64,000 nt of DNA from Hericium rajendrae (taxonomy: Eukaryota > Basidiomycota > Agaricomycetes > Russulales > Hericiaceae): the NCBI GenBank assembly GCA_033439255.1, contig CM065879.1, positions 724,501 through 788,500 of the forward strand, read 5' to 3'. The translations under genes were made by a program, and so were the position numbers. The notes under the pieces are model-generated. The model saw only the letters and a program-made list of their open reading frames with translations. It made no database searches and had not been told where the DNA came from. Numbering within the stretch: the stretch's first letter is position 1; each line of letters starts with the position of its first letter. This document shows, piece after piece, positions 1 to 64,000 of this stretch.

Positions 1-1051
1 CATGCGCGGCTGCATGTGTGGCTTTTCGTGCGTCTCGTTGAGAGTGTCTTCGTGGTGTTGGAAGGGCCGATTCGTCCAATAGCGGGTGAGGAACTCGGAC
101 GCGAGCGCGACGTAGGCGATGATGGCGGCTACGATGGTGGGGACGGTCAGCGAATTCTATCCGGTTAAGGAGAACATAGGGACATACCGAGCTGGAAGAC
201 GATACCGCCGAGCATGATGTGTCCGCCCTGTATAGACATCGCTCAGTGCATTTCGAGGAACGATAGGCACGCATCCCTGTACCTCCGTAGGGTCTCCGCC
301 GATAGTCTGCACTGCAGTGGCAGCCAATGCACCTCCAACGGCTTGAATCACAAGCGCGATGATATCCTGGAATAACAATGAGTAAATAGACGTGTCAGCA
401 GAACACAATGTAACGCACGCAAGAGCAGAACAGAATGGTATCTTCAGAAATAGTCGTTGATATTAGCATTCAGCAAGACATGCAGCGTGCAATGACGTAC
501 ACCAGCCGGCGCTGAGGCGGCTGAACCGCACGCCCAACTGCGTGATAATGCGACCCAAAATCACGAAGTTCGCTGCGACCAAGGGCGTCGGAGCTATGAT
601 GGTGCAGATGATCCTTTACAAATGTGAGCCATCTTCCAATCTTGCATTCGACTTTTGCAGCGGTACTCACTGCATCAGGTATGGGTCCAGCGACGGGGGA
701 TTGCGGCTTGACCAGAGACGTCCAACCCAACCTAGGATTTCGAGGAGGCCAGCGAGGACGGCGGTCGGGAACAGCCACCACATGCGTTTCCAGCTGGCCT
801 CTGCGACATGGAGTACTGCAGAATGTTTAGAGACAAAGACAATATTGGGTTGAGATGCAAGCGGCCTTACTGGTAGTGACCGAATATAGCGCGACGAAGA
901 GAGCACATATCCATTCGGTAGGGACATAATTATAAGGGGAATCTATGTCCCCATCCGGCACGCTCGGCGGAGGACTGTTCACGCCTGTTGAACCTGCAAG
1001 CATTTTCAGCATTATGCACAGCGACAAACCAGAAGAAATACACATACTCAT
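1..1051 (-). CDS. RTA1-like membrane protein, copy 1 (C-terminal end lies outside the window)
   Basis: Several-pass membrane protein of the RTA1 family (fungal lipid-translocating exporter-like proteins; the founding yeast members are linked to 7-aminocholesterol resistance and sphingoid-base export). Spliced exons read PYNYVPTEWICALF, then WWLFPTAVLAGLLEILGW, PYLMQ, APTPLVAANF-like residues, then an IIALVIQAVGGALAA core, GGHIMLGGIVFQL and YVALASEFLTRYW, all in family order. The frame runs off the left edge just after a PHMQPRM segment, so about the last quarter is missing. The ATG at 1051 is followed after four bases by a strong donor (GTATGT) and an acceptor about 63 bp on, so exon 1 may be only 4 nt; reading straight through is also open in this copy. 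Same strand and same exon layout as the copy at 3532-4985. Substrate unknown. Confidence 0.82.
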
Positions 1052-1445
1052 GGCGAGAGCTACGACAAGCGGTCGGGATGTAAGGTTGCAGAGGAAAGAA
1101 CGACGGGAAATAGCTGGAGCATTTCTCAGGTACTATAACAAGGCCGAGGCGCCAAATTTCCTAGCCGCGTGTGGGCGCTGTCGTCAATTTTGACATGTCG
1201 GCGCCTTTTAAGCAGCTGCGCAATAACGCACTGATCCTGGACCTTGACAGGAATCATATCTCTATGGGACCCGGGGGGCGACGGTGATGCCCTCACGATG
1301 CCCCTTCAAGGCCCCATTTGCCCTCGACGGCAGACATGAGTGTGAGGGCCCACACAGGCGTGTTTTGCATTAGTCCGAGTCGGCCCGCGGCAGACTTTGG
1401 ATAAGAGATTAGTAATTCTTCTGGACTGGAAGCGCCGCCTCGCGT
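1052..1445. repeat. Upstream region of RTA1 copy 1, duplicated upstream of copy 2
   Basis: The stretch from the RTA1 start to about 1431 matches 4986-5340 closely, including the run around CCCTCGACGGCAGACATGA. A further match resumes at about 2180-2290 (copy 1) and 5340-5525 (copy 2), including the CCGTCCGTCGGG motif and the ATCAAGTTSAA segment. The RTA1 genes were therefore duplicated together with at least 0.5 kb of upstream sequence. Copy 1 then gained about 750 bp between the two matching parts. I see no gene here. Confidence 0.75.
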
Positions 1446-1969
1446 CGGCTGAGCCCTTGCTTGCTGAGAGATCCCGCGGTTCGGTCTGGAACCGTTTGAA
1501 CGTACAGTTTTCGTTGTAGTGGTGTTGAAAATTCCATGAAAACCAGACGGAATGTACTACACTCCGAGGAATCTCGCAACGTACAGTAGTAACAGTACTG
1601 TATGTCAAGCGCACAGACGATCGCTCGTTGTTCCGAATATGGTAAGCGATGCGCCCAATATGTTGAGTCGACCACTGTCGACCACCCCTCCGAAAAGTTG
1701 CTGTAGAGAGCTCAAATGGTGTGCGCAATGTTAGCTTTTTTTGATAAAGGCCGTTCATAACGTTTTGTCAACGAATATCGCATTTGTTGTCTTAGAAAAC
1801 TTCCGCAATGCTCGATATTCGGAGTCGTCGAAAATGTAAAGATTCCGTCCAGGTTTGATGGTGATAATGATTTTTATTGGAGGCCAACGTATCTACCTAT
1901 GCATGTATGACTCTACTGTATCTACACCCACACATCGGACTCCCCTAGCAAGCAAGGGCTCAGCCGATG
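1446..1969. mobile_element. Candidate MITE with 21-bp terminal inverted repeats
   Basis: A perfect 21-bp inverted repeat (TCGGCTGAGCCCTTGCTTGC plus one T) sits at 1446-1466 and, reversed, at 1949-1969. The roughly 480 bp between has no recognisable coding. The element lies inside a 750-bp stretch absent from the matching place in the paralogous region near 5340, so it is an insertion. A further self-complementary copy of the CCCTTGCAAGCAAGGG motif lies near 2164-2180, exactly where homology to the paralogue resumes, so the inserted unit may really span about 1432-2180. I found no clear target-site duplication. Superfamily unknown. Confidence 0.5.
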
Positions 1970-2669
1970 AGAGCTGCTGCTGCGTGTCCATGTCAGTCGT
2001 CGGTGCTGGACCGATCGAGAGTCAGACTTGCGAAGATTGTAAGTATCAAGTTGAAGCAGACGGAGGCGTCACAGCGTGATGAAGGTCAGAGCGGCATTAT
2101 ATTGGCCCGTTGTGCCGAACAGTGCGGACGACCGGCATCGCCTCAATTCCAGTGGTGCCAGAGCCCTTGCAAGCAAGGGGATTCCGTCCGTCGGGTGGTG
2201 GTGATCCGGAGGCAATCCGGAGGAGTCGGTAGGACTTGGGTAAGGATTATCAGATAAGAATCGTTGTCGGGATCAAGTTCAACCTGATCTAAGTTTTCTA
2301 ACGTTGACGTCTCTCAGCCACAGCATCTGTGACTCTCTTGAGTCTTCTGCGAGATCGTCTGCGGTGATTTTGAACTCCCCAACTATGAGTTGAGAGTCTT
2401 GACTGCCGAGACGAGCCTATACTATCAAGAGATGGTGTCAACGGCGCTGCTGCACGCGGTATCTGCGCTGCTGCCCGCCAGCTAAAGATGAATGCAGCGC
2501 GCAGCGTTTATGGCGCGACTTGGACGCGATGTAGACTGGTGACCGAGTCTTTAGAACACAACGAGGCGGGGTGGGCTATGTATAGAGGCGCGATGCTAGT
2601 CTCCCAGAGGCAGAGTAGACGGGACTCAACGTTCAACTTCGTTGCAACTTCGTGCCTCAGGATCGTCTC
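1970..2669. other. Non-coding stretch with repeat fragments
   Basis: About 2180-2290 is the resumed match to the upstream region of RTA1 copy 2. About 2527-2640 resembles 62925-63045 near the other end of the window: one part (TGGTGACC...GAACACAACGA) matches in inverted orientation and the next part (CAGAGGCAGAGTAGACG) in direct orientation. No gene is apparent; the ORFs here are short and resemble nothing I know. Confidence 0.45.
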
Positions 2670-3345
2670 GTCTGACCGCGACGCGAAATTCTCACGAGTG
2701 ATCCACTGGGCCTCTGCGAAAGAAACTACTATATCTCTTGAACCGCTGCAGCTATGACCGAACAGAAATGATAATCAGAATCAGCGATTATCTTACTTCA
2801 CGGTCATATCCTTCAATGCGTACACGTGGTTTGGTCACTTTTCAAAAATCAAGTTAGAAGTACGAAAATCGACGAAACCCCTCGGAGTAAAATGGCTTTC
2901 GCTAAAGCGCTCCGATAGAACTGTTGTATGCGCTGATGAGGATATGTACAAAAATTTTGGAGGTGTTTCAGCCGGTCTAGAATATTAGATGAGTTGTTCC
3001 TACTATTGAGGGGGAGGCCCAAGCCGGATTTACACCGGTGTGACCACTGATCAAAGTCTTGTGAACTTTGAAATGTCGTTCACTTGATGGAACACCTCCA
3101 AACATTTTACACATGTTCGCATCAGTATATACAACAGTTCCATCGGAGTGCTTTAGCAATAGCTATCCGATTTCCGAAAAGCGACCCAAACTACATACTG
3201 GAGGGCACAGTTGTGAAGTGAAAAAATTGTTGATTTTAACTCTTGTTTACATTTGGTCGTAGCTGCAGCGATTCAAGAGATATGGCAGTTTCCTTTGCGA
3301 GGCCCAGTGGACTTTCGTGAGAATTCCTCGTCGCAGAATCCCTCA
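2670..3345. repeat. Imperfect fold-back (about 330-bp inverted-repeat arms)
   Basis: The sequence around 2690-2760 (CACTGGGCCTCTGCG...ATATCTCTTGAACC...GCTGCAGC) recurs reversed at 3256-3335. The match continues inward: the AAAGCGCTCCGAT / AACTGTTGTAT / GGAGGTGTTTC landmarks at about 2905-2970 pair with the GGAACACCTCC / ATACAACAGTT / CATCGGAGTGCTTT landmarks at about 3085-3165. The arms are roughly 75-80% alike by eye around a centre near 3006. No coding is apparent, and no target duplication was found. It could be an old fold-back or MITE-like transposon, or an inverted duplication. Confidence 0.6.
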
Positions 3346-3531
3346 TCGCGCCAACTCTTTTGCAAACGGCAACGGCTTTAAGATCACGAAGTCGCACAAA
3401 CAGCACTTTTCAGCGTGGAGCGCAGTATCAGATAGGATGTATTCTAGGGTCTAGAGAATGGGAGTCGTAATGGAAAAAGACGGTGTATGCTTCTAAGAAA
3501 AGTCCATTTAAAATTGATCGCTCTGTTCAGA

Positions 3532-4985
3532 CTACTGATCGTCAGTGAGTAATGGCTTGGAAGGCTTCGCTTCAACATCCGAGGATCTCTCTTCAAGATT
3601 CAAGGTCTCCTCTTCAAGATCCGAGGGCGCCGGGCTGGAATCGAGCAGGAGGCCAGGGTGGAAGACGTTCAGCGTGAACATGGCCAGTACGATCGCCGCG
3701 CCGTCGAGCACGTCTACAAGCGCATCAATCAGTTGCCGTGACCGTCGGGCATCGCTATCCGACAGTTACTTACTGAAGTAGACCTGTGTGGAGATAACGC
3801 GGCCGTTCCAGCCGTCGGACAGCTCAATCGTGCGGTACACCGATCTGCGAATGCGTTAGATGATCGCTCCGGCAAGGATGGGGGATACGCACCGGATGAA
3901 GAGCAGGATGGTCATGGAGACCATGCCGAATATCATGAGCTTCATGCGCGGCTGCATGTGCATCTTCTTGTCTGGCGCGTTGCGGACGATATCCACGCGC
4001 CGCCGGAAGGGCCGGTTCGTCCAGTAGCGGGTGAGGAACTCGGTAGCAAGCGCGGCATAGGCGATGATGGCGGCTGCGATGGCGGGGGCGGTCAGCGGGC
4101 GCTGCACGATGGAGGAGAACGTAGGGACATACCGAGCTGGAAGACGATACCGCCGAGCATGATGTGGCCGCCCTGTACATGTGTCGTTCAGTACGTTTTC
4201 GACGAATGGTAGGACGCATCCCTGTACCTTCGCAGCGTCTTCGTCGATATCTGCACTGGCAGCCATTGCACCTCCAATGGCTTGGACCACGAGCGCGATG
4301 ATATCCTAGAATAATAATCAGTAAATAGTCGTCACAGCGGGACGCGATGCAACGCACGCAAGAGCAAAAGAGGATGGTATCTTCAAAAACAGTCGTTAAT
4401 ATTGATATTCAGCAAGATATCCGGCATGTGACGACGTACACCAGCGGGGGCTAAGGCGGCTGAACCGCGGGCCCAACTGCGCGATAATGCGGCCCAATAT
4501 CACGAAATTCGCAGCGACCAAGGGCGTCGGGGCTATGATGGTGCAGATAATCCTGCAATGTTGTTAGCCATTTTCAGATCTCGTGGTTGGCGTTTTCTGG
4601 CAGTACTCACTGCATCAGGTATGGGTCCCGCATTGGGGGATTGCGGCTTGACCAGAGACGCCCGACCCAGCCTAGGATTTCGAGGAGACCGGCAAGGACA
4701 GCGGTCGGAAACAGCCACCACATGCGTTTCCAACCGGCCTCTGCGACATGAATTACTGCAAAATGTTCAAAGACAATATTGGATTGAGATACAAGCGACC
4801 TTACTGGTGGTGATTGAATATAGCGCGACGAAGAGAGCGCATATCCATTCGGTAGGGACATAGTTGTACGGGGAATCTGTGTCTCCACCGGACTGGGTCG
4901 GCGGAGGGCTGCTCGCACCTGTTGAACCTTTAAGCAATTTCAATGTTATTCACAGCGACAAACCAGAAGAAATACACGTACTCAT
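3532..4985 (-). CDS. RTA1-like membrane protein, copy 2
   Basis: Complete RTA1-family protein, roughly 310 residues in about ten small exons, each intron 50-70 bp with GT...AG. Exons in order give PYNYVPTEWICALFVALYS, RMWWLFPTAVLAGLLEILGW, DPYLMQ, IAPTPLVAANFVILG, WYTILFCSC, DIIALVVQAIGGAMAAS, GGHIMLGGIVFQL, AAIIAYAALATEFLTRYW, MKLMIFGMVSMTILLFI, then VYRTIELSDGWNGRVIST, then VLDGAAIVLAMFTLNVFHPG, all RTA1 hallmarks. The acidic tail ends at a TAG at 3532-3534. Reading straight from the ATG at 4985 meets a TGA at codon 12, but that codon falls inside a likely intron (donor GTACGT after base 4, acceptor about 63 bp on), which would leave a 4-nt first exon. If that splice is not used, the copy has no good start. 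Confidence 0.8.
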
Positions 4986-5525
4986 GGCAAGCACTGATGA
5001 CGAACGGTCGGGATATAAAATTGCAGAGGAAAGAGCGATGGGAAATAGCTGGAGCAATTCCCGGGTACTACTTATAACAAGGCGACGGCGTCAGATTCCC
5101 AGCAGTGTGTGGGTCTGAAATCAATTTTGACATGTCGGTGCTCTTAGCAGCTGCGCAATATTGCACTGATCTTAGAACTTGACGGGGACCATGCCTCTAA
5201 TACTATGGGGGCTGTGATGCCCTGACGATGCCAAGGCCCTATTTGCCCTCGACGGCAGACATGCATGAGCGTGAGGGGCCGCTAGGCGTGTTTTCGACAT
5301 CTGCCGGCAGATTTTGGAGAAGAGATTAGTATTTCTTCTGGATCCCGTCCGTCGGGTGCTGGTGATCCGGAGGAGTCGGGAGGACTTGCGGAGGACCTGA
5401 CGGAACGCGTAAGCCAGTCCTTGGACAGCCTTGGACTCGTGCGGCAGGATGCAGTTCCTTCACCATGTCCGGGTAAGGATTTTCAGATGACAGTCATTGT
5501 CAGAATCAAGTTGAAGCTAATCTAA
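4986..5525. repeat. Upstream region of RTA1 copy 2 (duplicate of 1052-1431 plus 2180-2290)
   Basis: The region matches the upstream region of RTA1 copy 1 but lacks its 750-bp insertion: TTCTTCTGGA at about 5340 runs directly into TCCCGTCCGTCGGG. This is effectively the empty site for the element at 1446-1969. About 60 bp around 5400-5460 are private to this copy. No gene is seen. Confidence 0.7.
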
Positions 5526-5527
5526 CG

Positions 5528-5888
5528 TTATGGCGGCCACGATAAAGACGAGAACTTCTGAGTCCTCGACATGCAGAACATACGATAATGCACAAGTCCG
5601 TTACATTTCGGACATTTTGGCCCGGATCCAAGCCTTTCCAAGCCCACGTTCAACGGCAGGCCGGAGGCATGTCTTTCCGTCCGAATATCTCCTGCTGCGC
5701 ACTTGAAATTCATTGATCCATTTTGGAAGAAAAGGCGACTCACTTTCAAGTGTTGCAATGGCTGTGCTGAAAGAAGATTTTTGACGTAAAAACGTTTCGT
5801 GCATTGATGACGTATCAGATTTACGTACAATTTGTTCCGTTCTTTCTTTCTCATTCAACCTTTGTTGCATCTGCTTCAACTCGACCAA
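5528..5888 (-). CDS. Unrecognised short exons, possible zinc-ribbon-like end
   Basis: Low-confidence model. One open exon reads MQQRLNEKERTEQ, then RQKSSFSTAIATL and a consensus donor GTGAGT near 5745. A second exon after a plausible acceptor reads CPKCNGLVHYRMFC, a possible C-x2-C...C arrangement, and stops at 5528. The segment is charged and helical at its start. I do not recognise a family. It could be the 3' end of the poorly resolved gene at 6230-7923, a separate small gene, or a relic. Confidence 0.25.
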
Positions 5889-5925
5889 ACATCAGCAAAA
5901 CTGCAAGAGTACGGCCAGGGATTAA

Positions 5926-6085
5926 GATACCTTATAAGGATGGCCAGGTATGCCAGGTATATCCGGCAGATGAGCTTCTGGAAAGACCTTTTCGCCGATG
6001 GATTTTCTGACCAGGTACCACCAGGATGATATGCATGACAAGGCCTTGTGGTACCTGGTAGACCTTATAAGGTCTCGCCAGATGC
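5926..6085. repeat. Short inverted-repeat element, about 160 bp
   Basis: ACCTTATAAGG followed by a CCAGGTA-type motif occurs near 5929-5960, and in reverse orientation near 6047-6075. Further CCAGGTACCACC / GGTGGTACC complementarity lies inside. A related CCTTATAAG motif recurs near 7930. It could be a small MITE. No coding and no target duplication are evident. A run of about 19 A lies at 6190-6208 outside it. Confidence 0.35.
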
Positions 6086-6229
6086 TCCAACATTATCAGG
6101 GCATTTCGCGGCATAAAAGTCCAATCCTATATATCTGATCTCAGTAATATATTTTTGTGAACCATTTGCATGTTCGAAGTGAACGCGAAAAAAAAAAAAA
6201 AAACATAATATTCGCAAGACCTAGTCTAC

Positions 6230-7923
6230 GTACAACGGTACACGAGTAACTACTTACGATACCCAGCCAGTACGCACCGAAGAAAGCTTCCCATAAAAAT
6301 ATGTGTCTACCATCTGCAGAACCTAGCGCAAGGAAACGCGCCAGCAGAAAGGCTACTTGAGCAAGGCGAAACTAACAAAGATGATGGCATACATACCGAA
6401 GACGAGCACAAGCGTTTCACAGCAGCTACAGCGAATTGAACAAGTCAGCCAGGGCGTTACAGAACAGACAAGAAGGCAAAGATATGGCATACATACAGAC
6501 AGCTTTAGTGTGCCGCGCTAGGCCATATTGCGGAGTCATACTTGCGGCAATGCGTTGTTCGGCGGCAGAAGCAGCCTGGGGCAAACTATATGCAGCCAGA
6601 AACCCTGCGATCGTCATCCAGCTCAGAGATAATTATGAATCTGCCGAGCCTTAAGAATTGTCAGTATAGATTCAGTGAGTAACCCAGCGTGAATATATGC
6701 GCTTACATCAAACAAGCCGACAACGGCCGCGCGGGACCGCTCTTCGACAATCGGACATGATCTTGACTTAGATAGAGTCCGAAAGGATACTTGAGACGAT
6801 GAGATGGGAGCAGGAATGGGAAGAAGGTATAAGAGAAGAGTGGGGGAGGATGGGGACATGATGGAAGGAAAGAAGAGGGACGAGACGAGTTTGACCTCGA
6901 GAACGACGCGATATGCTGTGTTTGTATTTATTGACGCGTTTCGATCACGCAGATGGAAACCTGGATGACGTCATCATACCCATCCCCGAACTGGCCGAAC
7001 GTCTTGCCAGAAGTCCATTGGGCGGCCTTCAGTAAGTAAGTTATCCAGACGGGCGGCGGCCAGACAGCCAAAAATTGCGCATAGCCTGATCTCACGAACG
7101 CTCCCGCCGGTACGCGGCGCATCGCCAGGGTGACAGTGCCCGATGGACAGTATCGGTGTCCCGTCGGCAAACAGGACGAATATGCCTCACACGCGCAGTC
7201 TATGCGACAATTAAAGTCGTCGTCCACATTCCAGGGGATGTTCATCTACGGAACGGGCACGTACAGCGCGTCCCATAGCACGTGCGGAGGGACAATCGCC
7301 GCAAAGACGAGGACTGGCGAGGATCGTGCGCGCGCGCAAGGTGAGTGAGTGAGGTGGACGAAGGTACGGCCTGCGCGGGGGAGTGATCGGAATGAGGATG
7401 AGTGAAGGAGTGCGTGCAGTGCATGGTTCGGAAGGAAGCGAAGGAAGGGTAAGGAAAGCGCGTGTATCGTTAGGCTTGCGAAGAAGTAGTGCATGCACGA
7501 CGGATATGGAAACGCGCCCGGTGGAAATGCCGATGAGCGTGGGGACAGCGGAGAGCGTGAGAAGCACAAATCTGAGGGTGAGGGCGATGGCGACGAGGGC
7601 GACGGGTACGGGGCGACGAGGCGATGGATGCAGAGGCGACAAGGCGATGGATGCAGAGGCGACGAGGCGATGGATGCAGAGGCGACGAGGCGATGGATGC
7701 AGAGGCGAGGACGACGGAAGCGGAGGCGAGGAAGACGAAAAGTATGTAGAGAACGCACCTTTGATAACAGCGAGGAGGATCCCAATCCTATTGAGGAGAA
7801 CGCCAGTGACAACGAAGGCGAGGATCTGTTGGAGGAGACGGGCTTCGTGTCATTGTAGGTAGAACTCACAATGCCATAGATGTTGTCATCCACGACGGGC
7901 AGGGCATTATAAGGTGCTCCCAA
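6230..7923 (-). CDS. Unrecognised multi-exon gene, probable multi-pass membrane protein
   Basis: Fragments that look like exons, in minus-strand order: MGAPYNALPVVDDNIYGI (7923-7870), then after a 44-bp intron ILAFVVTGVLLNRIGILLAV (about 7825-7762), an RFVLLTLSAVPTLIGIS stretch near 7560, PVLVFAAIVPPHVLWDALYV near 7310, IFVLFADGTPILSIG near 7170, VVGLFD near 6710, LVLVFGMYAIIFVSFALL near 6400 and HIFLWEAFFGAYWLGI near 6260. Several are hydrophobic, bounded by plausible GT...AG signals, and spaced as transmembrane helices would be. I cannot place the family or join all exons with certainty, and two neighbouring genes are possible. A minisatellite falls in what would be an intron at 7616-7711. 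Confidence is low for the model and moderate that something here is or was coding. Confidence 0.35.
7616..7711. repeat. 24-bp minisatellite, about four copies
   Basis: The unit GCGATGGATGCAGAGGCGAC (first 20 of 24 bases) repeats four times head to tail with one or two changes, then trails into related GAGG/GACG sequence up to about 7740. All frames stay open because 24 is a multiple of three, which explains the long shadow ORFs on both strands. It lies within a putative intron of the minus-strand gene. Confidence 0.8.
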
Positions 7924-8307
7924 GGATAGAATGGACCTTATAAGTCCTCACCAGATCGCTGAGCTCCTCGTCGCAGCCATACAAGCAAGGCCTTGATTGG
8001 GAAGAGCCCAGATAAGAGTGCGAGCAAACTCGCTTCTGTCATACCAGTTCACGTAAGCGTAAATCGGCTGGCACCCGGACCGCTGACCCCGGCCATCCGC
8101 CACCAGGCGCCACCAGGGCAATTCTTAACTTCGCACTTTTGCTGATGAATGACCCAACATCTTGACTGGAATACTCTGGAGACTTTTATGGCTTATGATT
8201 CGTGAATTGGACTTCTCACTAGCGATTTGGACGGCTGCGAAGCCTGGCTTGATGAGCTGCAGCACCGTCGCAGAAGTGCCATTTTGGCCTGACCGGCCCT
8301 CACCGAC
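7924..8307. other. Intergenic stretch
   Basis: No gene is seen. A CCTTATAAG motif and short matches to the small inverted repeat near 6 kb occur at about 7930-7950. The remainder is ordinary sequence ahead of the degenerate ATPase copy. Confidence 0.4.
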
Positions 8308-10390
8308 TTGACTTCCAAGCTCACACTTCTCATCTCAAATCTTGTTCTCAATTTCCAGCCTCGCTATAGACGACAGCCGTTCAGAGCATGTTCGATGACA
8401 CCTGCCTCGATGGAGCAGTGGGGTCGCATCCGTTTCCGCTCGGTTTCCAAAGCTTATTTCAGCTTGAAGCTGATGACCCTTATGTCTCTCAATAGCCCAG
8501 CGCTAGCTGCCTCAGAAAGGACAGCTCGTCATGTACTCGAGGCTCACAACGCTGCTCAAGCCTGCGCTGACTTGTCGGCATCCAGTCGTTCCCGTGAGCG
8601 GCCTTTCCGCCTCGGCGTCGACATCACGCTACGCCCAACAGCGATATTCATCGGCGCTGAGCCATATTGTACAGGCGGCGGCGAAAGTACGCTGGATGAT
8701 GCTCATGCTCATGATGTGCGTTCGTCCCTTACGTGGTTTTGATCCAGCCAGCCTCTGCGATCGATTCGTTGAACGAGTCCTGGCGTTCATGGGACGAATG
8801 GATAAGCTGGCGTGCCGAGGCGAGGGAGCACAAGCAGCTGGATCCGTTCGACGCCTTCACTCGCTTTCCGAAGTTCTTCAGAAGAGAGAACGAACTCAAG
8901 GCTTTGTCGAGTCTCGAAGACAACCCCTGCTTCACGGTCGTGTTTGGGGAATGCTGTAGGCAAGGTATGGGCTTATCAATAGTAGTGTGTTTTCTGGGAC
9001 TCCTGAGCGACCCTGTCTTCTAGACGGCTTTACTGAGGCAGATCCTATGCACGCCGAATAAGTACCACGTTCTCCATTTTAACCTGAGAGTCAGCAGATT
9101 TGCGGATATGAAGAGCTTATATTGGAGCCTGAGCCAGCAGATGGAGCGGTATTTCGTCAGCATCTCAAAGGAGGGCTGGAGATTCAAGGTTCGTAGTCTT
9201 TTTGCCCCAGGCGCGCCATATTGAAGCCAGCTTTTGTTGTTCAGCACGACCGGCTTGATGTCCAGAGGCGGATTGCAAACGCGTCTGAGCGGGTGATAAG
9301 AAGCGATCTCGCGTGTCTTATGCTTCCAGGTATGGATGGCTGTTTTCCACCGGACCTTTCGTTCATCTTGTTCCGTCAGAGTGCATTGCTTCGATACAGG
9401 CGATACAAACCAGAGGATACTGTGCAGACGTCCTCTATGCGCAGTCGCAGCTTGATGCAGCACTGCAAGGTACGTTTTGTCAACACGTCATTCCTCATGT
9501 GGAGACTAATGATCTCTATCTGCAGCTTATCGTCATCGGCGACTGCTCTAAATCCGAGACGCGCAGATTCTTTCAAGAGCGGAGGCAGCGTCTGGTTGAC
9601 CCTGCTTTCCACGGGTCACTCGGGTTCAAGAAACTGTATGATATATCTGGAGGACGTCCCGTGCACTGGGAGGATTTCTTGACGGAGTGACTCGTACGGC
9701 GCATCAAGGACGCGTGTGGCCTGTCTAGCTTAACGTCTTTCCCTCAGATAGCGCGCGCGGATCAGTGATAGTCGAAGAAAGTTCGCACTTCATACAAGCG
9801 CATTCACTCTTGAATTTCAACATCATCCACTCCTCCAGGCCTCCAGATGCTAGAAAGGCCTTAAACAGCGCGGGACGGACTCGGCGCGGCCCGTCAACGA
9901 CTCCACCGACCTCGCCGACTCGCACGACCGGCCCCTCATCGAATCCAATCATGCATCGCACTGCACTGCGGAGCAGTTTCTGAGTGTGATGCAGCAGTTA
10001 ACGCAGCCGGGCGTGCGGGAACTGTCGTACTTCGCGCTGTGCCGCGCGTTCGGGCTGCGCGCGTTGCACGACATGGTGCGCTTCCGCATCCTCGATCTCA
10101 GGTGGATGAAGCCAGTCACGACGAGGAATTTGGGACCGCTGAAGATGTCGCGAAGCATGCGGACCAATCATCATTTGACGAGATGGTTCCAGCGAATTGG
10201 CGGTGGGACGGGCAGCGCGGCCGACCCTGACTCACCGAAGGTTTCGGATCCAGTCGAGTTCTCCCCACGGAATGCGGTCGAGAAGGAAGATGTCTTTGGG
10301 CCCAAAGTGATTCCTGCAAGTCCAATCATGCGTTGTGCGATGTGCAAAGTGGTGAAAGAATACATGGATGGGACTGTGACGAAGATCTGA
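8308..10390 (+). pseudogene. Decayed copy of the P-loop ATPase gene at 21823-24503
   Basis: Exon by exon this parallels the intact gene at 21823-24503: NPCFTVVFG before the P-loop, then TALLRQ, KYHVLHFNLR, YWSLSQQMERYF, HDRLDVQRRIANASE, IVIGDCSKSETRRFF, VHWEDFLTE, SSHFIQAHSLLNF, QQLTQPGVRELSYFALCR and FGPKVIPASPIMR. Two changes look fatal. The P-loop exon is two bases short, so GASSVGK becomes GECC... and the downstream VGK is out of frame. The whole segment that holds the Walker B motif (FFIDEAH in the intact copy) is missing, the sequence jumping from the HDRL exon region to MQHCK near 9460. Splice sites around the remaining exons are mostly kept, so decay is fairly recent. The N-terminal exon boundaries before 8730 are unclear. 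Confidence 0.8.
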
Positions 10391-10734
10391 ATAGCTTGAC
10401 TTCGCCGATCTTGCACTCATACATACCTAAGTTTGTGCTTTCCTTGCACAATATGTCCATCGCATCTGCTGGAGTAGTCTCAGAACATGTTTGATATCTA
10501 ACGATAGCGAATCGACAGAATTGAGCCAAAGCGGAGGGCCGATGTGTCGGGCTCCCTACAATAGCGAGTTGACACAATACCAGTTGATGGCACCTTGGTC
10601 ACCACTAAGCGACCGCTTCACGGACTGTGAACGCTTTGATGTTAAATATTATGCTATTGTCTTCGTAGTACTTATAGCATGGCCCAGAGCCCCTCCCCAG
10701 AATCTACTACTATCTCTGAACATCCCTTCTGCCT
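10391..10734. promoter_or_regulatory. Intergenic region and probable promoter of the RNase III gene
   Basis: About 340 bp between the end of the ATPase relic and the ATG at 10735. No exon-like segment is seen and no clear TATA or other motif was identified; its role as promoter is inferred from position only. Confidence 0.3.
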
Positions 10735-12969
10735 ATGACAACCTCATCCTCATCCTCGAAGGAGCTTACATGTTTGCAAGATTTTCTCAATCTTGCCAGC
10801 AATCGACCGAAGCTTCGAGATGTTCCCAAGCTCTCGAACGATCTCCTTACGAGAGTGCGGAATAGCAAGAGGCATTCTACCAACAATAATGACTTACTGG
10901 AATTTCTCGGCGACAGGTGTGTCAACCTCATAGCAGCGATCCTCGTCGAGAGGGTCCGCGTGGATAAAGTCCACCATACGGTTTGGCTTTCTACACGTCA
11001 TCCATAATCTCTTTCTGGTCACTGATGCGTTTGGATCTAGGCAGTTCGCAGGGTAATCTGTAACAACGACACGTTCGGTCGACTGTCTTTCTACCTGCGT
11101 TTTCACGAGCACGCAATTCTAGACAAGCAGGACCTCCATGCGTTCGACGACTGGAATCCACAATTGAACATACCTCCGCCCAAGGTTCTCGCAGATATCT
11201 TCGAAGCCTACTGCGGTGCCGTGTATCTGCAACACGGATGGAAGAAGCTTGAGCGCTGGCTCGACGTGCTCTTCAGGCCTATCATTCAGGTTGCTACTGG
11301 TGATTTCTGGTATAGCGAGTTACCTCGGAACATGCGCCTCTGCACATCAACGTCCAGCAAGATGGAAGAATCGCGCTTTCAAAGTAAACTCTTGGATTTC
11401 TTGGAATTCAAGCGCGACATGATCACGAAGAAAGGCCAGCCGATCAAGGATGCTCTGCCTTCTGATACGCAAATTAAGATCGCAGACGAGTCGTTGAAGG
11501 AGCTCCATCACGATGATTCTGAGATCTCCGTCCAACTGCTCAATTTCTGGATCTGCAAGATAATCATACGCATATGGCCGGAGTACCATGAGGCCACGGC
11601 AAGAGCAACCCATCTAGCAACTGTATGGACTATTCCATATCATTTCTCGTCGTGTCGAGATACACTGATATTTCGACAACCTTATCTGGCAGGCAATCAC
11701 CGAGCTTGTAACCGGCGATAAGACTATGGCATCAATTGCAAGGATACTATCTGTGGACTCCCTCATCGCAAAACTTGATGATAAAATTTCACGCAAGCTC
11801 GCTAGCCAGGCTATGAAAGAGCCTTCACCTGCCGTCCTTGCTTCGGCGCTGAGGGCTGTGATCGGCATGGCCTATCACATTGATCCTGATCTCGCAACTG
11901 CTCGCGGAGAGAAGCTGTTCGAGCCGCTGGTCATCAGGACACACGATATCCTCACCCAAGAATCCTCGTAAGTCTCAGGATAACCACGTTTACAACAATG
12001 TTCATATATGGTCATGACAGATATAAGCCCGTTCTTCGTCGCTTGGCCACCAAAGGAGACAATAAGGCCTCCATGCCGACGCCGTCCAATGCCGTCCACG
12101 ACCCTGTGTCTGCTCTTGTCGACGGTCTCAAGTCGATTAGCATTACTGAAGACAGAAGCGAGCGCCGCACACCCACCAGCAGCCCCTTCAAAACACGCCA
12201 AAGCTCAGCTCATCGCAGTTCTGATGCCGTCTCAGATCTTGTCGGCCAGCTGCAGTCAATTCGCTTGGAGGATAAAACTGCCGCTTCAACCGGGACTCAA
12301 GGGCGCCTGAAACTTGAAGACTTGTTCGACCTCGCTCAGAATATTGACTGCCGTACGAGTGAGGGTTCACACAGCGAGGACAAAACCTCCGGCGAAGTTG
12401 ATTCCAGCACTTATCGGTGCCGTGCAGCCTCTTTTCCCTCAAAGAATATCCCGCCATCCGCACTGAATCAGAGCACTTCCAGCAGTGACAGCCCCGGCAA
12501 GCCACGATCGTTAGGCAAATGGAAGCCTATCATGGGCGGCTGTGGCGAGACGGCTGCGGCAGGCGATACATCCAAGAAGTCACCCGCCGAACCGGACGTC
12601 GATTTGCACCAGACTGGAGACACGAACACAGGCGCTAGTAATCACTCTACGCTCGCAAGCACTCTCAATTCAAGCTCGACCAGTAGTGACGGACGCCCGG
12701 ATAGTGGTTACGCGTCCTCGACGTCTCCGACCGGCTCGGCCTCTTCGGCAATTTCACCATCTGTCAAGAGCGCGTATGATTCGACCAAGGGGTCTCCAGT
12801 CTCCTCTATATTCGTGCCTCGACAGATTTCGCGGAAATCACGCCAGGCTCCGAAGATGAAGGAACCTGTGCATGGGTCATCTTTACCGCGAGATGCACAG
12901 GAGGGCGACGAGAAGAAGGCGAAGCAGAGTGTCTGGGAGGCAGACACTCCGGCTTATGCATCGGTCTAA
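10735..12969 (+). CDS. Protein with tandem RNase III domains, the second one inactive
   Basis: Predicted dsRNA endonuclease of about 680 residues in about four exons. Domain 1 (residues about 15-190) carries both RNase III signatures: NNDLLEFLGDR (10885-10917) and PKVLADIFEAYCGAVYL (near 11180-11230). The acidic catalytic residues D/E and D, and D and E, are all present; the first is D where most enzymes have E. A second, related fold follows (about 11530-11930) with LLNFWIC in place of LLEFLGD and LASALRAVIG in place of LADIFEAYVG, so both metal-binding motifs are lost. The last 300 residues are Ser/Thr-rich and look disordered, with a repeated DAVSDLVGQLQSI / DPVSALVDGLKSI motif. No helicase, PAZ or obvious dsRBD is seen, so this is not a standard Dicer. 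It lies tail to tail with Argonaute, about 300 bp apart. A role in small-RNA processing is inferred. Confidence 0.82.
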
Positions 12970-13263
12970 CGCGACCTGTTGGATGTGGTGGGTGGTCACC
13001 TTGGGGGTCCATCGCTTTCTAGTGCCAGGTATTCAGTTATGTTCTAAGCTCTATGCTATATGCTTCATGTTCTATTCTGTTCCGCGCTCATTTCCTGGAA
13101 TCTCATGCTTCATTTGAAGCTCAACGGTAAGCAGAAGCATACACGAGACGACTGACTACATTTCGACGCACATACAGATATATTCGTACAGCAATACAAG
13201 AATAACAACCAATTCGACGATCCCGATATCCCAGAGGTGCGGTTACGCATGCGATGATACGAC

Positions 13264-16200
13264 CTACAGATAAAACATGATGTCCTTCAGGCCTGGGCCC
13301 TTGACGCCGCCATGCCACATCTGCTCCGCCTCGCGCCGAACCTCATCGTCCGCCTGTGAACCGCTCGCCGACGTCGCCGTCGTCCCACTGCTCGAGATGC
13401 CCTGCAACAGCTTATGGAGGTAGCACCGCCCGCGCTCGCACGCCAAATCCGCGTAGTACGCCGGCGACACCAGGCTGACCGCCTTCGTCGCGCGGGCGAA
13501 CGTGTAGCTCACGGCGTTCGTGAGCACCTGCAGGTCGTCCGCCTTCAGGCTCATCTCGTTGCAGACGACGTAGTAGTGCGTCGGCCGAGTCGTGCCCTGC
13601 AGCCCGCCGTGCGCCTGCAGGAAGAAATCGAACTCATAGATGGCGGTGATGCCGCGGTCGACGACGGTGCCCGGGCGCGGGTTCCCGTCCCTGTCTGCGT
13701 GCTGCGCCTCGGTGGGGTAGAAGCGTGTGTGGTGGCGCTTGCCGCAGATGACGACGGTGAGTTTCGGGCGGTACGGAGATTGAGGCGTATCGAATTTGCG
13801 GAAGGCGGCGCGCATCTTAGGGATTTCGTCTTCGACGACGATGGCAAATTGGCCCTGTGTCACGATGAATAAGCGAAACCAAACAGGAGATGGCCACTCA
13901 CTTCAGACACGCCATCACGGTAAACGAGGATGCGCTGAGGCAATGTCCTGTTGTTCTTGCCCCGGTACAGGGTCAGCCTTTCTTCCATCATGTCCTGCAG
14001 GTCCGTAATCATCTGCAAATGGCCATAAGCAAACACGAAGGGATAACAGTCGCAGCGTGCAGGCATACCTCTTTCTTGGACTGCTGCATGCGAAGACTAG
14101 CAGGATACTGGGCAAACTGCTGGTCTAGACTCGCGACGACAGCAGCAATAGAAGGCGTTCCCTTCACAGTCGATGGACCGGGATGCGTCACATCCATACC
14201 AACTATCATTGTCGGCGGCTTCTGCAGCTTTCCCATGATGTTATCGTCCAAGCGATGGTTGACGCCTCCGAGCTTCATGTTCACCTTGAGGGCCACGTTC
14301 GCGAAGTACTGGACCTGGCCTTTGTCCTTCCTGATCTTAGCCGATTGCACGCACACGGTCGGGACATCAAGGTAGACATCGCACAGGTGCTTGATCCCCG
14401 AGTATACGTGTTTGTCGCTGCTGGAGAGAATGACCAGCACCAACTTGGGCTTCGGCTTCAGCGTCATCAGCGACTCGCGGACCTTCTGGATCGCTGCGCT
14501 GCGAACAGGATCCGTCTGGTTCTTGGGCGGCAGGTCCACCTGCGCGAGCCCGGGCGGATTCTGGCCAACCTGCATACCACACAGCCGGCACATCTTCATG
14601 AAACCCTGAATCGTCTTCGCCAGCTCGGGATCTTGCGTGCTCTGGAACTCGTCGCGGTCATTGCGGTCCTTGATGAGCAGCACAGCCCAGTTCTCAAGAC
14701 GCCCGCCGACAGCGAACTTCACGTCGCGCAGGTTCCAGCTCGCGCGCTCGTCGACCTTCGGCTCGCCCCGCCCGTACCGGATGCCGGGCGGCGGGAGGAT
14801 GCGCCCGGGCACGACGGCCATCTTGTCGCCGATGGACACGCCGAACGCGTTGAGCACAGGAGATGCACCCGCGCGGAAGCCGAGTTCGGTCAGCCCGCTT
14901 GTCGTGATCATACCCGCGTTCACGTTCGGCGGCTTGGCGGCGACGAGGATCATCTGTGCCGTGTGCTCATCGAGCAGCTTTCCGCGGAAAGGTTGTCCGG
15001 CCAAAATGGTGCATACTTCGGGCGGAAGGAGATTCTGCTTCTTCCCACCTACGTCAACAAGGGGCAAGTTGGGGTACCGAAGAGTGATTTGGTACTCTAG
15101 GACATAAATCAGTACCCGCAATGAGAAAACGCGGAAGATAGTGAGAAGTGAACTGACTCTGGCGGAAGTATTGCTCCACGTTGACTCTCCCGAGCTCACA
15201 GTCGAAGGTGTGCTGTCTTGGCGTGAGCTTTGATATAGACTTGACTCCTTTCTTATAGCCAAGATGCTGTGTCTTTACGCGAACGCCTTTGACGAATGCT
15301 CCCATCCTAGCGCCAAAGCTGGCACTTTGGAAGGACATCATGGCCTCTGCCAAATTCCCCGGCTGATAGAACGCAGTCGTGCACACATTGACGTTGACCA
15401 TCAGCTGCTTGAATGATGGACGGACAGAAGAATAAAATCCTCGCCAAGCCTCCAGACCTCCGCCGAGTGGAACAGGAGGCTGAGCATTCGGGAAGAAGAA
15501 CCGGTTGCGGCCCACCATGACGCCACCACCCTGCTGCGGGCGATTCGGATGGGCCGCGAGAATGATGTTCAGCGCCTGGACTACGGGAAGAATGTCATAG
15601 TCGCGATACTGAGGATTGCCGAAAAGGTAACTGCGAATACAATGAGTACGAAGTCATATAATGTGGTAAAATGATTACTTCTGCAGATTGCCCGTATCGA
15701 TGGGCTGCGTGTATTTGATGGTGAGAGTGTAATCTCTATCTCGTCCCTGCGCGACGGGGCCTTCTTCGTCTTCCTCCGAATAATGTACAGGAATAGTGAG
15801 CGGCTGCGGCAACTGCCTCGCCGCAATGAGCTTCGCGCCGTGGTCATGCGCTACGGTTCCGCGCATCCCAGCCTGCGCCCATTCGGGCGTTGCTTCTGCA
15901 AGCTGGAAGATGCGGCGTTTGACCCTCCTCGCAGCAGTACCCGCGGCCGGAGCGATGGTAACGTCGTACTCATGCAGAGGACCTTTCGGCACCTTTACGG
16001 GAAAGAAATTTGTACGCAGCTTGATGGGTGTGCCCACTGTGCCGAAGTCCGGACGCGACGGGATCTGATTTGACGTGATTGACATGCGGCTGAGTGTCAT
16101 GACGAGCTCATCCTGCGTCCTATCCAGACGAGTGTCGATAGTAGCGGGCTCATTCGGCGCGAAGACGCTGTCGTAAGATTATCATCAGCAGTCGAAATCA

Positions 16201-16518
16201 AAGCGTGAAAAATGCCACTCACCCGCCTTGCTCTCGAGGACCACCAAAACCTCCGCGGCCTCGAGGAGTTCCACCCCTTGACCCCCCACGAGATCCTCCG
16301 TAGCCGCCGTCTCCGCCTTGGTAGCCACGCCCTCCTCTGTCGCCTCCGCCTCCACGACCTCGATCACCTGAACCTCCACGCCCTCTGTCGCCTCCGCCGC
16401 CTCCTCTGCCACCAGGACTGGCACCTCTCGGGCCAGGGCTACCTCGCGACGATCCTCCCCTTCCACGATCGTAACCACCTCCTCCACGGCCCCTCCCGCG
16501 GTCTCCGCCTCTTTGCAT
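13264..16518 (-). CDS. Argonaute, with arginine-glycine-rich N-terminus
   Basis: Small-RNA-guided slicer of about 990 residues in six exons. Residues 1-100 are RGG/GGRG repeats (16219-16518). The N domain follows (PIKLRTNFFPVKVPKGPL), then linker 1 (YLFGNPQYRDYDILPVVQAL, VGRNRFFFP, YQPGNLAEAM), PAZ (FDCELGRVNVEQYFRQ, YQITLRYPNLPLVDVG, LPPEVCTILAGQ), MID (KHLCDVYLDVPTVCVQSAKI) and PIWI. The four catalytic residues appear intact: D in VGMDVTHPGPS, E in QSKKEMITDL, D in VYRDGVSEGQF and H in RPTHYYVV. The protein ends MFYL, as many Argonautes do. All introns are 45-65 bp with good GT...AG. The start at 16518 is chosen because it opens the RGG exon. It converges with the RNase III gene, which supports a shared RNAi role. 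No sign of decay is seen. Confidence 0.95.
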
Positions 16519-16781
16519 GCTGTTTGATGTCGGTGTTTGAGAAGATGGGACAGGGAATGATCAGCAAAGAACAAGGTTCTCCGCCTGTGGGTACAGGACA
16601 ACGCGTGGACGAGAGTATAAGTAGGATCGCAGCCGGGCGCTTACGGCAATGCCAATGATCCAGTTACAGTTCGTGCTGCGACAATAGCCGCCTCGCGGTA
16701 GCAGTGTGGCAGCCCGAGAGAGTGGCAGGAACAACGCAGGACTATTTGAGCTCTTGAGGTGCGCAGATGCTTGATCCTTGC

Positions 16782-17036
16782 CTATTCGAAGGGCGCTTTG
16801 GCGACGTCCTGTGACTCCTGTGCGAGGGCTTCGGTGAGAAGGCCATCGAGCGCCATGATGCACAGTATGTTGTCTCGGAGGCTTATCACGATCACATCAC
16901 GGAACCGGGATAACATCCGTCCCTTCTTGGGAGTGTGGATGTTCTGCAGGAAACGTGGCGATATAAATCAAGGAAAATGGGAAGAAATTTGAGAGCCGTA
17001 CGCGCAAAGCACAACATTATGCAGAAGAAATCTCAT
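16782..17036 (-). CDS. Possible small gene, unknown function
   Basis: A well-formed acceptor (CGTTTCCTGCAG near 16965) precedes an open exon reading NIHTPKKGRMLSRFRDVIVI, then SLRDNILCIMALDGLLTEAL, and stopping at 16782. Upstream, an ATG at 17036 in good context (AAAACCATGA) opens MRFLLHN; the donor joining the two in frame is uncertain (GTTGTG, phase 0), and the stronger donor GTACGG gives the wrong phase. The composition is that of a real small helical protein of about 60-75 residues, but I cannot name it. The LINE insertion at 17118 lies about 80 bp upstream of the ATG and could affect its promoter. Confidence 0.35.
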
Positions 17037-17102
17037 GGTTTTATCTGTAGAGATGAGGTGGCAGAGAGAAGACGGAGGCAAATATGAAATGCACGTTACA
17101 CA

Positions 17103-17113
17103 GAGTAACACAA

Positions 17114-17117
<4 letters not shown>
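17103..17117. repeat. Left target-site duplication of the LINE insertion
   Basis: GAGTAACACAACCTC, identical over 15 bases to 19212-19226 on the other side of the element. Confidence 0.95.

Positions 17118-17172
<55 letters not shown>
17118..17172. repeat. 55-nt poly(T) run, the poly(A) tail of the element
   Basis: An uninterrupted run of 55 T on the plus strand immediately inside the left target duplication. It marks the 3' end of the minus-strand LINE-derived insertion. Confidence 0.95.
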
Positions 17173-17175
<3 letters not shown>

Positions 17176-17421
17176 CAATAGTATTTATATAGCGCCAGCA
17201 TGAAAGCCAGGGGCGCTTTGGTAAGTACAGGAGTAGCCTACTGGAGTGGTAGCCGAAGACGTAAGTACAAAACGTAACCTAGTTGACATTGGGACCGACT
17301 AAGCCCTTACGATTGGGTCAGAGAGTATGACTGTATGCTGATCGTTAGATACGAGAGGCGCATCGAGAAAAGAGATATCCGAAACAGAGTCTGACCGAAA
17401 CCATGTAACCGTAGGAAAGAA

Positions 17422-19137
17422 CTAAACCTCATCCATGGCAACGTCCGCCGACGGTCCCGCTTTCCCTTTGCCCTTGCCTTGCGACGCGGGTGCCATGGAG
17501 GCCATTCCCGACTTGGGCTTGTGAGGGCCCGTCTGGTGGGAACGAATCCAGGGGAAGTCCTGGCGATGCTTGTAAAAGCCACACTCCGAAGAGTCGGCCC
17601 GATGTGCGCCACGGCAATTGGCGCAGGCAGGTAGGTGGGGGCAGGTCACGTTCCCTGTGCCGGAGCAGCAGGGAGCCTTGGACGTGTGATCCCGCTCATC
17701 GTGGAGGCCGCTACAGTGAGCACAGCGCTTGTAGATCGACCTACAGTGGTTGGCACGATGACCCCACTTCTGACACGTAGTGCAGCGTGGGACCGTATAA
17801 TCCTTCGCAGAGCGGGTGGCCTGTGCCCAGCAGGACTCGCCATGCAGAAGTACAGAGCGCTTGAGGACGTCCCGAAGAACGGAACCCCGAGCATTGTCTG
17901 TGAAATCGACATAAAGTACACCGAAGCCCCGAGCGGACTTGGGGGTGTGGATGCGTGGAGGGGAGGTGATGTTGATGCTCGCCCAATGAGGGTCCTTGCG
18001 GAGATCCTGGAGGAGAGCATCAGAGGTGACTGGGGAGCCATCGCGGTTCTGAAGGGGGATGCGACGGAAGAAGATCGTGTTCCGGAACTGAAACCGAGCG
18101 GCAGTAGCACGCACAGTCGCAGCATCGGCAGGAGAGGTGAAGTAGTGAAGAACAAACTCCCTGAACGTGTTGTCGAGAGATGGAGGGGGCCGTTTGTTGA
18201 ATCGGACCCTGAAGGAGGACGGTGGCATCCAGCGGACAAACTCGACGAGGAGTCCATCTGCATCGGCAGCTGGAAGGGGGTGAGAGATCAGCCAATCCTG
18301 GAACAGTTGGCACAGCGTGCCGTCGTTCGAGATGGTAGATGGATTGAGAGGGGCACCACTGAGGGCAACCGTGATGGTGTTCATCGCACCCGTAGGTGCG
18401 TGCTTGACCTTGGGCTTGGCAGGACTGGGGGGCCGCTCGGGTCCAGGAGGGCTGGGGTCGTGATACAGGGGGCCGAGGTCACGGGCGACCTGAATCAGCT
18501 GGGTGGCAGGTGCCGTGGGAAAGGCAGCAGCAAGGGCGGCGATACGTGCGAGAGAGTCGGGCCGGGAAGGGGTGGTCGAGGCTGGGGCCGCCGAGGCAGC
18601 TGGTCGGGTGGCAGGGGACTTGGTCTTCTTCGACTTGCCTGCAGGTGTGGATGCCGGCGCCTTCTTGCCTTGAGGCTGAGGCGTGCGAGAGGGTTGAGAG
18701 GGGGCACCGCTGATGGCCGCCGTCACATAGGACAGGGGTGGACCCATCTGAGAGACAGGAGCAGGAGCGGGCGGATCGGGTGGTGGAGCATCGATGGGCT
18801 CGATGATCATGGGGGCCTCAGAAGGAGGGGGAGGAGGCTGAACAGTAGTCGGAAGGACAGGGAACTGACCATTCCAGACGGCGGTCAGGTAGTTGATTTC
18901 TTGGCGGAGGCGGACGATCTCCGGGTTGGGGGTAGCCTTGAAGTTGCCGTGGAGGATGGCTTCGGCGATACTGCGTAGGGTAGACTGCGCACGGATGTAG
19001 TTGGGTACAGGGGGCTTCGCAGGCCCCGGCGTCGACGAACGAGATGAGGGGTTGGATTGACCGGGAGGAGGAGCAAGGGGGGAGTAGGAATTGCGAAAGG
19101 ATGAGGAGGGGGGAGGGTTGTCGCCGGGCGACGACAT
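17422..19137 (-). CDS. LINE ORF1 protein (gag-like, zinc knuckles)
   Basis: Intact ORF of 571 codons from the first in-frame ATG at 19137; the frame is also open upstream to 19203 without an ATG. The first 270 residues are Pro/Ser/Ala-rich and low complexity. The middle holds an RRM-like/gag-like segment (ITVALSGAPLNPSTI, FRVRFNKRPPPSLDNTFREF, GFGVLYVDF). The end carries cysteine-histidine knuckles: CTTCQKWGHRANHC (C-x2-C-x4-H-x4-C), then CAHCSGLHDERDH and CANCRGAHRADSSEC. This is the usual order for ORF1 of fungal Tad-like LINEs, where the protein binds element RNA and forms the particle. No stop or frameshift is seen, in keeping with recent arrival. The protein itself makes no DNA. Confidence 0.88.
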   Translation of the reverse strand: MSSPGDNPPPSSSFRNSYSPLAPPPGQSNPSSRSSTPGPAKPPVPNYIRAQSTLRSIAEAILHGNFKATPNPEIVRLRQEINYLTAVWNGQFPVLPTTVQPPPPPSEAPMIIEPIDAPPPDPPAPAPVSQMGPPLSYVTAAISGAPSQPSRTPQPQGKKAPASTPAGKSKKTKSPATRPAASAAPASTTPSRPDSLARIAALAAAFPTAPATQLIQVARDLGPLYHDPSPPGPERPPSPAKPKVKHAPTGAMNTITVALSGAPLNPSTISNDGTLCQLFQDWLISHPLPAADADGLLVEFVRWMPPSSFRVRFNKRPPPSLDNTFREFVLHYFTSPADAATVRATAARFQFRNTIFFRRIPLQNRDGSPVTSDALLQDLRKDPHWASINITSPPRIHTPKSARGFGVLYVDFTDNARGSVLRDVLKRSVLLHGESCWAQATRSAKDYTVPRCTTCQKWGHRANHCRSIYKRCAHCSGLHDERDHTSKAPCCSGTGNVTCPHLPACANCRGAHRADSSECGFYKHRQDFPWIRSHQTGPHKPKSGMASMAPASQGKGKGKAGPSADVAMDEV

Positions 19138-19211
19138 GCTGGGAATTGTTGTAGCTGATATCGATGATTTTTCCCAAAGAGGAAGGTAGTGGTTACTGGT
19201 CAAGAAGCGAT

Positions 19212-19226
19212 GAGTAACACAACCTC
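19212..19226. repeat. Right target-site duplication of the LINE insertion
   Basis: GAGTAACACAACCTC, a perfect match to 17103-17117. Confidence 0.95.
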
Positions 19227-19623
19227 AAACAAGGATCAAGGCCGGTTGTTGCCGACCACATCGCCGCCCAAGCCGCAAGCGCGTTTTGCAGCGTCAATCG
19301 CAATGACCTCGAGCACTCACCTAAACTTGGCCTATCTATGCAATAATTGCACTGACATTGCTAGATTCATATTTGGATGGTCAATGGTAAAGCCTGACAT
19401 AGGAGCCGGGGCCGATTCGTCTAAATTTCGCAGGTGAGTTGATCGAGTCGTGATCACGTCGGTGCTTACAGTGGACATCGTGCTCAAAAAGTCTATCCTT
19501 ACTCGTGAACAACATCAGCGTCTTGCATTGAGCTAAGATCATCAAGTTGAAAGGAGGAGACCAACGACAAAGTAAACCTCGCAGCTGGCGTAGTTGAATT
19601 CGACGTGAACAGAAGCAGCGGAC
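19227..19623. other. Intergenic region upstream of the ketopantoate reductase
   Basis: About 400 bp with no exon I can support. Before the LINE arrived it was continuous with the region at 17036-17102. It should hold the promoter of the gene starting at 19624, but no motif is clear. Confidence 0.35.
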
Positions 19624-21024
19624 ATGTCACTTGCCATCAAGCCACTCAAAGAGGTTCTTCTCGTCGGATATGGTGCTGTAGGAGCCATTTGTACGTCCCC
19701 GGCTCCCACATCTTGGATGGGTATCTCATCCACTGAAAAAAGTTTCTTTGGTGCTCACGCGCAGTGGACGAGCGCGGGTCACCGCCGTTGCGAGAAGTAA
19801 CTACGGCGCTGTGGATGGTGCGTTTCATGTTTCATGTTATTACTGTTATACCAAAGCATCTTGTTGAGTTCCTATCGCAGCCCATGGGATCAACTTTCGC
19901 AGTGACAAATATGGCCGACTGGACGGATGGCGCCCGCATCGAGGTAATCTCCCCTTATTCTTGAATTATAGAACAATTTAGGAACCTTTTTCCAAGTCAT
20001 GCCTTCTGTTGCACAGGCCTCAGATAGGGCGTACGACTACGTCGTCGTAGCTACGAAAGCGATACCCGAGATTACGCGGACCCCTGCACTTCTCTCGCCG
20101 CTGTTATCGCAGCCGTATGTGCAGACACATGCGCAACCCACATACGTGCTCATGCAAAACGGCCTGAATGTGGAGAAGGATCTGTACGAATCGGTGAAGA
20201 GCCTACGTCAAGACCCTAAGATCATCAGCACCACCATCTGGATTGGAACAAACATGTTTGATTCAAACGTAGTGGAACACAACCACTTTGTGAGCCTCCA
20301 GCTTTAGGAACGTAGACGTGTTGCCGATATCTTTCGCAGGACCGCGTCTCCATGGGCGTATATCGCCCGAACGACTTCACGACCACGCAGAACAGCGAGT
20401 CTGAAGCAAGCCTTTTGGCGGACTTCGGAGATGTGCTTAAAGAGGGCGGGTCTGAAGTCACGATCGTGCCCGAGATTCAACGCATCAAATTCGCAAAGAA
20501 CTTCTGGAACGTCGCATTCTCCGCCGTGTCCGCGCTCACGCGTCATCCCCTCACGGCGATATTCCGCCCTCCCAAATCGCCAGCCAATAGTGACGTGGAT
20601 GTCCCGCCCTCCGTTACCCAGGCACGCCTTATTGAAGAGTATACAGTCCCCGTGCTGCATTCAATCTTGAAGGAGCTCCTCGCAGTAGGACATGCGCTGG
20701 GTTTCCCAGCTGATGAGACAGGCCTTCCTCCGCGTCTCGTGGAGGACGTGATCAGAAACACAGGTAGGCTGCATTCGGTGCCTGAGAGCAGGCACCGGAC
20801 GAGCATGCTGGTTGATGTCGAGAACGGCCGACCGATTGAAGTGGAACCCATCTTTGGCGAGGTAGTCAGAATGGCTAGAGAGAAGGGTGTGGACATACCG
20901 GTAGGCTGTTTGTATTCCATCGTATCTGCCCTCGCTCACTGTTCTTCATCAGCGAATTGAGCTGTTGTATGCTCTGCTAATTGTCCTCCAGAATCAACTG
21001 CTGCAGTCCGTAGAGAAGCGATGA
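19624..21024 (+). CDS. Ketopantoate reductase-like protein (ApbA/PanE family)
   Basis: NADPH-dependent reduction of 2-dehydropantoate to pantoate, a step in pantothenate and coenzyme A synthesis; related fungal proteins may act on other 2-keto acids. About 365 residues in six exons. Exon 1 gives KEVLLVGYGAVGAIF, the Rossmann GxGxxG loop, followed by VTAVARSNY. The middle exons give HGINFRSDKYGRLDGWRPHR, then DRAYDYVVVATKA and TYVLMQNGLNVE, the family's conserved NG motif. The C-terminal half holds KFAKNFWNVAFSAVSALTRH, the K-x3-N-x3-N type substrate site, and ends RIELLYALLIVLQNQLLQ after a last small intron, with TGA at 21022-21024. All introns are about 50-75 bp. No damage is seen. Confidence 0.88.
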
Positions 21025-21822
21025 TCAGTGTATGGTAGATGTCATTGTGATGCAAGTGACATGAATCTACCTGGAGCCTAAGCCATGCCAATTTCCTCCA
21101 ACCGACAAGATCCGGATGCCTTCGAAGTCCTCGATAGCACCGCATCAGCCGGTCATTTAGAGCCAAATTGTTTGTACGCGAACTCATGTAAATCGTCGTA
21201 GGCGTACTCGGCAAACGTACACCGCTTAGTCAGGAAAACGTTACAGGCTTCTTCACCAGCACATGCTTTCATGTTTCTTACCGTCCCATTCTCCGAGGCC
21301 ACGCCCTATGCTGCAGGTTGTCTATAGATATCTCTTATCACTCGATACATTTCGCCGCCAAGTCATAAAGTAAGTCGACTGACCGATACCCTCGGTTCTC
21401 AGAGTCGAACAACTTCATCGAACACTGGGCCGGCGTTCTTAAACTCCTGTATAGAACGCATATCACAGAACGTCACAACTGACGTTCGCAGCGTGTTCTC
21501 AAGCCCCGACAACGTGTTCTATTATGAATCTATTGCTAGCTGAAACAGGATGGGCACACCATATCATGGCGCCCCGGATTATCCTGCCTTCAACCACGCG
21601 CCGAGCAGCACTGCACTCAGGAGCCTGCAACGTGCTGCCACCTATGTATCTCGGAGCAGATATCACAAGCAGTCGCAATCTTCTTCTCGTCCGTATCATA
21701 TCCTGACCTCGCGTGCGTTCTGAGCCCGCGTTGATAACTCATTCTTTGCTCTTGATCGTTCTCTCTAAACAAACTCGCACACTCCAATCCAACACTGTCC
21801 TTAGCCGTCTGCGCCCGTCGCT
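21025..21822. other. Intergenic region, about 800 bp
   Basis: No exon-like segment on either strand that I can support; the short ORFs are without motifs. It presumably contains the terminator of the reductase gene and the promoter of the ATPase gene at 21823, but no specific signal is recognisable. Confidence 0.4.
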
Positions 21823-24503
21823 ATGAGCCGGAATCAAGCTCCACGACGCCGACGCACAGTGTCTACCGTTCCGATCGCAAGCCCGTCGACTGCGCGTCCG
21901 AATCGCGGCGTGCATACGCGCGCAAGCGCGGAACCCCAGCCTGCTCGGTGCAGCTCGCGCGCGTGGCCGTTCTTCCGCGCCAAGTCATCCTCGAATCCCC
22001 GCAGAGGCTCCAAGCCCACGCCCAAACCCCCCGGCGTCCAAAAGCGCAGTTTTTTCGGCCTGCGCCAGGTCGTACAGGTGGTGACGAACGTATGTCGCGC
22101 GTCTCTATCTCGACTCGTCCGATTCATATCTTGACCACACGTCTCGCCCACTCCCCAACTCGCCCTTCGCCCTGCACCCACTGTCTTGCACGCGGCTGCT
22201 TTGACGCTTGCCTGTCGCCGCCATGCCTTGCTCGTCGTCGTTCCATCAGCCCGCCGGGACGCTCAAGTCGCTCAACGAGGCGCGCCAGCTGCTCGATGAC
22301 GCCCGGCGCGACCTCACCGAGAACCGAGAACGCGCGCAGTTGCGTCCGTCGCACACGTTCTCGCCTATCCCTGGTTTCTTCCCGCGTACCGCTGAGCTGC
22401 AGGCGGTCGAGCGCGCGCTGGAGGAGGAGCCGTGCTTCACGGTGCTGTTCGGCGCGAGCTCCGTCGGCAAGGTATGTGTTTCCAGTCCTGACTGGGATAT
22501 CTGTGAATTGATGCGTGCGGCAGACGGCATTGCTTCGCCAGGTGCTGTGCTCGGACAAGTACCACGTCCTTCATTTTGACCTCCGCATAGCCGGCTTCGC
22601 GGATCTGGACAGCCTGTACATGAGTCTCAGCCAACAGATGGAGCAGTATTTTGCAGCCATCGCCAAGATCGAAGGATATGGGGAGTTCGAGAAGGAAGCA
22701 TGGGGTTTCAAGGTGGGCCCATACATCATACTCATGTGTAGAAATGAGTTGGCTGATTATTCCAAGCATGATCGCTTGAATGTCGAGCGGAGGATTGCGG
22801 ACAATACGGGGATGGCGCAGATACGGACAAGCGATATTGCACGACTCATGGAGCTCTTCCAAGTGCGTCGCACGGCTCTATCTTTTGTCTTCATTCGTCA
22901 ACATGGTATCGTCACGTTCTCTGCAGAGCTCCCTCCTGACCTATCGACAATTTGTCCCGCCTTCGCCTAACGGTCAGAGTAGCTCCACGGCAAGCCGTGA
23001 CTCCATTTCCAGTCAGGCCAATCAGGCCAACCAGAGCAAGCCGAAGAGGTTCAGATGGCCGTGGCAATCCAAGTCGTCGTCCGATCTTAGCAGAAGGCCG
23101 AATGTAAACAGTTCGCCGCAGGACAGGGCGCACTCTGCCGAAAAAGACGTGCCAAAACCAGTCAAAAAGATGCCGGTGTTCTTCATCGACGAGGCGCATA
23201 AGCTGTAGGTTCAGCGACAGGCTTTGCTTCGCAATGATAACTGACATGAGATGTTCGGCAGACCTGGTCTAATCCAGTCGATGGAGACGATGAAGTGCCT
23301 GCTTGACTCCATGCTCGTGCTCACGAAGCAGGACCGGCTGTGCCATGTCATCCATGCCACGAGCGACCCATTCTACCAAACGTGGCTGCGGCAGTTGAAC
23401 GTTATGCAGCACTGCAAAGTGGGTCTCCACGTTCCTTCATGTATGTGCACAGCTGATTCATATCAGATCATCACTATCGGGGACTGCTCGAAGTCGGATG
23501 CCCGGACCTTCTATCATGAGCGGATATTGCCTCGTGTGCCAGAACGTTTGAGACACAATCTAAGTTTTGAGCGGCTCTACGAGGCTTTCGGCGGACGGAT
23601 TGTTCATTGGCAGGATTATATCACGGATTATGGTGAATGAATCTGCTTCTCTGTCACCGATGCAATTCTCACTCCATTCTTCCAGTGAATGCAAACGGGC
23701 AGCTTGAGAGTGAGGCTCTTGCATAGTCAATGCATTTCTCTTGACTGACCTTCGAAACAGTCCACCAAAGCTCACATTTCATCCAAGCTCATGCACTTCT
23801 CAACCTCCACATCATTCACTCCTCTCAAAATCTGCCAGCCGATGACCCCAACAAGCCCACCAGCGCTCGCGGCAGTGCAGTCGCTCCAGCCGCCGCTGCC
23901 GCAACGTCTCCCTCGCACGGCAGCGCCGGCTTCCCCATCTACTCGCCCCTCACCGGGCCGCCGCGCAACCCGCGCGACTCCGCGCTCGAGCCCGGCTACA
24001 CGACGGACTTCACCGCCATCCAGCTCCTGCGCGTCATGAGCCGCCTCACGCAGCCGGGCGTGCGCGCGCTGCCCTACTTCATGCTCTGCCGCGAGTTCGG
24101 GGTGCGCGCGGTGGACGGCATGGTGCGCGGGCGCATCCTCGATTTGCGCTGGATGGAGCCCGTCACGAAGGAGGGCGTCGAGGGCGTGGGGGCTGGCACG
24201 CCGCGCCAGCGGCATGACGTCGTGTCGGGCGTGCCGAGCCGGCGGAGCCTCGGGATACATCTCGGCGCGTCGAACAGCGGGACGGCGATCATGAGCGATG
24301 TTGGTGATGAGGACATGGTGCCGCTGACGGAGCGCGAGGTCGCGCTGGCCATGGACGACGAGGAGATTTTTGGGCCGAAGGTGACGCCTGCGACGCCGAT
24401 CATGCGGTATGCGATGCGGGAGGTCGTCGCGGAGTATGAAGATACGCGGTCGAACTCGGATTACGCGTCGGTGGTCGATATGAACGATGTCAACGAATAT
24501 TAA
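21823..24503 (+). CDS. P-loop ATPase (archaeal-ATPase-like/AAA+), intact paralogue
   Basis: About 700 residues in about eight exons. A basic Ser/Pro/Arg-rich leader (21823-22090) resembles a targeting or disordered tail. The ATPase domain has SHTFSPIPGFFPRTAEL, Walker A FGASSVGKT (split by an intron after GK), YHVLHFDLRIAGF, Walker B PVFFIDEAHKL, a sensor-like VIHATSDPFYQTWL and ITIGDCSKSDARTFYHERIL. A helical C-terminal part follows (SSHFIQAHALLNLHIIHSS, MSRLTQPGVRALPYFMLCRE, FGPKVTPATPIMRYAMREV). The layout resembles ATPases of the archaeal ATPase_2 (PF01637) type, which is my inference. An extra Ser/Lys-rich insertion lies just before Walker B. Function unknown. A degenerate copy lies at 8308-10390. 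The start ATG is the first in a long open exon; an upstream exon is possible. Confidence 0.75.
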
Positions 24504-24739
24504 GGACGTGGGCACGGTGGTTTCTCTTTCTTTTCTCCCTTCTCCCATTTTGTTGAGTGGCACATGAACATATTTATTGGCTCTCTCACGTACCATTGTC
24601 TATCATGCATTCATCCTTGATAACTCTACATACGGTATAGTCTGTACACTGTCATTCTCCTACAGCACGTAACTTATATTCTCTCCTCGATGGAGACGGC
24701 ATATGTACCCTAGTAACCCTACCATTGTATTTCGTCGTT

Positions 24740-27700
24740 TCATTCTAATCCAGCATAGCGTACGTCGGCATGGTCTTCTAGCCATGTCAGCCATTTCTTG
24801 AGGTATGAACTTCCGTGTTGGACTGTGGATGAATCGCCAACCACGCACTATTGACCGAGAGTGAATACGAGCACAAGCTGCCTTGCGGTGTGAGGAGCGA
24901 CTTACCAGATGTCGTCTTGCGCGAGTCATTGCAACTGCAAGAGCTTCGTGAGCTGCGCTGTAGGCATGGCTGGTTTGAACTTACCATTAAGCCTGCGCTT
25001 CTCCTTCAAAAATCCAACCTCCCGCTAACGACGAAGGTCAGTAAATATACTGCTATTCGATCAGCATTGCACGCATACCTTCTCATTACTTCTCACCAAA
25101 CTGATCACCACTGCCTCCTTCTCTCGCCCCTGCATACCATCAACAGTCCCGATCTCGAGATCGGTGCCGTACAACGGACGGAGCAGCGACGTCAGCAACG
25201 TAACTTGAGCCTGATACCTATATAGAAATGAGCAGAAGCGTGGAAAATTTCCCTCTGAAACCTTACGGGCTGATAATGGCGATCTGAGAAGGTAGTAATC
25301 CTGCGCCGACCTGATGTCTCCTGATAAGACTGGCTCATGGCAATGAGGATGCATACTCACCAGCCTATCCACCCAATTCTTGACAACAGTCGCTTCATTT
25401 TCATTACACCGACTGCCCTCATCGCTATCCCCGTCCAACCGCTCGTAGTACTCACATCCAGCCGTATCAAAAAACACGACCGGCGTACCAAGCAACTCCT
25501 TTTCTTCATCCTCAGATTCCGCACTCGTATTGGGCAGGTCGAGGAGTAGATGGGATGCAACGGATTCGTGCGCTATGAGTTTTGATCCGTACAGTGTCTT
25601 CGAGGGAAACTCGGCGATCTGTTCGTGCATTCTGCAAGAAGTGAGCTCCATGCGCAAGGTCGCAGATACGAGGTACGAACCGGTATTGGACGATGAGCAT
25701 GCGCTTGATGCCGGGGCCGTACATTTTTTCTAGTCGCTCGAACATGGTGGTTTCGAGCGTGCGGGGAGGCTTTAGGCCCTGTCGGCCTTTCTTCGCAGGC
25801 TTGGGCTTGATTTTGTCATCTGACTTTGCAGGTTTCTCTTCCGGAGATTCAAGCAGAAGGTCCTCTTCTGAATCGCTGGACTCAGGTTCAGATGCAGATG
25901 GTGGAGGCTGCTCGGGTTCGGCATCAAGCTGAGGCGTTGGCGATGGTGCTGGCTTCGTCTTCGGCTGCTGCTTCGTTTTCTTATCGGGAGCGGCTTTCGG
26001 TGCTGTCTTTGATTTGTCCCCGTTTTCTTTCGATTTTTTTCTTGACTCGTCTAGAGATAAGATCGTAGGAGGAAGCTGCTTCGGGTCTCCTGCAAGAACA
26101 AGTTTCTTCCCTTTGAAAATGGGTATCCAACAGACCTAAGGACAGGATGGTAAATTATAGGCAGATATCAGCAGGACTGATCAACTCACAGCCTCGAGTG
26201 CCTGTGTCGCCTCGTCGATGATGACAACGTCGAACTTCTGGTTTCGAAGTTGTCGACCTCCTGAGGAGTGGCACGTAGCTAAGACTACCTGGCTCTCGCT
26301 CAGGACCGTCTCTACTACACCGCCCTCTCGTTGACGGTACCTTCGACGAATGCCAAAATTAGCGCTAGAAGATACCTTGCCATTCTGTACTCACTCTTTC
26401 CTCAGCGCCCGCACTTCCTCCCACATCTTCTTTCTCTCCAATCCCCGCGGCGGCTTTCCCTTCGCACCCTTGCCTTTCCCAGACAACGTATCAAGGGCGT
26501 TCTGCAGCTCGTCTTTCACATCCCGCGCCAATGCAGCCTGGTCCGAGCGCCCCGCCTTCACCTCCAGCGTCGCATTCAGCATGCCCTCCTTCGCCATAAC
26601 GCGTGCCGGATGCCCCACACGCGTGACCTTCAGCCGCGGGCCGCTCCCGGGCGGCGGGAGCGCGAGCAGACGCTCAAGAATGTTGTCTACGGAGAGATTG
26701 GATGCGCCGCACACGAGCAGGCGCAGCGGCTTGGGGTTGGACGGCGTGGTAGACGTGAGCTGGCGGATGAGCTCGATGAGTGTGTGCGTTTTGCCGGTAC
26801 CGGGAGGCCCGTGGATGCACGCGACTTCGGGTGATTCGAGACAGAAGCGGATGGCATCCTTTTGGCTTTGGTTGAGGGAGGGGTCGAAGAAGGTGAGGTT
26901 CTGGACGGGAACAGCTTCAGAAGGCTCGCTCATGCCGAGCAGTACTCGCATAAGGAGAGTTTGCTCGACGCTGAACTGTTCCAGGGACGAGTTAAGCATA
27001 TTAGATTGCGAATATTCAAGACGCAACGAGAGTAATTGCGATGCTTACGCCAGTTTCAGAAGTGGACGACGGGAGGACAGCCTTCTCCAGTAGGCGTAGG
27101 GCCTTGTCCATCCTTCGTATTTCTCAGGCATGCTATATCATCAGATAGACATGAAACGCACCTATCATATGTGACGCTGTTCGCGAGCTTGAGGACTCTA
27201 CATCGCTCGGGCAGGTCAAGATCGTCGGAACTGGTCTCAGAGGGCTCGATGGCAATGACGATGCGCGTATCAGTAACTTTGTAGACAACGCCTTCAGCAG
27301 TTTGATTTGCCTTTGAGTCGGTCCCTGATTTGGGTTTCTTGGACGGCTTCTTTGCGGTGGTCGTTACATTTTCTTCGATGCGAGCCAGATCTCCTGGCCT
27401 ACCGTTGCCTTTGTTTTATTCACGAGAAATGCAGAGCAAAATATAAAAGTTACCTGAAAGTGTGTGGAGGGAATATCGGACTAGTATGATAGGCGGCTGG
27501 GCGTTCGAGCTCCACTAATCTGCACTTCTGAGCATTGATCGCAGGCACTCGAGGGATCACGGCTGAGACACGCACGTCTTTCCACCAAGACCGATGTTGA
27601 TCCCCACGACACCGAGGCCAATCAAAGCAAGGCCTTTCTGCTCCAAGAGCTTGGGGCCACAATTTGAAAGTAGAAGAGAGCTACGCTCGATCTCGGCCTC

Positions 27701-27769
27701 TCGTTCTTTCGCGAGGAGGGTGCGATGTCGCTCGATGAACGCAGCCAGGTCCTTGTCTGTGGAGGTCAT
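24740..27769 (-). CDS. SMUBP2/Hcs1-type superfamily 1 DNA/RNA helicase
   Basis: Upf1-like SF1B helicase of about 800 residues in about a dozen exons. The N-terminus is TSTDKDLAAFIERHRTLLAKER, as in IGHMBP2. Motifs run in order: LNQSQKDAIRF (Q motif), GPPGTGKTHT (I), VDNILERLL (Ia), VVIIDEATQALEA (II), GDPKQLPPT (III), VQYRMHEQIAEFPS (IV), ISPYQAQVTLL (IVa), GTVDGMQGREKEAVVISLVRS (V, 26 bp apart from the next intron) and LNVAMTRARRHL (VI). It ends WLEDHADVRYAGLE at 24740. Between motifs III and IV lies an unusual Lys/Pro/Glu-rich, low-complexity insertion of about 70 residues. There is no R3H domain or AN1 finger, as in yeast Hcs1 and unlike animal IGHMBP2. Likely nuclear or ribosome-linked by family. 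It starts divergently from the M20 gene, about 290 bp away. Confidence 0.9.
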
Positions 27770-28059
27770 TCCTAGCTGAATAACAGAGCTTCGTCGGATT
27801 CAGCAATTGTTTCAAGATCGAAAAGAAGAAAAAGATGAGAATCCAAAGATATTGACTTGACCGTGACTGAATTCTGAATCCATGGACGCGATTACCGCCC
27901 AGAAAAGATCTTATCTTATCTTCGGGCGCTAAGTCACATTTCAAGGCTGCGGCACACCGTCATGACTCCCCACAGTTTCTCGCACCACATGGTCACTACA
28001 GCAGTTATCAACGCAAGCCTGTGGATAACATTGAGTGACCTAATCTTAACCCTGAAGCT
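27770..28059. promoter_or_regulatory. Divergent promoter region between helicase and M20 genes
   Basis: A 290-bp gap between two divergent ATGs (27769 minus, 28060 plus). It probably serves both genes. No TATA box is obvious; assignment is from position. Confidence 0.4.
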
Positions 28060-30061
28060 ATGACACTTCCTCCTCTCAAAAGCGCAGCCGAGTTATGGTA
28101 CTCGGATGGCAGTCAGGCTCCCATCTTCGAAGTCGATAGCCCAGATCCCGGACTGGAAATCTACAGGCCTGAGGTCTTTCAGACGATCGAAGAGGAGATC
28201 GGCAAACTCGACAAGGAGCTCAAAGAGCTAAGTCTGGATATCCATGGTTGTGAAATCGCCAGTTATTCGGTGCCGACATCTGACTTCGCCGGATGAGACA
28301 GACCACCCCGAACTCAAGTTCGAAGAAATGTACGTTGCAATAATTTCAGATTGCGAATTGAAAATTCATACACACGCAGCCGTACGCATGATGTGCTGAC
28401 ATCGTTCATGACCGAGAAAAACTGGCACGTCAAGAAGAACCACCTCCTCAAGACGGCCTGGGTTGCGACCTTCACCCACGGCGCCGGCGGGCGCACACTC
28501 GGCGTCAACTCCGAAATGGACGCGTTGCCCGGCATAGGCCACGCATGCGGGCACAACCTCATAGCTATTGCCGGCGTGGCCGTCGCACTCGCTGTCAAAG
28601 CCGCCATGCTCAAGTACGACATCCCGGGAAAGGTCGTGCTGATCGGCACCCCAGGCATGTTTGATTTTAAATATTTTTGTCTAGACGCGCTTATACATGT
28701 ACACAGCGGAGGAGGGCGGGTCAGGGAAAGGCATCCTCCTCGAGAAGGGAGCCTATGAAGGAATCGACGCGTGCCTCATGTAAGCTCACCCGTGGCACGC
28801 ATGATCCGCCGCTGACCCCCAACCATAGGTGTCATCCAGCTGCAGGCCCTAAGCACGGTGCGAGTCTGAGCAGCTGTCTCGCCTTGAGGCGCTTCGCCGT
28901 GGAGTACAAAGGCCACAGGTACATCGGATTTATCTTCACCGTATCCTGTTTATCGTCCTTCCGTGACGGTCATGCAATAGTGCACACGCGGCGCAGAGCC
29001 CGTGGGAAGGACAAAACGCCCTCGACGCGTCTGTTGCGGCGTACAATAATATCAGCATGCTGCGCCAGCAGCTCAAGCCCAGTCACCGCGTGCACGGAGT
29101 GTTCTCCGGCAGAGACTGGGCCGCTAACAGTAAATGTTTACATTCATACTCACTTTGAACGGGTATCTGAAACTACGCCTGCGCAGTCATCCCAGATAAC
29201 TCCGAGATGCTGTAAGTCCTTTTTCGTTTCTCTGCTGCATGGTGTTGAATTTGTGGACGCAAGTTGGTATGTACGTGCTCCGACGTGGGCCGAAGTCAAA
29301 GAGGCGGTACCGCGCGTCACGGCGTGTTATGAGTTCATACTATCTCTTACTCTTTGACAAGATACTCAGCTCGGGACAGGGCGGCAGCCCATGCTACAGG
29401 CTGCAAGCTGACTATCCAAGACCCCGGCGAGCCGACGTACGACCTGCGGCAAAATAAAGCTCTAGGCACATCTTCTATCTTTTCTTCGTCGCAGTCAACT
29501 GAGCCTCTCTACGTTGTTTTCCACAGGAAGCGCGTTTTCGCAGGTCTTTAGGAGCAAGTTCGGCCCAATCGACTATGAATTTGGGATTTGCAGTGCGTCG
29601 ACGGACTTCGTAAGGTGTTCTCCTACTACGGAGATTCCAGCATTCTAACGCGTATACACTAGGGCAACGTAACATACGGTTTGCATATACAATGCGCAGT
29701 TCTCACAAGCCTCTGACCATTTTGTTACAGCAATGCCCGCCCTCCATCCTAGCTTCTGTACGCTCATACAATTCACCTTGGAGTCTAGCCTGTACTCACC
29801 CAACTGACCAGCCATCCCGACCGTCCCCGATGGTGGCATCCACACGCCCGCCTTTGCCACGGCGGCGGCGACGCCCGAGGCGCATCAGGCATGCTTGAAC
29901 ATGGCCAAGGCGCTTGCCCTCACGGGCGTGCGTGTTCTTGCGGACGACGCCTTCTTTGACGAGGTCGGTGATCTTGCGGCAGTATTTCATGCTGTGCTAA
30001 TGGCGAGGTTCAGGTGAAGACGACATTTGAGGAGGACAAGAAGGTGCGGGGTGTGATTTGA
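28060..30061 (+). CDS. M20-family amidohydrolase/peptidase (PM20D2-like)
   Basis: Metal-dependent amidase/dipeptidase-type enzyme of about 430 residues in about twelve exons, intact. Splicing by eye gives DHPELKFEE, YTHDVLTSFM-like residues, then VNSEMDALPGIGHACGHNL (metal-binding D and H), VLIGTP joined to EEGGSGKGILLEKGAYEG (catalytic E and metal-binding E), MCHPAAGPKHGAS, GHSAHAAQSPWEGQNALDAS, SGRDWAANIIPDNSEM, YVRAPTWAEVKEA, GSAFSQVFRSKFGPIDYEFG, STDFGNVTYAMPALHPSF, IPTVPDGGIHTPAFA, and a final exon VKTTFEEDKKVRGVI ending at 30061. One intron (about 28654-28708) appears to use a GC donor. Cytosolic by the lack of a signal peptide. Its last exons are copied twice downstream, at 33379 and 38569, as the left edge of a tandemly repeated block. 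Confidence 0.88.
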
Positions 30062-30429
30062 ACGGGAGGGGAACAGGAAGCGGTGTAGAAGTAAGAAGAT
30101 AAGAATAAGCATCCAGAGCTTTGACTATTGTAAGACCTATACCCGGAACTAGCAGAATATACGTTTCGTCGTACATATGCTGATCATCTCCATCAAGCCA
30201 GTGCATTAACCCAGTCTTTCACGATCCTCCGTGCCCGTTTGAGCTCTCCTACTTCGGTTCTGCTTCCTCAAGTCATTTAAACTGCCTTCGATACCGACAC
30301 CGGGCCCGAGCAAACCGTCCAAGTCGTTAATGAGGTACTATACTGCCGGGCGATGAGAGCTTGATGAGAGCAGCAGCGAGATGCAGGATGAACTGAAAGA
30401 CTGTATGTCGGGGTCGGAGTTCGGGAGAA
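30062..30429. other. Convergent intergenic region (block 1)
   Basis: The 3' flanks of the M20 gene and F-box gene 1. Matching but diverged sequence occurs at 33671-33758 with 35415-35467 (block 2) and at 38861-39001 (block 3). No gene is seen. Confidence 0.5.
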
Positions 30430-32127
30430 CTAGAACTTATGTTGTCGACTCCAACTCCATCTGCGCCTTTCAATGACTTCGGGACCAAGACCCCAAAATG
30501 TACTGATATGAACAGGTGGCTCCCAGCTCTTTAAGCTCTCGAGGTCCTCCAGACATTCCAGTGGGACTTCGTCTGTGTTGAAAGCGAGCTCCTCCACCTC
30601 GGCAACCTTGCCTAATCCCCTCCTAGCAATCAGGCATTTGGCTATCGAGACGGCAAGCTCCTTTTTTCCCTCGACGGAACAATATGGGTCATCCACCTGC
30701 AATGTTCTGAGAAGCGGGAACGCGGGGCCACTTTCATTGTCCTGGGGGTGCATAACACGAAGTAGGTGTTTCATGGCTGTGCTGGATGCGCTTAGCATAC
30801 GGAGACCATGAACTTGGGAGGCAAGGAGCTGAGCAATGACTTTAGCAAGGTCCTCGTCATTTGCAGAGATGTACTTGACAGCCAGAGTCTCGACCCTGTC
30901 CAGCAACACGTGGGCGCAGAAGTCATGCAAGGCATCATGCCGCATTCCCTCGGTCGCCTGCTGCGGCCTCACTGACACGCTGAAGCACAACTCCGAGGGT
31001 ACCATCGGGAGGGACGCGCCCACATATGTGTCTATGCAGAATGCGCTTGCATATGAGATGGAGAGACTGCGCAACAGGCCTGTTGCACCGTACACTGGTC
31101 CGAGCAACTGCCCAAAACGAAAATGATGGAGCGCCTTTGGCGCAGCATGAAGTGTTGTCTGCGTCGCAGGGGTGATTGGGAATCGACGCATGAAATCAGT
31201 GCATTCGCCCGGTTCTGCAATGAGACGGAGACGCCGGAGACTTGTGCGGAGCAATAGACGATCGGGATGACCGACATCTGATATATCGGAACGCAGCGCC
31301 ATTTCGATCGACAGATCGCGCAAATTCTCCAGAGGCTCCAGAAGACCCAATATCTGCGACACAGTGAATTTCTCCGGGAGATAGTAGAGGACCAATTGTG
31401 TGAGTGTCGTGGGGAGAATTGATTTGGTTGAGATGCCAATCGTCAGAAGGACGAGGTGACGCAGGGAGTTCGTCCCTTCAAGACAACCTGGGGGAAGGAA
31501 ACATTGCACGTCTTCGGTCCCTGAGCGGCCAATGCTGAGCTCCAACCGCTTTAGTGAAGGCATAGGCTTCGACAAATATCTGGAAATCATATCCTGTAGC
31601 TTCCTTGGAGGAATGGTCAAAATTATCTCGAATGCGCGGTCGGAATGAGATAGGGCGAGGAGGAGTGCACCGATACTACACGGTTGTAGGTGATACCCTG
31701 AGCGGTAGTCAACCGATACTAGTGAGGCCTTGGTGCGTTGCAGCATGAGAGCAGTTATTTCTGCGTTGGCAAAGCAAATGCCCTCCCAGAGGCGGGGTGC
31801 GCCGATAGCAAGCCTACGCCAGTTCTGACACACATGGGTAATGATGATCCACGTTCGGCTGAAGTTGAAACCTGAATACCCTCCACGAGATAATATCCCC
31901 GTGTGTCGGGAGGTGGTGATGATTTCGTAGAATATCGCAACCATGATCTCCGCGGGGAACCACGCATTGATGAGGGCATACGTGTTACGTCGAGCGTGCA
32001 ACATGCGGCCTGATTCTGGCGCTGATGAAGAGGACGTTTCTTCGATTTCTGCATCAATTGCCAGCTGGGCGGAAGTGCACTCGTCAGCACTCAGGCGGTG
32101 AGAGCCGAACCGTAGCTGAGCATCCAT
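30430..32127 (-). CDS. F-box-like protein 1 of the tandem block
   Basis: Intronless gene of about 565 codons. An F-box-like segment near residues 50-110 reads INAWFPAEIMVAIFYEI, then WIIITHVCQNWRRLAIGAPR and LWEGICF, the usual basidiomycete F-box/leucine-rich arrangement. Leucine-rich stretches follow (SLKRLELSIG, LRHLVLLTIG, LTQLVLYYLPEKF, LENLRDLSIE), as in substrate-binding repeats of SCF ubiquitin ligase adaptors. The start is set at the ATG reading MDAQLRF; the frame is open a little further up to a GTG. It ends RRRWSWSRQHKF. It is the first of three copies (others at 35468 and 39002), each on the minus strand and preceded by a duplicated 0.7 kb upstream region. No damage is seen. Substrate unknown. 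Confidence 0.8.
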   Translation of the reverse strand: MDAQLRFGSHRLSADECTSAQLAIDAEIEETSSSSAPESGRMLHARRNTYALINAWFPAEIMVAIFYEIITTSRHTGILSRGGYSGFNFSRTWIIITHVCQNWRRLAIGAPRLWEGICFANAEITALMLQRTKASLVSVDYRSGYHLQPCSIGALLLALSHSDRAFEIILTIPPRKLQDMISRYLSKPMPSLKRLELSIGRSGTEDVQCFLPPGCLEGTNSLRHLVLLTIGISTKSILPTTLTQLVLYYLPEKFTVSQILGLLEPLENLRDLSIEMALRSDISDVGHPDRLLLRTSLRRLRLIAEPGECTDFMRRFPITPATQTTLHAAPKALHHFRFGQLLGPVYGATGLLRSLSISYASAFCIDTYVGASLPMVPSELCFSVSVRPQQATEGMRHDALHDFCAHVLLDRVETLAVKYISANDEDLAKVIAQLLASQVHGLRMLSASSTAMKHLLRVMHPQDNESGPAFPLLRTLQVDDPYCSVEGKKELAVSIAKCLIARRGLGKVAEVEELAFNTDEVPLECLEDLESLKSWEPPVHISTFWGLGPEVIERRRWSWSRQHKF

Positions 32128-32874
32128 GGCGACTTTCAAATAAAACACAACGGGTCAGTAATTCGATGCTTGCGACAAATGAGAGGAGCATGCGTACGGT
32201 GCCGGTCTGCGCATATAGTTAGGGAGACGCAATCGCTATAATAGAAGGTCTGGTCAGTATCTCGAGGTTGATTTCTTATACCTTTTGACCCTGGGCCTGA
32301 GGTCTATTCGAGCTGTGCAGATCGCGTACGCAGGGCCGTCACAGTCTCATCGATGGCCTAGAATGTCAGGGTTTCACGGGAGCAAGGCAGTGGTGAAAAC
32401 TTGAATCATGTGGGCCAAGACCAGGATAGCAAGCCTCTGTGCATGCTGTGTGCATAGGGGAGTCCCAGTCTGTCCGACTGCCGGCACGGTAGGGTTTCAC
32501 GGTCTTCAACATGCTTGCGAGTGTAGCAGGTTTGTCTGGCATTAGCAGGCGGCGCCAAATTCGGAATAAGCCGCCTTCGAGACTCTGCCTTACAGCTCCG
32601 CAGCGTCACAGGGTGGGCATTGGCATGGGATTCAATTTCTCACTTCACAAGAAGTTGAAAATCTCTCAGTAATCGAGGGTTTTCTGGGTCTCAAGTTGCA
32701 GTCGAGGATATAGCGATACACGAGCGGACGAGTACGACAAATCAAAGTTAATCTAACGATAGCGATGCGCTTTAGTACGACGGCGAAAGTAGGACGATGC
32801 ACAATAAAATAGCTCAAGATAAGGGTAAATCAATAAATGAGTAGCGTCGCATGTTCATGGTACAAAATCGGAAT
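32128..32874. repeat. Duplicated upstream region of F-box gene 1
   Basis: This 0.75 kb stretch recurs upstream of F-box copies 2 (37229-38055) and 3 (41107-41910), with shared landmarks such as GCGCATATAGTTAGGGAGA, GGGCCGTCACAGTCTCATCG and GGCCTAGAATGTCAGGGTTT. It should hold the F-box promoter. No exon is seen in it. Confidence 0.75.
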
Positions 32875-33378
32875 CTAGCCCGTCCGCCGTGCAATCTTCT
32901 CCCGTACTCGACAGCGGCGTACTATGCGCTGCCAATGGGCGTCAACGAGACGCCAAGAGCATTCACGGGCATGGTGGTCAGATAGAATCAGGACACCACA
33001 TAGAGAATCGTGAGTACCAGCTTCACATTCCCAGCAGACTTCGTATGAGCGGGAATACCGATGCGATATGCAATTTGCTATGTACTTGCAACACACATCG
33101 ACAGCGCGCCCGCGCGGCGGTTCTGGAAGCTGACGACGTTCAGAACGAATGCGATCACGCCATCCGCGAGCAGCAGCAGCAGCGCGTAGAGCGGGGCGGG
33201 CCGCGCTTGCAGGCCGAACAGGATGTCAAGCTCGCCGGACGCGTGCGTATATACGATGCACTGCGCGAATGCGAACGGCGACATGCGCGTGAGGAGCGGA
33301 TGCAGCTGCAGGCGCGGCGGGCGGATGGCGGGGAAGGGGGTCTGGCGAGCGAGAGGCGTGGAAGGGGTTTGGAAGGCG
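32875..33378 (-). pseudogene. 3' fragment of the TPT transporter gene (joint of blocks 1 and 2)
   Basis: Matches the last two exons of the transporter at 41911-43556: MSPFAFAQCIVYTHASGELD, ALLLLLADGVIAFVLNVV and SLMSLC-type ends are recognisable, ending near a TAG at 32875. The match stops abruptly at about 33378, at the bases GGAAGGCG, where sequence from an M20 intron begins. Only the 3' third of the gene is present, without a start, so it is a truncated relic made by duplication. Confidence 0.8.
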
Positions 33379-33670
33379 ATCTCACCTTTCGAGTCTAGCA
33401 TGCACTTAACCCTCTGACTAGCCAATTTAACCGTTCCCGACGTCGGTTTCCACACGCCCTCCTTCGCATAGCGGCGGCGACGCCCGAGGCGCACCAGGCA
33501 TGCTTAGACATGGCCAAGGCACTCGCGCTCACAGGCGTGCGTGCCCTTGCGGACGACGCCTTCTTTGACGAGGTCAGTGATCTTGCGGCGGTGTTTCGTG
33601 CAGTGCTAATGGCGAGGTTCAGGTGAAGACGACGTTTGAGGAGGACAAGAAGGTGCGGGGTGTGATTTGA
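33379..33670 (+). pseudogene. 3' fragment of the M20 gene (start of block 2)
   Basis: Matches 29770-30061 of the intact M20 gene: first the tail of an intron (TCACCTT.CGAGTCTAGC), then the exons equivalent to PDGGIHTPAFA, HQACLNMAKALALTG and TTFEEDKKVRGVI. Small changes and frame breaks are present, and nothing upstream of the intron is included. It is a passenger of the tandem block. Confidence 0.82.
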
Positions 33671-33758
33671 ATGGGAAGGGAATAGGAAGCGGTGTGAGAG
33701 TAAGGGGCTCAAGAGTAGGATTGTACTAGCAAAACTTCGCGACAATTGTAACGTATAC

Positions 33759-35414
33759 AAGACGCGACGGAGCTGTCGCTCCGCCGGTCTTGGTCAAAGT
33801 TAGAATCAATGTTCATGATCCGTTTGGAACAGCCGAAATTTATAATAAGTTATACTGGATGAAGATTTTCACGGAAAAGGGTCTGTTGTGAAACAGAGTC
33901 ATGAGCTATGAAAATGTCCGGATCATGTCACAATACAATTTCGGGGAAGGTAGATGACAAACGGGTTCGCGCAATGTAACGAGTTCTATGATACAATATC
34001 ACCCAAAGATACCAAGGAAATACCCTAGTTATCATAATTCTCTGCGTCGATCGCGCGCTGCGCAACATCTGCATCGTACAGCAGCACACCTTGCGAGATA
34101 CCTTCTATACCATTCACGAGCGCACACCGCACATGGAATGTCTGCAGGAGGTCAGAAAATTAGAAATCGGAGCGGGAGATGGTGCACGGCCAAGCACGAC
34201 ACAACGACCGCGACGGGCATGTCCCGCAGCTACATCATAAGTGTCACGGAGGCAAAGACAGGGCATACTGTCAGTGCAGTGGTCGCCACCTTAAGCGCAT
34301 GTAGATTGCTGCGCAGCGCGAGACACGGCATAACGCTGCGCCTGCTCAGCTCTGCAGGACATGCAGATGCAGACACACACAACTCAACCAAAACGAGCCA
34401 GAACGATGAGCGCGGTTCTGATGCGGGGTCCCACGAGATACTCCATGTAAAGCACGGAGTGGACATCGTGTTCGTACGCGCTGATACTGCCACGAGATCG
34501 ACACATTGTGCACCGAGATATGTAATGTCATGAGAGAAGAAAAGGTTGTCATGGGCACGAGCAAACGGTTCACATTAGGGGAGGTCAGCTTTCTGAACCT
34601 GTCGGGGATGAGATCTGAGAGCATGCGAGGGCATGGGGTGCGGGATGCGGTGCGAAATCTCGCCCTGCCCGATGACGTGTGCATTGAATGCAAGCTCGAC
34701 AATGATTGTGGCTGCGTCATTCGTCACGGCAGCAGGTGGGATGCAAGCTTGCAAGAGGTGTGAGTCTTAGCTTATGTGTGAGGGTAGAGAGGGCGCACCT
34801 GCGTACCGAAGAATGAGGGGAAGCTGCAGACCGAACAACTGGGCCGACCACAAAGCGAAGACAGAAACACGGTGCACCTCCCGACCATAAACAAAAGACA
34901 AAGGGTAGAAAGGGCGCAGCTGCCTGCCGGAGAGTGAGGGAAAGCTACAGATAACGGACCACAAACCGGAGACAGAGATACGGCGCACCTCAGCGCACCT
35001 CCCGTCCATTACCACGCACTACGCCCATCATCGATCACGCACCATGCATCAAGAGATCAAAATTGCCGCTGATTAAAGCACGTAGCGACGGAAGGGCATG
35101 GAGTATGGACGACCTGCCATGTTTATATGACCATGATCATAGCGGATGCGCAGCGTAGCATATGAAAGACACCCGTACACTCCGAGTGCGGAATGATGTC
35201 AAATACATTCAGTACTGTCTCATCAGATGGCAAAAATAGCACTGCCGTGCGGGATGACGCAGTAAGATCCACAACGACGTGTGACGGAAAGAACTGTAGT
35301 CTACACTCTGCGCAAGTGGGACTACAACCAAACACGGGCAAATACAGTGGAAGACGCGCGAGCAAGGCTAAACATGTACAATTGCTGCGCAGCGTACTCG
35401 GTAATAGTAGAGGA
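33759..35414. mobile_element. Unclassified 1.66 kb insertion in block 2
   Basis: Blocks 1 and 3 run from CAATTGTAA...TATACC straight into the F-box 3' flank. In block 2 the same place holds about 1.66 kb, from just after GTATAC (33758) to just before ATACCC (35415). A 4-bp ATAC lies on both sides and may be a target duplication. I see no terminal inverted repeats, no poly(A) and no coding with known motifs. The left end begins with a small hairpin (GGAGC..GCTCC). A tandem repeat lies inside at 34778-35010. Confidence 0.45.
34778..35010. repeat. Two tandem copies of an approximately 125-bp repeat
   Basis: AGGGTAGAGAGGGCGCACCT near 34781 and AGGGTAGAAAGGGCGCAGCT near 34904 each begin a copy. 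Shared landmarks follow (AGTGAGGG / AATGAGGGG, GACCACAAA, GGAGACAGA, GCGCACCTCC). The copies are about 80-85% alike by eye and lie within the 1.66 kb insertion. Confidence 0.65.
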
Positions 35415-35467
35415 ATACCCTGGACTAAAGGGCATGGTACGTCCTACATGAATCTCGGAGACGGGAT

Positions 35468-37228
35468 TCAAGGGTGTGATCGGTAGCATTCTCGACTCCA
35501 ACTCCACCTGCTCTGTAAAAAGGGACCAAGATCCTTATGATAACGGTCAGGTGGTTCCCATCGCTTTAACCTGTCAAGATCCTCCACATACTCCAGCGGG
35601 ACTACCTTGTTGTGAAAGGCGAGCTCTTGCATATCAACAACCTTGCCTGACTCTTTCCTAGCGATCAGGCAGTCGGCGATCGAGATCACCAGCTCCATTT
35701 CTTCTTCGCGGGAATAGCGTGGGCCATCCACCTTTAAAGCCCTGAGACGGGGGAATGCGGGCCCATTTCGATCGTCACGGGGGTGCATGACGCGAAGTAA
35801 GTACTTCATGGCTGTGATGCTTACGCTCAGCATATGGACACCATGAAATTGAGAGGCAAGGATCCGAGCAGTGGTTTTGGCGAGTTCCTCGTCCCATGCA
35901 AGGATATAATCGGAAACGATGGCGACAGCCTCGACACTGTCCAGCTGCATGTGAGCAAACAAGTCACGTAACAGCTCGTGCCACGCTCCCGTAGGTGTGT
36001 TCGACCGTGGCGTCACCGACACGCTGAAGCACAACTCCGAAGGCACCGCCGGGAGCGATGCGCCTACATAGGCCTCTACGCGGACTTCCTCCAGTAAATA
36101 CGAGATGGACAGACCACGCAGCAGGCCTGGTACACCGTATACCGGCCCGAGCAGCTGCCCGAAACGAAGATGCTGAACCTCTGCCAGAAAAGGAGGCACT
36201 ACCGCTGCATAAGGGTGGACAGGTACTGGGTAGGGGTGGAAGGAATGGAGGGTTGCCTGGGTCGCAGAGGTAATTGGAAATAGACGTATGAAATCGGTAC
36301 ATTCATCCGCTGCGGCGCTAATGCGAAGACGACGGAAATGAGGGCGTGGTGATAGACGATAGAGGCCGGAGAGGCCGGAACCTGCTAGTGCATTTTCGAT
36401 CGACAGATCGCGCAAGTTCTCCAGAGGCTCCAGAAGGACCAGCATCTGCAGCACGGTAAATTTCTCCGGGAGATTGCAGAGAACCAGTTGTGTGAGTGTC
36501 GTCGGGAGGATTGATTGGGATGAGATGCTGACCCCCCAGAGGACGAGGCGAAGCAAGCAGTTCGTCCCTTCAAGACAACCTGGGGGAAGGAAACATCTCT
36601 CGTCTTTCTCTCTGTTGCCAATTTCGAGCTCTAACCGTTTCAAAAATGGCATTGGCGTCGACAGGTATCTGGATACCAGATCCTGTAGTATTTTTGGAGG
36701 CAACGTCAAAAAAACCTCGAATGCACGATCGGAATGAGATAGGGCGAGGGAGAGTGCATTCATACTGGGTTCGTGTGGGCCATACCAAGAGCGGTAGTCA
36801 ATTGATATTGGTAAAGCTGCGCTGCAACGCAGCATGAAAGCAGTTATCTCTGCATTAGCAAAGCAAATTCCTTCCCAGAGGCGGGATGCGCCGATAGCAA
36901 TCGTACGCCATCTTTGACAAACATGGGTAATGACGATCCACACTCGGCTGAAGTTGAAACCTGCAAAGATTCCACCAAAGAAAAGCTCCGCGAGTCGGGA
37001 GGTGGAGACGATTTCGCAGAATATCGCAATCATGAGCTCCGCGGGGAGCCACGCATTGATGAGGGCATACGAATTACGTTGAGCGCACAGCTTGCGCACT
37101 GATTCTGATTCTGACGATGGCGAAGGCGAAAGTGGGATGGCTTCGATTTCTGAATCAATTGCCTGCTGAGCGGAGGTGCAGTCATCAGCGCTCAGGTGAT
37201 GAGAGCTGGACTGCATTTGGATATCCAT
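35468..37228 (-). CDS. F-box-like protein 2 of the tandem block
   Basis: Intronless gene of about 586 codons and the best-preserved extra copy. The F-box-like part reads INAWLPAELMIAIFCEIVS, WIVITHVCQRWRTIAIGASR, LWEGICFANAEI. Leucine-rich segments follow: FLKRLELEIG, LLRLVLWGVS, LTQLVLCNLPEKF, LENLRDLSIE. Relative to copy 1 it has a short extra Pro/His stretch in the middle (FHPYPVPVHPYAAVV), also present in copy 3, so copies 2 and 3 are closer to each other or copy 1 lost it. The start is the ATG reading MDIQMQSSS; it ends RECYRSHP. No damage is seen. Probable SCF ubiquitin ligase adaptor; target unknown. Confidence 0.8.
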   Translation of the reverse strand: MDIQMQSSSHHLSADDCTSAQQAIDSEIEAIPLSPSPSSESESVRKLCAQRNSYALINAWLPAELMIAIFCEIVSTSRLAELFFGGIFAGFNFSRVWIVITHVCQRWRTIAIGASRLWEGICFANAEITAFMLRCSAALPISIDYRSWYGPHEPSMNALSLALSHSDRAFEVFLTLPPKILQDLVSRYLSTPMPFLKRLELEIGNREKDERCFLPPGCLEGTNCLLRLVLWGVSISSQSILPTTLTQLVLCNLPEKFTVLQMLVLLEPLENLRDLSIENALAGSGLSGLYRLSPRPHFRRLRISAAADECTDFIRLFPITSATQATLHSFHPYPVPVHPYAAVVPPFLAEVQHLRFGQLLGPVYGVPGLLRGLSISYLLEEVRVEAYVGASLPAVPSELCFSVSVTPRSNTPTGAWHELLRDLFAHMQLDSVEAVAIVSDYILAWDEELAKTTARILASQFHGVHMLSVSITAMKYLLRVMHPRDDRNGPAFPRLRALKVDGPRYSREEEMELVISIADCLIARKESGKVVDMQELAFHNKVVPLEYVEDLDRLKRWEPPDRYHKDLGPFLQSRWSWSRECYRSHP

Positions 37229-38055
37229 GGTAACCTTCAAATAAAACACGATGGGTCAGTAATTCGACACTTGCGACGAATGAGAGGAGCATGCATACGA
37301 TGCCGGTCTGCGCATATAGTTAGGGAGACGCAATCGCTATGATAGGAGGTCTGGTCAGTGTCTCGAGGCTGATTTCTTATATCTTTTGACCCTGAGGTCT
37401 ATTCGAGCTGTGCAGATCATGTACACAGGGCCGTCACAGTCTCATCGATGGCCTAGAACGTCAGGGTTTCACGGGAGCGAGGCCGTGGTGAAAACTTGAA
37501 ATCATGTTGGCCAAGACCAGGAGAGCAAGCCTCTGTGCATGCTGTGTGCATAGAGGCGTCCCAGTCTGTCCGACTGCCGGCACGGTAGGGTTTCACGGTC
37601 TTCAACATGCTTGCGAGTCGGTGTACGTAGCAGGTTTGTCTGCCACTGGCAGGCGGTGCCAAATTCGGAATAAGCCGCCTTCGAGACTCCGCTTTACAGC
37701 TCCGCAGAGCAACAGAGGGATCCAATTTCTCTCTACAAGAACGCAATGGCTTCGCAAACAAATCCCTGCCCGTAATGAGTCCAAATCATTCCCGGCCTGC
37801 TCTCAGAGAAAATCTCTCAGTAATCGAGGGTTTTGCAGATGCGAGCCGCGCTTCAGGTTTCAAGTTCAAGTTCGTTGCAGTCGAGGATATAGCGATACCC
37901 GAGCGACGAGTACGACAAATCAAAAATAATCTAACGATAGCGATGCCTGTTAGTACAATGGTGAAAGTAGGGTGATGCACAAGAAAACAGTTCAAGATAA
38001 GGGTAAATGGATAAATTATGAGTAGCATCGCGTGTCCATGGTATAAGATTGTAAT
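37229..38055. repeat. Duplicated upstream region of F-box gene 2
   Basis: Counterpart of 32128-32874, with about 80 extra bases near 37740-37860 also found in the block 3 copy. Probable promoter of F-box 2. No exon is seen. Confidence 0.75.
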
Positions 38056-38568
38056 CTAGCCCGTCCGCCGTGCGATCTTCTCCCGTACTCGATAGCGGCG
38101 TACCATGTGCCACCAAGGAGCGTCAATGAGACGACAAGGGAATTTCTGGGCATGAAAAAATCAGGACACTGCGCAGAAAATCGTGAGTACTGGCTTCACA
38201 TTCCCTAATAGATTTCGTATGAGCGGGTATACCGATGCGATGTGCGATTTGCTATGTACGCGTAACACACATCGACAGCGCGCCCGTGCGGCGGTTCGCC
38301 TGGAAGTTGAAAATGTCCGGAACGAAGGCGATCATGCCGTTCACGAACAGCAGTAGCGCGTAGAGAGGGGCGGGACGGGCTGCATGCTGCCGTGCACCTA
38401 ACAGGATGTCAAGCTCGCCGGACGCATGCGCATACACGATGCACTGCGCAAATGCGAACGGCGACATGCACGTGCGCAGATCGAGCGGGTTCAGCTGCAG
38501 GCGCGGCGGGCGGATGGCGGGGAGGCGGGTATGGCGAGCGAGAGGCGTGGTAGTGGTTTTGGAAGGCG
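38056..38568 (-). pseudogene. 3' fragment of the TPT transporter gene (joint of blocks 2 and 3)
   Basis: Second truncated copy of the transporter 3' end (MSPFAFAQCIVYAHASGELD, YALLLFVNGMIAFVPDIFNF), stopping at the same GGAAGGCG position as the first joint. It contains a small insertion relative to the intact gene (a CATGCTGCCGTG segment near 38383). No start is present. Confidence 0.8.
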
Positions 38569-38860
38569 ATCTCACCTTTCGAGTCTAGCGTGTACTTAAC
38601 CCTCTGACTAGCCATATCAACCGTTCCGGGGGGCGGTATCCACACACCCGCCTTCGCCACGGCAGCGGCACACCCGAGGCGCACCACGTATGCTTGAACG
38701 TGGCCAAGGCGCTCGTGCTCACGGGCAGGCGTGTCCTTGCAGATGACGCCTTCTTTGACGAGGTCTGCGCTCTGTCGGCTGTGTTTGTGCAGTGCTGATG
38801 GTGAGGTTTTAGGTGAGAGCGACATTTGAGGAGGACAAGAAAGTGCGGGGCATAATTTGA
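38569..38860 (+). pseudogene. 3' fragment of the M20 gene (start of block 3)
   Basis: Matches 29770-30061 and 33379-33670, beginning with the same intron bases (TCTCACCTTTCGAGTCTAGC). The exons equivalent to HTPAFATAA and FEEDKKVRG are recognisable but altered. Non-functional passenger of the block. Confidence 0.82.
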
Positions 38861-39001
38861 GCAAAGGAGAGGAACAGGAAGCGGTATAAGAGCAAGGTGA
38901 GGATGGATATAAACACCACGGCTCGCAGAACTTTGTGACAATTGTAAAACATATACCGTTAAAGGGCATGGTGTGTCATACATGGATATTAAAAACGAAG
39001 C

Positions 39002-41106
39002 TCAACTTGGGTATGGTCGACTCCAACTCCATCTGCGCTGTTCAATGACTTGAGGACCAAGACCTCTTGAAGGCTTATCGATACGAGCAGGTGGTTTCCA
39101 GCTCTTTAAGTTCTCAAGATCCTCCACATACTCTCGTGGAACTACGTTCCCGTAAAAACCGAGCTCTTCCACATCAGCGACCCTACTTGATCTTTTCCTA
39201 GCAATCAGGCAGTCGGCGATCGAGATCAGCATCTCCTTCTCTTCCTCGTCGGAACGGGACGAGCCGTCCACCTTCAAAGCCCTGAGGCATGGAAATGCGG
39301 GCCCGTTTCCATCATCCTGAGGGTGCATGACACGAAGCAGATGCTTCATGGCCATGCTGCATGCGCTCAGCATACGGACACCATGAAATTGAGATGCAAG
39401 GATCCGAGCAGTGGCCTTTGCGAGTCCCTCATCCCGGGAAAGGGTATGCTCGATGGCGACAGCCTCGACACTGTCCATCTGCATGTGAGCACACAACTCA
39501 CACAGTAGCTCATACCACGATCCCCTAGGGGTGCTCAGCCATGGCCTCACGGACACGCTGAAGCACAACTCCGAAGGCACCGCCGGAAGTGATGAGCCTA
39601 GATAGGTGTCTATGCGGACCTTGTCTGGGTATGCGATATCTGAGTACGAGATTCGCAGGCCACGCAGCAGGCCTGGTACACTATACACGGGCCCGAGCAG
39701 CTTCCCGAAATGAAAATGCTGGAGCTCCTCTGGAGAGGGAGGGACGGCCACTGGATGAGGACGGACCGGTGCTGGGTAGGAGCGAAAGGAATGGAGGGTT
39801 GTCTGTGTCGCAGAGGTAATTGGGAATCGACGGATGAAATCGGTGCACTCGTCCGCTGCTGCGCTGAGGCGAAGACGACGGAGATGAGGGCGTGGTGATG
39901 GACGACAGATGTTGGAGAGGCCGAAACCTACTATATCGGAGCATAGTGCATCTTCGATCGACAGATCGCGTAGATTCTCCAGAGGCTCCAGAAGGACCAA
40001 CATCTGCCGTACGGTAAATTTCTTTGGGAGGTGCCAGAGGACCAATTGTGTGAGTGTCGTGGGGAGAATCGAATTGGGCAAGATGCCGACCATCAAAAGG
40101 ACGAGGTCATGTAGGCACTTCGTCCCTTCAAGGCAGCCTGGGGGAAGGAAACATTGCACGTTCTCCACCATTGTGCGCCCGATGCCGAGCTCCAGCCGCT
40201 TCAGAAAAGGCATAGGCTTCGACAAGTTTCTGGAGAACACATCCTGTAGCATCCTTGTAGGAAGGATCAAGATGATCTCGAATGCGCGGTCGGATCGAGA
40301 TAAGGCGAGGGGAGTGCATTGATAGATTTGTGCGCGCCCCTCTGTGAGCGGTAATCAATCGATATTGGTGATATACTGCTGCGTTGAAGCATGGTGGCAG
40401 TTATTTCTGGATTGACAAACGAGATTGCTTCCCAGAGACGGGAGGCACCGATAGCAATCATACGCCAGGTCTGACAAACATGGGTAATGACGATCCATAC
40501 TCGGCTGAAGTTGAAACCCAAATAGCCTCCACCGTGAACCCATTCGGTAAGTCGGGAGGTAGCGATGATTTCGTAGAATATCGCAACCACGATTTCCGCA
40601 GGGAGCCATCATCAGTAATTAGGCAGATGCCCTGAGCGCACTGACGGTTACCATATATGGTAACTTTCAGTGCAGTCAGGACGTGTCAGTGCGATTCAGT
40701 CTCCAGGCTTCATCTATGCCCAAAGCATGGTCAGGGTGAGAATTTCATGCCCAAATTCTCATCTCCAGGGCTGTCAGGCTGGCAACTCTGAGTGCATAAG
40801 TTTAGCCATAATCATAGACATCAACTATATTTGATGCTACCGGCTGTACGAGTGTTTTAACAATATATTGAGCTTAAGTATTATAGCTGCTAAAGCTGTC
40901 AGGGCCGTCAGGGCGTCAGGGTTCGACCGAATTGCTGATGATGCATTGATAAGGGCATATGAGTTACGGCGTGTACGCAACTCGCGGCCGAACTCTGACG
41001 ACGATGAAGGTGGGATGGCTTCGAGTTCCCCATCAACGGCCCGCTGGGCGGCAGTGCAGTCGCCAGCACTCAGACGGCGAGAGTCGGACCGTATCTGATC
41101 ATCCAT
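39002..41106 (-). pseudogene. F-box-like gene 3, broken by a MITE and a frameshift
   Basis: Third F-box copy. The N-terminal part (MDDQIRSDSRRLSAGDC... RNSYALIN) ends at 40943, where a 335-bp MITE interrupts the codons corresponding to INAWLPAE. Coding resumes at 40607 with MVAIFYEIIATSRLTE, WIVITHVCQTWRMIAIGASR, and then loses the frame near 40318, where one base is missing relative to copies 1 and 2. The rest (MLQDVFSRNLSKPMPFLKRL to WSWSRPYPS) is open to 39002. The 422-codon 3' part is undamaged, so loss is recent. Reading the MITE as an intron is possible but would not cure the frameshift. Confidence 0.8.
40608..40942. mobile_element. 335-bp MITE in F-box gene 3
   Basis: Terminal inverted repeats begin ATCATCAGTAATT (40608) and end AATTGCTGATGAT (40942). 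Similarity continues inward to about 38-40 bp (GCCCTGA...CTGACGG on both ends). An internal palindrome GGTTACCATATATGGTAAC lies near 40650. The intact F-box copies read GGGAGCCACGCATTGATGAG across the site, which fixes the boundaries. No clear target duplication is seen beyond the edge bases. No coding capacity. Confidence 0.75.
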
Positions 41107-41910
41107 GGTAACCTTTAGATAAACCATAATGGATCAGTAACTCGACGATTGCGACGAATGAGAGGAGCGTACGATGCCTGCTTGCATATATAGTGAGGGA
41201 GATGTGAAAGCTATAATGATAGGTCTGATCAGTGTCCCGAGGTCGAATCCTTATACCATTCGACCCTGAGGTCTATTTGAGCTGTACAGGTCGTGTATGC
41301 AGGGCCGTCACAGTATCATCGATGGCCTAGAATGTCAGGGTTTCACGGGAACGAAGCAGTGGTGAGATATTGAATCATGTAGGCCGAAAAAACTAGGATC
41401 GTAAGCCTCTATTCATGCTGTGTGCACAGAGATGGCCCAGGCTATCCAATCACCATGATATAGACAGTAGAATTGACGGTCTTCATGCTTGCGAGTCGGT
41501 GCAGCAGGAGGGCGCTAAATTCGGAATGAGCCGCCTTCGAGACTCCGCTGTACAGCTCCGCAACGCCGTAGACAGGGTTGGCATGGAATTTCTGCTCACA
41601 ATAACACAATAGCTTCGCAAAACAGATTCCCGCCCATAATGACTCCAAATCATTCCTGACATGGTATCAGAGACGATCTCAGCAATTAAGGGCTCTGTCG
41701 ACACGGTCCGCGCCTCAGTGTTCAACTTGGTTGCAATCGAGGATATAACGATACACGAGCGGAAAATACGACAAATCAAATTTAATTTAACGAGGGTGAT
41801 GCGTGCTGGTATGACGAAGAAAGAAAGATGATGCACAAAAAACAGTTCGAGGTATGGGTAAATCGATAAATTACGAGTAATGTCGCGTGTCCATGGTATA
41901 AAAGTATGAT
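41107..41910. repeat. Duplicated upstream region of F-box gene 3
   Basis: Third counterpart of 32128-32874 and 37229-38055. It leads directly into the 3' end of the complete transporter gene at 41911, which shows the original gene order. No exon is seen. Confidence 0.7.
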
Positions 41911-43556
41911 CTAGCCTGTCCGATGCACAGTCTTCTCCCGATACTCGACGGCGGCGTACCATGCGCCACCAAGGAGCGTCAACGAGACGCCAAGAGCGTT
42001 CGCGGGCGTGATGGTCAGGTTGAATAACGAGACCGCACAGAGAATCGTGAGCACCTGCTTCACGTTTCCTAGCAGATTCCATATCAGTTGCCGCACATGA
42101 TGCAACGAAGAATATGCGACATACCTGCAACACACATGGACAGCGCGCCCGCGCGGCGGTTCGCCTGGAAGCTGACGACATTCAGCACGAACGCGATCAC
42201 GCCGTTTGCGAGCAGCAGCAGCGCATAGAGCGGGGCGGGCCGCGTCTGCAGGCCGACCAGGGTGTCGAGCTCGCCGGACGCGTGCGCGTACACGATGCAC
42301 TGCGCGAACGCGAGCGGCGACATGCGCGTGAGGAGATCGAGTGGGTGTAGCTGCAGGCGCGGTGGGCGGATCGCGGGGAGGCGGGGTATGGCGAGCGAGA
42401 GGCGGGGAAGGGGCTTCGGAAGGCGCAGGACATGCGGGTGGCGCGGGGCGGGTGGTGGTGCGGTGAGAGGGGAGGACTGCAGGGTGTGCGTGGCGATTGT
42501 TTTAAGCGCTGCGAGGAGCGTGCCGAGGAGCGTCAGGAAGAAGCCTGTGGGCGTGAAGTAGTAGTCGCCGTAGGTGGCAAGGCCGACGCCGGCGATGACG
42601 GGGACAAGGGAGGATAGTTTGTACGGACTGAAGCAAGCTCCGAAGAAGTACCATGAAAGGAGGGTAGTAAAAATGGGAGTTGCAGCGCGAACGACTTGGT
42701 GGAACTAATGACTTTGTAAGTTGAATTGAAAAGGAAACAAGAGATAGTGAGAGCTTACAGGGACTGTGACGAGATGCAAGGAGACATTGCTAACGGCGAT
42801 ATTGATGGAATATAGTACACTGAATGCGGCTAATACAAAATGATCGCGTTCGCGGAGACGCTTCGGTTGGTAGAAGCCTTGTCGTAAAAGAAATTGACCC
42901 CCAAGCGAACCGCATAGAGCATGAAGGGCGGTGAGGGTGTAAGGAAAGGGGAAGGAAACCAGGACGAATTTATTATAGAGTGTGAGTGTCAGGTTTAGAG
43001 CAAAGTACAAGCTGAGCCAGAAAGCTTGCGAATCAGAGCAGCGGAGAATAGTCTGGTATATCGTCGAGGATCGAAGCGTCTTTGATGATGGTGAAAGGAA
43101 ATATGGCATGAGAGAGGACCGTGAGCTTGACGGGGACACTGTTGGGAGGGGTAGGATGCTGTCCTCCGAAGACGAAGCTTGAATGACACCAGTGTTCAGA
43201 CGGACCCGCGCAAGACTTTCGTCCGTTGTTACAGATGGCGCCGCCTGAGACCAAGTGCGCTGTATATATCGCTCTTGTTGGATCTGTACGGCGGAACTGG
43301 TATGTCTATGTCTGCCGTAGGAGCCTTTTGACTGCTGAACAGAGTCCGGACGCTCCATAGACATGGGTCCAATAGTAAACTGGGGTCTCTCCGCGCCGTG
43401 ATCGCTGTAAACAGAAGCGGATATGAAGGGCGGTGATGGTATATATCTGCTGGACGTGAGGTGCTCAGTGACGGTGGAGCAGGACATCTGCGCATCGTCT
43501 GTGCAGGTTGATACAACTTGATGTCCACTCTGCTGGACGCCACGCTCTGCCAGCAT
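41911..43556 (-). CDS. Triose-phosphate/nucleotide-sugar-type transporter (TPT, DMT superfamily)
   Basis: Membrane antiporter-type protein of about 510 residues in three exons, probably in the Golgi or another internal membrane by family. A long polar Ser-rich N-terminus (about 165 residues) precedes SQAFWLSLYFALNLTLTLYN, then KFVLVSFPFPYTLTALHALC, NIAVSNVSLHLVTV, FHQVVRAATPIFTTLLSWYF, LVPVIAGVGLATYGDYYFT and TGFFLTLLGTLLAALKT, then FAQCIVYAHASGEL, NGVIAFVLNVVSFQANRR and VKQVLTILCAVSLFNLTITP, ending LLGGAWYAAVEYREK. These are TPT family hallmarks (KxxL..F..P, VHxVRAxxP-like, VKxxxT). The start is the ATG at 43556. Two introns of about 52 bp are seen. Intact; its 3' half is copied at 32875 and 38056. 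Confidence 0.85.
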
Positions 43557-43816
43557 CAACCAGGATGACCAAATTCGGCGCCACCTACAGGACAGGGTAT
43601 CTGAAATGAAGGACTGCTCGTGAAGATTATATGTCGAGGAGGAGGACGAGAAACGGAATAGAGAAAAGACGTGGAGCTAAAACAAAAGAGTATCCAAGGA
43701 AGGGATAATGACCCGTGGGAATAATATACTACTTCGGGAGTAACGCGCGTTCAAGACGGCGAACGACCAAACAACGGCAACATACAGCCTTCGTTTCTTT
43801 CCACTACATCCCGTAT
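43557..43816. promoter_or_regulatory. Divergent promoter region between transporter and RING genes
   Basis: 260 bp separate the two divergent ATGs. The frame of the RING gene is open upstream to 43715 without an ATG. No specific motif is recognised; assignment is by position. Confidence 0.4.
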
Positions 43817-45856
43817 ATGCCTTCTGTCCACGCGAATTCTGCTCAATCCATGGACGTCGACAAATTTGGAGGCTCAAAAAAGCGTTCTCGTCAAGATGAC
43901 TCGCTTGTCGAGGACAGGGAGGACAAGAAATTGAAGCTGGGCGGCGCGGAAAGCAGTAAGCAGACGCGCGAACGGAAGCACAAGAAGAAGCGTGCAAAGA
44001 AGAGAAAGGCGTCTGTGACAGGAATTGAGAAGGCTGCTGCGGTGCGCTCATTAAGGGAACCGAATGACGGAGACGACGCCCTCGACGATGCGGTATCAGA
44101 GTTACCCGACTCTCTCGATGGCGCGCGGCGCGCCTTGGAGCTCTTCCCCCGCGCGAAGACGGCAGACTTCGTCGAAGGATCATCATCTTCCTCGTCGCGA
44201 AGATCGCCTTCGATCGTAGCAGAGTCTTCCGGCAAGTCGGCACCAAGTACGTCTACAGCGGTCCAGGTAGGCGACTTCAAGTTTGGATGGAATTGTGCAA
44301 TGACTAAAGTTTGCATGCAGGTAAAAGAGGTTTCATCAACAAGTCCAGACAAATCTGCACAGCTCGAGATAGAACTGGCAATTAAAGCCAAGGTAATTTC
44401 CTATTTCTCGCTATCCTTCTCCTATGATCCTGATGTGTCATGTAGTCTTTGACGGTCCATGAAAACCTCCTTACCGCGCTCCTACCATCTTTAACTTGTC
44501 AGATATGTTTGGACCTCCTTCACAAACCATTTGCTCTTTCCCCATGCGGGCACTCGGCCTGCTACGACTGTCTAGTTCGCTGGTTCACTTCTGAACCCGC
44601 AGAAGGCCAAGCTGCCCCCGCTCTATCAGAAAGAAGACCTGTCCGCACTGCCGTGCAAGCGTACGTGAGCGCCCCGTCGAAGTGTGGGCGATCAAAGACA
44701 TGGTCTCCGCGTTCATCAAGAGCGGTCTCGCCACTGCCTTCCCTCCGCCGCCCCCGCCGTCGGAGCCCACCACGCCCGCCCGTGACCCCTGGGCAAACAT
44801 CTTCCATTCGCATCCCGCGCGACCCATTCATGGCATGGAGGCTGCGCTGGAACTGCTCGGCGAAGGAGGTGACGGCAACGCGGCCGCGCTGGGCATGCAC
44901 GATCGCGAGGACGGCGTGTGGCGGTGCCTCGACTGCATGCACGAGATCTGGGGCGCGGAGTGCTCTGGGTGTGGGCGGCAGTACCCTGGGCACATGGAGC
45001 TCGGCGTGGATGACTGGTCGGACGGCGAAGATTATGTGCCAGGGCCGGACTTCATAGCCGACATGTTGAGAGGCGGGCTGCTTCCTCCCGATGTGGAGTG
45101 GGACGACGTGGAGGAGGATGAGCTTGACGTCGATGCGGATCATGGAGGCGGGTCGGAGGACGAGCTTGACGTCGATGCGGATCATGGAGGCGGGTCGGAG
45201 GACGAGGAATCATATGAAGGCAGCTTTATCGATGATGGGGAGGCGGAAGATCGTGCCAGCCATCATCGTGGGGAGGTCGTTGATGTCTCGTCTGATTCGG
45301 AGGAGGAGGAGAGAAGAGCACCTAGACCAGAGGGAAGGACGAGGATTGCTGTTCGAATCGATTCAGATGATGAAGATACGGCAGCTGGTCCGTCCAACGG
45401 ACGGCAAACTAATCGTGGAGGCGGTGGAGGGCGCACAAACGGGCGCAGGGTGATCGATTCCGATGAGGAGATCGAGAATGAGTAAGTCAGGCTAAACCTT
45501 TCTTTATCTGATGCTAAAGCGATCTCGTTCGTAACTACAGTGAGCTTCAGAGCGAAAGCTCCATCGGTCGAGGAAGACATAGCGAAGACAGAAGCAACTA
45601 CGAAGACGATGGCTCCATCGCCCGCCCGCCCATCCACCTTGCGCATCTCTTCGGACACCGTCCCTCTCTCGAGGGCGACAGTATGTCAGAGCGCTCCGGT
45701 AACGAAGACGAGCGCGTGGGCGTTGTCTTTACAGATGAAGAGGGATCCGACGATGGTGGTCGAGTGTCCTATAGCCCAAGACACGAGTATACACTTGACG
45801 AAGAAGATGAGGACAGGGGATGGGGGAGTGACAGAGGAGATAGCGATTGGCCTTAG
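43817..45856 (+). CDS. Acidic RING-finger protein, probable E3 ubiquitin ligase (RING frame broken)
   Basis: About 640 residues in four exons. The N-terminal exon (MPSVHANSAQSMDVDKF) is Lys/Arg-rich with a likely nuclear signal (RKHKKKRAKKRK). Exon 3 begins the RING: LTCQICLDLLHKP, SPCGHSACYDCLVRWF. The last pair (CPHCRASVRERPVEVW) lies in another frame, and no intron can join them, so either a frameshift of -1 (or +2) lies at about 44590-44630 or the sequence has an error there. Downstream, WRCLDCMHEIWGAECSGCGRQ suggests a second cysteine cluster. A long Asp/Glu-rich tail follows with two identical 14-residue units (ELDVDADHGGGSED). The final exon after a GTAAGT intron ends GDSDWP at 45856. 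Similar in plan to Dma/CHFR-like RING proteins without an FHA domain; this is uncertain. Confidence 0.65.
45120..45203. repeat. Two identical 42-bp units inside the RING gene
   Basis: The unit starting GAGCTTGACGTCGATGCGGA is present twice head to tail with no difference, in frame, encoding two 14-residue acidic repeats. It is a recent duplication and probably length-polymorphic between strains. Confidence 0.9.
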
Positions 45857-46497
45857 GCCCGCCGCGCAAGCTGTGGTGACTGGCAATGCATACAGTTTCA
45901 AACTCCGAAACCGTCCGCGCCACATCCACCTTGACGCCTCCAACAGATGGTCGGTAACTCTGCGGGCTTCCACAACAGCAAGAAAAATTATACTTTGTAT
46001 TGTTAAATCGTTATAAATTGATTAGAGAATTTTAGTTTGATCATTGCATGTGAATCAGTGCTCGTGCTTGTGGATCCAGGTGATTTCGAGGAGGGACAAA
46101 TGCTTCCGGACGAGTTTTGAGACTTTGGATCAAAAGAGTTAATTCAAACTGATTTTACACGATTTACGGTCATTGTGGGCTAATATTCCCGTGAATGTAC
46201 AGATCAGGCTTACCCCCGCCCGAAGGCTGCCCAAAACGCGTGTTACGTAACCCAGTCAAACGCGTCGCGCTCATTCAACAAAGACGCGTCCGACGTCGAG
46301 TTCACTCTGCATCCCTGCGCTACCACGTTCTGACGTGTTTTAAGGTGTAGTAGTGTGCCTTTTATTTATCTTCTTAATGATAGCCCATATAATCCCTCGT
46401 TTCGGATGTAGGCGCCGTTCTCGGGCACAGAAGCAGCACATGGCAGAGACCCAGCTGCTAGGCACTGCTGCTCGCCACTCTGGCTAGCGCTGGCACG
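45857..46497. other. Intergenic region, about 640 bp
   Basis: 3' flank of the RING gene and upstream region of the small ORF at 46498. It is AT-rich at 45970-46200. No exon and no recognisable repeat are seen. Confidence 0.4.
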
Positions 46498-46929
46498 ATG
46501 CGTGCGCAACATGCGCAGCATGTTCAGGAGCAGCACGAACGAGTTGCGAGAAATAACGAGAGGCGACAGAAGGCTGAGGCGAACCGGGTTGCGCGCGCTG
46601 AGAAACTTAGTGCGTACACCCCCAACCTGGACCCCGCTTACTGGACGGCACAGCGTCGCGGCGGAGACATCAAGGAGATGCTTTCCTGGCTTCGCGACCC
46701 ATCCAGGAAGCATGTCGTACAAGTTCCAACCGGCCTTACGAAGCCTGGAGTGGGCAAGGATGGCAGGCTCGTGGCATTAGTACAGCTCCTTCGGGGGCTT
46801 ACTGATGACCAGAAATCAATGCTATCAGTTTCTGGAGAGATCATCCAGCATCCTCAGACTGCCGAGCCTCCTGAAGACCTTGCTATTTCCGAAGGAGAGG
46901 AGTCTTTAGTGTCTGATGAAGAGGCTTAG
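46498..46929 (+). CDS. Small unknown protein, 143 residues
   Basis: An intronless ORF from an ATG in good context (GGCACGATGCG). The first 35 residues are highly charged and should form an alpha-helix or coiled coil (HAQHVQEQHERVARNNERRQ). The centre reads LDPAYWTAQRRGGDIKEMLSW, then RLVALVQLLRGLTDDQKSML. The last 35 residues are acidic (AISEGEESLVSDEEA). I do not recognise a family; the composition looks like a real coding sequence or the end of a larger, transposon-derived one. No splice partner was found on either side. Confidence 0.4.
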   Translation: MRAQHAQHVQEQHERVARNNERRQKAEANRVARAEKLSAYTPNLDPAYWTAQRRGGDIKEMLSWLRDPSRKHVVQVPTGLTKPGVGKDGRLVALVQLLRGLTDDQKSMLSVSGEIIQHPQTAEPPEDLAISEGEESLVSDEEA

Positions 46930-47773
46930 AGTAATTGTTTATTTCCCTCACAACTCCTCCGGTCTACTACCTATAATTTTACATACGGCTAGCTATGCTC
47001 TTTATAAAGCTATGTTGAATTTATCATATTTGTTCGCCATCCGTAGTCGTAGTTATTCCGTGTCCGCACCCCGACTACCACTTTTCGAACGCGTTTCGCG
47101 CGTGGGATCATCACGTGACGTGGACGCTTTCTGAACCGGCGCTGCCAGTCACCACAAGCTGTCTGGGAAAGATCGGTATTCTACCATATTCTATCTCACC
47201 GCTACGTTTCGTCACAAACTGCATTTTTACGTTGCAAAATTCGAGCTGATAGATCCGTCACGTTTTGCTGGTTCAGTAGCTCCTCGTGTTTTCTCTCAAG
47301 CAATCACGCTGCTTAGGTTCGTGCGCTACCTATTCCCTCTGCTCGTCTTTGCTTTCACCTTCATCTCTCACATTTTAAGGATTCGCAAACATGAAAACAG
47401 GCGATGCATTATCGTCCCTAAGGGAAGGTGAGTTGATGCTCAAGATGATTCTTTCCAGGCGAGCGCTATCCCGCCAGCTTCAGCGTCTCGGTCGTCCATG
47501 CATCTCATAGCAGCCCACTGCCCGATGCGATTAATCACTGGGAGTCGGACCTGGGCTATGTCATGGGCGCCTGACGGGCGCTTCCCATGTGCAGGTAGAT
47601 GGGACTATAAGTAAAAAGCTCTACGAAGCAGCTTCGGCATTTGCTCGTGTTCTATCCTGACTCTCATCAACATAGATGGCTTTCTCTTTTGATAGTCGTC
47701 ATCGTAAGTCTCATTCTTGGTGTTGGATGATCTCTGCAGCCTGCTGAACTTGTTGGCATAGGCATTCGTTGCT
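46930..47773. other. Intergenic region, about 840 bp
   Basis: No gene is supported. The stretch is mixed AT- and GC-rich; a CACGTGACGTGG palindromic motif lies near 47112. Short exon-like fragments near 47390-47700 could not be joined into a model. Confidence 0.35.
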
Positions 47774-48870
47774 TTGCGGAGTCAGCGCGTCATGACCTCG
47801 AACTTCTTGTCTACCAAAGATTTTCCAGTGGGAGATTACGCTCATGGAAACCACGAGACACAGTACAAGGATGTCAAAGACGAAGTCGCCAACGAGATGT
47901 CGCTCTGTGAGGACGCGACATTCTGGGACTTGCGGCGCGGCGACGAGCAAGTCTTGGACCGTGTTCTGCTCGTCAGCTGCGACAAGAGCCGCAAGGATTG
48001 GGACACACTGATGAGCCCAGCGCATGATCCGAAACATGGAGGCTCGTTATGGATCTATAGAATCCGTGATGCAGATGCTAGGCCGCAGCGAGTCGAGCTC
48101 GTCGGTTATCCAGAAGAACTCGATTTCCGCCCACTAGGATTGGAGATCTATCCCTCGTATTTGGGAAACGGCTCCAACATCTACGTCGTCAACCATGCGC
48201 GCTATGAGATTACTATTGAACATTTTCTAGTACCATGGACGGAACCCACCTGCCTCTTTCCTGGGCCGCACACGTCGCGCTCTCTGACCCTTCCAAATCA
48301 CCCAGCATCCGCGCCCACACCGTCGTCGCACCCTACATCCCCTTCGCAAACGGCATCTCCGTCTCTCCCGATGGCAAAACCGTTGCAATTGCCTCCACCT
48401 CGGCAGGCACGGTCCATTTCTATGAGTGCGATCCTGCCACCCATGCGCTCGCATGCGCGGGCGGCGTGCCCGTACCGATGACGCCCGACAATGTCGCGTT
48501 CGACGACGACGGCGTGCTTATCGTTGCTGGACACCCGCACATCTCGTCGCTCGCCGCGGTCGCGGAGGGCGTCCTGGGCGCGCGCGCGCCAAGCTGGGCG
48601 GTCGCCATCAGGCCTCGCGTGTACGCTGAGGCCGCCGCGCCGGTGCCCAAGGCATACGATGTGAAGGCTCCTGTGTCGGCGGCAGGCAAGGCGCCTGCGG
48701 TGCTGAGCCATGAAGTGGAGACGCTGTACCAGAGCAACGGGACTGCATTCTCGACGTCGGAGGGACGGTGCGACCGGTTGGCTGTATTTGACTGGGCTGT
48801 TCGACGATGGGTTCATGGTTTGTTCTCCTTGATGCGGTTTCGCACCGCACTATTGCATCTTTTTGATTGA
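47774..48870 (+). pseudogene. Paraoxonase/arylesterase-like gene, decayed
   Basis: Recognisable beta-propeller lactonase of the paraoxonase type: KDVKDEVANEMSLCEDATFW, LLVSCDKSRKDWDTLMSPAH, LWIYRI, VELVGYPEELDFRPLGLEIY, IYVVNHARYEITIEHFLV, then in another frame LPLSWAAHVALSD, IPFANGISVSPDGKTVAIAS, VPVPMTPDNVAFDDDGVLIV and AGHPHISSLAAVAEG, ending LSHEVETLYQSNGTAF. Two defects are plain. The N-terminal membrane segment and first strands are not found. A segment of about 60 residues that normally includes the VSPNA/SNDH metal-site region is missing near 48230, with a frame change at the joint. The 3' part plus flank is copied at 55440-55900. Confidence 0.75.
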
Positions 48871-49190
48871 CGGATTTCTGGCATCGTCGCATTGACGCCC
48901 ATCTCTATGTTATCTATACAGTACGCTAATTTTTCCCGCGTGGATAGGATGAGAAATGTATACCTTAGTGCTGTCGCCGCTTCATTGTGGTACAAGAGGG
49001 AGTACAAAAGGGCCCTGGGTCCTGACGTGATGCCCCCATGATGAGTGAGGCCTATCTTAGATAGTGCATCAACATTCTCTGTCGCCGTTACATTGCATGG
49101 ACTGCCGTCGTATCATAGTTGAATAACTAACATCGTAGGAAAGGCGAAGCTCTAATCAGTCACAGCCCTTCGCCGGCCCCCAATACCACT
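48871..49190. other. Intergenic region; part of a duplicated segment
   Basis: The 3' flank of the paraoxonase relic up to about 49015 matches 55740-55900 (landmarks CGTGGATAGGATGAGA / CGTGGATAAGATGAGA). The rest is the 3' flank of the protease gene. No gene is seen. Confidence 0.55.
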
Positions 49191-50575
49191 TCATGCTGGC
49201 TTCGCTAAGGTGATCTTGTTTGCGTCCGAGTCGAGGATCAGGTATACGTTCTTGAGGAATGGGATACCCAGACTCCAGGCCGTCCGCGGCGGCTTGCCGG
49301 GCTTATCGTCGTGATCCTGGATGAGGGAATAGCACATTTGGCCCTCCGGTACCCCCTCGGCCACGATCTCCGCTCCAATAATGTCGACGGGATTGATCGG
49401 AAACTCCACTCCACCGACCGTGAAAGAAATCGGAGGTATTTTCGTAGGGTCGCACGGCACGCCAAATATACCGCCGCTCTCGAACGCGCCCGGGAACGTA
49501 TGGAAGAGCTGGGCGTCGCCCTTCGTGGTCAGGATGCGGCTGTTGCCAGTGTCAACGATGGCGCTGCGGCTCGTCCGGACAAGGCGTCCGGACACCTTCG
49601 AGTTCGCGACGGTGAGCTGCCAGAGTCCACCCTGGGCCGTGTTGCGGACTGTGACGGAGTTGCCGGCGCCGGACTGGAACTTGGCAGGGTTCGACCCGCC
49701 GACAGTGAGCTGGCCGGTTCCCGCGGTGCCAAGGTTTGCGCCGCGCCCCAGCTGGATACCCACTATGCTGGCCGGGATCAGGCCAGAAGCTTTCAGGCCC
49801 TCCACCATGGTGACACCTCCCGTGCGCGTTGTGGTCCCAAGTTTCTAACGAGGATGCATGTCAGGTATGTTCGGTCAACAGCATTCCGCAAATGCAAGAC
49901 TCACGCCGTTTGTGAAGCCAGCTATGCCACGCGCAGGAATCGAGGTCAGCCTGTCCGACAGTGTGGTGCCGATGCCGATAGGGAAGTTCGCCATGGCATC
50001 CAAACTCCCGACCTTGACGCTGTCTTCGACAACAGGCCCTGATGCTTTATCGCCGTCTCCGTACTCGATTTCCCAGGTCCTCTCCAAATCCTTGGATTTC
50101 GAGAAGTCAAAGCCCTTTTGGTCTGTGTGAGTCCCAGAGTCTAAGCAAGCATTATGATTTGAAACCAACCTTCTGCTGGTCCGTTTTGGGAATAACCCAA
50201 AATGTACTCGAACCACAGTCTATAAGCATAGGAACGATCTGGGCTTGCGCTCCCAATCTGAACGCTCCGACGTAGCCCACATCCCTCTGCCCAAGTTGGA
50301 AGGCTTGGAGTGGAATACTGACCACACGGGGATCAGGCGCACGCGCGGTAATGTTACTAGTGAAACTGATGAGCCATTGCCTTATTACAGTCGCGCAAAA
50401 ATGCAGCTTACGAGATGACGGGACTGTCATTATGTTCCACCGCGGTGTCTGAAAGTTCATGGACGCTGGGAGAAGAATTATGGCGACCAGTGGGTACGGC
50501 CTGAACATCTCCGGCGATGCTGACGGCGACGAGAACAGTGTTCAGAAGAACGGTGAAAGAGGGAGTGAACTTCAT
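49191..50575 (-). CDS. Secreted pepsin-like aspartic protease (A1) with DCG in the first active-site motif
   Basis: About 400 residues in four exons. A signal peptide leads (MKFTPSFTVLLNTVLVAVSI), then a propeptide and the mature enzyme: VGYVGAFRLGAQAQIVPMLI, DCGSSTFWVIP (first catalytic Asp; the usual DTG/DSG reads DCG), WEIEYGDGDKASG (flap), IAGFTNG, then TMVEGLKASGLIPASI, AIVDTGNSRI (second catalytic Asp, normal DTG) and FLKNVYLILDSDANKITLAK. Both Asp residues are kept. The Thr/Ser-to-Cys change next to the first is rare and may alter the active-site hydrogen-bond network. Introns are about 45-60 bp. The stop is at 49191. A relic paralogue lies at 51940-52480. Probably works outside the cell in nutrient acquisition. 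Confidence 0.85.
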
Positions 50576-51939
50576 GACGTGGATAGCTATTAAGAGTTGA
50601 ACGACGACGACGGGTGAACCTGCGACCCGAAAAAGAATGTAAGAGAATGCTTGGATGATGGAAGGGCCAGCCTTGCCATTAGCTGGACGAAGGCAATGAG
50701 CTTTTATACCGTCTCAACAAAATCTAGCGCCCTGCTTCGCCAGCATAAGCGCGTCCACAGAAAGCGTCGATCAGGGTCGTCAGTGATGCGTGCGACTCAC
50801 GACAATCGGCCAAGGTCGTCACATAGCAAGCGCTGCGCCATAAGGGCGCATGAAACGATGTTATCGCTAAGTGGTTGAATTTGAAATGTTGCATCTTAGC
50901 AATTTTTACGGCAGAAGCGGCGTAGCACCAGGGTGAAACACGGCCGCTGAGCCCAGATTTGAGTGTCCGACAAGCATACCGCGAATCGAAGAGTCCGCAG
51001 CCTGACTTGATCAGCACGACTAGGAGACAGATTAATTCGATGCCATTGGTATGAGTGTAGATGACAGATTTCCCTAAACGCGACTGAAGATCCGAATTCA
51101 ATCGGGAAAAGGCAGCTAGATACTGCACGTACCAGCACGAGTCCCATGAGCCGTCCTTACCTAGGAATAACCATGGATCTGGATAAGACCGTTGTAAGCA
51201 TCAAAATGATGGGAAGGTAACAAAGTACCGCTGGTCCGGTCAAGCATCCGCTGCAGTTTGAGACCATGCTGTGCCGGTTGACTATGCCCGCGAAACGCAT
51301 TCCTAACGCAGCAGTGTCTAGGCTCCTCAGCGCTGCTCGTGGCTATGAAGTTGATCAATCATGGATTTAGGTAGTCATGATGGCGAGTAAAGTGAACAAG
51401 ACTATTTCCGAATAAGCCATGGAACACTAGAGGAGCTCGTACATCTAGAAGAGGTTTATCTCAATCACTTTAAAGCTTATAAAATGATTAAAAATACTCG
51501 AGTGGGACTGCTATATCTTGTCTCTTGAGTGCTGAAGCGCTGAAGCGCTGTAGTGAGATGTAAGAGTCTCACAGTAAGACGCAGGTGCCGTGCCGATGCA
51601 AAGCGTCATGCATAACTTATCACATCATTGTCGCACCGCACTTGGGCCCGACATCAATTCACGGACTCCAGGAGGTGCAACATACCTGAGACAGCAAATC
51701 CGGGAAAGCTCTCCCGTTGCGGCACAAGTTGACCGCGCTGTGCATGTTAAGCGCTTGCGGAGACTCCAGACCCATTCCATGCCGACGTTCCAACAAACGT
51801 AAGTTACCATGCGTCATGATTGTATCATGACCGGTACTGCAGCTACGATTCAGTCAATGCGGAGCGCATGAGGCTTAAGAACGGACCGTACTCAACGGGC
51901 TAAGTTTCCGATACTAGGATCCCTCTACCTTAACTTTGC
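50576..51939. other. Intergenic region, about 1.36 kb
   Basis: Upstream region of the protease gene, then sequence without any exon, repeat end or RNA gene that I can support. The short ORFs show no motif. Confidence 0.4.
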
Positions 51940-52480
51940 CAAAGTTATTTTATTCGTTATTCGCGTCCGAGTCGAAGATTCGATAGACACTCTTCATCAA
52001 AGGCGTACCGAGGCTCCATCGCGCCCTGGGCATATTCTGAATGAGAGAATAGAAAAGGCCTCTGTTGCCGATCTTCATCCCAATGATGTCGACAGGGTTG
52101 ATCTGAAATTCGACAGAACCGATCTTAAAAGATATGGGCGGAATCTCGTATGATCGCAGGTTACTCCGAATATGCCATCTGGAGTCTTGAAAGTCCCAGG
52201 ATAGTCATGGAAAAGCTGGGCGTCGCCATTTGATACCAGACTTTGGGTGTTTCCAGTATCGAGAATCGTCTGGCGATTTGGCGTGACCGTTTTCCCGTCC
52301 ATGTTGACATCCGCGATGTTCACTGCCCAGAGTCCGAGTCCTGATGTATCCTGGTTGAACAGCGTTTCGAGGTTTCCCGGGCCGGTCTTGTATTTGGAGG
52401 TGTCGCAGCCACCAAGCGTGATCTCTTGGAACCCAGTATCTGACATTACCATCAATTATCAGGGGTGCTCCGAATACGCA
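51940..52480 (-). pseudogene. Aspartic protease relic
   Basis: Pieces match the second half of the intact protease at 49191: LWAVNIADVNMDGK, QTILDTGNTQSLVSNGDAQL (the second active-site Asp is present), FHDYPGTFKTPDGIFGVTCD, then LKIGSVEFQINPVDIIGMK-like residues after a frame change, and an end resembling SLGTPLMKSVYRIFDSDANN. The N-terminal half with the first catalytic Asp is not found as a continuous reading frame, and stops interrupt the rest. It is a duplicate of the protease that has decayed. Confidence 0.75.
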
Positions 52481-53300
52481 TTGGGAAGGTTGCCTTCACT
52501 TGGACGATATCCGCTCCCGTCGAACCAGATCTCGCGGGCCCATGCTTGTCGCTAATGCGAGTTTCCGTCTTATCGGCTGTGCTGCAATCTAGCAAGTCAA
52601 GCTTCGATGTCAGATAGTAAATCTCTGCAGAGCCCGTAACGGAGTTGTCCTTCGTAGCTTCGATGGATTGTCGATATTGAATACATGACGAGAGTCGTGA
52701 TAAAGAGTAGCCGAGTCTATCTTGATTTCCATTCCTTGTCCCTGTGAGACAGTAAACAAGTCAGTGTATGTCTATACTCGTAGAGTAGCTCGGCCATTAC
52801 AGGAGGATGCATGTTGATCCGGCAAAAACCACTGTGTAAATGCCTGCAATGCGGGTAATAGTCGTATTTATATCTGATTGTCATACGGAACACTTTCCAT
52901 AAAGAGTGAAGGCTGCATCCAGAGAGATGACTAGGTCTGAGCCGCCCGAGAGGAGAAAGACATCCGACAGACCTGTCTTGAGGGGGGAACCAGACGACAT
53001 GGGTGTAAGTGCTACTACGATACTCATATCGCAGCCCCATACTATAGTTGCAGTGGTGTCAGGTCTTCATGATCCTCAGATCCATACGAGGCCACCCAGC
53101 AGCCTTGCAACAAAGAAAACATCAGCATGTTGCATAATATGCATGCCTTGCACCGTTGAACATCGTAAGGACCTCACCAAGTTTGACTTGCCAAGTGCAG
53201 TCATGGCCCACTATGTGGTGTCCTTTCAACTATTAAGTGTCTGGGTTGCCCTACAGGAAACGCAGTGCTCAGCGGGCTATACCACGGCGCCTCGCCCAAG
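52481..53300. other. Gene-poor stretch; part is the related 'empty' site of the fold-back element
   Basis: No gene is supported. About 52995-53115 resembles 56155-56275, and about 53140-53290 resembles 62455-62600 (shared GCATGCCTTGCACCG / GCATAGCTTGCACCG, CTACAGGAAACGCAG). The sequence here is thus an uninterrupted relative of the place where the large fold-back element sits. Confidence 0.6.
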
Positions 53301-53418
53301 CCGCCATTAACGTAGCAATTCGAGCTGTCCATGGCTAGCAGCTCGAGTCCGCTGACAGTGCGCAGTGCGGACAGTGTGGCAGAGGGCGGGACGATAACCA
53401 CCGCAGGCCATCTTTTCG
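53301..53418 (-). pseudogene. Downstream piece of the split FAD-synthase relic
   Basis: Left of the hAT element the minus strand continues the relic of 54991-55430 across the 8-bp target duplication. A GGYRPAL-like stretch matches the region near the end of FMN adenylyltransferases, though in a shifted frame. Degraded and short, so the assignment rests mainly on continuity across the insertion. Confidence 0.4.
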
Positions 53419-53426
53419 GGCGCAGA
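53419..53426. repeat. Left 8-bp target-site duplication of the hAT element
   Basis: GGCGCAGA, identical to 54983-54990. Confidence 0.9.
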
Positions 53427-53754
53427 TAGGGTTCGACACGAGTGCACTCGCGGGTGATCCGGATCCGAACCCGCGGGTTTTTGACCTATCTAGGATGCTG
53501 ACCTGGATCCGGACGGGTTTCAGCCACCGAGTGATCCGGAGCCGCGGGTCGGGTACCTGTGACATCACGGGTCACCCGCAGGTCAGTCGGTCCTTACCAC
53601 TCATAACACAACCTTCCCTTTATTTTTTTCGCCTTAATCGTTCGCTCTTCGCTAGATTTCTTCGATGCAATAGAAGGGTGGGTCTTGCAGTGGTTAGAGG
53701 GGCTTCAGATAAGTCACGAAATCCATTAATTTGATTGTTCTGTATTGATCTCGG

Positions 53755-53782
53755 GAGTCTCGCTCGATAATGAGCGAGACTC
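53755..53782. other. Perfect 11-bp-stem hairpin inside the hAT element
   Basis: GAGTCTCGCTC, loop GATAAT, GAGCGAGACTC. Not followed by a T-run; its role is unknown. It could be a structural feature of the element or a chance palindrome. Confidence 0.6.
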
Positions 53783-54221
53783 TCGTTTCCTCGTTGTTCT
53801 CCGACAATTCATGGCTGTGTACCATTCTTCAACACCTACCTCACGTCGGCGCCATCCGCGCTTCTCCTCGTCACCCGTTTTCGCCCCCGCTTTCGACAGT
53901 TCCCGCCGGTACCTCCCACATCCTCGTCGACATGTTGACCATACGCCCTAGCCCCCACCCACATTCCTAGGAGCACCACTGCCCTGGAGTAGCGCGTGGA
54001 AGACGAGAGCGACCGCCGACAACGACTTATGGAGCCTTGTTGCTGTAGCAAGGAGGCTCAATTATCATTCATTCATCACCCATGCGGGGTCGCATGTGCT
54101 GAGTTCGTCGCGGCGCTCGCAACCGCAGGGAAACGGGATGCAAAGGCAGGCAGTGCAGCAGAGGGATAGGCTGCAGCTGTCCTCTCCTAGGTGCGTAGCA
54201 TACTACCACTCACGTCCCGCT

Positions 54222-54515
54222 CGCACCACGTCCCGCCCGCGCGCGCTCGCACCACGTCCCGCCTGCATCACGTCTCGCCTGCATCACGTCTCGCCTGCAT
54301 CACGTCTCGCCTGCATCACGTTTCGCCTCCAGCACGTCCTGCCCGCATCACGTCCTGCCCGCACCACGTCCCGCCCGCACCACGTTCCGCCCGCACCACG
54401 TCCCGCCCGCACCACGTTTCGCCTCCAGCACGTCCTGCCCGCATCACGTCCCGCCCGCGCCACGTCCCGCCCGCGCCATGTCCTGCCCGCGCCACGTTCC
54501 GCCCGCGCCAGGCCT
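54222..54515. repeat. 16-bp GC-rich minisatellite, about 18 copies
   Basis: The unit CACGTCCCGCCCGCAC with small changes (TCTCGCCTGCAT, TTTCGCCTCCAG, TCCTGCCCGCAT) repeats through the interior of the hAT element. A compound repeat of about 100 bp recurs inside it. It explains the long shadow ORFs on both strands. Confidence 0.85.
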
Positions 54516-54982
54516 CGACCCTGCATGTACACAACGGCCGTGTGTGGCCAAGAGGCGGGCAGGGATAGGAGTGTTGACCGAGCAGTGGCAGCAGGTTCAT
54601 GGCAAGGCCATATCAGTGCGTGCGTGAATAGCGCCCAGGAGCGTCCAGCGCGCCTCGCGGTGGGCTCTGGTGGGGCAATAGTAACTGAGTCGGACGGCGA
54701 TGGTAATTTAGAGCGGGTCGTACAGTACTCGCAGTAGACATGTAGCATAGAAAGTTCATATGTACATAGTCTAGAAATAATATACTGTTGATAAATACTT
54801 ACTGTACCACAGGTTACCTGCGGGTGACTCGCGGGTTGATGGATTTCAGCAAAAGCTTGACCTGGATCCAGACAGGTCTCAGCCACCAGGTGATCCGGAT
54901 CCGTGGGTCAGGAACCTGCGGGTAAATTTCGCAGGTATACCTGTATTGACCCACGGGTGACTCTGACTCGTGTCGAACCCTA

Positions 54983-54990
54983 GGCGCAGA
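54983..54990. repeat. Right 8-bp target-site duplication of the hAT element
   Basis: GGCGCAGA, identical to 53419-53426. Confidence 0.9.
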
Positions 54991-55430
54991 ACGGAGGACG
55001 ATACGAGGAGTGCGGAGTTGCAGAAGGTGTCGTACGTGGAGCCGAGGGATATGTATTTGTTTGAGAGGCATCAGGAAAGAGGGAGATGATGAAAGAAGAA
55101 AGCGCACCCATCGTCATGGAGCTTGCAGTACGGGATGTTGAGGTGGCGGAGGAACGTCCAGACGTCAGTGAAGATCCAGCTGGTGAAGGGGTGTATCTGC
55201 TCGTACTGCGGCCAGTCCGGATCCCTTAGTTTTCTGTGCGTCAGCTTATCTGCATAAATAGAACACTCGCGCCAATTGAATCTGACAAGGAAAGGTAAGA
55301 ATGGCATGCACCACCTTGGGGGTGCCGCATCGCATGCCGACCAAGATGGCGTGGATTTGCAGATGCTCCTTCTTATAGACCTCCAGCGCGGGGCGCATGC
55401 CCTCACCGTCCTTCATCTTCACATTGACCT
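54991..55430 (-). pseudogene. FAD synthase (FMN adenylyltransferase) relic
   Basis: The minus strand reads MKDGEGMRPALEVYKKEH, then HAILVGMRCGTPK, an intron, RKLRDPDWPQYEQIHPFTSW, FTDVWTFLRHLNIPYCKLHD, and YISLGSTYDTFCNSALL. These match the PAPS-reductase-fold C-terminal domain of fungal FAD1-type enzymes, which make FAD from FMN and ATP. The N-terminal half is missing: homology starts at about 55430, next to a paraoxonase fragment on the other strand. The acceptor expected before YISLG reads AA instead of AG, and the hAT element cuts the next exon. Non-functional. The intact gene is presumably elsewhere in the genome. Confidence 0.75.
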
Positions 55431-55439
55431 TCATGCCCT

Positions 55440-55740
55440 CGACATCCCATCGCTCGCCATGGTCACGGAGGGCATCGCTTGCGCGCGCCAAGCTGGATGG
55501 TCGCAATCAGACTGAGGCCTTCTCGTCAGGGCTGAACGCCCTGCCCAAGGCATGCGACATTAGTGATGTTGTGTCGGCAGCAGGCAAGGCGCCTGCGGTA
55601 CTGAGCCATAAGTCAAGCGGAGACGCTGTACCAGAGCAACGGGACTGCGTTTTTGACGTCCGGGCAGCTGCGCTGAAGGATGATGCGACCGGTCGGTTGT
55701 GTTTGACCTGGCGGAACCGAACTCTTTGAGGCTTGAATGT
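55440..55740 (+). pseudogene. Paraoxonase-like fragment (copy of the 3' end of 47774-48870)
   Basis: Matches 48545-48790 and its 3' flank: CGCGCGCCAAGCTGG, CTCAGTGT-like gaps, then GGCAAGGCGCCTGCGGT, GAGACGCTGTACCAGAGCAA. Reading frames are broken and only the last third of the gene is present. The match continues into the 3' flank to about 55900. A segmental duplication carried this piece next to the FAD-synthase relic. Confidence 0.75.
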
Positions 55741-56273
55741 TTCCTACTGCAAAATTGCATGTATTGCTATTGACTTGATTCTTGCTATCGTCACATTTAC
55801 GCCGGTCTAATTGTAATCTGTACGGTGCGCTCATTTTCCCCACGTGGATAAGATGAGAGGATGCGTTTAGTGTTATCGCATTTGGTTGTGGCACAAGATG
55901 ACCCTGACCCCTGACACAAAGAAATGGGAATATTCCATGGTAGTATCTCCAGTCATCGCAGCCGGTGACCCAGATACTGTGTAAAACTGAAGTCACTGAC
56001 CAAGATGTTGTGTCAAATGCAGTGTCAATGCCAGGACGAGACACTTACCGAAAAAGTGAAAGCGATAGCCAGAGGCTACATGATCGTGCTCTTCTGCGGA
56101 GAGTCCAAAAGCTGGATACCTACCACGAGGAATAACTTGAGCACCATACATATGGCATAAGCCCAATGACTACAATACTAAGACAGGAGACATACTTATG
56201 GTCGCAGTGGCGGGTGGTCTCTACGATCTTCGGACCCGCACAAGGCCACCCAGAAATCCTAAATAATGAAACA
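55741..56273. other. Duplicated flank and left surroundings of the fold-back element
   Basis: 55740-55900 matches the 3' flank of the paraoxonase relic (48860-49015). On the minus strand near 56050-56130 an open piece reads PRGRYPAFGLSAEEHDHVAS followed by a GTAAGT donor, and may be an exon relic of an unknown gene. 56155-56273 resembles 52995-53115. Confidence 0.45.
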
Positions 56274-56284
56274 TCAGTACTTCA
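56274..56284. repeat. Left 11-bp direct repeat flanking the fold-back element
   Basis: TCAGTACTTCA, identical to 62438-62448. It is probably the target-site duplication; because the element's own end contains TCAGTACT, its exact length could be 9-11 bp. Confidence 0.75.
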
Positions 56285-56464
56285 CATGATTCAGTACTAA
56301 TTTTCCATAAGACCATGGCGAGCCAAACTGACACCGTCGCATTCTAGATTGGCAAGCTCACGTTGGCCAACATCCCAGTGTAGTCATAGTAGTATGGCCA
56401 GAATGACAGTCTTAATTATCATACCCCATTGCCCGGGAATGTTTGCCTATGCCCCTATACCTGA

Positions 56465-57390
56465 CAGTTAGTTACCATGCAGTATTGTCTGGCCAACTAT
56501 GCTATTTCTGCAATCAAATATGCCTGGCCAAGTGCAAAATATTCCTCGGCCTGTATGTATGCTGAAATGGTTGGCCAAAGTATAATCCAATACACTGCGG
56601 CATCCCACGGCATACCAGTATGCTTGGCCAATATCCAATATGCTGTGAGGCTGCATGACTGTATGGTTGGCCAATGTGCATATCCTTTCAGCACTGACAT
56701 GCCGCTATGGTTGGCCAAAGTCCCATATAATTATGCACTACCATTTCGGCTTGATTGGCCAACATCACATATATTTAACTGCGGCATGCCACTATGGTTG
56801 TCCAGCATCTGATACATCTACCTGCAGCATGCCGCTATGGTTGGCCAATGTCTTGTATAATTATGCACGAGCATTCTGCCTTGGTTGGCCAGCATCTGAT
56901 ATTATATACCCTATCATTGCACCTTGATTGGCCAACATCTGAAATATTTTACCGCGGCATGCCACTATGGTTGGCCAACATCTGAAATATTTTACCGCGG
57001 CATACCACTATGGTTGGCCAACATCTGAAATATTTTACCGCGGCATACCACTATGGCTGGCCAACATCTGAAATATTTTACTGCAGCATACTGCTATGGT
57101 TGGCCAATGTCTCAAGTATTTAACTCAACTGTTCCAGCTTGGTTGGCCAGCATCTGATATTATATATCCTACTATTGCACCTTGATTGGCCAACATTTGA
57201 AATATTTTACCACAGCATGCCACTATGATTGGCCAACATCTGAAATATTTTACCGCGGCATGCCACTATGGCTGGCCAACATCTGAAATATTTTACTGTA
57301 GTATACTGCTATGGTTGGCCAACATCTCACATATTTAACTTTATCATCCTGCCTTGGTTGGCCAACATACACATCTGTTCTGTATTATTA
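56465..57390 (+). repeat. Left-arm 43-bp repeat array
   Basis: About 20 copies of a unit such as CATGCCACTATGGTTGGCCA followed by ACATCTGAAATATTTTACCG. Distal copies are more varied; copies at 56940-57130 are nearly identical to each other. The TTGGCCAA palindrome is the most constant part. Mirrored at about 61290-62240. Confidence 0.85.
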
Positions 57391-58970
57391 TTCTGCAGCA
57401 TTTTCAGATATCCTGTGGCATTTTCAGACATCCTATGGCATTTTTGAATATCTCACAGCATTCCTCAATATCTCGCAGCATTCTCAGATATCTTGTGGCA
57501 TTTCTAGACATCCTGCAGCATACCTGCATATCCAGCAGCATACCTGCATATCCCGCGGCATTTCTCAATATCCCATGACATTCTCCAATATCCCGCAGCA
57601 TTTTCTAATATCCTGCGGCATTCTCCATATCCTGTGGCACTCTCAGATATCTTGCAGCATTTCTGGATATCTTGCAGCATTCCCGGACATCCAGCAGCAT
57701 ACCTGCATATCCCGCAGCATTTCTCAATATCCCATGACATTCTCCAATATCCCGCAGCATTTTCTAATATCCTGCGGCATTCTCCATATCCTGTGGCACT
57801 CTCAGATATCTTGCAGCATTTCTGGATATCCTGTAGCATTCTCAAACATCCAGCAGCATACCTGCATGTCCTGCAGCATTTTTCAATATTTCATGGTATT
57901 CTCCAATATCCCACGGTATTCTCTAATATCCCACGGCATTCCTCAATATTCTGCGGCACTCTCAGATACTTTGCAGCATTTCCGGATATCTTGCGGCATT
58001 TCTAGACATCTAGCAGCATACCTGCATATCCCGCAGCATTTCTGAATATCCTGCGGCATTTCTGAATATCCCATGACATTTTCCAATATCCCACGGCATT
58101 CCTCAATATTCTGCGGCACTCTCAGATACCTTGCAGCATTTCCGGATATCTTGCAACATTCCCAGACATCCAGCAGCATACCTGCATATCCCGCAGCATT
58201 TCTCAATATCCCGCAGCATTTCTCAATATCCCGTGGCATTTCTGAATATCCCGCAGCATTTCTCAATATCCCGCAGCATTTCTGAATATCCCATGACATT
58301 CTCCAATATCCCACGGCATTCCTCAATATTCTGCGGCACTCTCAGATACCTTGCAGCATTTCCGGATATCTTGCAGCATTCCCAGACATCCAGCAGCATA
58401 CCTGCATATCCCGCAGCATTTCTCAATATCTCGCAGCATTTCTCAATATCCCGTGGCATTTCTGAATATCCCGCAGCATTTCTCAATATCCCGCAGCATT
58501 TCTGAATATCCCATGACATTCTCCAATATCCCGCGGCATTCCCTAATATCTCACGGAATTCCTCAATATCCCGCGGCATTCCCCAATATCCCGCGGCATT
58601 CTCAGATATCTTGCGGCATTTTCTAATATCTCGTGGCATTTCCTAATATTCCACGGCATTCTCTAATATCCCGCGGCATTCTGTAATATCCTGTGGCATT
58701 TTCAGATATCTTGCAGCATTTCTGGACATCCAGCAACATACCTGCATATCTCACGGCATTTCTCAATGTATCATGGCATTCCTCAATATCCTGCAGCATT
58801 CTCAGATATCTCACAGCATTTTCGGATATCCTACATTGTGAGATTTCTAAATATCCTCTGACATTCCTGGATATTTTACTGCATTTTCTAGATATCCTAT
58901 GGAATTCCTGCATATCCTGTGGCATTACTGCATATTCTCAAGCATGCCAGTCATATCTCACAGCATGTTG
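57391..58970 (+). repeat. Left-arm 20-bp repeat array
   Basis: About 79 copies of a 20-bp unit such as CAGCATTTCTCAATATCCCG. Higher-order units of roughly 160-220 bp are visible: the run CTCAATATTCTGCGGCACTC then CAGATACCTTGCAGC recurs near 57941, 58102 and 58322. Translated frames repeat every 20 residues and are not proteins. Confidence 0.88.
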
Positions 58971-58974
58971 ACAT

Positions 58975-59505
58975 ATCCTACAACCTGTCTAGATATCCCA
59001 CAGCACACCTATATATATTTTTAGCATATCCATATGCATCTTGAGCATCTTAGGATAATCATATAATACAATGTATTGACATCTAATGTGCCATAGGCAT
59101 AATTAGTTACACTTGCAATAATCAGATACATCTGATGGAGCTATAATTTCAGACTCCGGAGATTGCCGAGCCATAACAGAGGCTAATTTTGCAGACCTGC
59201 ACTAAGTAATATACATTGTCCAGTACTCTACTAAACATTGATTACAAATCTATCACATTTCATAACACTATATGAATTGAAGGTATGTACTATTGTTTGC
59301 TTGAATTTTTTATCATTTGATTTGATTTATTGAAGCTCAAACATCAAAGGTTTGCAGAGAAGCATTGTAGCTGTACAACTAAACACGTGTCAAGAAGCCT
59401 GACTGCCATTAGCTACCATCCTTTTTTATTTTATCCTATTCTCTGTCATTCCCTTGCACTCACTCTTTAACATTACTCTCTGCTATAGAATATCCTGAAA
59501 TGTCA
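58975..59505. other. Unique centre of the fold-back element
   Basis: About 530 bp of AT-rich single-copy sequence between the arms. No ORF of note, no transposase motif and no RNA gene are recognised. T- and A-rich runs occur near 59300-59330 and 59420-59440. This is where the loop would lie if the arms pair. Confidence 0.7.
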
Positions 59506-61290
59506 TAGTATATGCCAGTTTGCTGCTGGATATCTGAGAATGCTATGGGATATTTAAAGATGCTACGGGATATGCACGTACACTGTGGGATATTAGGAAA
59601 TGCCGCGGGATATGCAGGTATGCTGCCAGATGTTCAGAAATGCTGCCAGATATCTGGGAATGCTGCGAGATATCTGAGAATGCTGCAGGATATTGGGGAA
59701 TGCCATGATACATTGAGAAATGCCGTGAGATATGCAGGTATGTTGCTGGATGTCCAGAAATGCCGCAAGATATCTGAAAATGCCACAGGATATTAGAGAA
59801 TGCCGTGGGATATTAGGAAATGCTGCGGGATATTGAGAAATGCCACAAGATATTAGAAAATGCTGTGGGATATGCAGGTATGCTGCCAGATATCTGAAAA
59901 TGCTGCCAGATATCTGAAAATGCTGCCAGATATCTGAAAATGCTGCAGGATATTCAAAAATGCCGCAGGATATTAGAAAATGCCATGGGATATCTGAAAA
60001 TGCTACAGGATATCCAAAGATGCTGTGGGATATGCCAATATGCTGTGGGATATGCAGGTATGTTGCAGGATATGCAGGTATGCTATGAGATGTTTAGAAA
60101 TGCTGCAGGATGTCCAGAAATGCTGCAAGATATCTGAGAATGCCGCAGGATATTGGGGAATGCCGCGGGATATTGAGGAATGCCGTGAGATATTAGGGAA
60201 TGCCGCGGGATATTGGAGAATGTCATGGGATATTCAGAAATGCTGCAGGATATTGAGAAATGCTGCGGGATATGCAGGTATGCTGCTGGATGTCTGGGAA
60301 TGCTGCAAGATATCCGGAAATGCTGCAAGGTATCTGAGAGTGCCGCAGAATATTGAGGAATGCCGTGGGATATTGGAGAATGTCATGGGATATTCAGAAA
60401 TGCTGCGGGATATTGAGAAATGCTGCGGGATATTCAGAAATGCCACGGGATATTGAGAAATGCTGCGGGATATTGAGAAATGCTGCGGGATATGCAGGTA
60501 TGCTGCTGGATGTCTGGGAATGTTGCAAGATATCCGGAAATGCTGCAAGGTATCTGAGAGTGCCGCAGAATATTGAGGAATGCCGTGGGATATTGGAAAA
60601 TGTCATGGGATATTCAGAAATGCCGCAGGATATTCAGAAATGCTGCGGGATATGCAGGTATGCTGCTAGATGTCTAGAAATGCCGCAAGATATCCGGAAA
60701 TGCTGCAAGGTATCTGAGAGTGCCGCAGAATATTGAGGAATGCCGTGGGATATTAGAGAATACCGTGGGATATTGGAGAATACCATGAAATATTGAAAAA
60801 TGCTGCAGGACATGCAGGTATGCTGCTGGATGTTTGAGAATGCTACAGGATATCCAGAAATGCTGCAAGATATCTGAGAGTGCCACAGGATATGGAGAAT
60901 GCCGCAGGATATTAGAAAATGCTGCGGGATATTGGAGAATGTCATGGGATATTGAGAAATGCCGCGGGATATGCAGGTATGCTGCTGGATGTCCGGGAAT
61001 GCTGCAAGATATCCAGAAATGCTGCAAGGTATCTGAGAGTGCTGTGAAATATCAAGGAATGCTCTGGGATATCCGAAAATGCTGCAGGATATCTGAAAAT
61101 GCCACAGGATATCCAGAGATGCCACAGAATATGCCGGTATGCTGTGGGATATGCAGGTATGCTGCAGGATGTCTAGAAATGCCGCAAGATATCTGAGAAT
61201 GCTGCGAGATATTGAGGAATGCTGTGAGATATTCAAAAATGCCATAGGATGTCTGAAAATGCCACAGGATATCTGAAAATGCTGCAGAAT
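59506..61290 (-). repeat. Right-arm 20-bp repeat array
   Basis: The mirror of 57391-58970, with about 89 copies (unit GATATTGAGAAATGCTGCGG on this strand). Segments pair exactly, for example 60241-60360 with 58321-58440. About 300 bp near 59815-60120 have no exact partner in the left arm, so the arrays have changed length since the palindrome formed. Confidence 0.88.
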
Positions 61291-62246
61291 AATAATACAG
61301 AACAGATGTGTATGTTGGCCAACCAAGGCAGGATGATAAAGTTAAATATGTGAGATGTTGGCCAACCATAGCAGTATACTACAGTAAAATATTTCAGATG
61401 TTGGCCAGCCATAGTGGCATGCCGCGGTAAAATATTTCAGATGTTGGCCAATCATAGTGGCATGCTGTGGTAAAATATTTCAAATGTTGGCCAATCAAGG
61501 TGCAATAGTAGGATATATAATATCAGATGCTGGCCAACCAAGCTGGAACAGTTGAGTTAAATACTCGAGACATTGGCCAACCATAGCAGTATGCTGCAGT
61601 AAAATATTTCAGATGTTGGCCAGCCATAGTGGCATGCTGCAGTAAAATATTTCAGATGTTGGCCAACCATAGTGGTATGCTGCGGTAAAATATTTCAGAT
61701 GTTGGCCAACCATAGTGGCATGCCGTGGTAAAATATTTCAGATGTTGGCCAATCATAGCGGCATGCTGCGGTAAAATATTTCAAATGTTGGCCAATCAAG
61801 GTGCAATGATAGGGTATATAATATCAGATGCTGGCCAACCAAGGCAAAATGCTCGTGCATAATTATACAAGACATTGGCCAACCATAGCGGTATGCTGCA
61901 GGTAGATGTATCAGATGCTGGACAACCATAGTGGCATGCCGCAGTTAAATATATGTGATGTTGGCCAATCAAGCCGAAATGGTAGTGCATAATTATATGG
62001 GACTTTGGCCAACCATAGCGGCATGTCAGTGCCGAAAGGATATGCACATTGGCCAACCATACAGTCATGCAGCCTCACAGCATATTGGATATTGGCCAAG
62101 CATACTGGTATACCGTGGGATGCCGCAGTGTATTGGATTATACTTTGGCCAACCATTTCAGCATACATACAGGCCGAGGAATATTTTGCACTTGGCCAGG
62201 CATATTTGATTGCAGAAATGGCATAGTTGGCCAGACAATACTGCAT
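61291..62246 (-). repeat. Right-arm 43-bp repeat array
   Basis: Mirror of the left-arm 43-bp array (TGTTGGCCAACCATAGTGGC is the unit on this strand). The outermost 250 bp differ from the left arm by only a few bases. Confidence 0.85.
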
Positions 62247-62437
62247 GGTAACTAACTGTCAGGTATAGGGGCATAGGCAAACATTTCCAGGCAATGGGGT
62301 ATGATAATTAAGACTGTCATTCTGGCCATACTACTATGACTACACTGGGATGTTGGCCAACATGAGCTTGCCAATCTAGAATGCGACGGTGTCAGTTTGG
62401 CTCACCATTCCCGTACAGGAATTAGTACTGAATGGGC

Positions 62438-62448
62438 TCAGTACTTCA
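62438..62448. repeat. Right 11-bp direct repeat flanking the fold-back element
   Basis: TCAGTACTTCA, matching 56274-56284. Confidence 0.75.
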
Positions 62449-62899
62449 TGGCATGCATAGCTTGCACCGAGAAGATGGCAATGATTTCACCTAGTTTGAC
62501 ATGGCGTGCGCAGTCATCGCCTACAGAGGGTGTCGGTAAACTAGAAGTATCTGGGCAGCTCCTACAGGAAACGCAGCGCTCGGCGGGCAGTCATCGACCG
62601 ATGAATGGTGACTGTCTTCAAGGCAATGCAGCGAAGAAAATATAGCAGGGATTATGTGACGATGAAGCGCCCTCGCATCAAACAATGATGTGGCAGATGA
62701 GACGTTGAAGCGTTGCCTCTATATCGCCTGCAGATGTCAAACTCTATAACCACTACGCAGCAGTGTATAGCGCGGCTGCGCTGAAACAATAATGACAGAC
62801 CCACTGAAGAAAAAGGAAAATGGTGATGGAGAGAGGAAAGAGTTGTAATCGATCTCTCGATCCTACAGCACCTGGTGGAAGCACTTGCTAGCTTACGTA
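62449..62899. other. Right flank of the fold-back element
   Basis: 62455-62600 resembles 53140-53290, the continuation of the related empty site. The rest shows no exon and no known repeat. Confidence 0.5.
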
Positions 62900-62924
62900 C
62901 GATGCGCCCGATTACTGTTTACAC

Positions 62925-63045
62925 AACCCTCCCCGCCGAGTCGTTGTGTTCTCTATAGAGACTTGGTCACCAGTCTACCCAATGTCAGCAAACCTGTTAC
63001 AGGTGGGCCGCCGGTAGTCTCTCAGAGGCAGAGTAGACGAGACTC
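62925..63045. repeat. Dispersed repeat shared with about 2527-2640
   Basis: TTGTGTTCTCTATAGAGACTTGGTCACCAG-type sequence here is the reverse complement of the part at about 2530-2575, while CAGAGGCAGAGTAGACGAGA here is in the same orientation as at about 2605-2625. The two copies thus differ by an internal inversion or come from an element with mixed repeats. No coding. Confidence 0.5.
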
Positions 63046-64000
63046 AACACTTCGTACTTACCTCAAGATCGTCTGTCTGACGCCGCCGGTGATGCGCCCT
63101 TTAGCGCGCCTTGCAACGGCATTGCCCACTCCCCGCCTCCTTGCCCATCCCACTTCACTTCACCTCAGCCGCACCAAGTCCGCCCACCGTGACGTTGCTC
63201 CCTGCACAGGACAAGCGCCCCCACGGGTTCGGGACCGACTGGGTCGGACTAAAGCCGGTGTCCCGTGGTCCGATGCACCGAACGGGCCGGAGATCAACCG
63301 GCCGGACGAGTCAGCGGCACAGGAACAGAAGCGTGCCCAGAGAACCAGCTGGCTCAATCAACGTGCCCTTGAATGCCCACACGCCCCCGGATCACGAGCG
63401 GCACCCACGACAGTGCGCTACTGACGTCATCCCAGCCATTCCAGCTCGACGTGCCCGCCGTTCCTGACGCACGCCCCGGGCGATGTTGTAAGGCGGCACC
63501 TTTGATTCGTTCGTACCACGCGCACGCCCTCTGCCCTGCACGGGCCGAGCCGCAACGACTCCACTCGCCAAGGGACCCGGAGCAGGCAGGATCAGGAAGG
63601 AATTGGAGATTGGGTCGGTCAGCAGGAGGTTGTTGTAGGAAGTCGCGCCGGGCCGCCTGAGGCGGCCTTGCCCATTTGTACCGTAGCTACTGACTTAGAG
63701 AATCGGAACGGAATCTGCCTTTTTCCCCTCAGAGCTCAGATCTCACAAAGCCCGCCGTTTGACGTTCTCACCCCAGCCTCTAAGCACGTCTCAGACGTAG
63801 CTCTTCTCACTTTCTCGTGTCGCTCATCGTATTCGTCGTACTCGTCGCCGCGCCGTTATCTACAAGCCGTATCACCTAAGACCCGTGAGTCTTGTCGTAC
63901 CGTCATCATCCCTAGCAGAGCTGCGTCGGAAGTCGCCCACGCACAGCAAGCTCGCCCTCCGCGGCCTTGCTCCCCTACCCGTAGTACGATCACCCGTCAG
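63046..64000. other. GC-rich stretch without a supported gene
   Basis: Open frames at 63111-63467 and 63373-63660 carry no motif and overlap each other in composition-driven fashion. The region may be the 5' flank of a gene or a repeat beyond the window edge. Nothing specific can be supported. Confidence 0.35.

Follow-up and report, generated by a model that had tools for sequence, protein, structure and literature searches.

Within a 64-kb stretch of Hericium rajendrae DNA (64,000 nucleotides of contig CM065879.1; hereafter the window, to which all coordinates refer), we characterized a near-palindrome of ~6.15 kb at 56285-62437. Arm-to-arm alignment bore out the proposal of an earlier note that reverse-complement arms surround a unique centre of ~0.5 kb: the arms measure ~2.73 and ~2.96 kb and the centre ~0.47 kb, with the arm/centre borders (59010/59481) approximate because the alignment fades there. 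From the outside inwards, each arm consists of an imperfect tip, an irregular stretch of ~300 bp, a 43-bp array and a 20-bp array. Both arrays thus lie in the order the note had given, but the outermost ~300 bp do not belong to the 43-bp array.

Anatomy of the element

The left arm, described on the forward strand, begins with a tip (56285-56315) made of a non-matching CATG, the motif ATTCAGTACTAATT (56289-56302) and a diverged stretch, and continues with the irregular outer part with its unevenly spaced TGGCCA boxes (56316-56622), the 43-bp array with a TGGCCA-type box in each unit (56623-57388) and a 20-bp array of ~80 units with a consensus near ATATCCCGCAGCATTTCTCA (57389-59010, inner border approximate). 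The centre (59011-59480) is unique and AT-rich, with 33.6% GC and a CpG o/e of 0.23. On the reverse strand, the right arm comprises an inverted 20-bp array of ~89 units that is blockwise co-linear with the left one (59481-61291), a 43-bp array one unit longer than its counterpart (61292-62100), an irregular outer part with the same box spacing as on the left (62101-62407) and a tip (62408-62437) formed by a diverged stretch, AATTAGTACTGAAT (62420-62433) and a non-matching GGGC. Immediately outside, an 11-bp direct repeat, TCAGTACTTCA, is present in forward orientation at 56274-56284 and 62438-62448, as previously claimed, and is presumed to be a target-site duplication.

The 43-bp array carries TTGGCCAA-type boxes, and TTGGCCAA itself has 31 occurrences within the element and a single one in the remaining window. 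The arms hold 23 and 24 TGGCCA-type boxes, spaced alike except for one extra unit; in the irregular outer arm they lie 31, 95, 35, 47 and 53 bp apart before the regular 43/44-bp spacing begins. The left 43-bp array contains 18 boxes from 56625 to 57359 in unbroken 43-44-bp steps, every step having a box, one of which reads TGTCCA. The invariance of the box core was rejected as functional evidence because the box itself, TGGCCA or TGTCCA, served to delimit the units, which fixes the core by construction; the presence of a box at every 43-44-bp step, in both arms, still stands. The left 20-bp array is organized in higher-order repeats of 160-220 bp that degenerate centrewards, and turnover through slipped exchange is visible in the arrays. 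Both units share CCGCGGCAT, but we do not claim that the 20-bp unit derives from the 43-bp one, since 484 of 3000 shuffles match the score of their likeness (135 of 2000 under another scoring).

Comparison of the arms confirmed the few differences described for their outer parts, with 98.7% identity (1046/1060) over 56321-57380, apart from the extra 43-bp unit on the right, and with transitions accounting for all 14 substitutions. The 20-bp arrays are co-linear between arms, near-identical blocks (57389-57535, 98.0%, 144/147; 57646-58430, 99.6%, 782/785, the best block; 58681-58830, 95.3%, 143/150) alternating with diverged ones (57536-57645, 74.5%, 82/110; 58431-58680, 80.8%, 202/250 with 200 gap columns; 58831-59010, 74.4%, 96/129), and the right array is ~190 bp longer. 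Of the 20 substitutions found in the three best-aligned blocks, 19 are transitions, as are 6 of the 7 found in the fourth.

The longest stop-free stretch across the centre (58951-59520) spans 49 codons, and the longest in the whole element, of 247 and 235 codons and mirrored, have no Pfam match. The window contains 163 stop-free ORFs of at least 110 codons; among the 79 distinct ones scanned (5 of them from the element, which has 15), Pfam revealed no transposase or other mobile-element family. Sub-threshold hits to PSF3_N (E 0.06-0.07) and to I-TevI_DNA-bd (E 0.0016; score 18.7 bits, cut-off 27) spanned 9-13 repetitive residues; we attribute them to chance, together with a Nepo_coat_N hit on 23245-23637 (E 0.068, below cut-off). 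Scans of the window yielded no Rfam match at the gathering threshold and no tRNA. An Argonaute gene ~40 kb from the element, an ORF encoding an RNase III domain and, among the ORFs examined, one for an aspartic protease are also present in the window. The 64-kb window holds no second copy of the element (best match 18 bp, E 1.2). Exact patterns of the 43-bp and 20-bp units had no match in prokaryotic contigs, nor those of the 43-bp unit and outer arm in viral contigs, results that say little for a fungal element.

Ends, flanking repeat and CpG depletion

The motif ATTCAGTACTAATT, at 56289-56302 on the forward strand and 62420-62433 on the reverse strand, has only these two matches in the window with up to 2 mismatches, and two or more such matches, at any position, arose in 3 of 100 shuffles. 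On both sides, four non-matching bases separate this 14-bp inverted match from the direct repeat. When pairs of 35-bp stretches more than 500 bp apart were drawn at random from positions 1-56235, 6 of 30,000 had a direct match of at least 11 bp and none of 30,000 an inverted match of at least 14 bp; a cruder control with 21-bp stretches, overlaps allowed, gave direct matches of at least 11 bp in 9 of 20,000. The symmetric arrangement of repeat and inverted match supports a transposon origin. Counting against it, the palindrome AGTACT lies within the 11-bp repeat and also in the tip, so that 6 of the 11 bases read the same in direct and inverted orientation. The note's common end sequence therefore holds for the 14-bp match, but the tips agree less well than the arms (67.6%, 23/34, over 56286-56320), with poor matching in the extreme 4 bp and in 56303-56315. 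As conservation within a transposon is usually greatest at the ends, this also weighs against a transposon.

CpG o/e ranges from 0.31 to 0.83 inside the element (20 overlapping one-kb windows) and from 0.77 to 1.37, with a mean of 1.05, outside (224 such windows), while (CpA+TpG)/(ApC+GpT) reaches 2.15-5.0 inside as against at most 1.62 outside; in the arrays, the repeat unit itself accounts for part of these ratios, and cleaner evidence comes from the unique centre and irregular outer arm. The drop is gradual at the left border, with 0.71 in 55950-56249, entirely outside the element. The pattern is of CpG type and not RIP-like: RIP at CpA is not supported by TpA/ApT, which is 0.56 inside versus 0.63 (1-56284) and 0.88 (62438-64000). 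This depletion adds support for the element as a silenced repeat, and its base composition suggests that it is probably methylated by its host.

Likeness to foldback elements and rival explanations

Most of the element consists of long inverted repeats, themselves built largely of tandem repeats, and its single insertion shows an exact 11-bp direct repeat, close to the ~9-bp duplication of FB-type elements. Drosophila FB elements likewise have inverted arms built of repeats, with units of 10, 20 and 31 bp and a 9-bp duplication; units and host differ from ours. FB is named as the type element in the cited passages of PMC4079207, PMC3688188 and PMC3169594. As described in the cited part of PMC3169594, Tm1, the Mutator/Foldback family of root-knot nematodes in which one group of members has a putative MULE-type transposase, resembles our element in several respects: its composite TIRs are made of tandem repeats in numbers that differ between ends, its outermost motifs are asymmetric and lie within the target duplication (9 bp in Tm1), and some members lack coding capacity. 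Duplications are of MULE size in both (8-10 bp in 45 of 53 Tm1 cases, 11 bp here), but one quoted Tm1 member measures 1080 bp with 13-15-bp units, against 6.15 kb and 43-/20-bp units, and Tm1 is multicopy and includes a putative transposase, whereas ours is a single copy with none seen in the window ORFs scanned. Tetris of Drosophila virilis, according to the cited part of PMC4079207, also combines an outer flanking domain, a tandem-repeat domain and an inner part in its TIRs with a middle without apparent coding, and its 8-10-bp duplications (11 bp here), together with earlier work, suggested Mutator membership, as is suggested for our element; unlike it, Tetris has ~220-bp units, TIRs of at most 1,735 bp, multiple copies and arrays grown into satellite-like DNA. 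Galileo shares long, internally repeated TIRs, and two secondary THAP-domain sites in its first two tandem repeats were bound in gel shift, in the passages of PMC3688188 cited here. By analogy with these sites, the TGGCCA-type boxes are candidate transposase sites; Galileo differs in having a P-type transposase (PMC3688188).

The element is likely to be a foldback DNA transposon of the non-autonomous kind, with a MULE transposase as the probable agent of its mobilisation in trans. The foldback reading of the earlier note agrees with the anatomy: the arms are minisatellites, an 11-bp direct repeat flanks the element, the tips share an inverted match, and the scanned ORFs show no recognisable coding. 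Its MULE-type assignment is based on duplication length and architecture: MULEs have 8-11-bp duplications and long TIRs (PMC6446971, cited part), and our single insertion has 11 bp and long TIRs with imperfectly matching tips. Since foldback architecture also occurs with different transposases, as in Galileo with its foldback-like TIRs and P-type transposase (PMC3688188, PMC3169594, in the parts cited), and none was seen in the ORFs scanned, the class may be another: there is perhaps one chance in a few that the transposon is moved by a non-MULE class (P/Galileo-like, hAT, Kyakuja-Dileera-Zisupton or undescribed). The 11-bp duplication speaks against this, compared with 8 bp in Zisupton/Dileera, 7 bp in Kyakuja, 5-8 bp in hAT groups and 2-5 bp in CMCT; Kyakuja has CA..TG ends without TIRs, and CMCT has CA..TG ends in most cases (PMC12730594, cited part). 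Kyakuja-Dileera-Zisupton thus disagrees with the element in duplication, ends (CATG left, GGGC right) and long TIRs, CACTA/EnSpm-type (CMCT) in duplication length and end bases, and hAT in duplication length. By eye, no 8-bp match lies directly beside the CAGTACTAATT tip.

Further support for a transposon comes from the near-palindrome, whose outer arms are 98.7% identical and whose inner arrays are co-linear in blocks, and from TTGGCCAA enrichment, regular box spacing, low CpG and transition bias; the single copy in the window and the lack of a transposase in the scanned ORFs count against it. An inverted duplication of a host minisatellite through replication-fork template switching, static and never transposed, would accord with the visible array turnover and the one known copy, but predicts neither the flanking direct repeat nor the symmetric 14-bp match beyond a diverged stretch, and we regard it as improbable. 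It is very unlikely that this is a functional host locus, either a source of long-hairpin small RNAs or a heterochromatin/centromere seed: transcription through it would yield a ~2.7 kb hairpin, Argonaute and RNase III-domain ORFs share the window, and low CpG fits silenced chromatin, but Argonaute is ~40 kb distant and the element is a 6.2-kb island in a window otherwise of ordinary CpG, with many ORFs and not a repeat-rich block. Near-palindromes are a known artefact type in long-read data, from a mirrored read or misjoined haplotypes; a mirror should nevertheless give arms alike throughout, and the ~0.47 kb centre, the extra 43-bp unit, the longer right 20-bp array and the blocks at 74-81% adjoining others at 98-99.6% make an assembly artefact the least credible explanation.

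Proposed mechanism and significance

For the foldback transposon, we propose that its transposase would be encoded at another genomic locus and would most probably belong to the Mutator-like (MULE) superfamily. Aided by the TTGGCCAA-type boxes that recur at regular intervals in the outer arms, this transposase would recognise the ends, excise the element and reinsert it with an 11-bp target duplication. Slipped pairing would turn over the 43-bp and 20-bp arrays, and one inverted duplication, mutual conversion of the arms, or both, may account for the near-identity of the long co-linear blocks. Host methylation of CpG sites would lead to their decay to TpG/CpA. That the palindrome acts as a breakage hotspot is an expectation.

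More tentatively, and with the odds against it, the element may represent a basidiomycete foldback family whose palindrome is kept by slipped arm-to-arm conversion, whose outer arrays serve as multi-site docking platforms and whose transposase, acting in trans, is an undescribed fungal one. No foldback element from fungi was found in the literature searched, so such a family would be the first fungal one as far as that literature goes; it would also present fungal RNAi and CpG methylation with a naturally occurring long-hairpin substrate. If the element is a single static copy, it would be ordinary as biology but a natural substrate for measuring palindrome stability. The element offers a clean way to test whether long near-palindromes in a fungal genome undergo breakage, conversion and methylation. 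Mobility, if it holds, would add fungi to the insects and nematodes from which foldback elements with repeat-built arms are known, and in fungi such elements could give rise to inversions, changes in copy number and new satellites.

Arms, repeat units and array turnover

Tandem Repeats Finder and an inverted-repeat finder found arrays of period 43 and period 20 flanking a centre near 59.2 kb, those on one side being reverse complements of those on the other, and the global arm alignment agrees, bearing out the earlier note's description of reverse-complement arms with 43-bp and 20-bp arrays around a centre and few differences in their outer parts. In the outer arms (56321-57380), 1046 of 1060 positions are identical and all 14 substitutions are transitions; one 43-bp unit is exclusive to the right arm. 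The 20-bp arrays align in co-linear blocks with 144/147, 782/785 and 143/150 identities, interrupted by blocks of 74.5%, 80.8% and 74.4% identity, and the right array exceeds the left by about 190 bp with the array borders as set in this analysis. At the tip (56286-56320), the arms share 23 of 34 positions (67.6%).

Comparison in 100-bp windows, left against right arm and within the arm, showed that a left block at 57539 has 100% identity to the right arm at a 160-bp offset and 99% identity to its own arm at 57698, the arms being in register both before and after this block (offset 0, then 1). Out-of-register conversion would leave such a trace. Site 57716 seemingly favours the right arm as donor, but it is itself a CpG transition and so does not establish that direction.

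The outer arm and the 43-bp units carry TGGCCA-type boxes, 23 in the left arm and 24 in the right, one per arm being TGTCCA. Their spacing, common to both arms, is 31, 95, 35, 47, 53 and then 43 or 44, with a box at every step in 56625-57359. The seeming invariance of the box core arises by construction, since the units had been cut at the box; outside it, among the 14 units that measure exactly 43 bp, the constant positions include T at 11, A at 15, T at 33 and TG at 41-42, and other positions are variable. The element contains 31 occurrences of TTGGCCAA, the rest of the window one. In the 20-bp units, delimited by fit to a typed consensus, the steadiest blocks are ATATC and GCAT, 10 bp apart. 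The boxes are candidate protein-binding sites by likeness to Galileo, for which the available text of PMC3688188 describes footprinting of a first transposase-binding site and gel-shift binding at two more sites, located by sequence within the tandem repeats.

Element ends and comparison with known transposons

The 11-bp flanking direct repeat and the sequence common to both ends, also reported in that note, were both located. Copies of the repeat, TCAGTACTTCA, lie at 56274-56284 and 62438-62448; exactly 4 non-matching bases stand inside each copy (CATG left, GGGC right), and ATTCAGTACTAATT follows CATG at the left end, with its reverse complement inside GGGC at the right. In a control that paired 35-bp stretches drawn at random from window positions 1-56235, 6 of 30,000 pairs had a direct match of at least 11 bp and none an inverted match of at least 14 bp. 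AGTACT, its own reverse complement, is present in both the repeat and the tip, so that only 5 of the 11 bases separate a direct from an inverted relation.

The presumed target duplication also resembles the element's own tip (56274-56302). On this single insertion, the likeness may reflect a choice of targets resembling the tip, a nested insertion or coincidence.

The element is best read, with good probability on its sequence, as a foldback DNA transposon, and comparison suggests mobilisation by a Mutator-like element (MULE) as the likeliest form of this reading. MULEs are described as having duplications of 8-11 bp and long terminal inverted repeats (PMC6446971, in the text available). On our comparison, the nearest structural match is Tm1 of root-knot nematodes, whose terminal inverted repeats, in the accessible parts of PMC3169594, consist of tandem repeats and are of unequal length, with asymmetric 7-bp outermost motifs lying within duplications of 8-10 bp; a Phantom-type MULE transposase occurs in one member group. 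These asymmetric motifs offer a precedent for the CATG/GGGC ends, at first sight a sign against a transposon. The printed Tm1 unit and the element's left tip have GATTCAGTA in common, a likeness spotted post hoc and probably coincidental. Tetris of Drosophila virilis is similar to the element and likewise has no known transposase; its authors, in the available text, take duplication size together with earlier work to suggest Mutator membership (PMC4079207), and our MULE assignment follows the same line of reasoning.

Coding content and neighbourhood

Stop-free stretches in the centre region (58951-59520) reach 49 codons at most. Pfam scans (E up to 0.01 in one batch, up to 0.1 in the others) covered 79 distinct members of the window's 163 stop-free ORFs with a length of 110 codons or more, among them 5 of the element's 15, and none of these matched a transposase or reverse transcriptase family; an intron-rich transposase gene may still lie in the window, among the other 84 ORFs or in shorter exons.

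On the minus strand, an Argonaute gene of several exons (13267-16178; ArgoN, ArgoL1, PAZ, ArgoL2 and Piwi above the cut-off, Mid below) adjoins a plus-strand ORF (11041-11718) encoding an RNase III domain, the two possibly forming an RNAi gene pair. About 9 kb from the Argonaute gene lies a superfamily 1 helicase of UPF1/SMUBP-2 type (25064-27415, minus strand; AAA_11 and AAA_12 above the cut-off, the SMUBP-2 1B domain below), a type that includes RNA-silencing factors. The window also contains a run of 55 T (17118-17172) and two minus-strand F-box-like matches (35471-37255 and 40270-40608), both below the Pfam cut-off, the second adjoining a 450-codon ORF that matched no Pfam family. Nearer the element are minus-strand aspartic protease exons (49194-52455), perhaps two tandem genes, a 19-copy, 16-bp GC-rich tandem array (54211-54510) about 1.8 kb to its left, and an ORF (55074-55412) encoding a PAPS-reductase domain, about 0.9 kb away.

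CpG depletion and host group

CpG observed/expected is 0.31-0.83 in the element (20 overlapping one-kb windows) and 0.77-1.37 outside it (mean 1.05, 224 windows), ranges that overlap slightly, and (CpA+TpG)/(ApC+GpT) is 2.15-5.0 inside versus at most 1.62 outside. The unique centre has a CpG value of 0.23; in the arrays, by contrast, the unit sequence partly sets the values. In the three best-aligned blocks, transitions make up 19 of the 20 substitutions, and 10 of the 20 alter CpG. At 300-bp resolution, CpG observed/expected changes fairly sharply at the right border (0.33 in 62100-62399, 0.84 in 62400-62699) and gradually at the left (0.81 in 55800-56099, 0.71 in 55950-56249, 0.27 in 56400-56699).

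Over the last 0.4 kb before the element on its left side (55800-56284), CpG observed/expected is already falling, with no counterpart on the right; silencing spread, the remnant of an older repeat or chance may account for this.

Across 10 fungal genomes, a survey linked CpG-type C-to-T decay of transposons in its three basidiomycetes, weak in two of them, to methylation involving Masc2-like enzymes, and saw a CpG signature also in the ascomycete Tuber (PMC4352252, in the text available). The CpG marks thus fit a silenced repeat in a basidiomycete but are no proof of the host group.

Full-text searches, covering few subscription journals, showed no described fungal foldback element among the papers listed on foldback, Mutator-like or inverted-repeat transposons in fungi, judged in part by title and opening of the abstract, and found no paper combining foldback, Agaricomycetes and transposon. 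In the available text of a fungal hairpin paper (PMC9757828) 'foldback' refers to RNA hairpins, and that of 'Giant Transposons in Eukaryotes' (PMC6431247) names foldback once, for Drosophila. Read as a foldback transposon, the element would add one more to this class, in a host group for which the papers listed in these searches yielded none.
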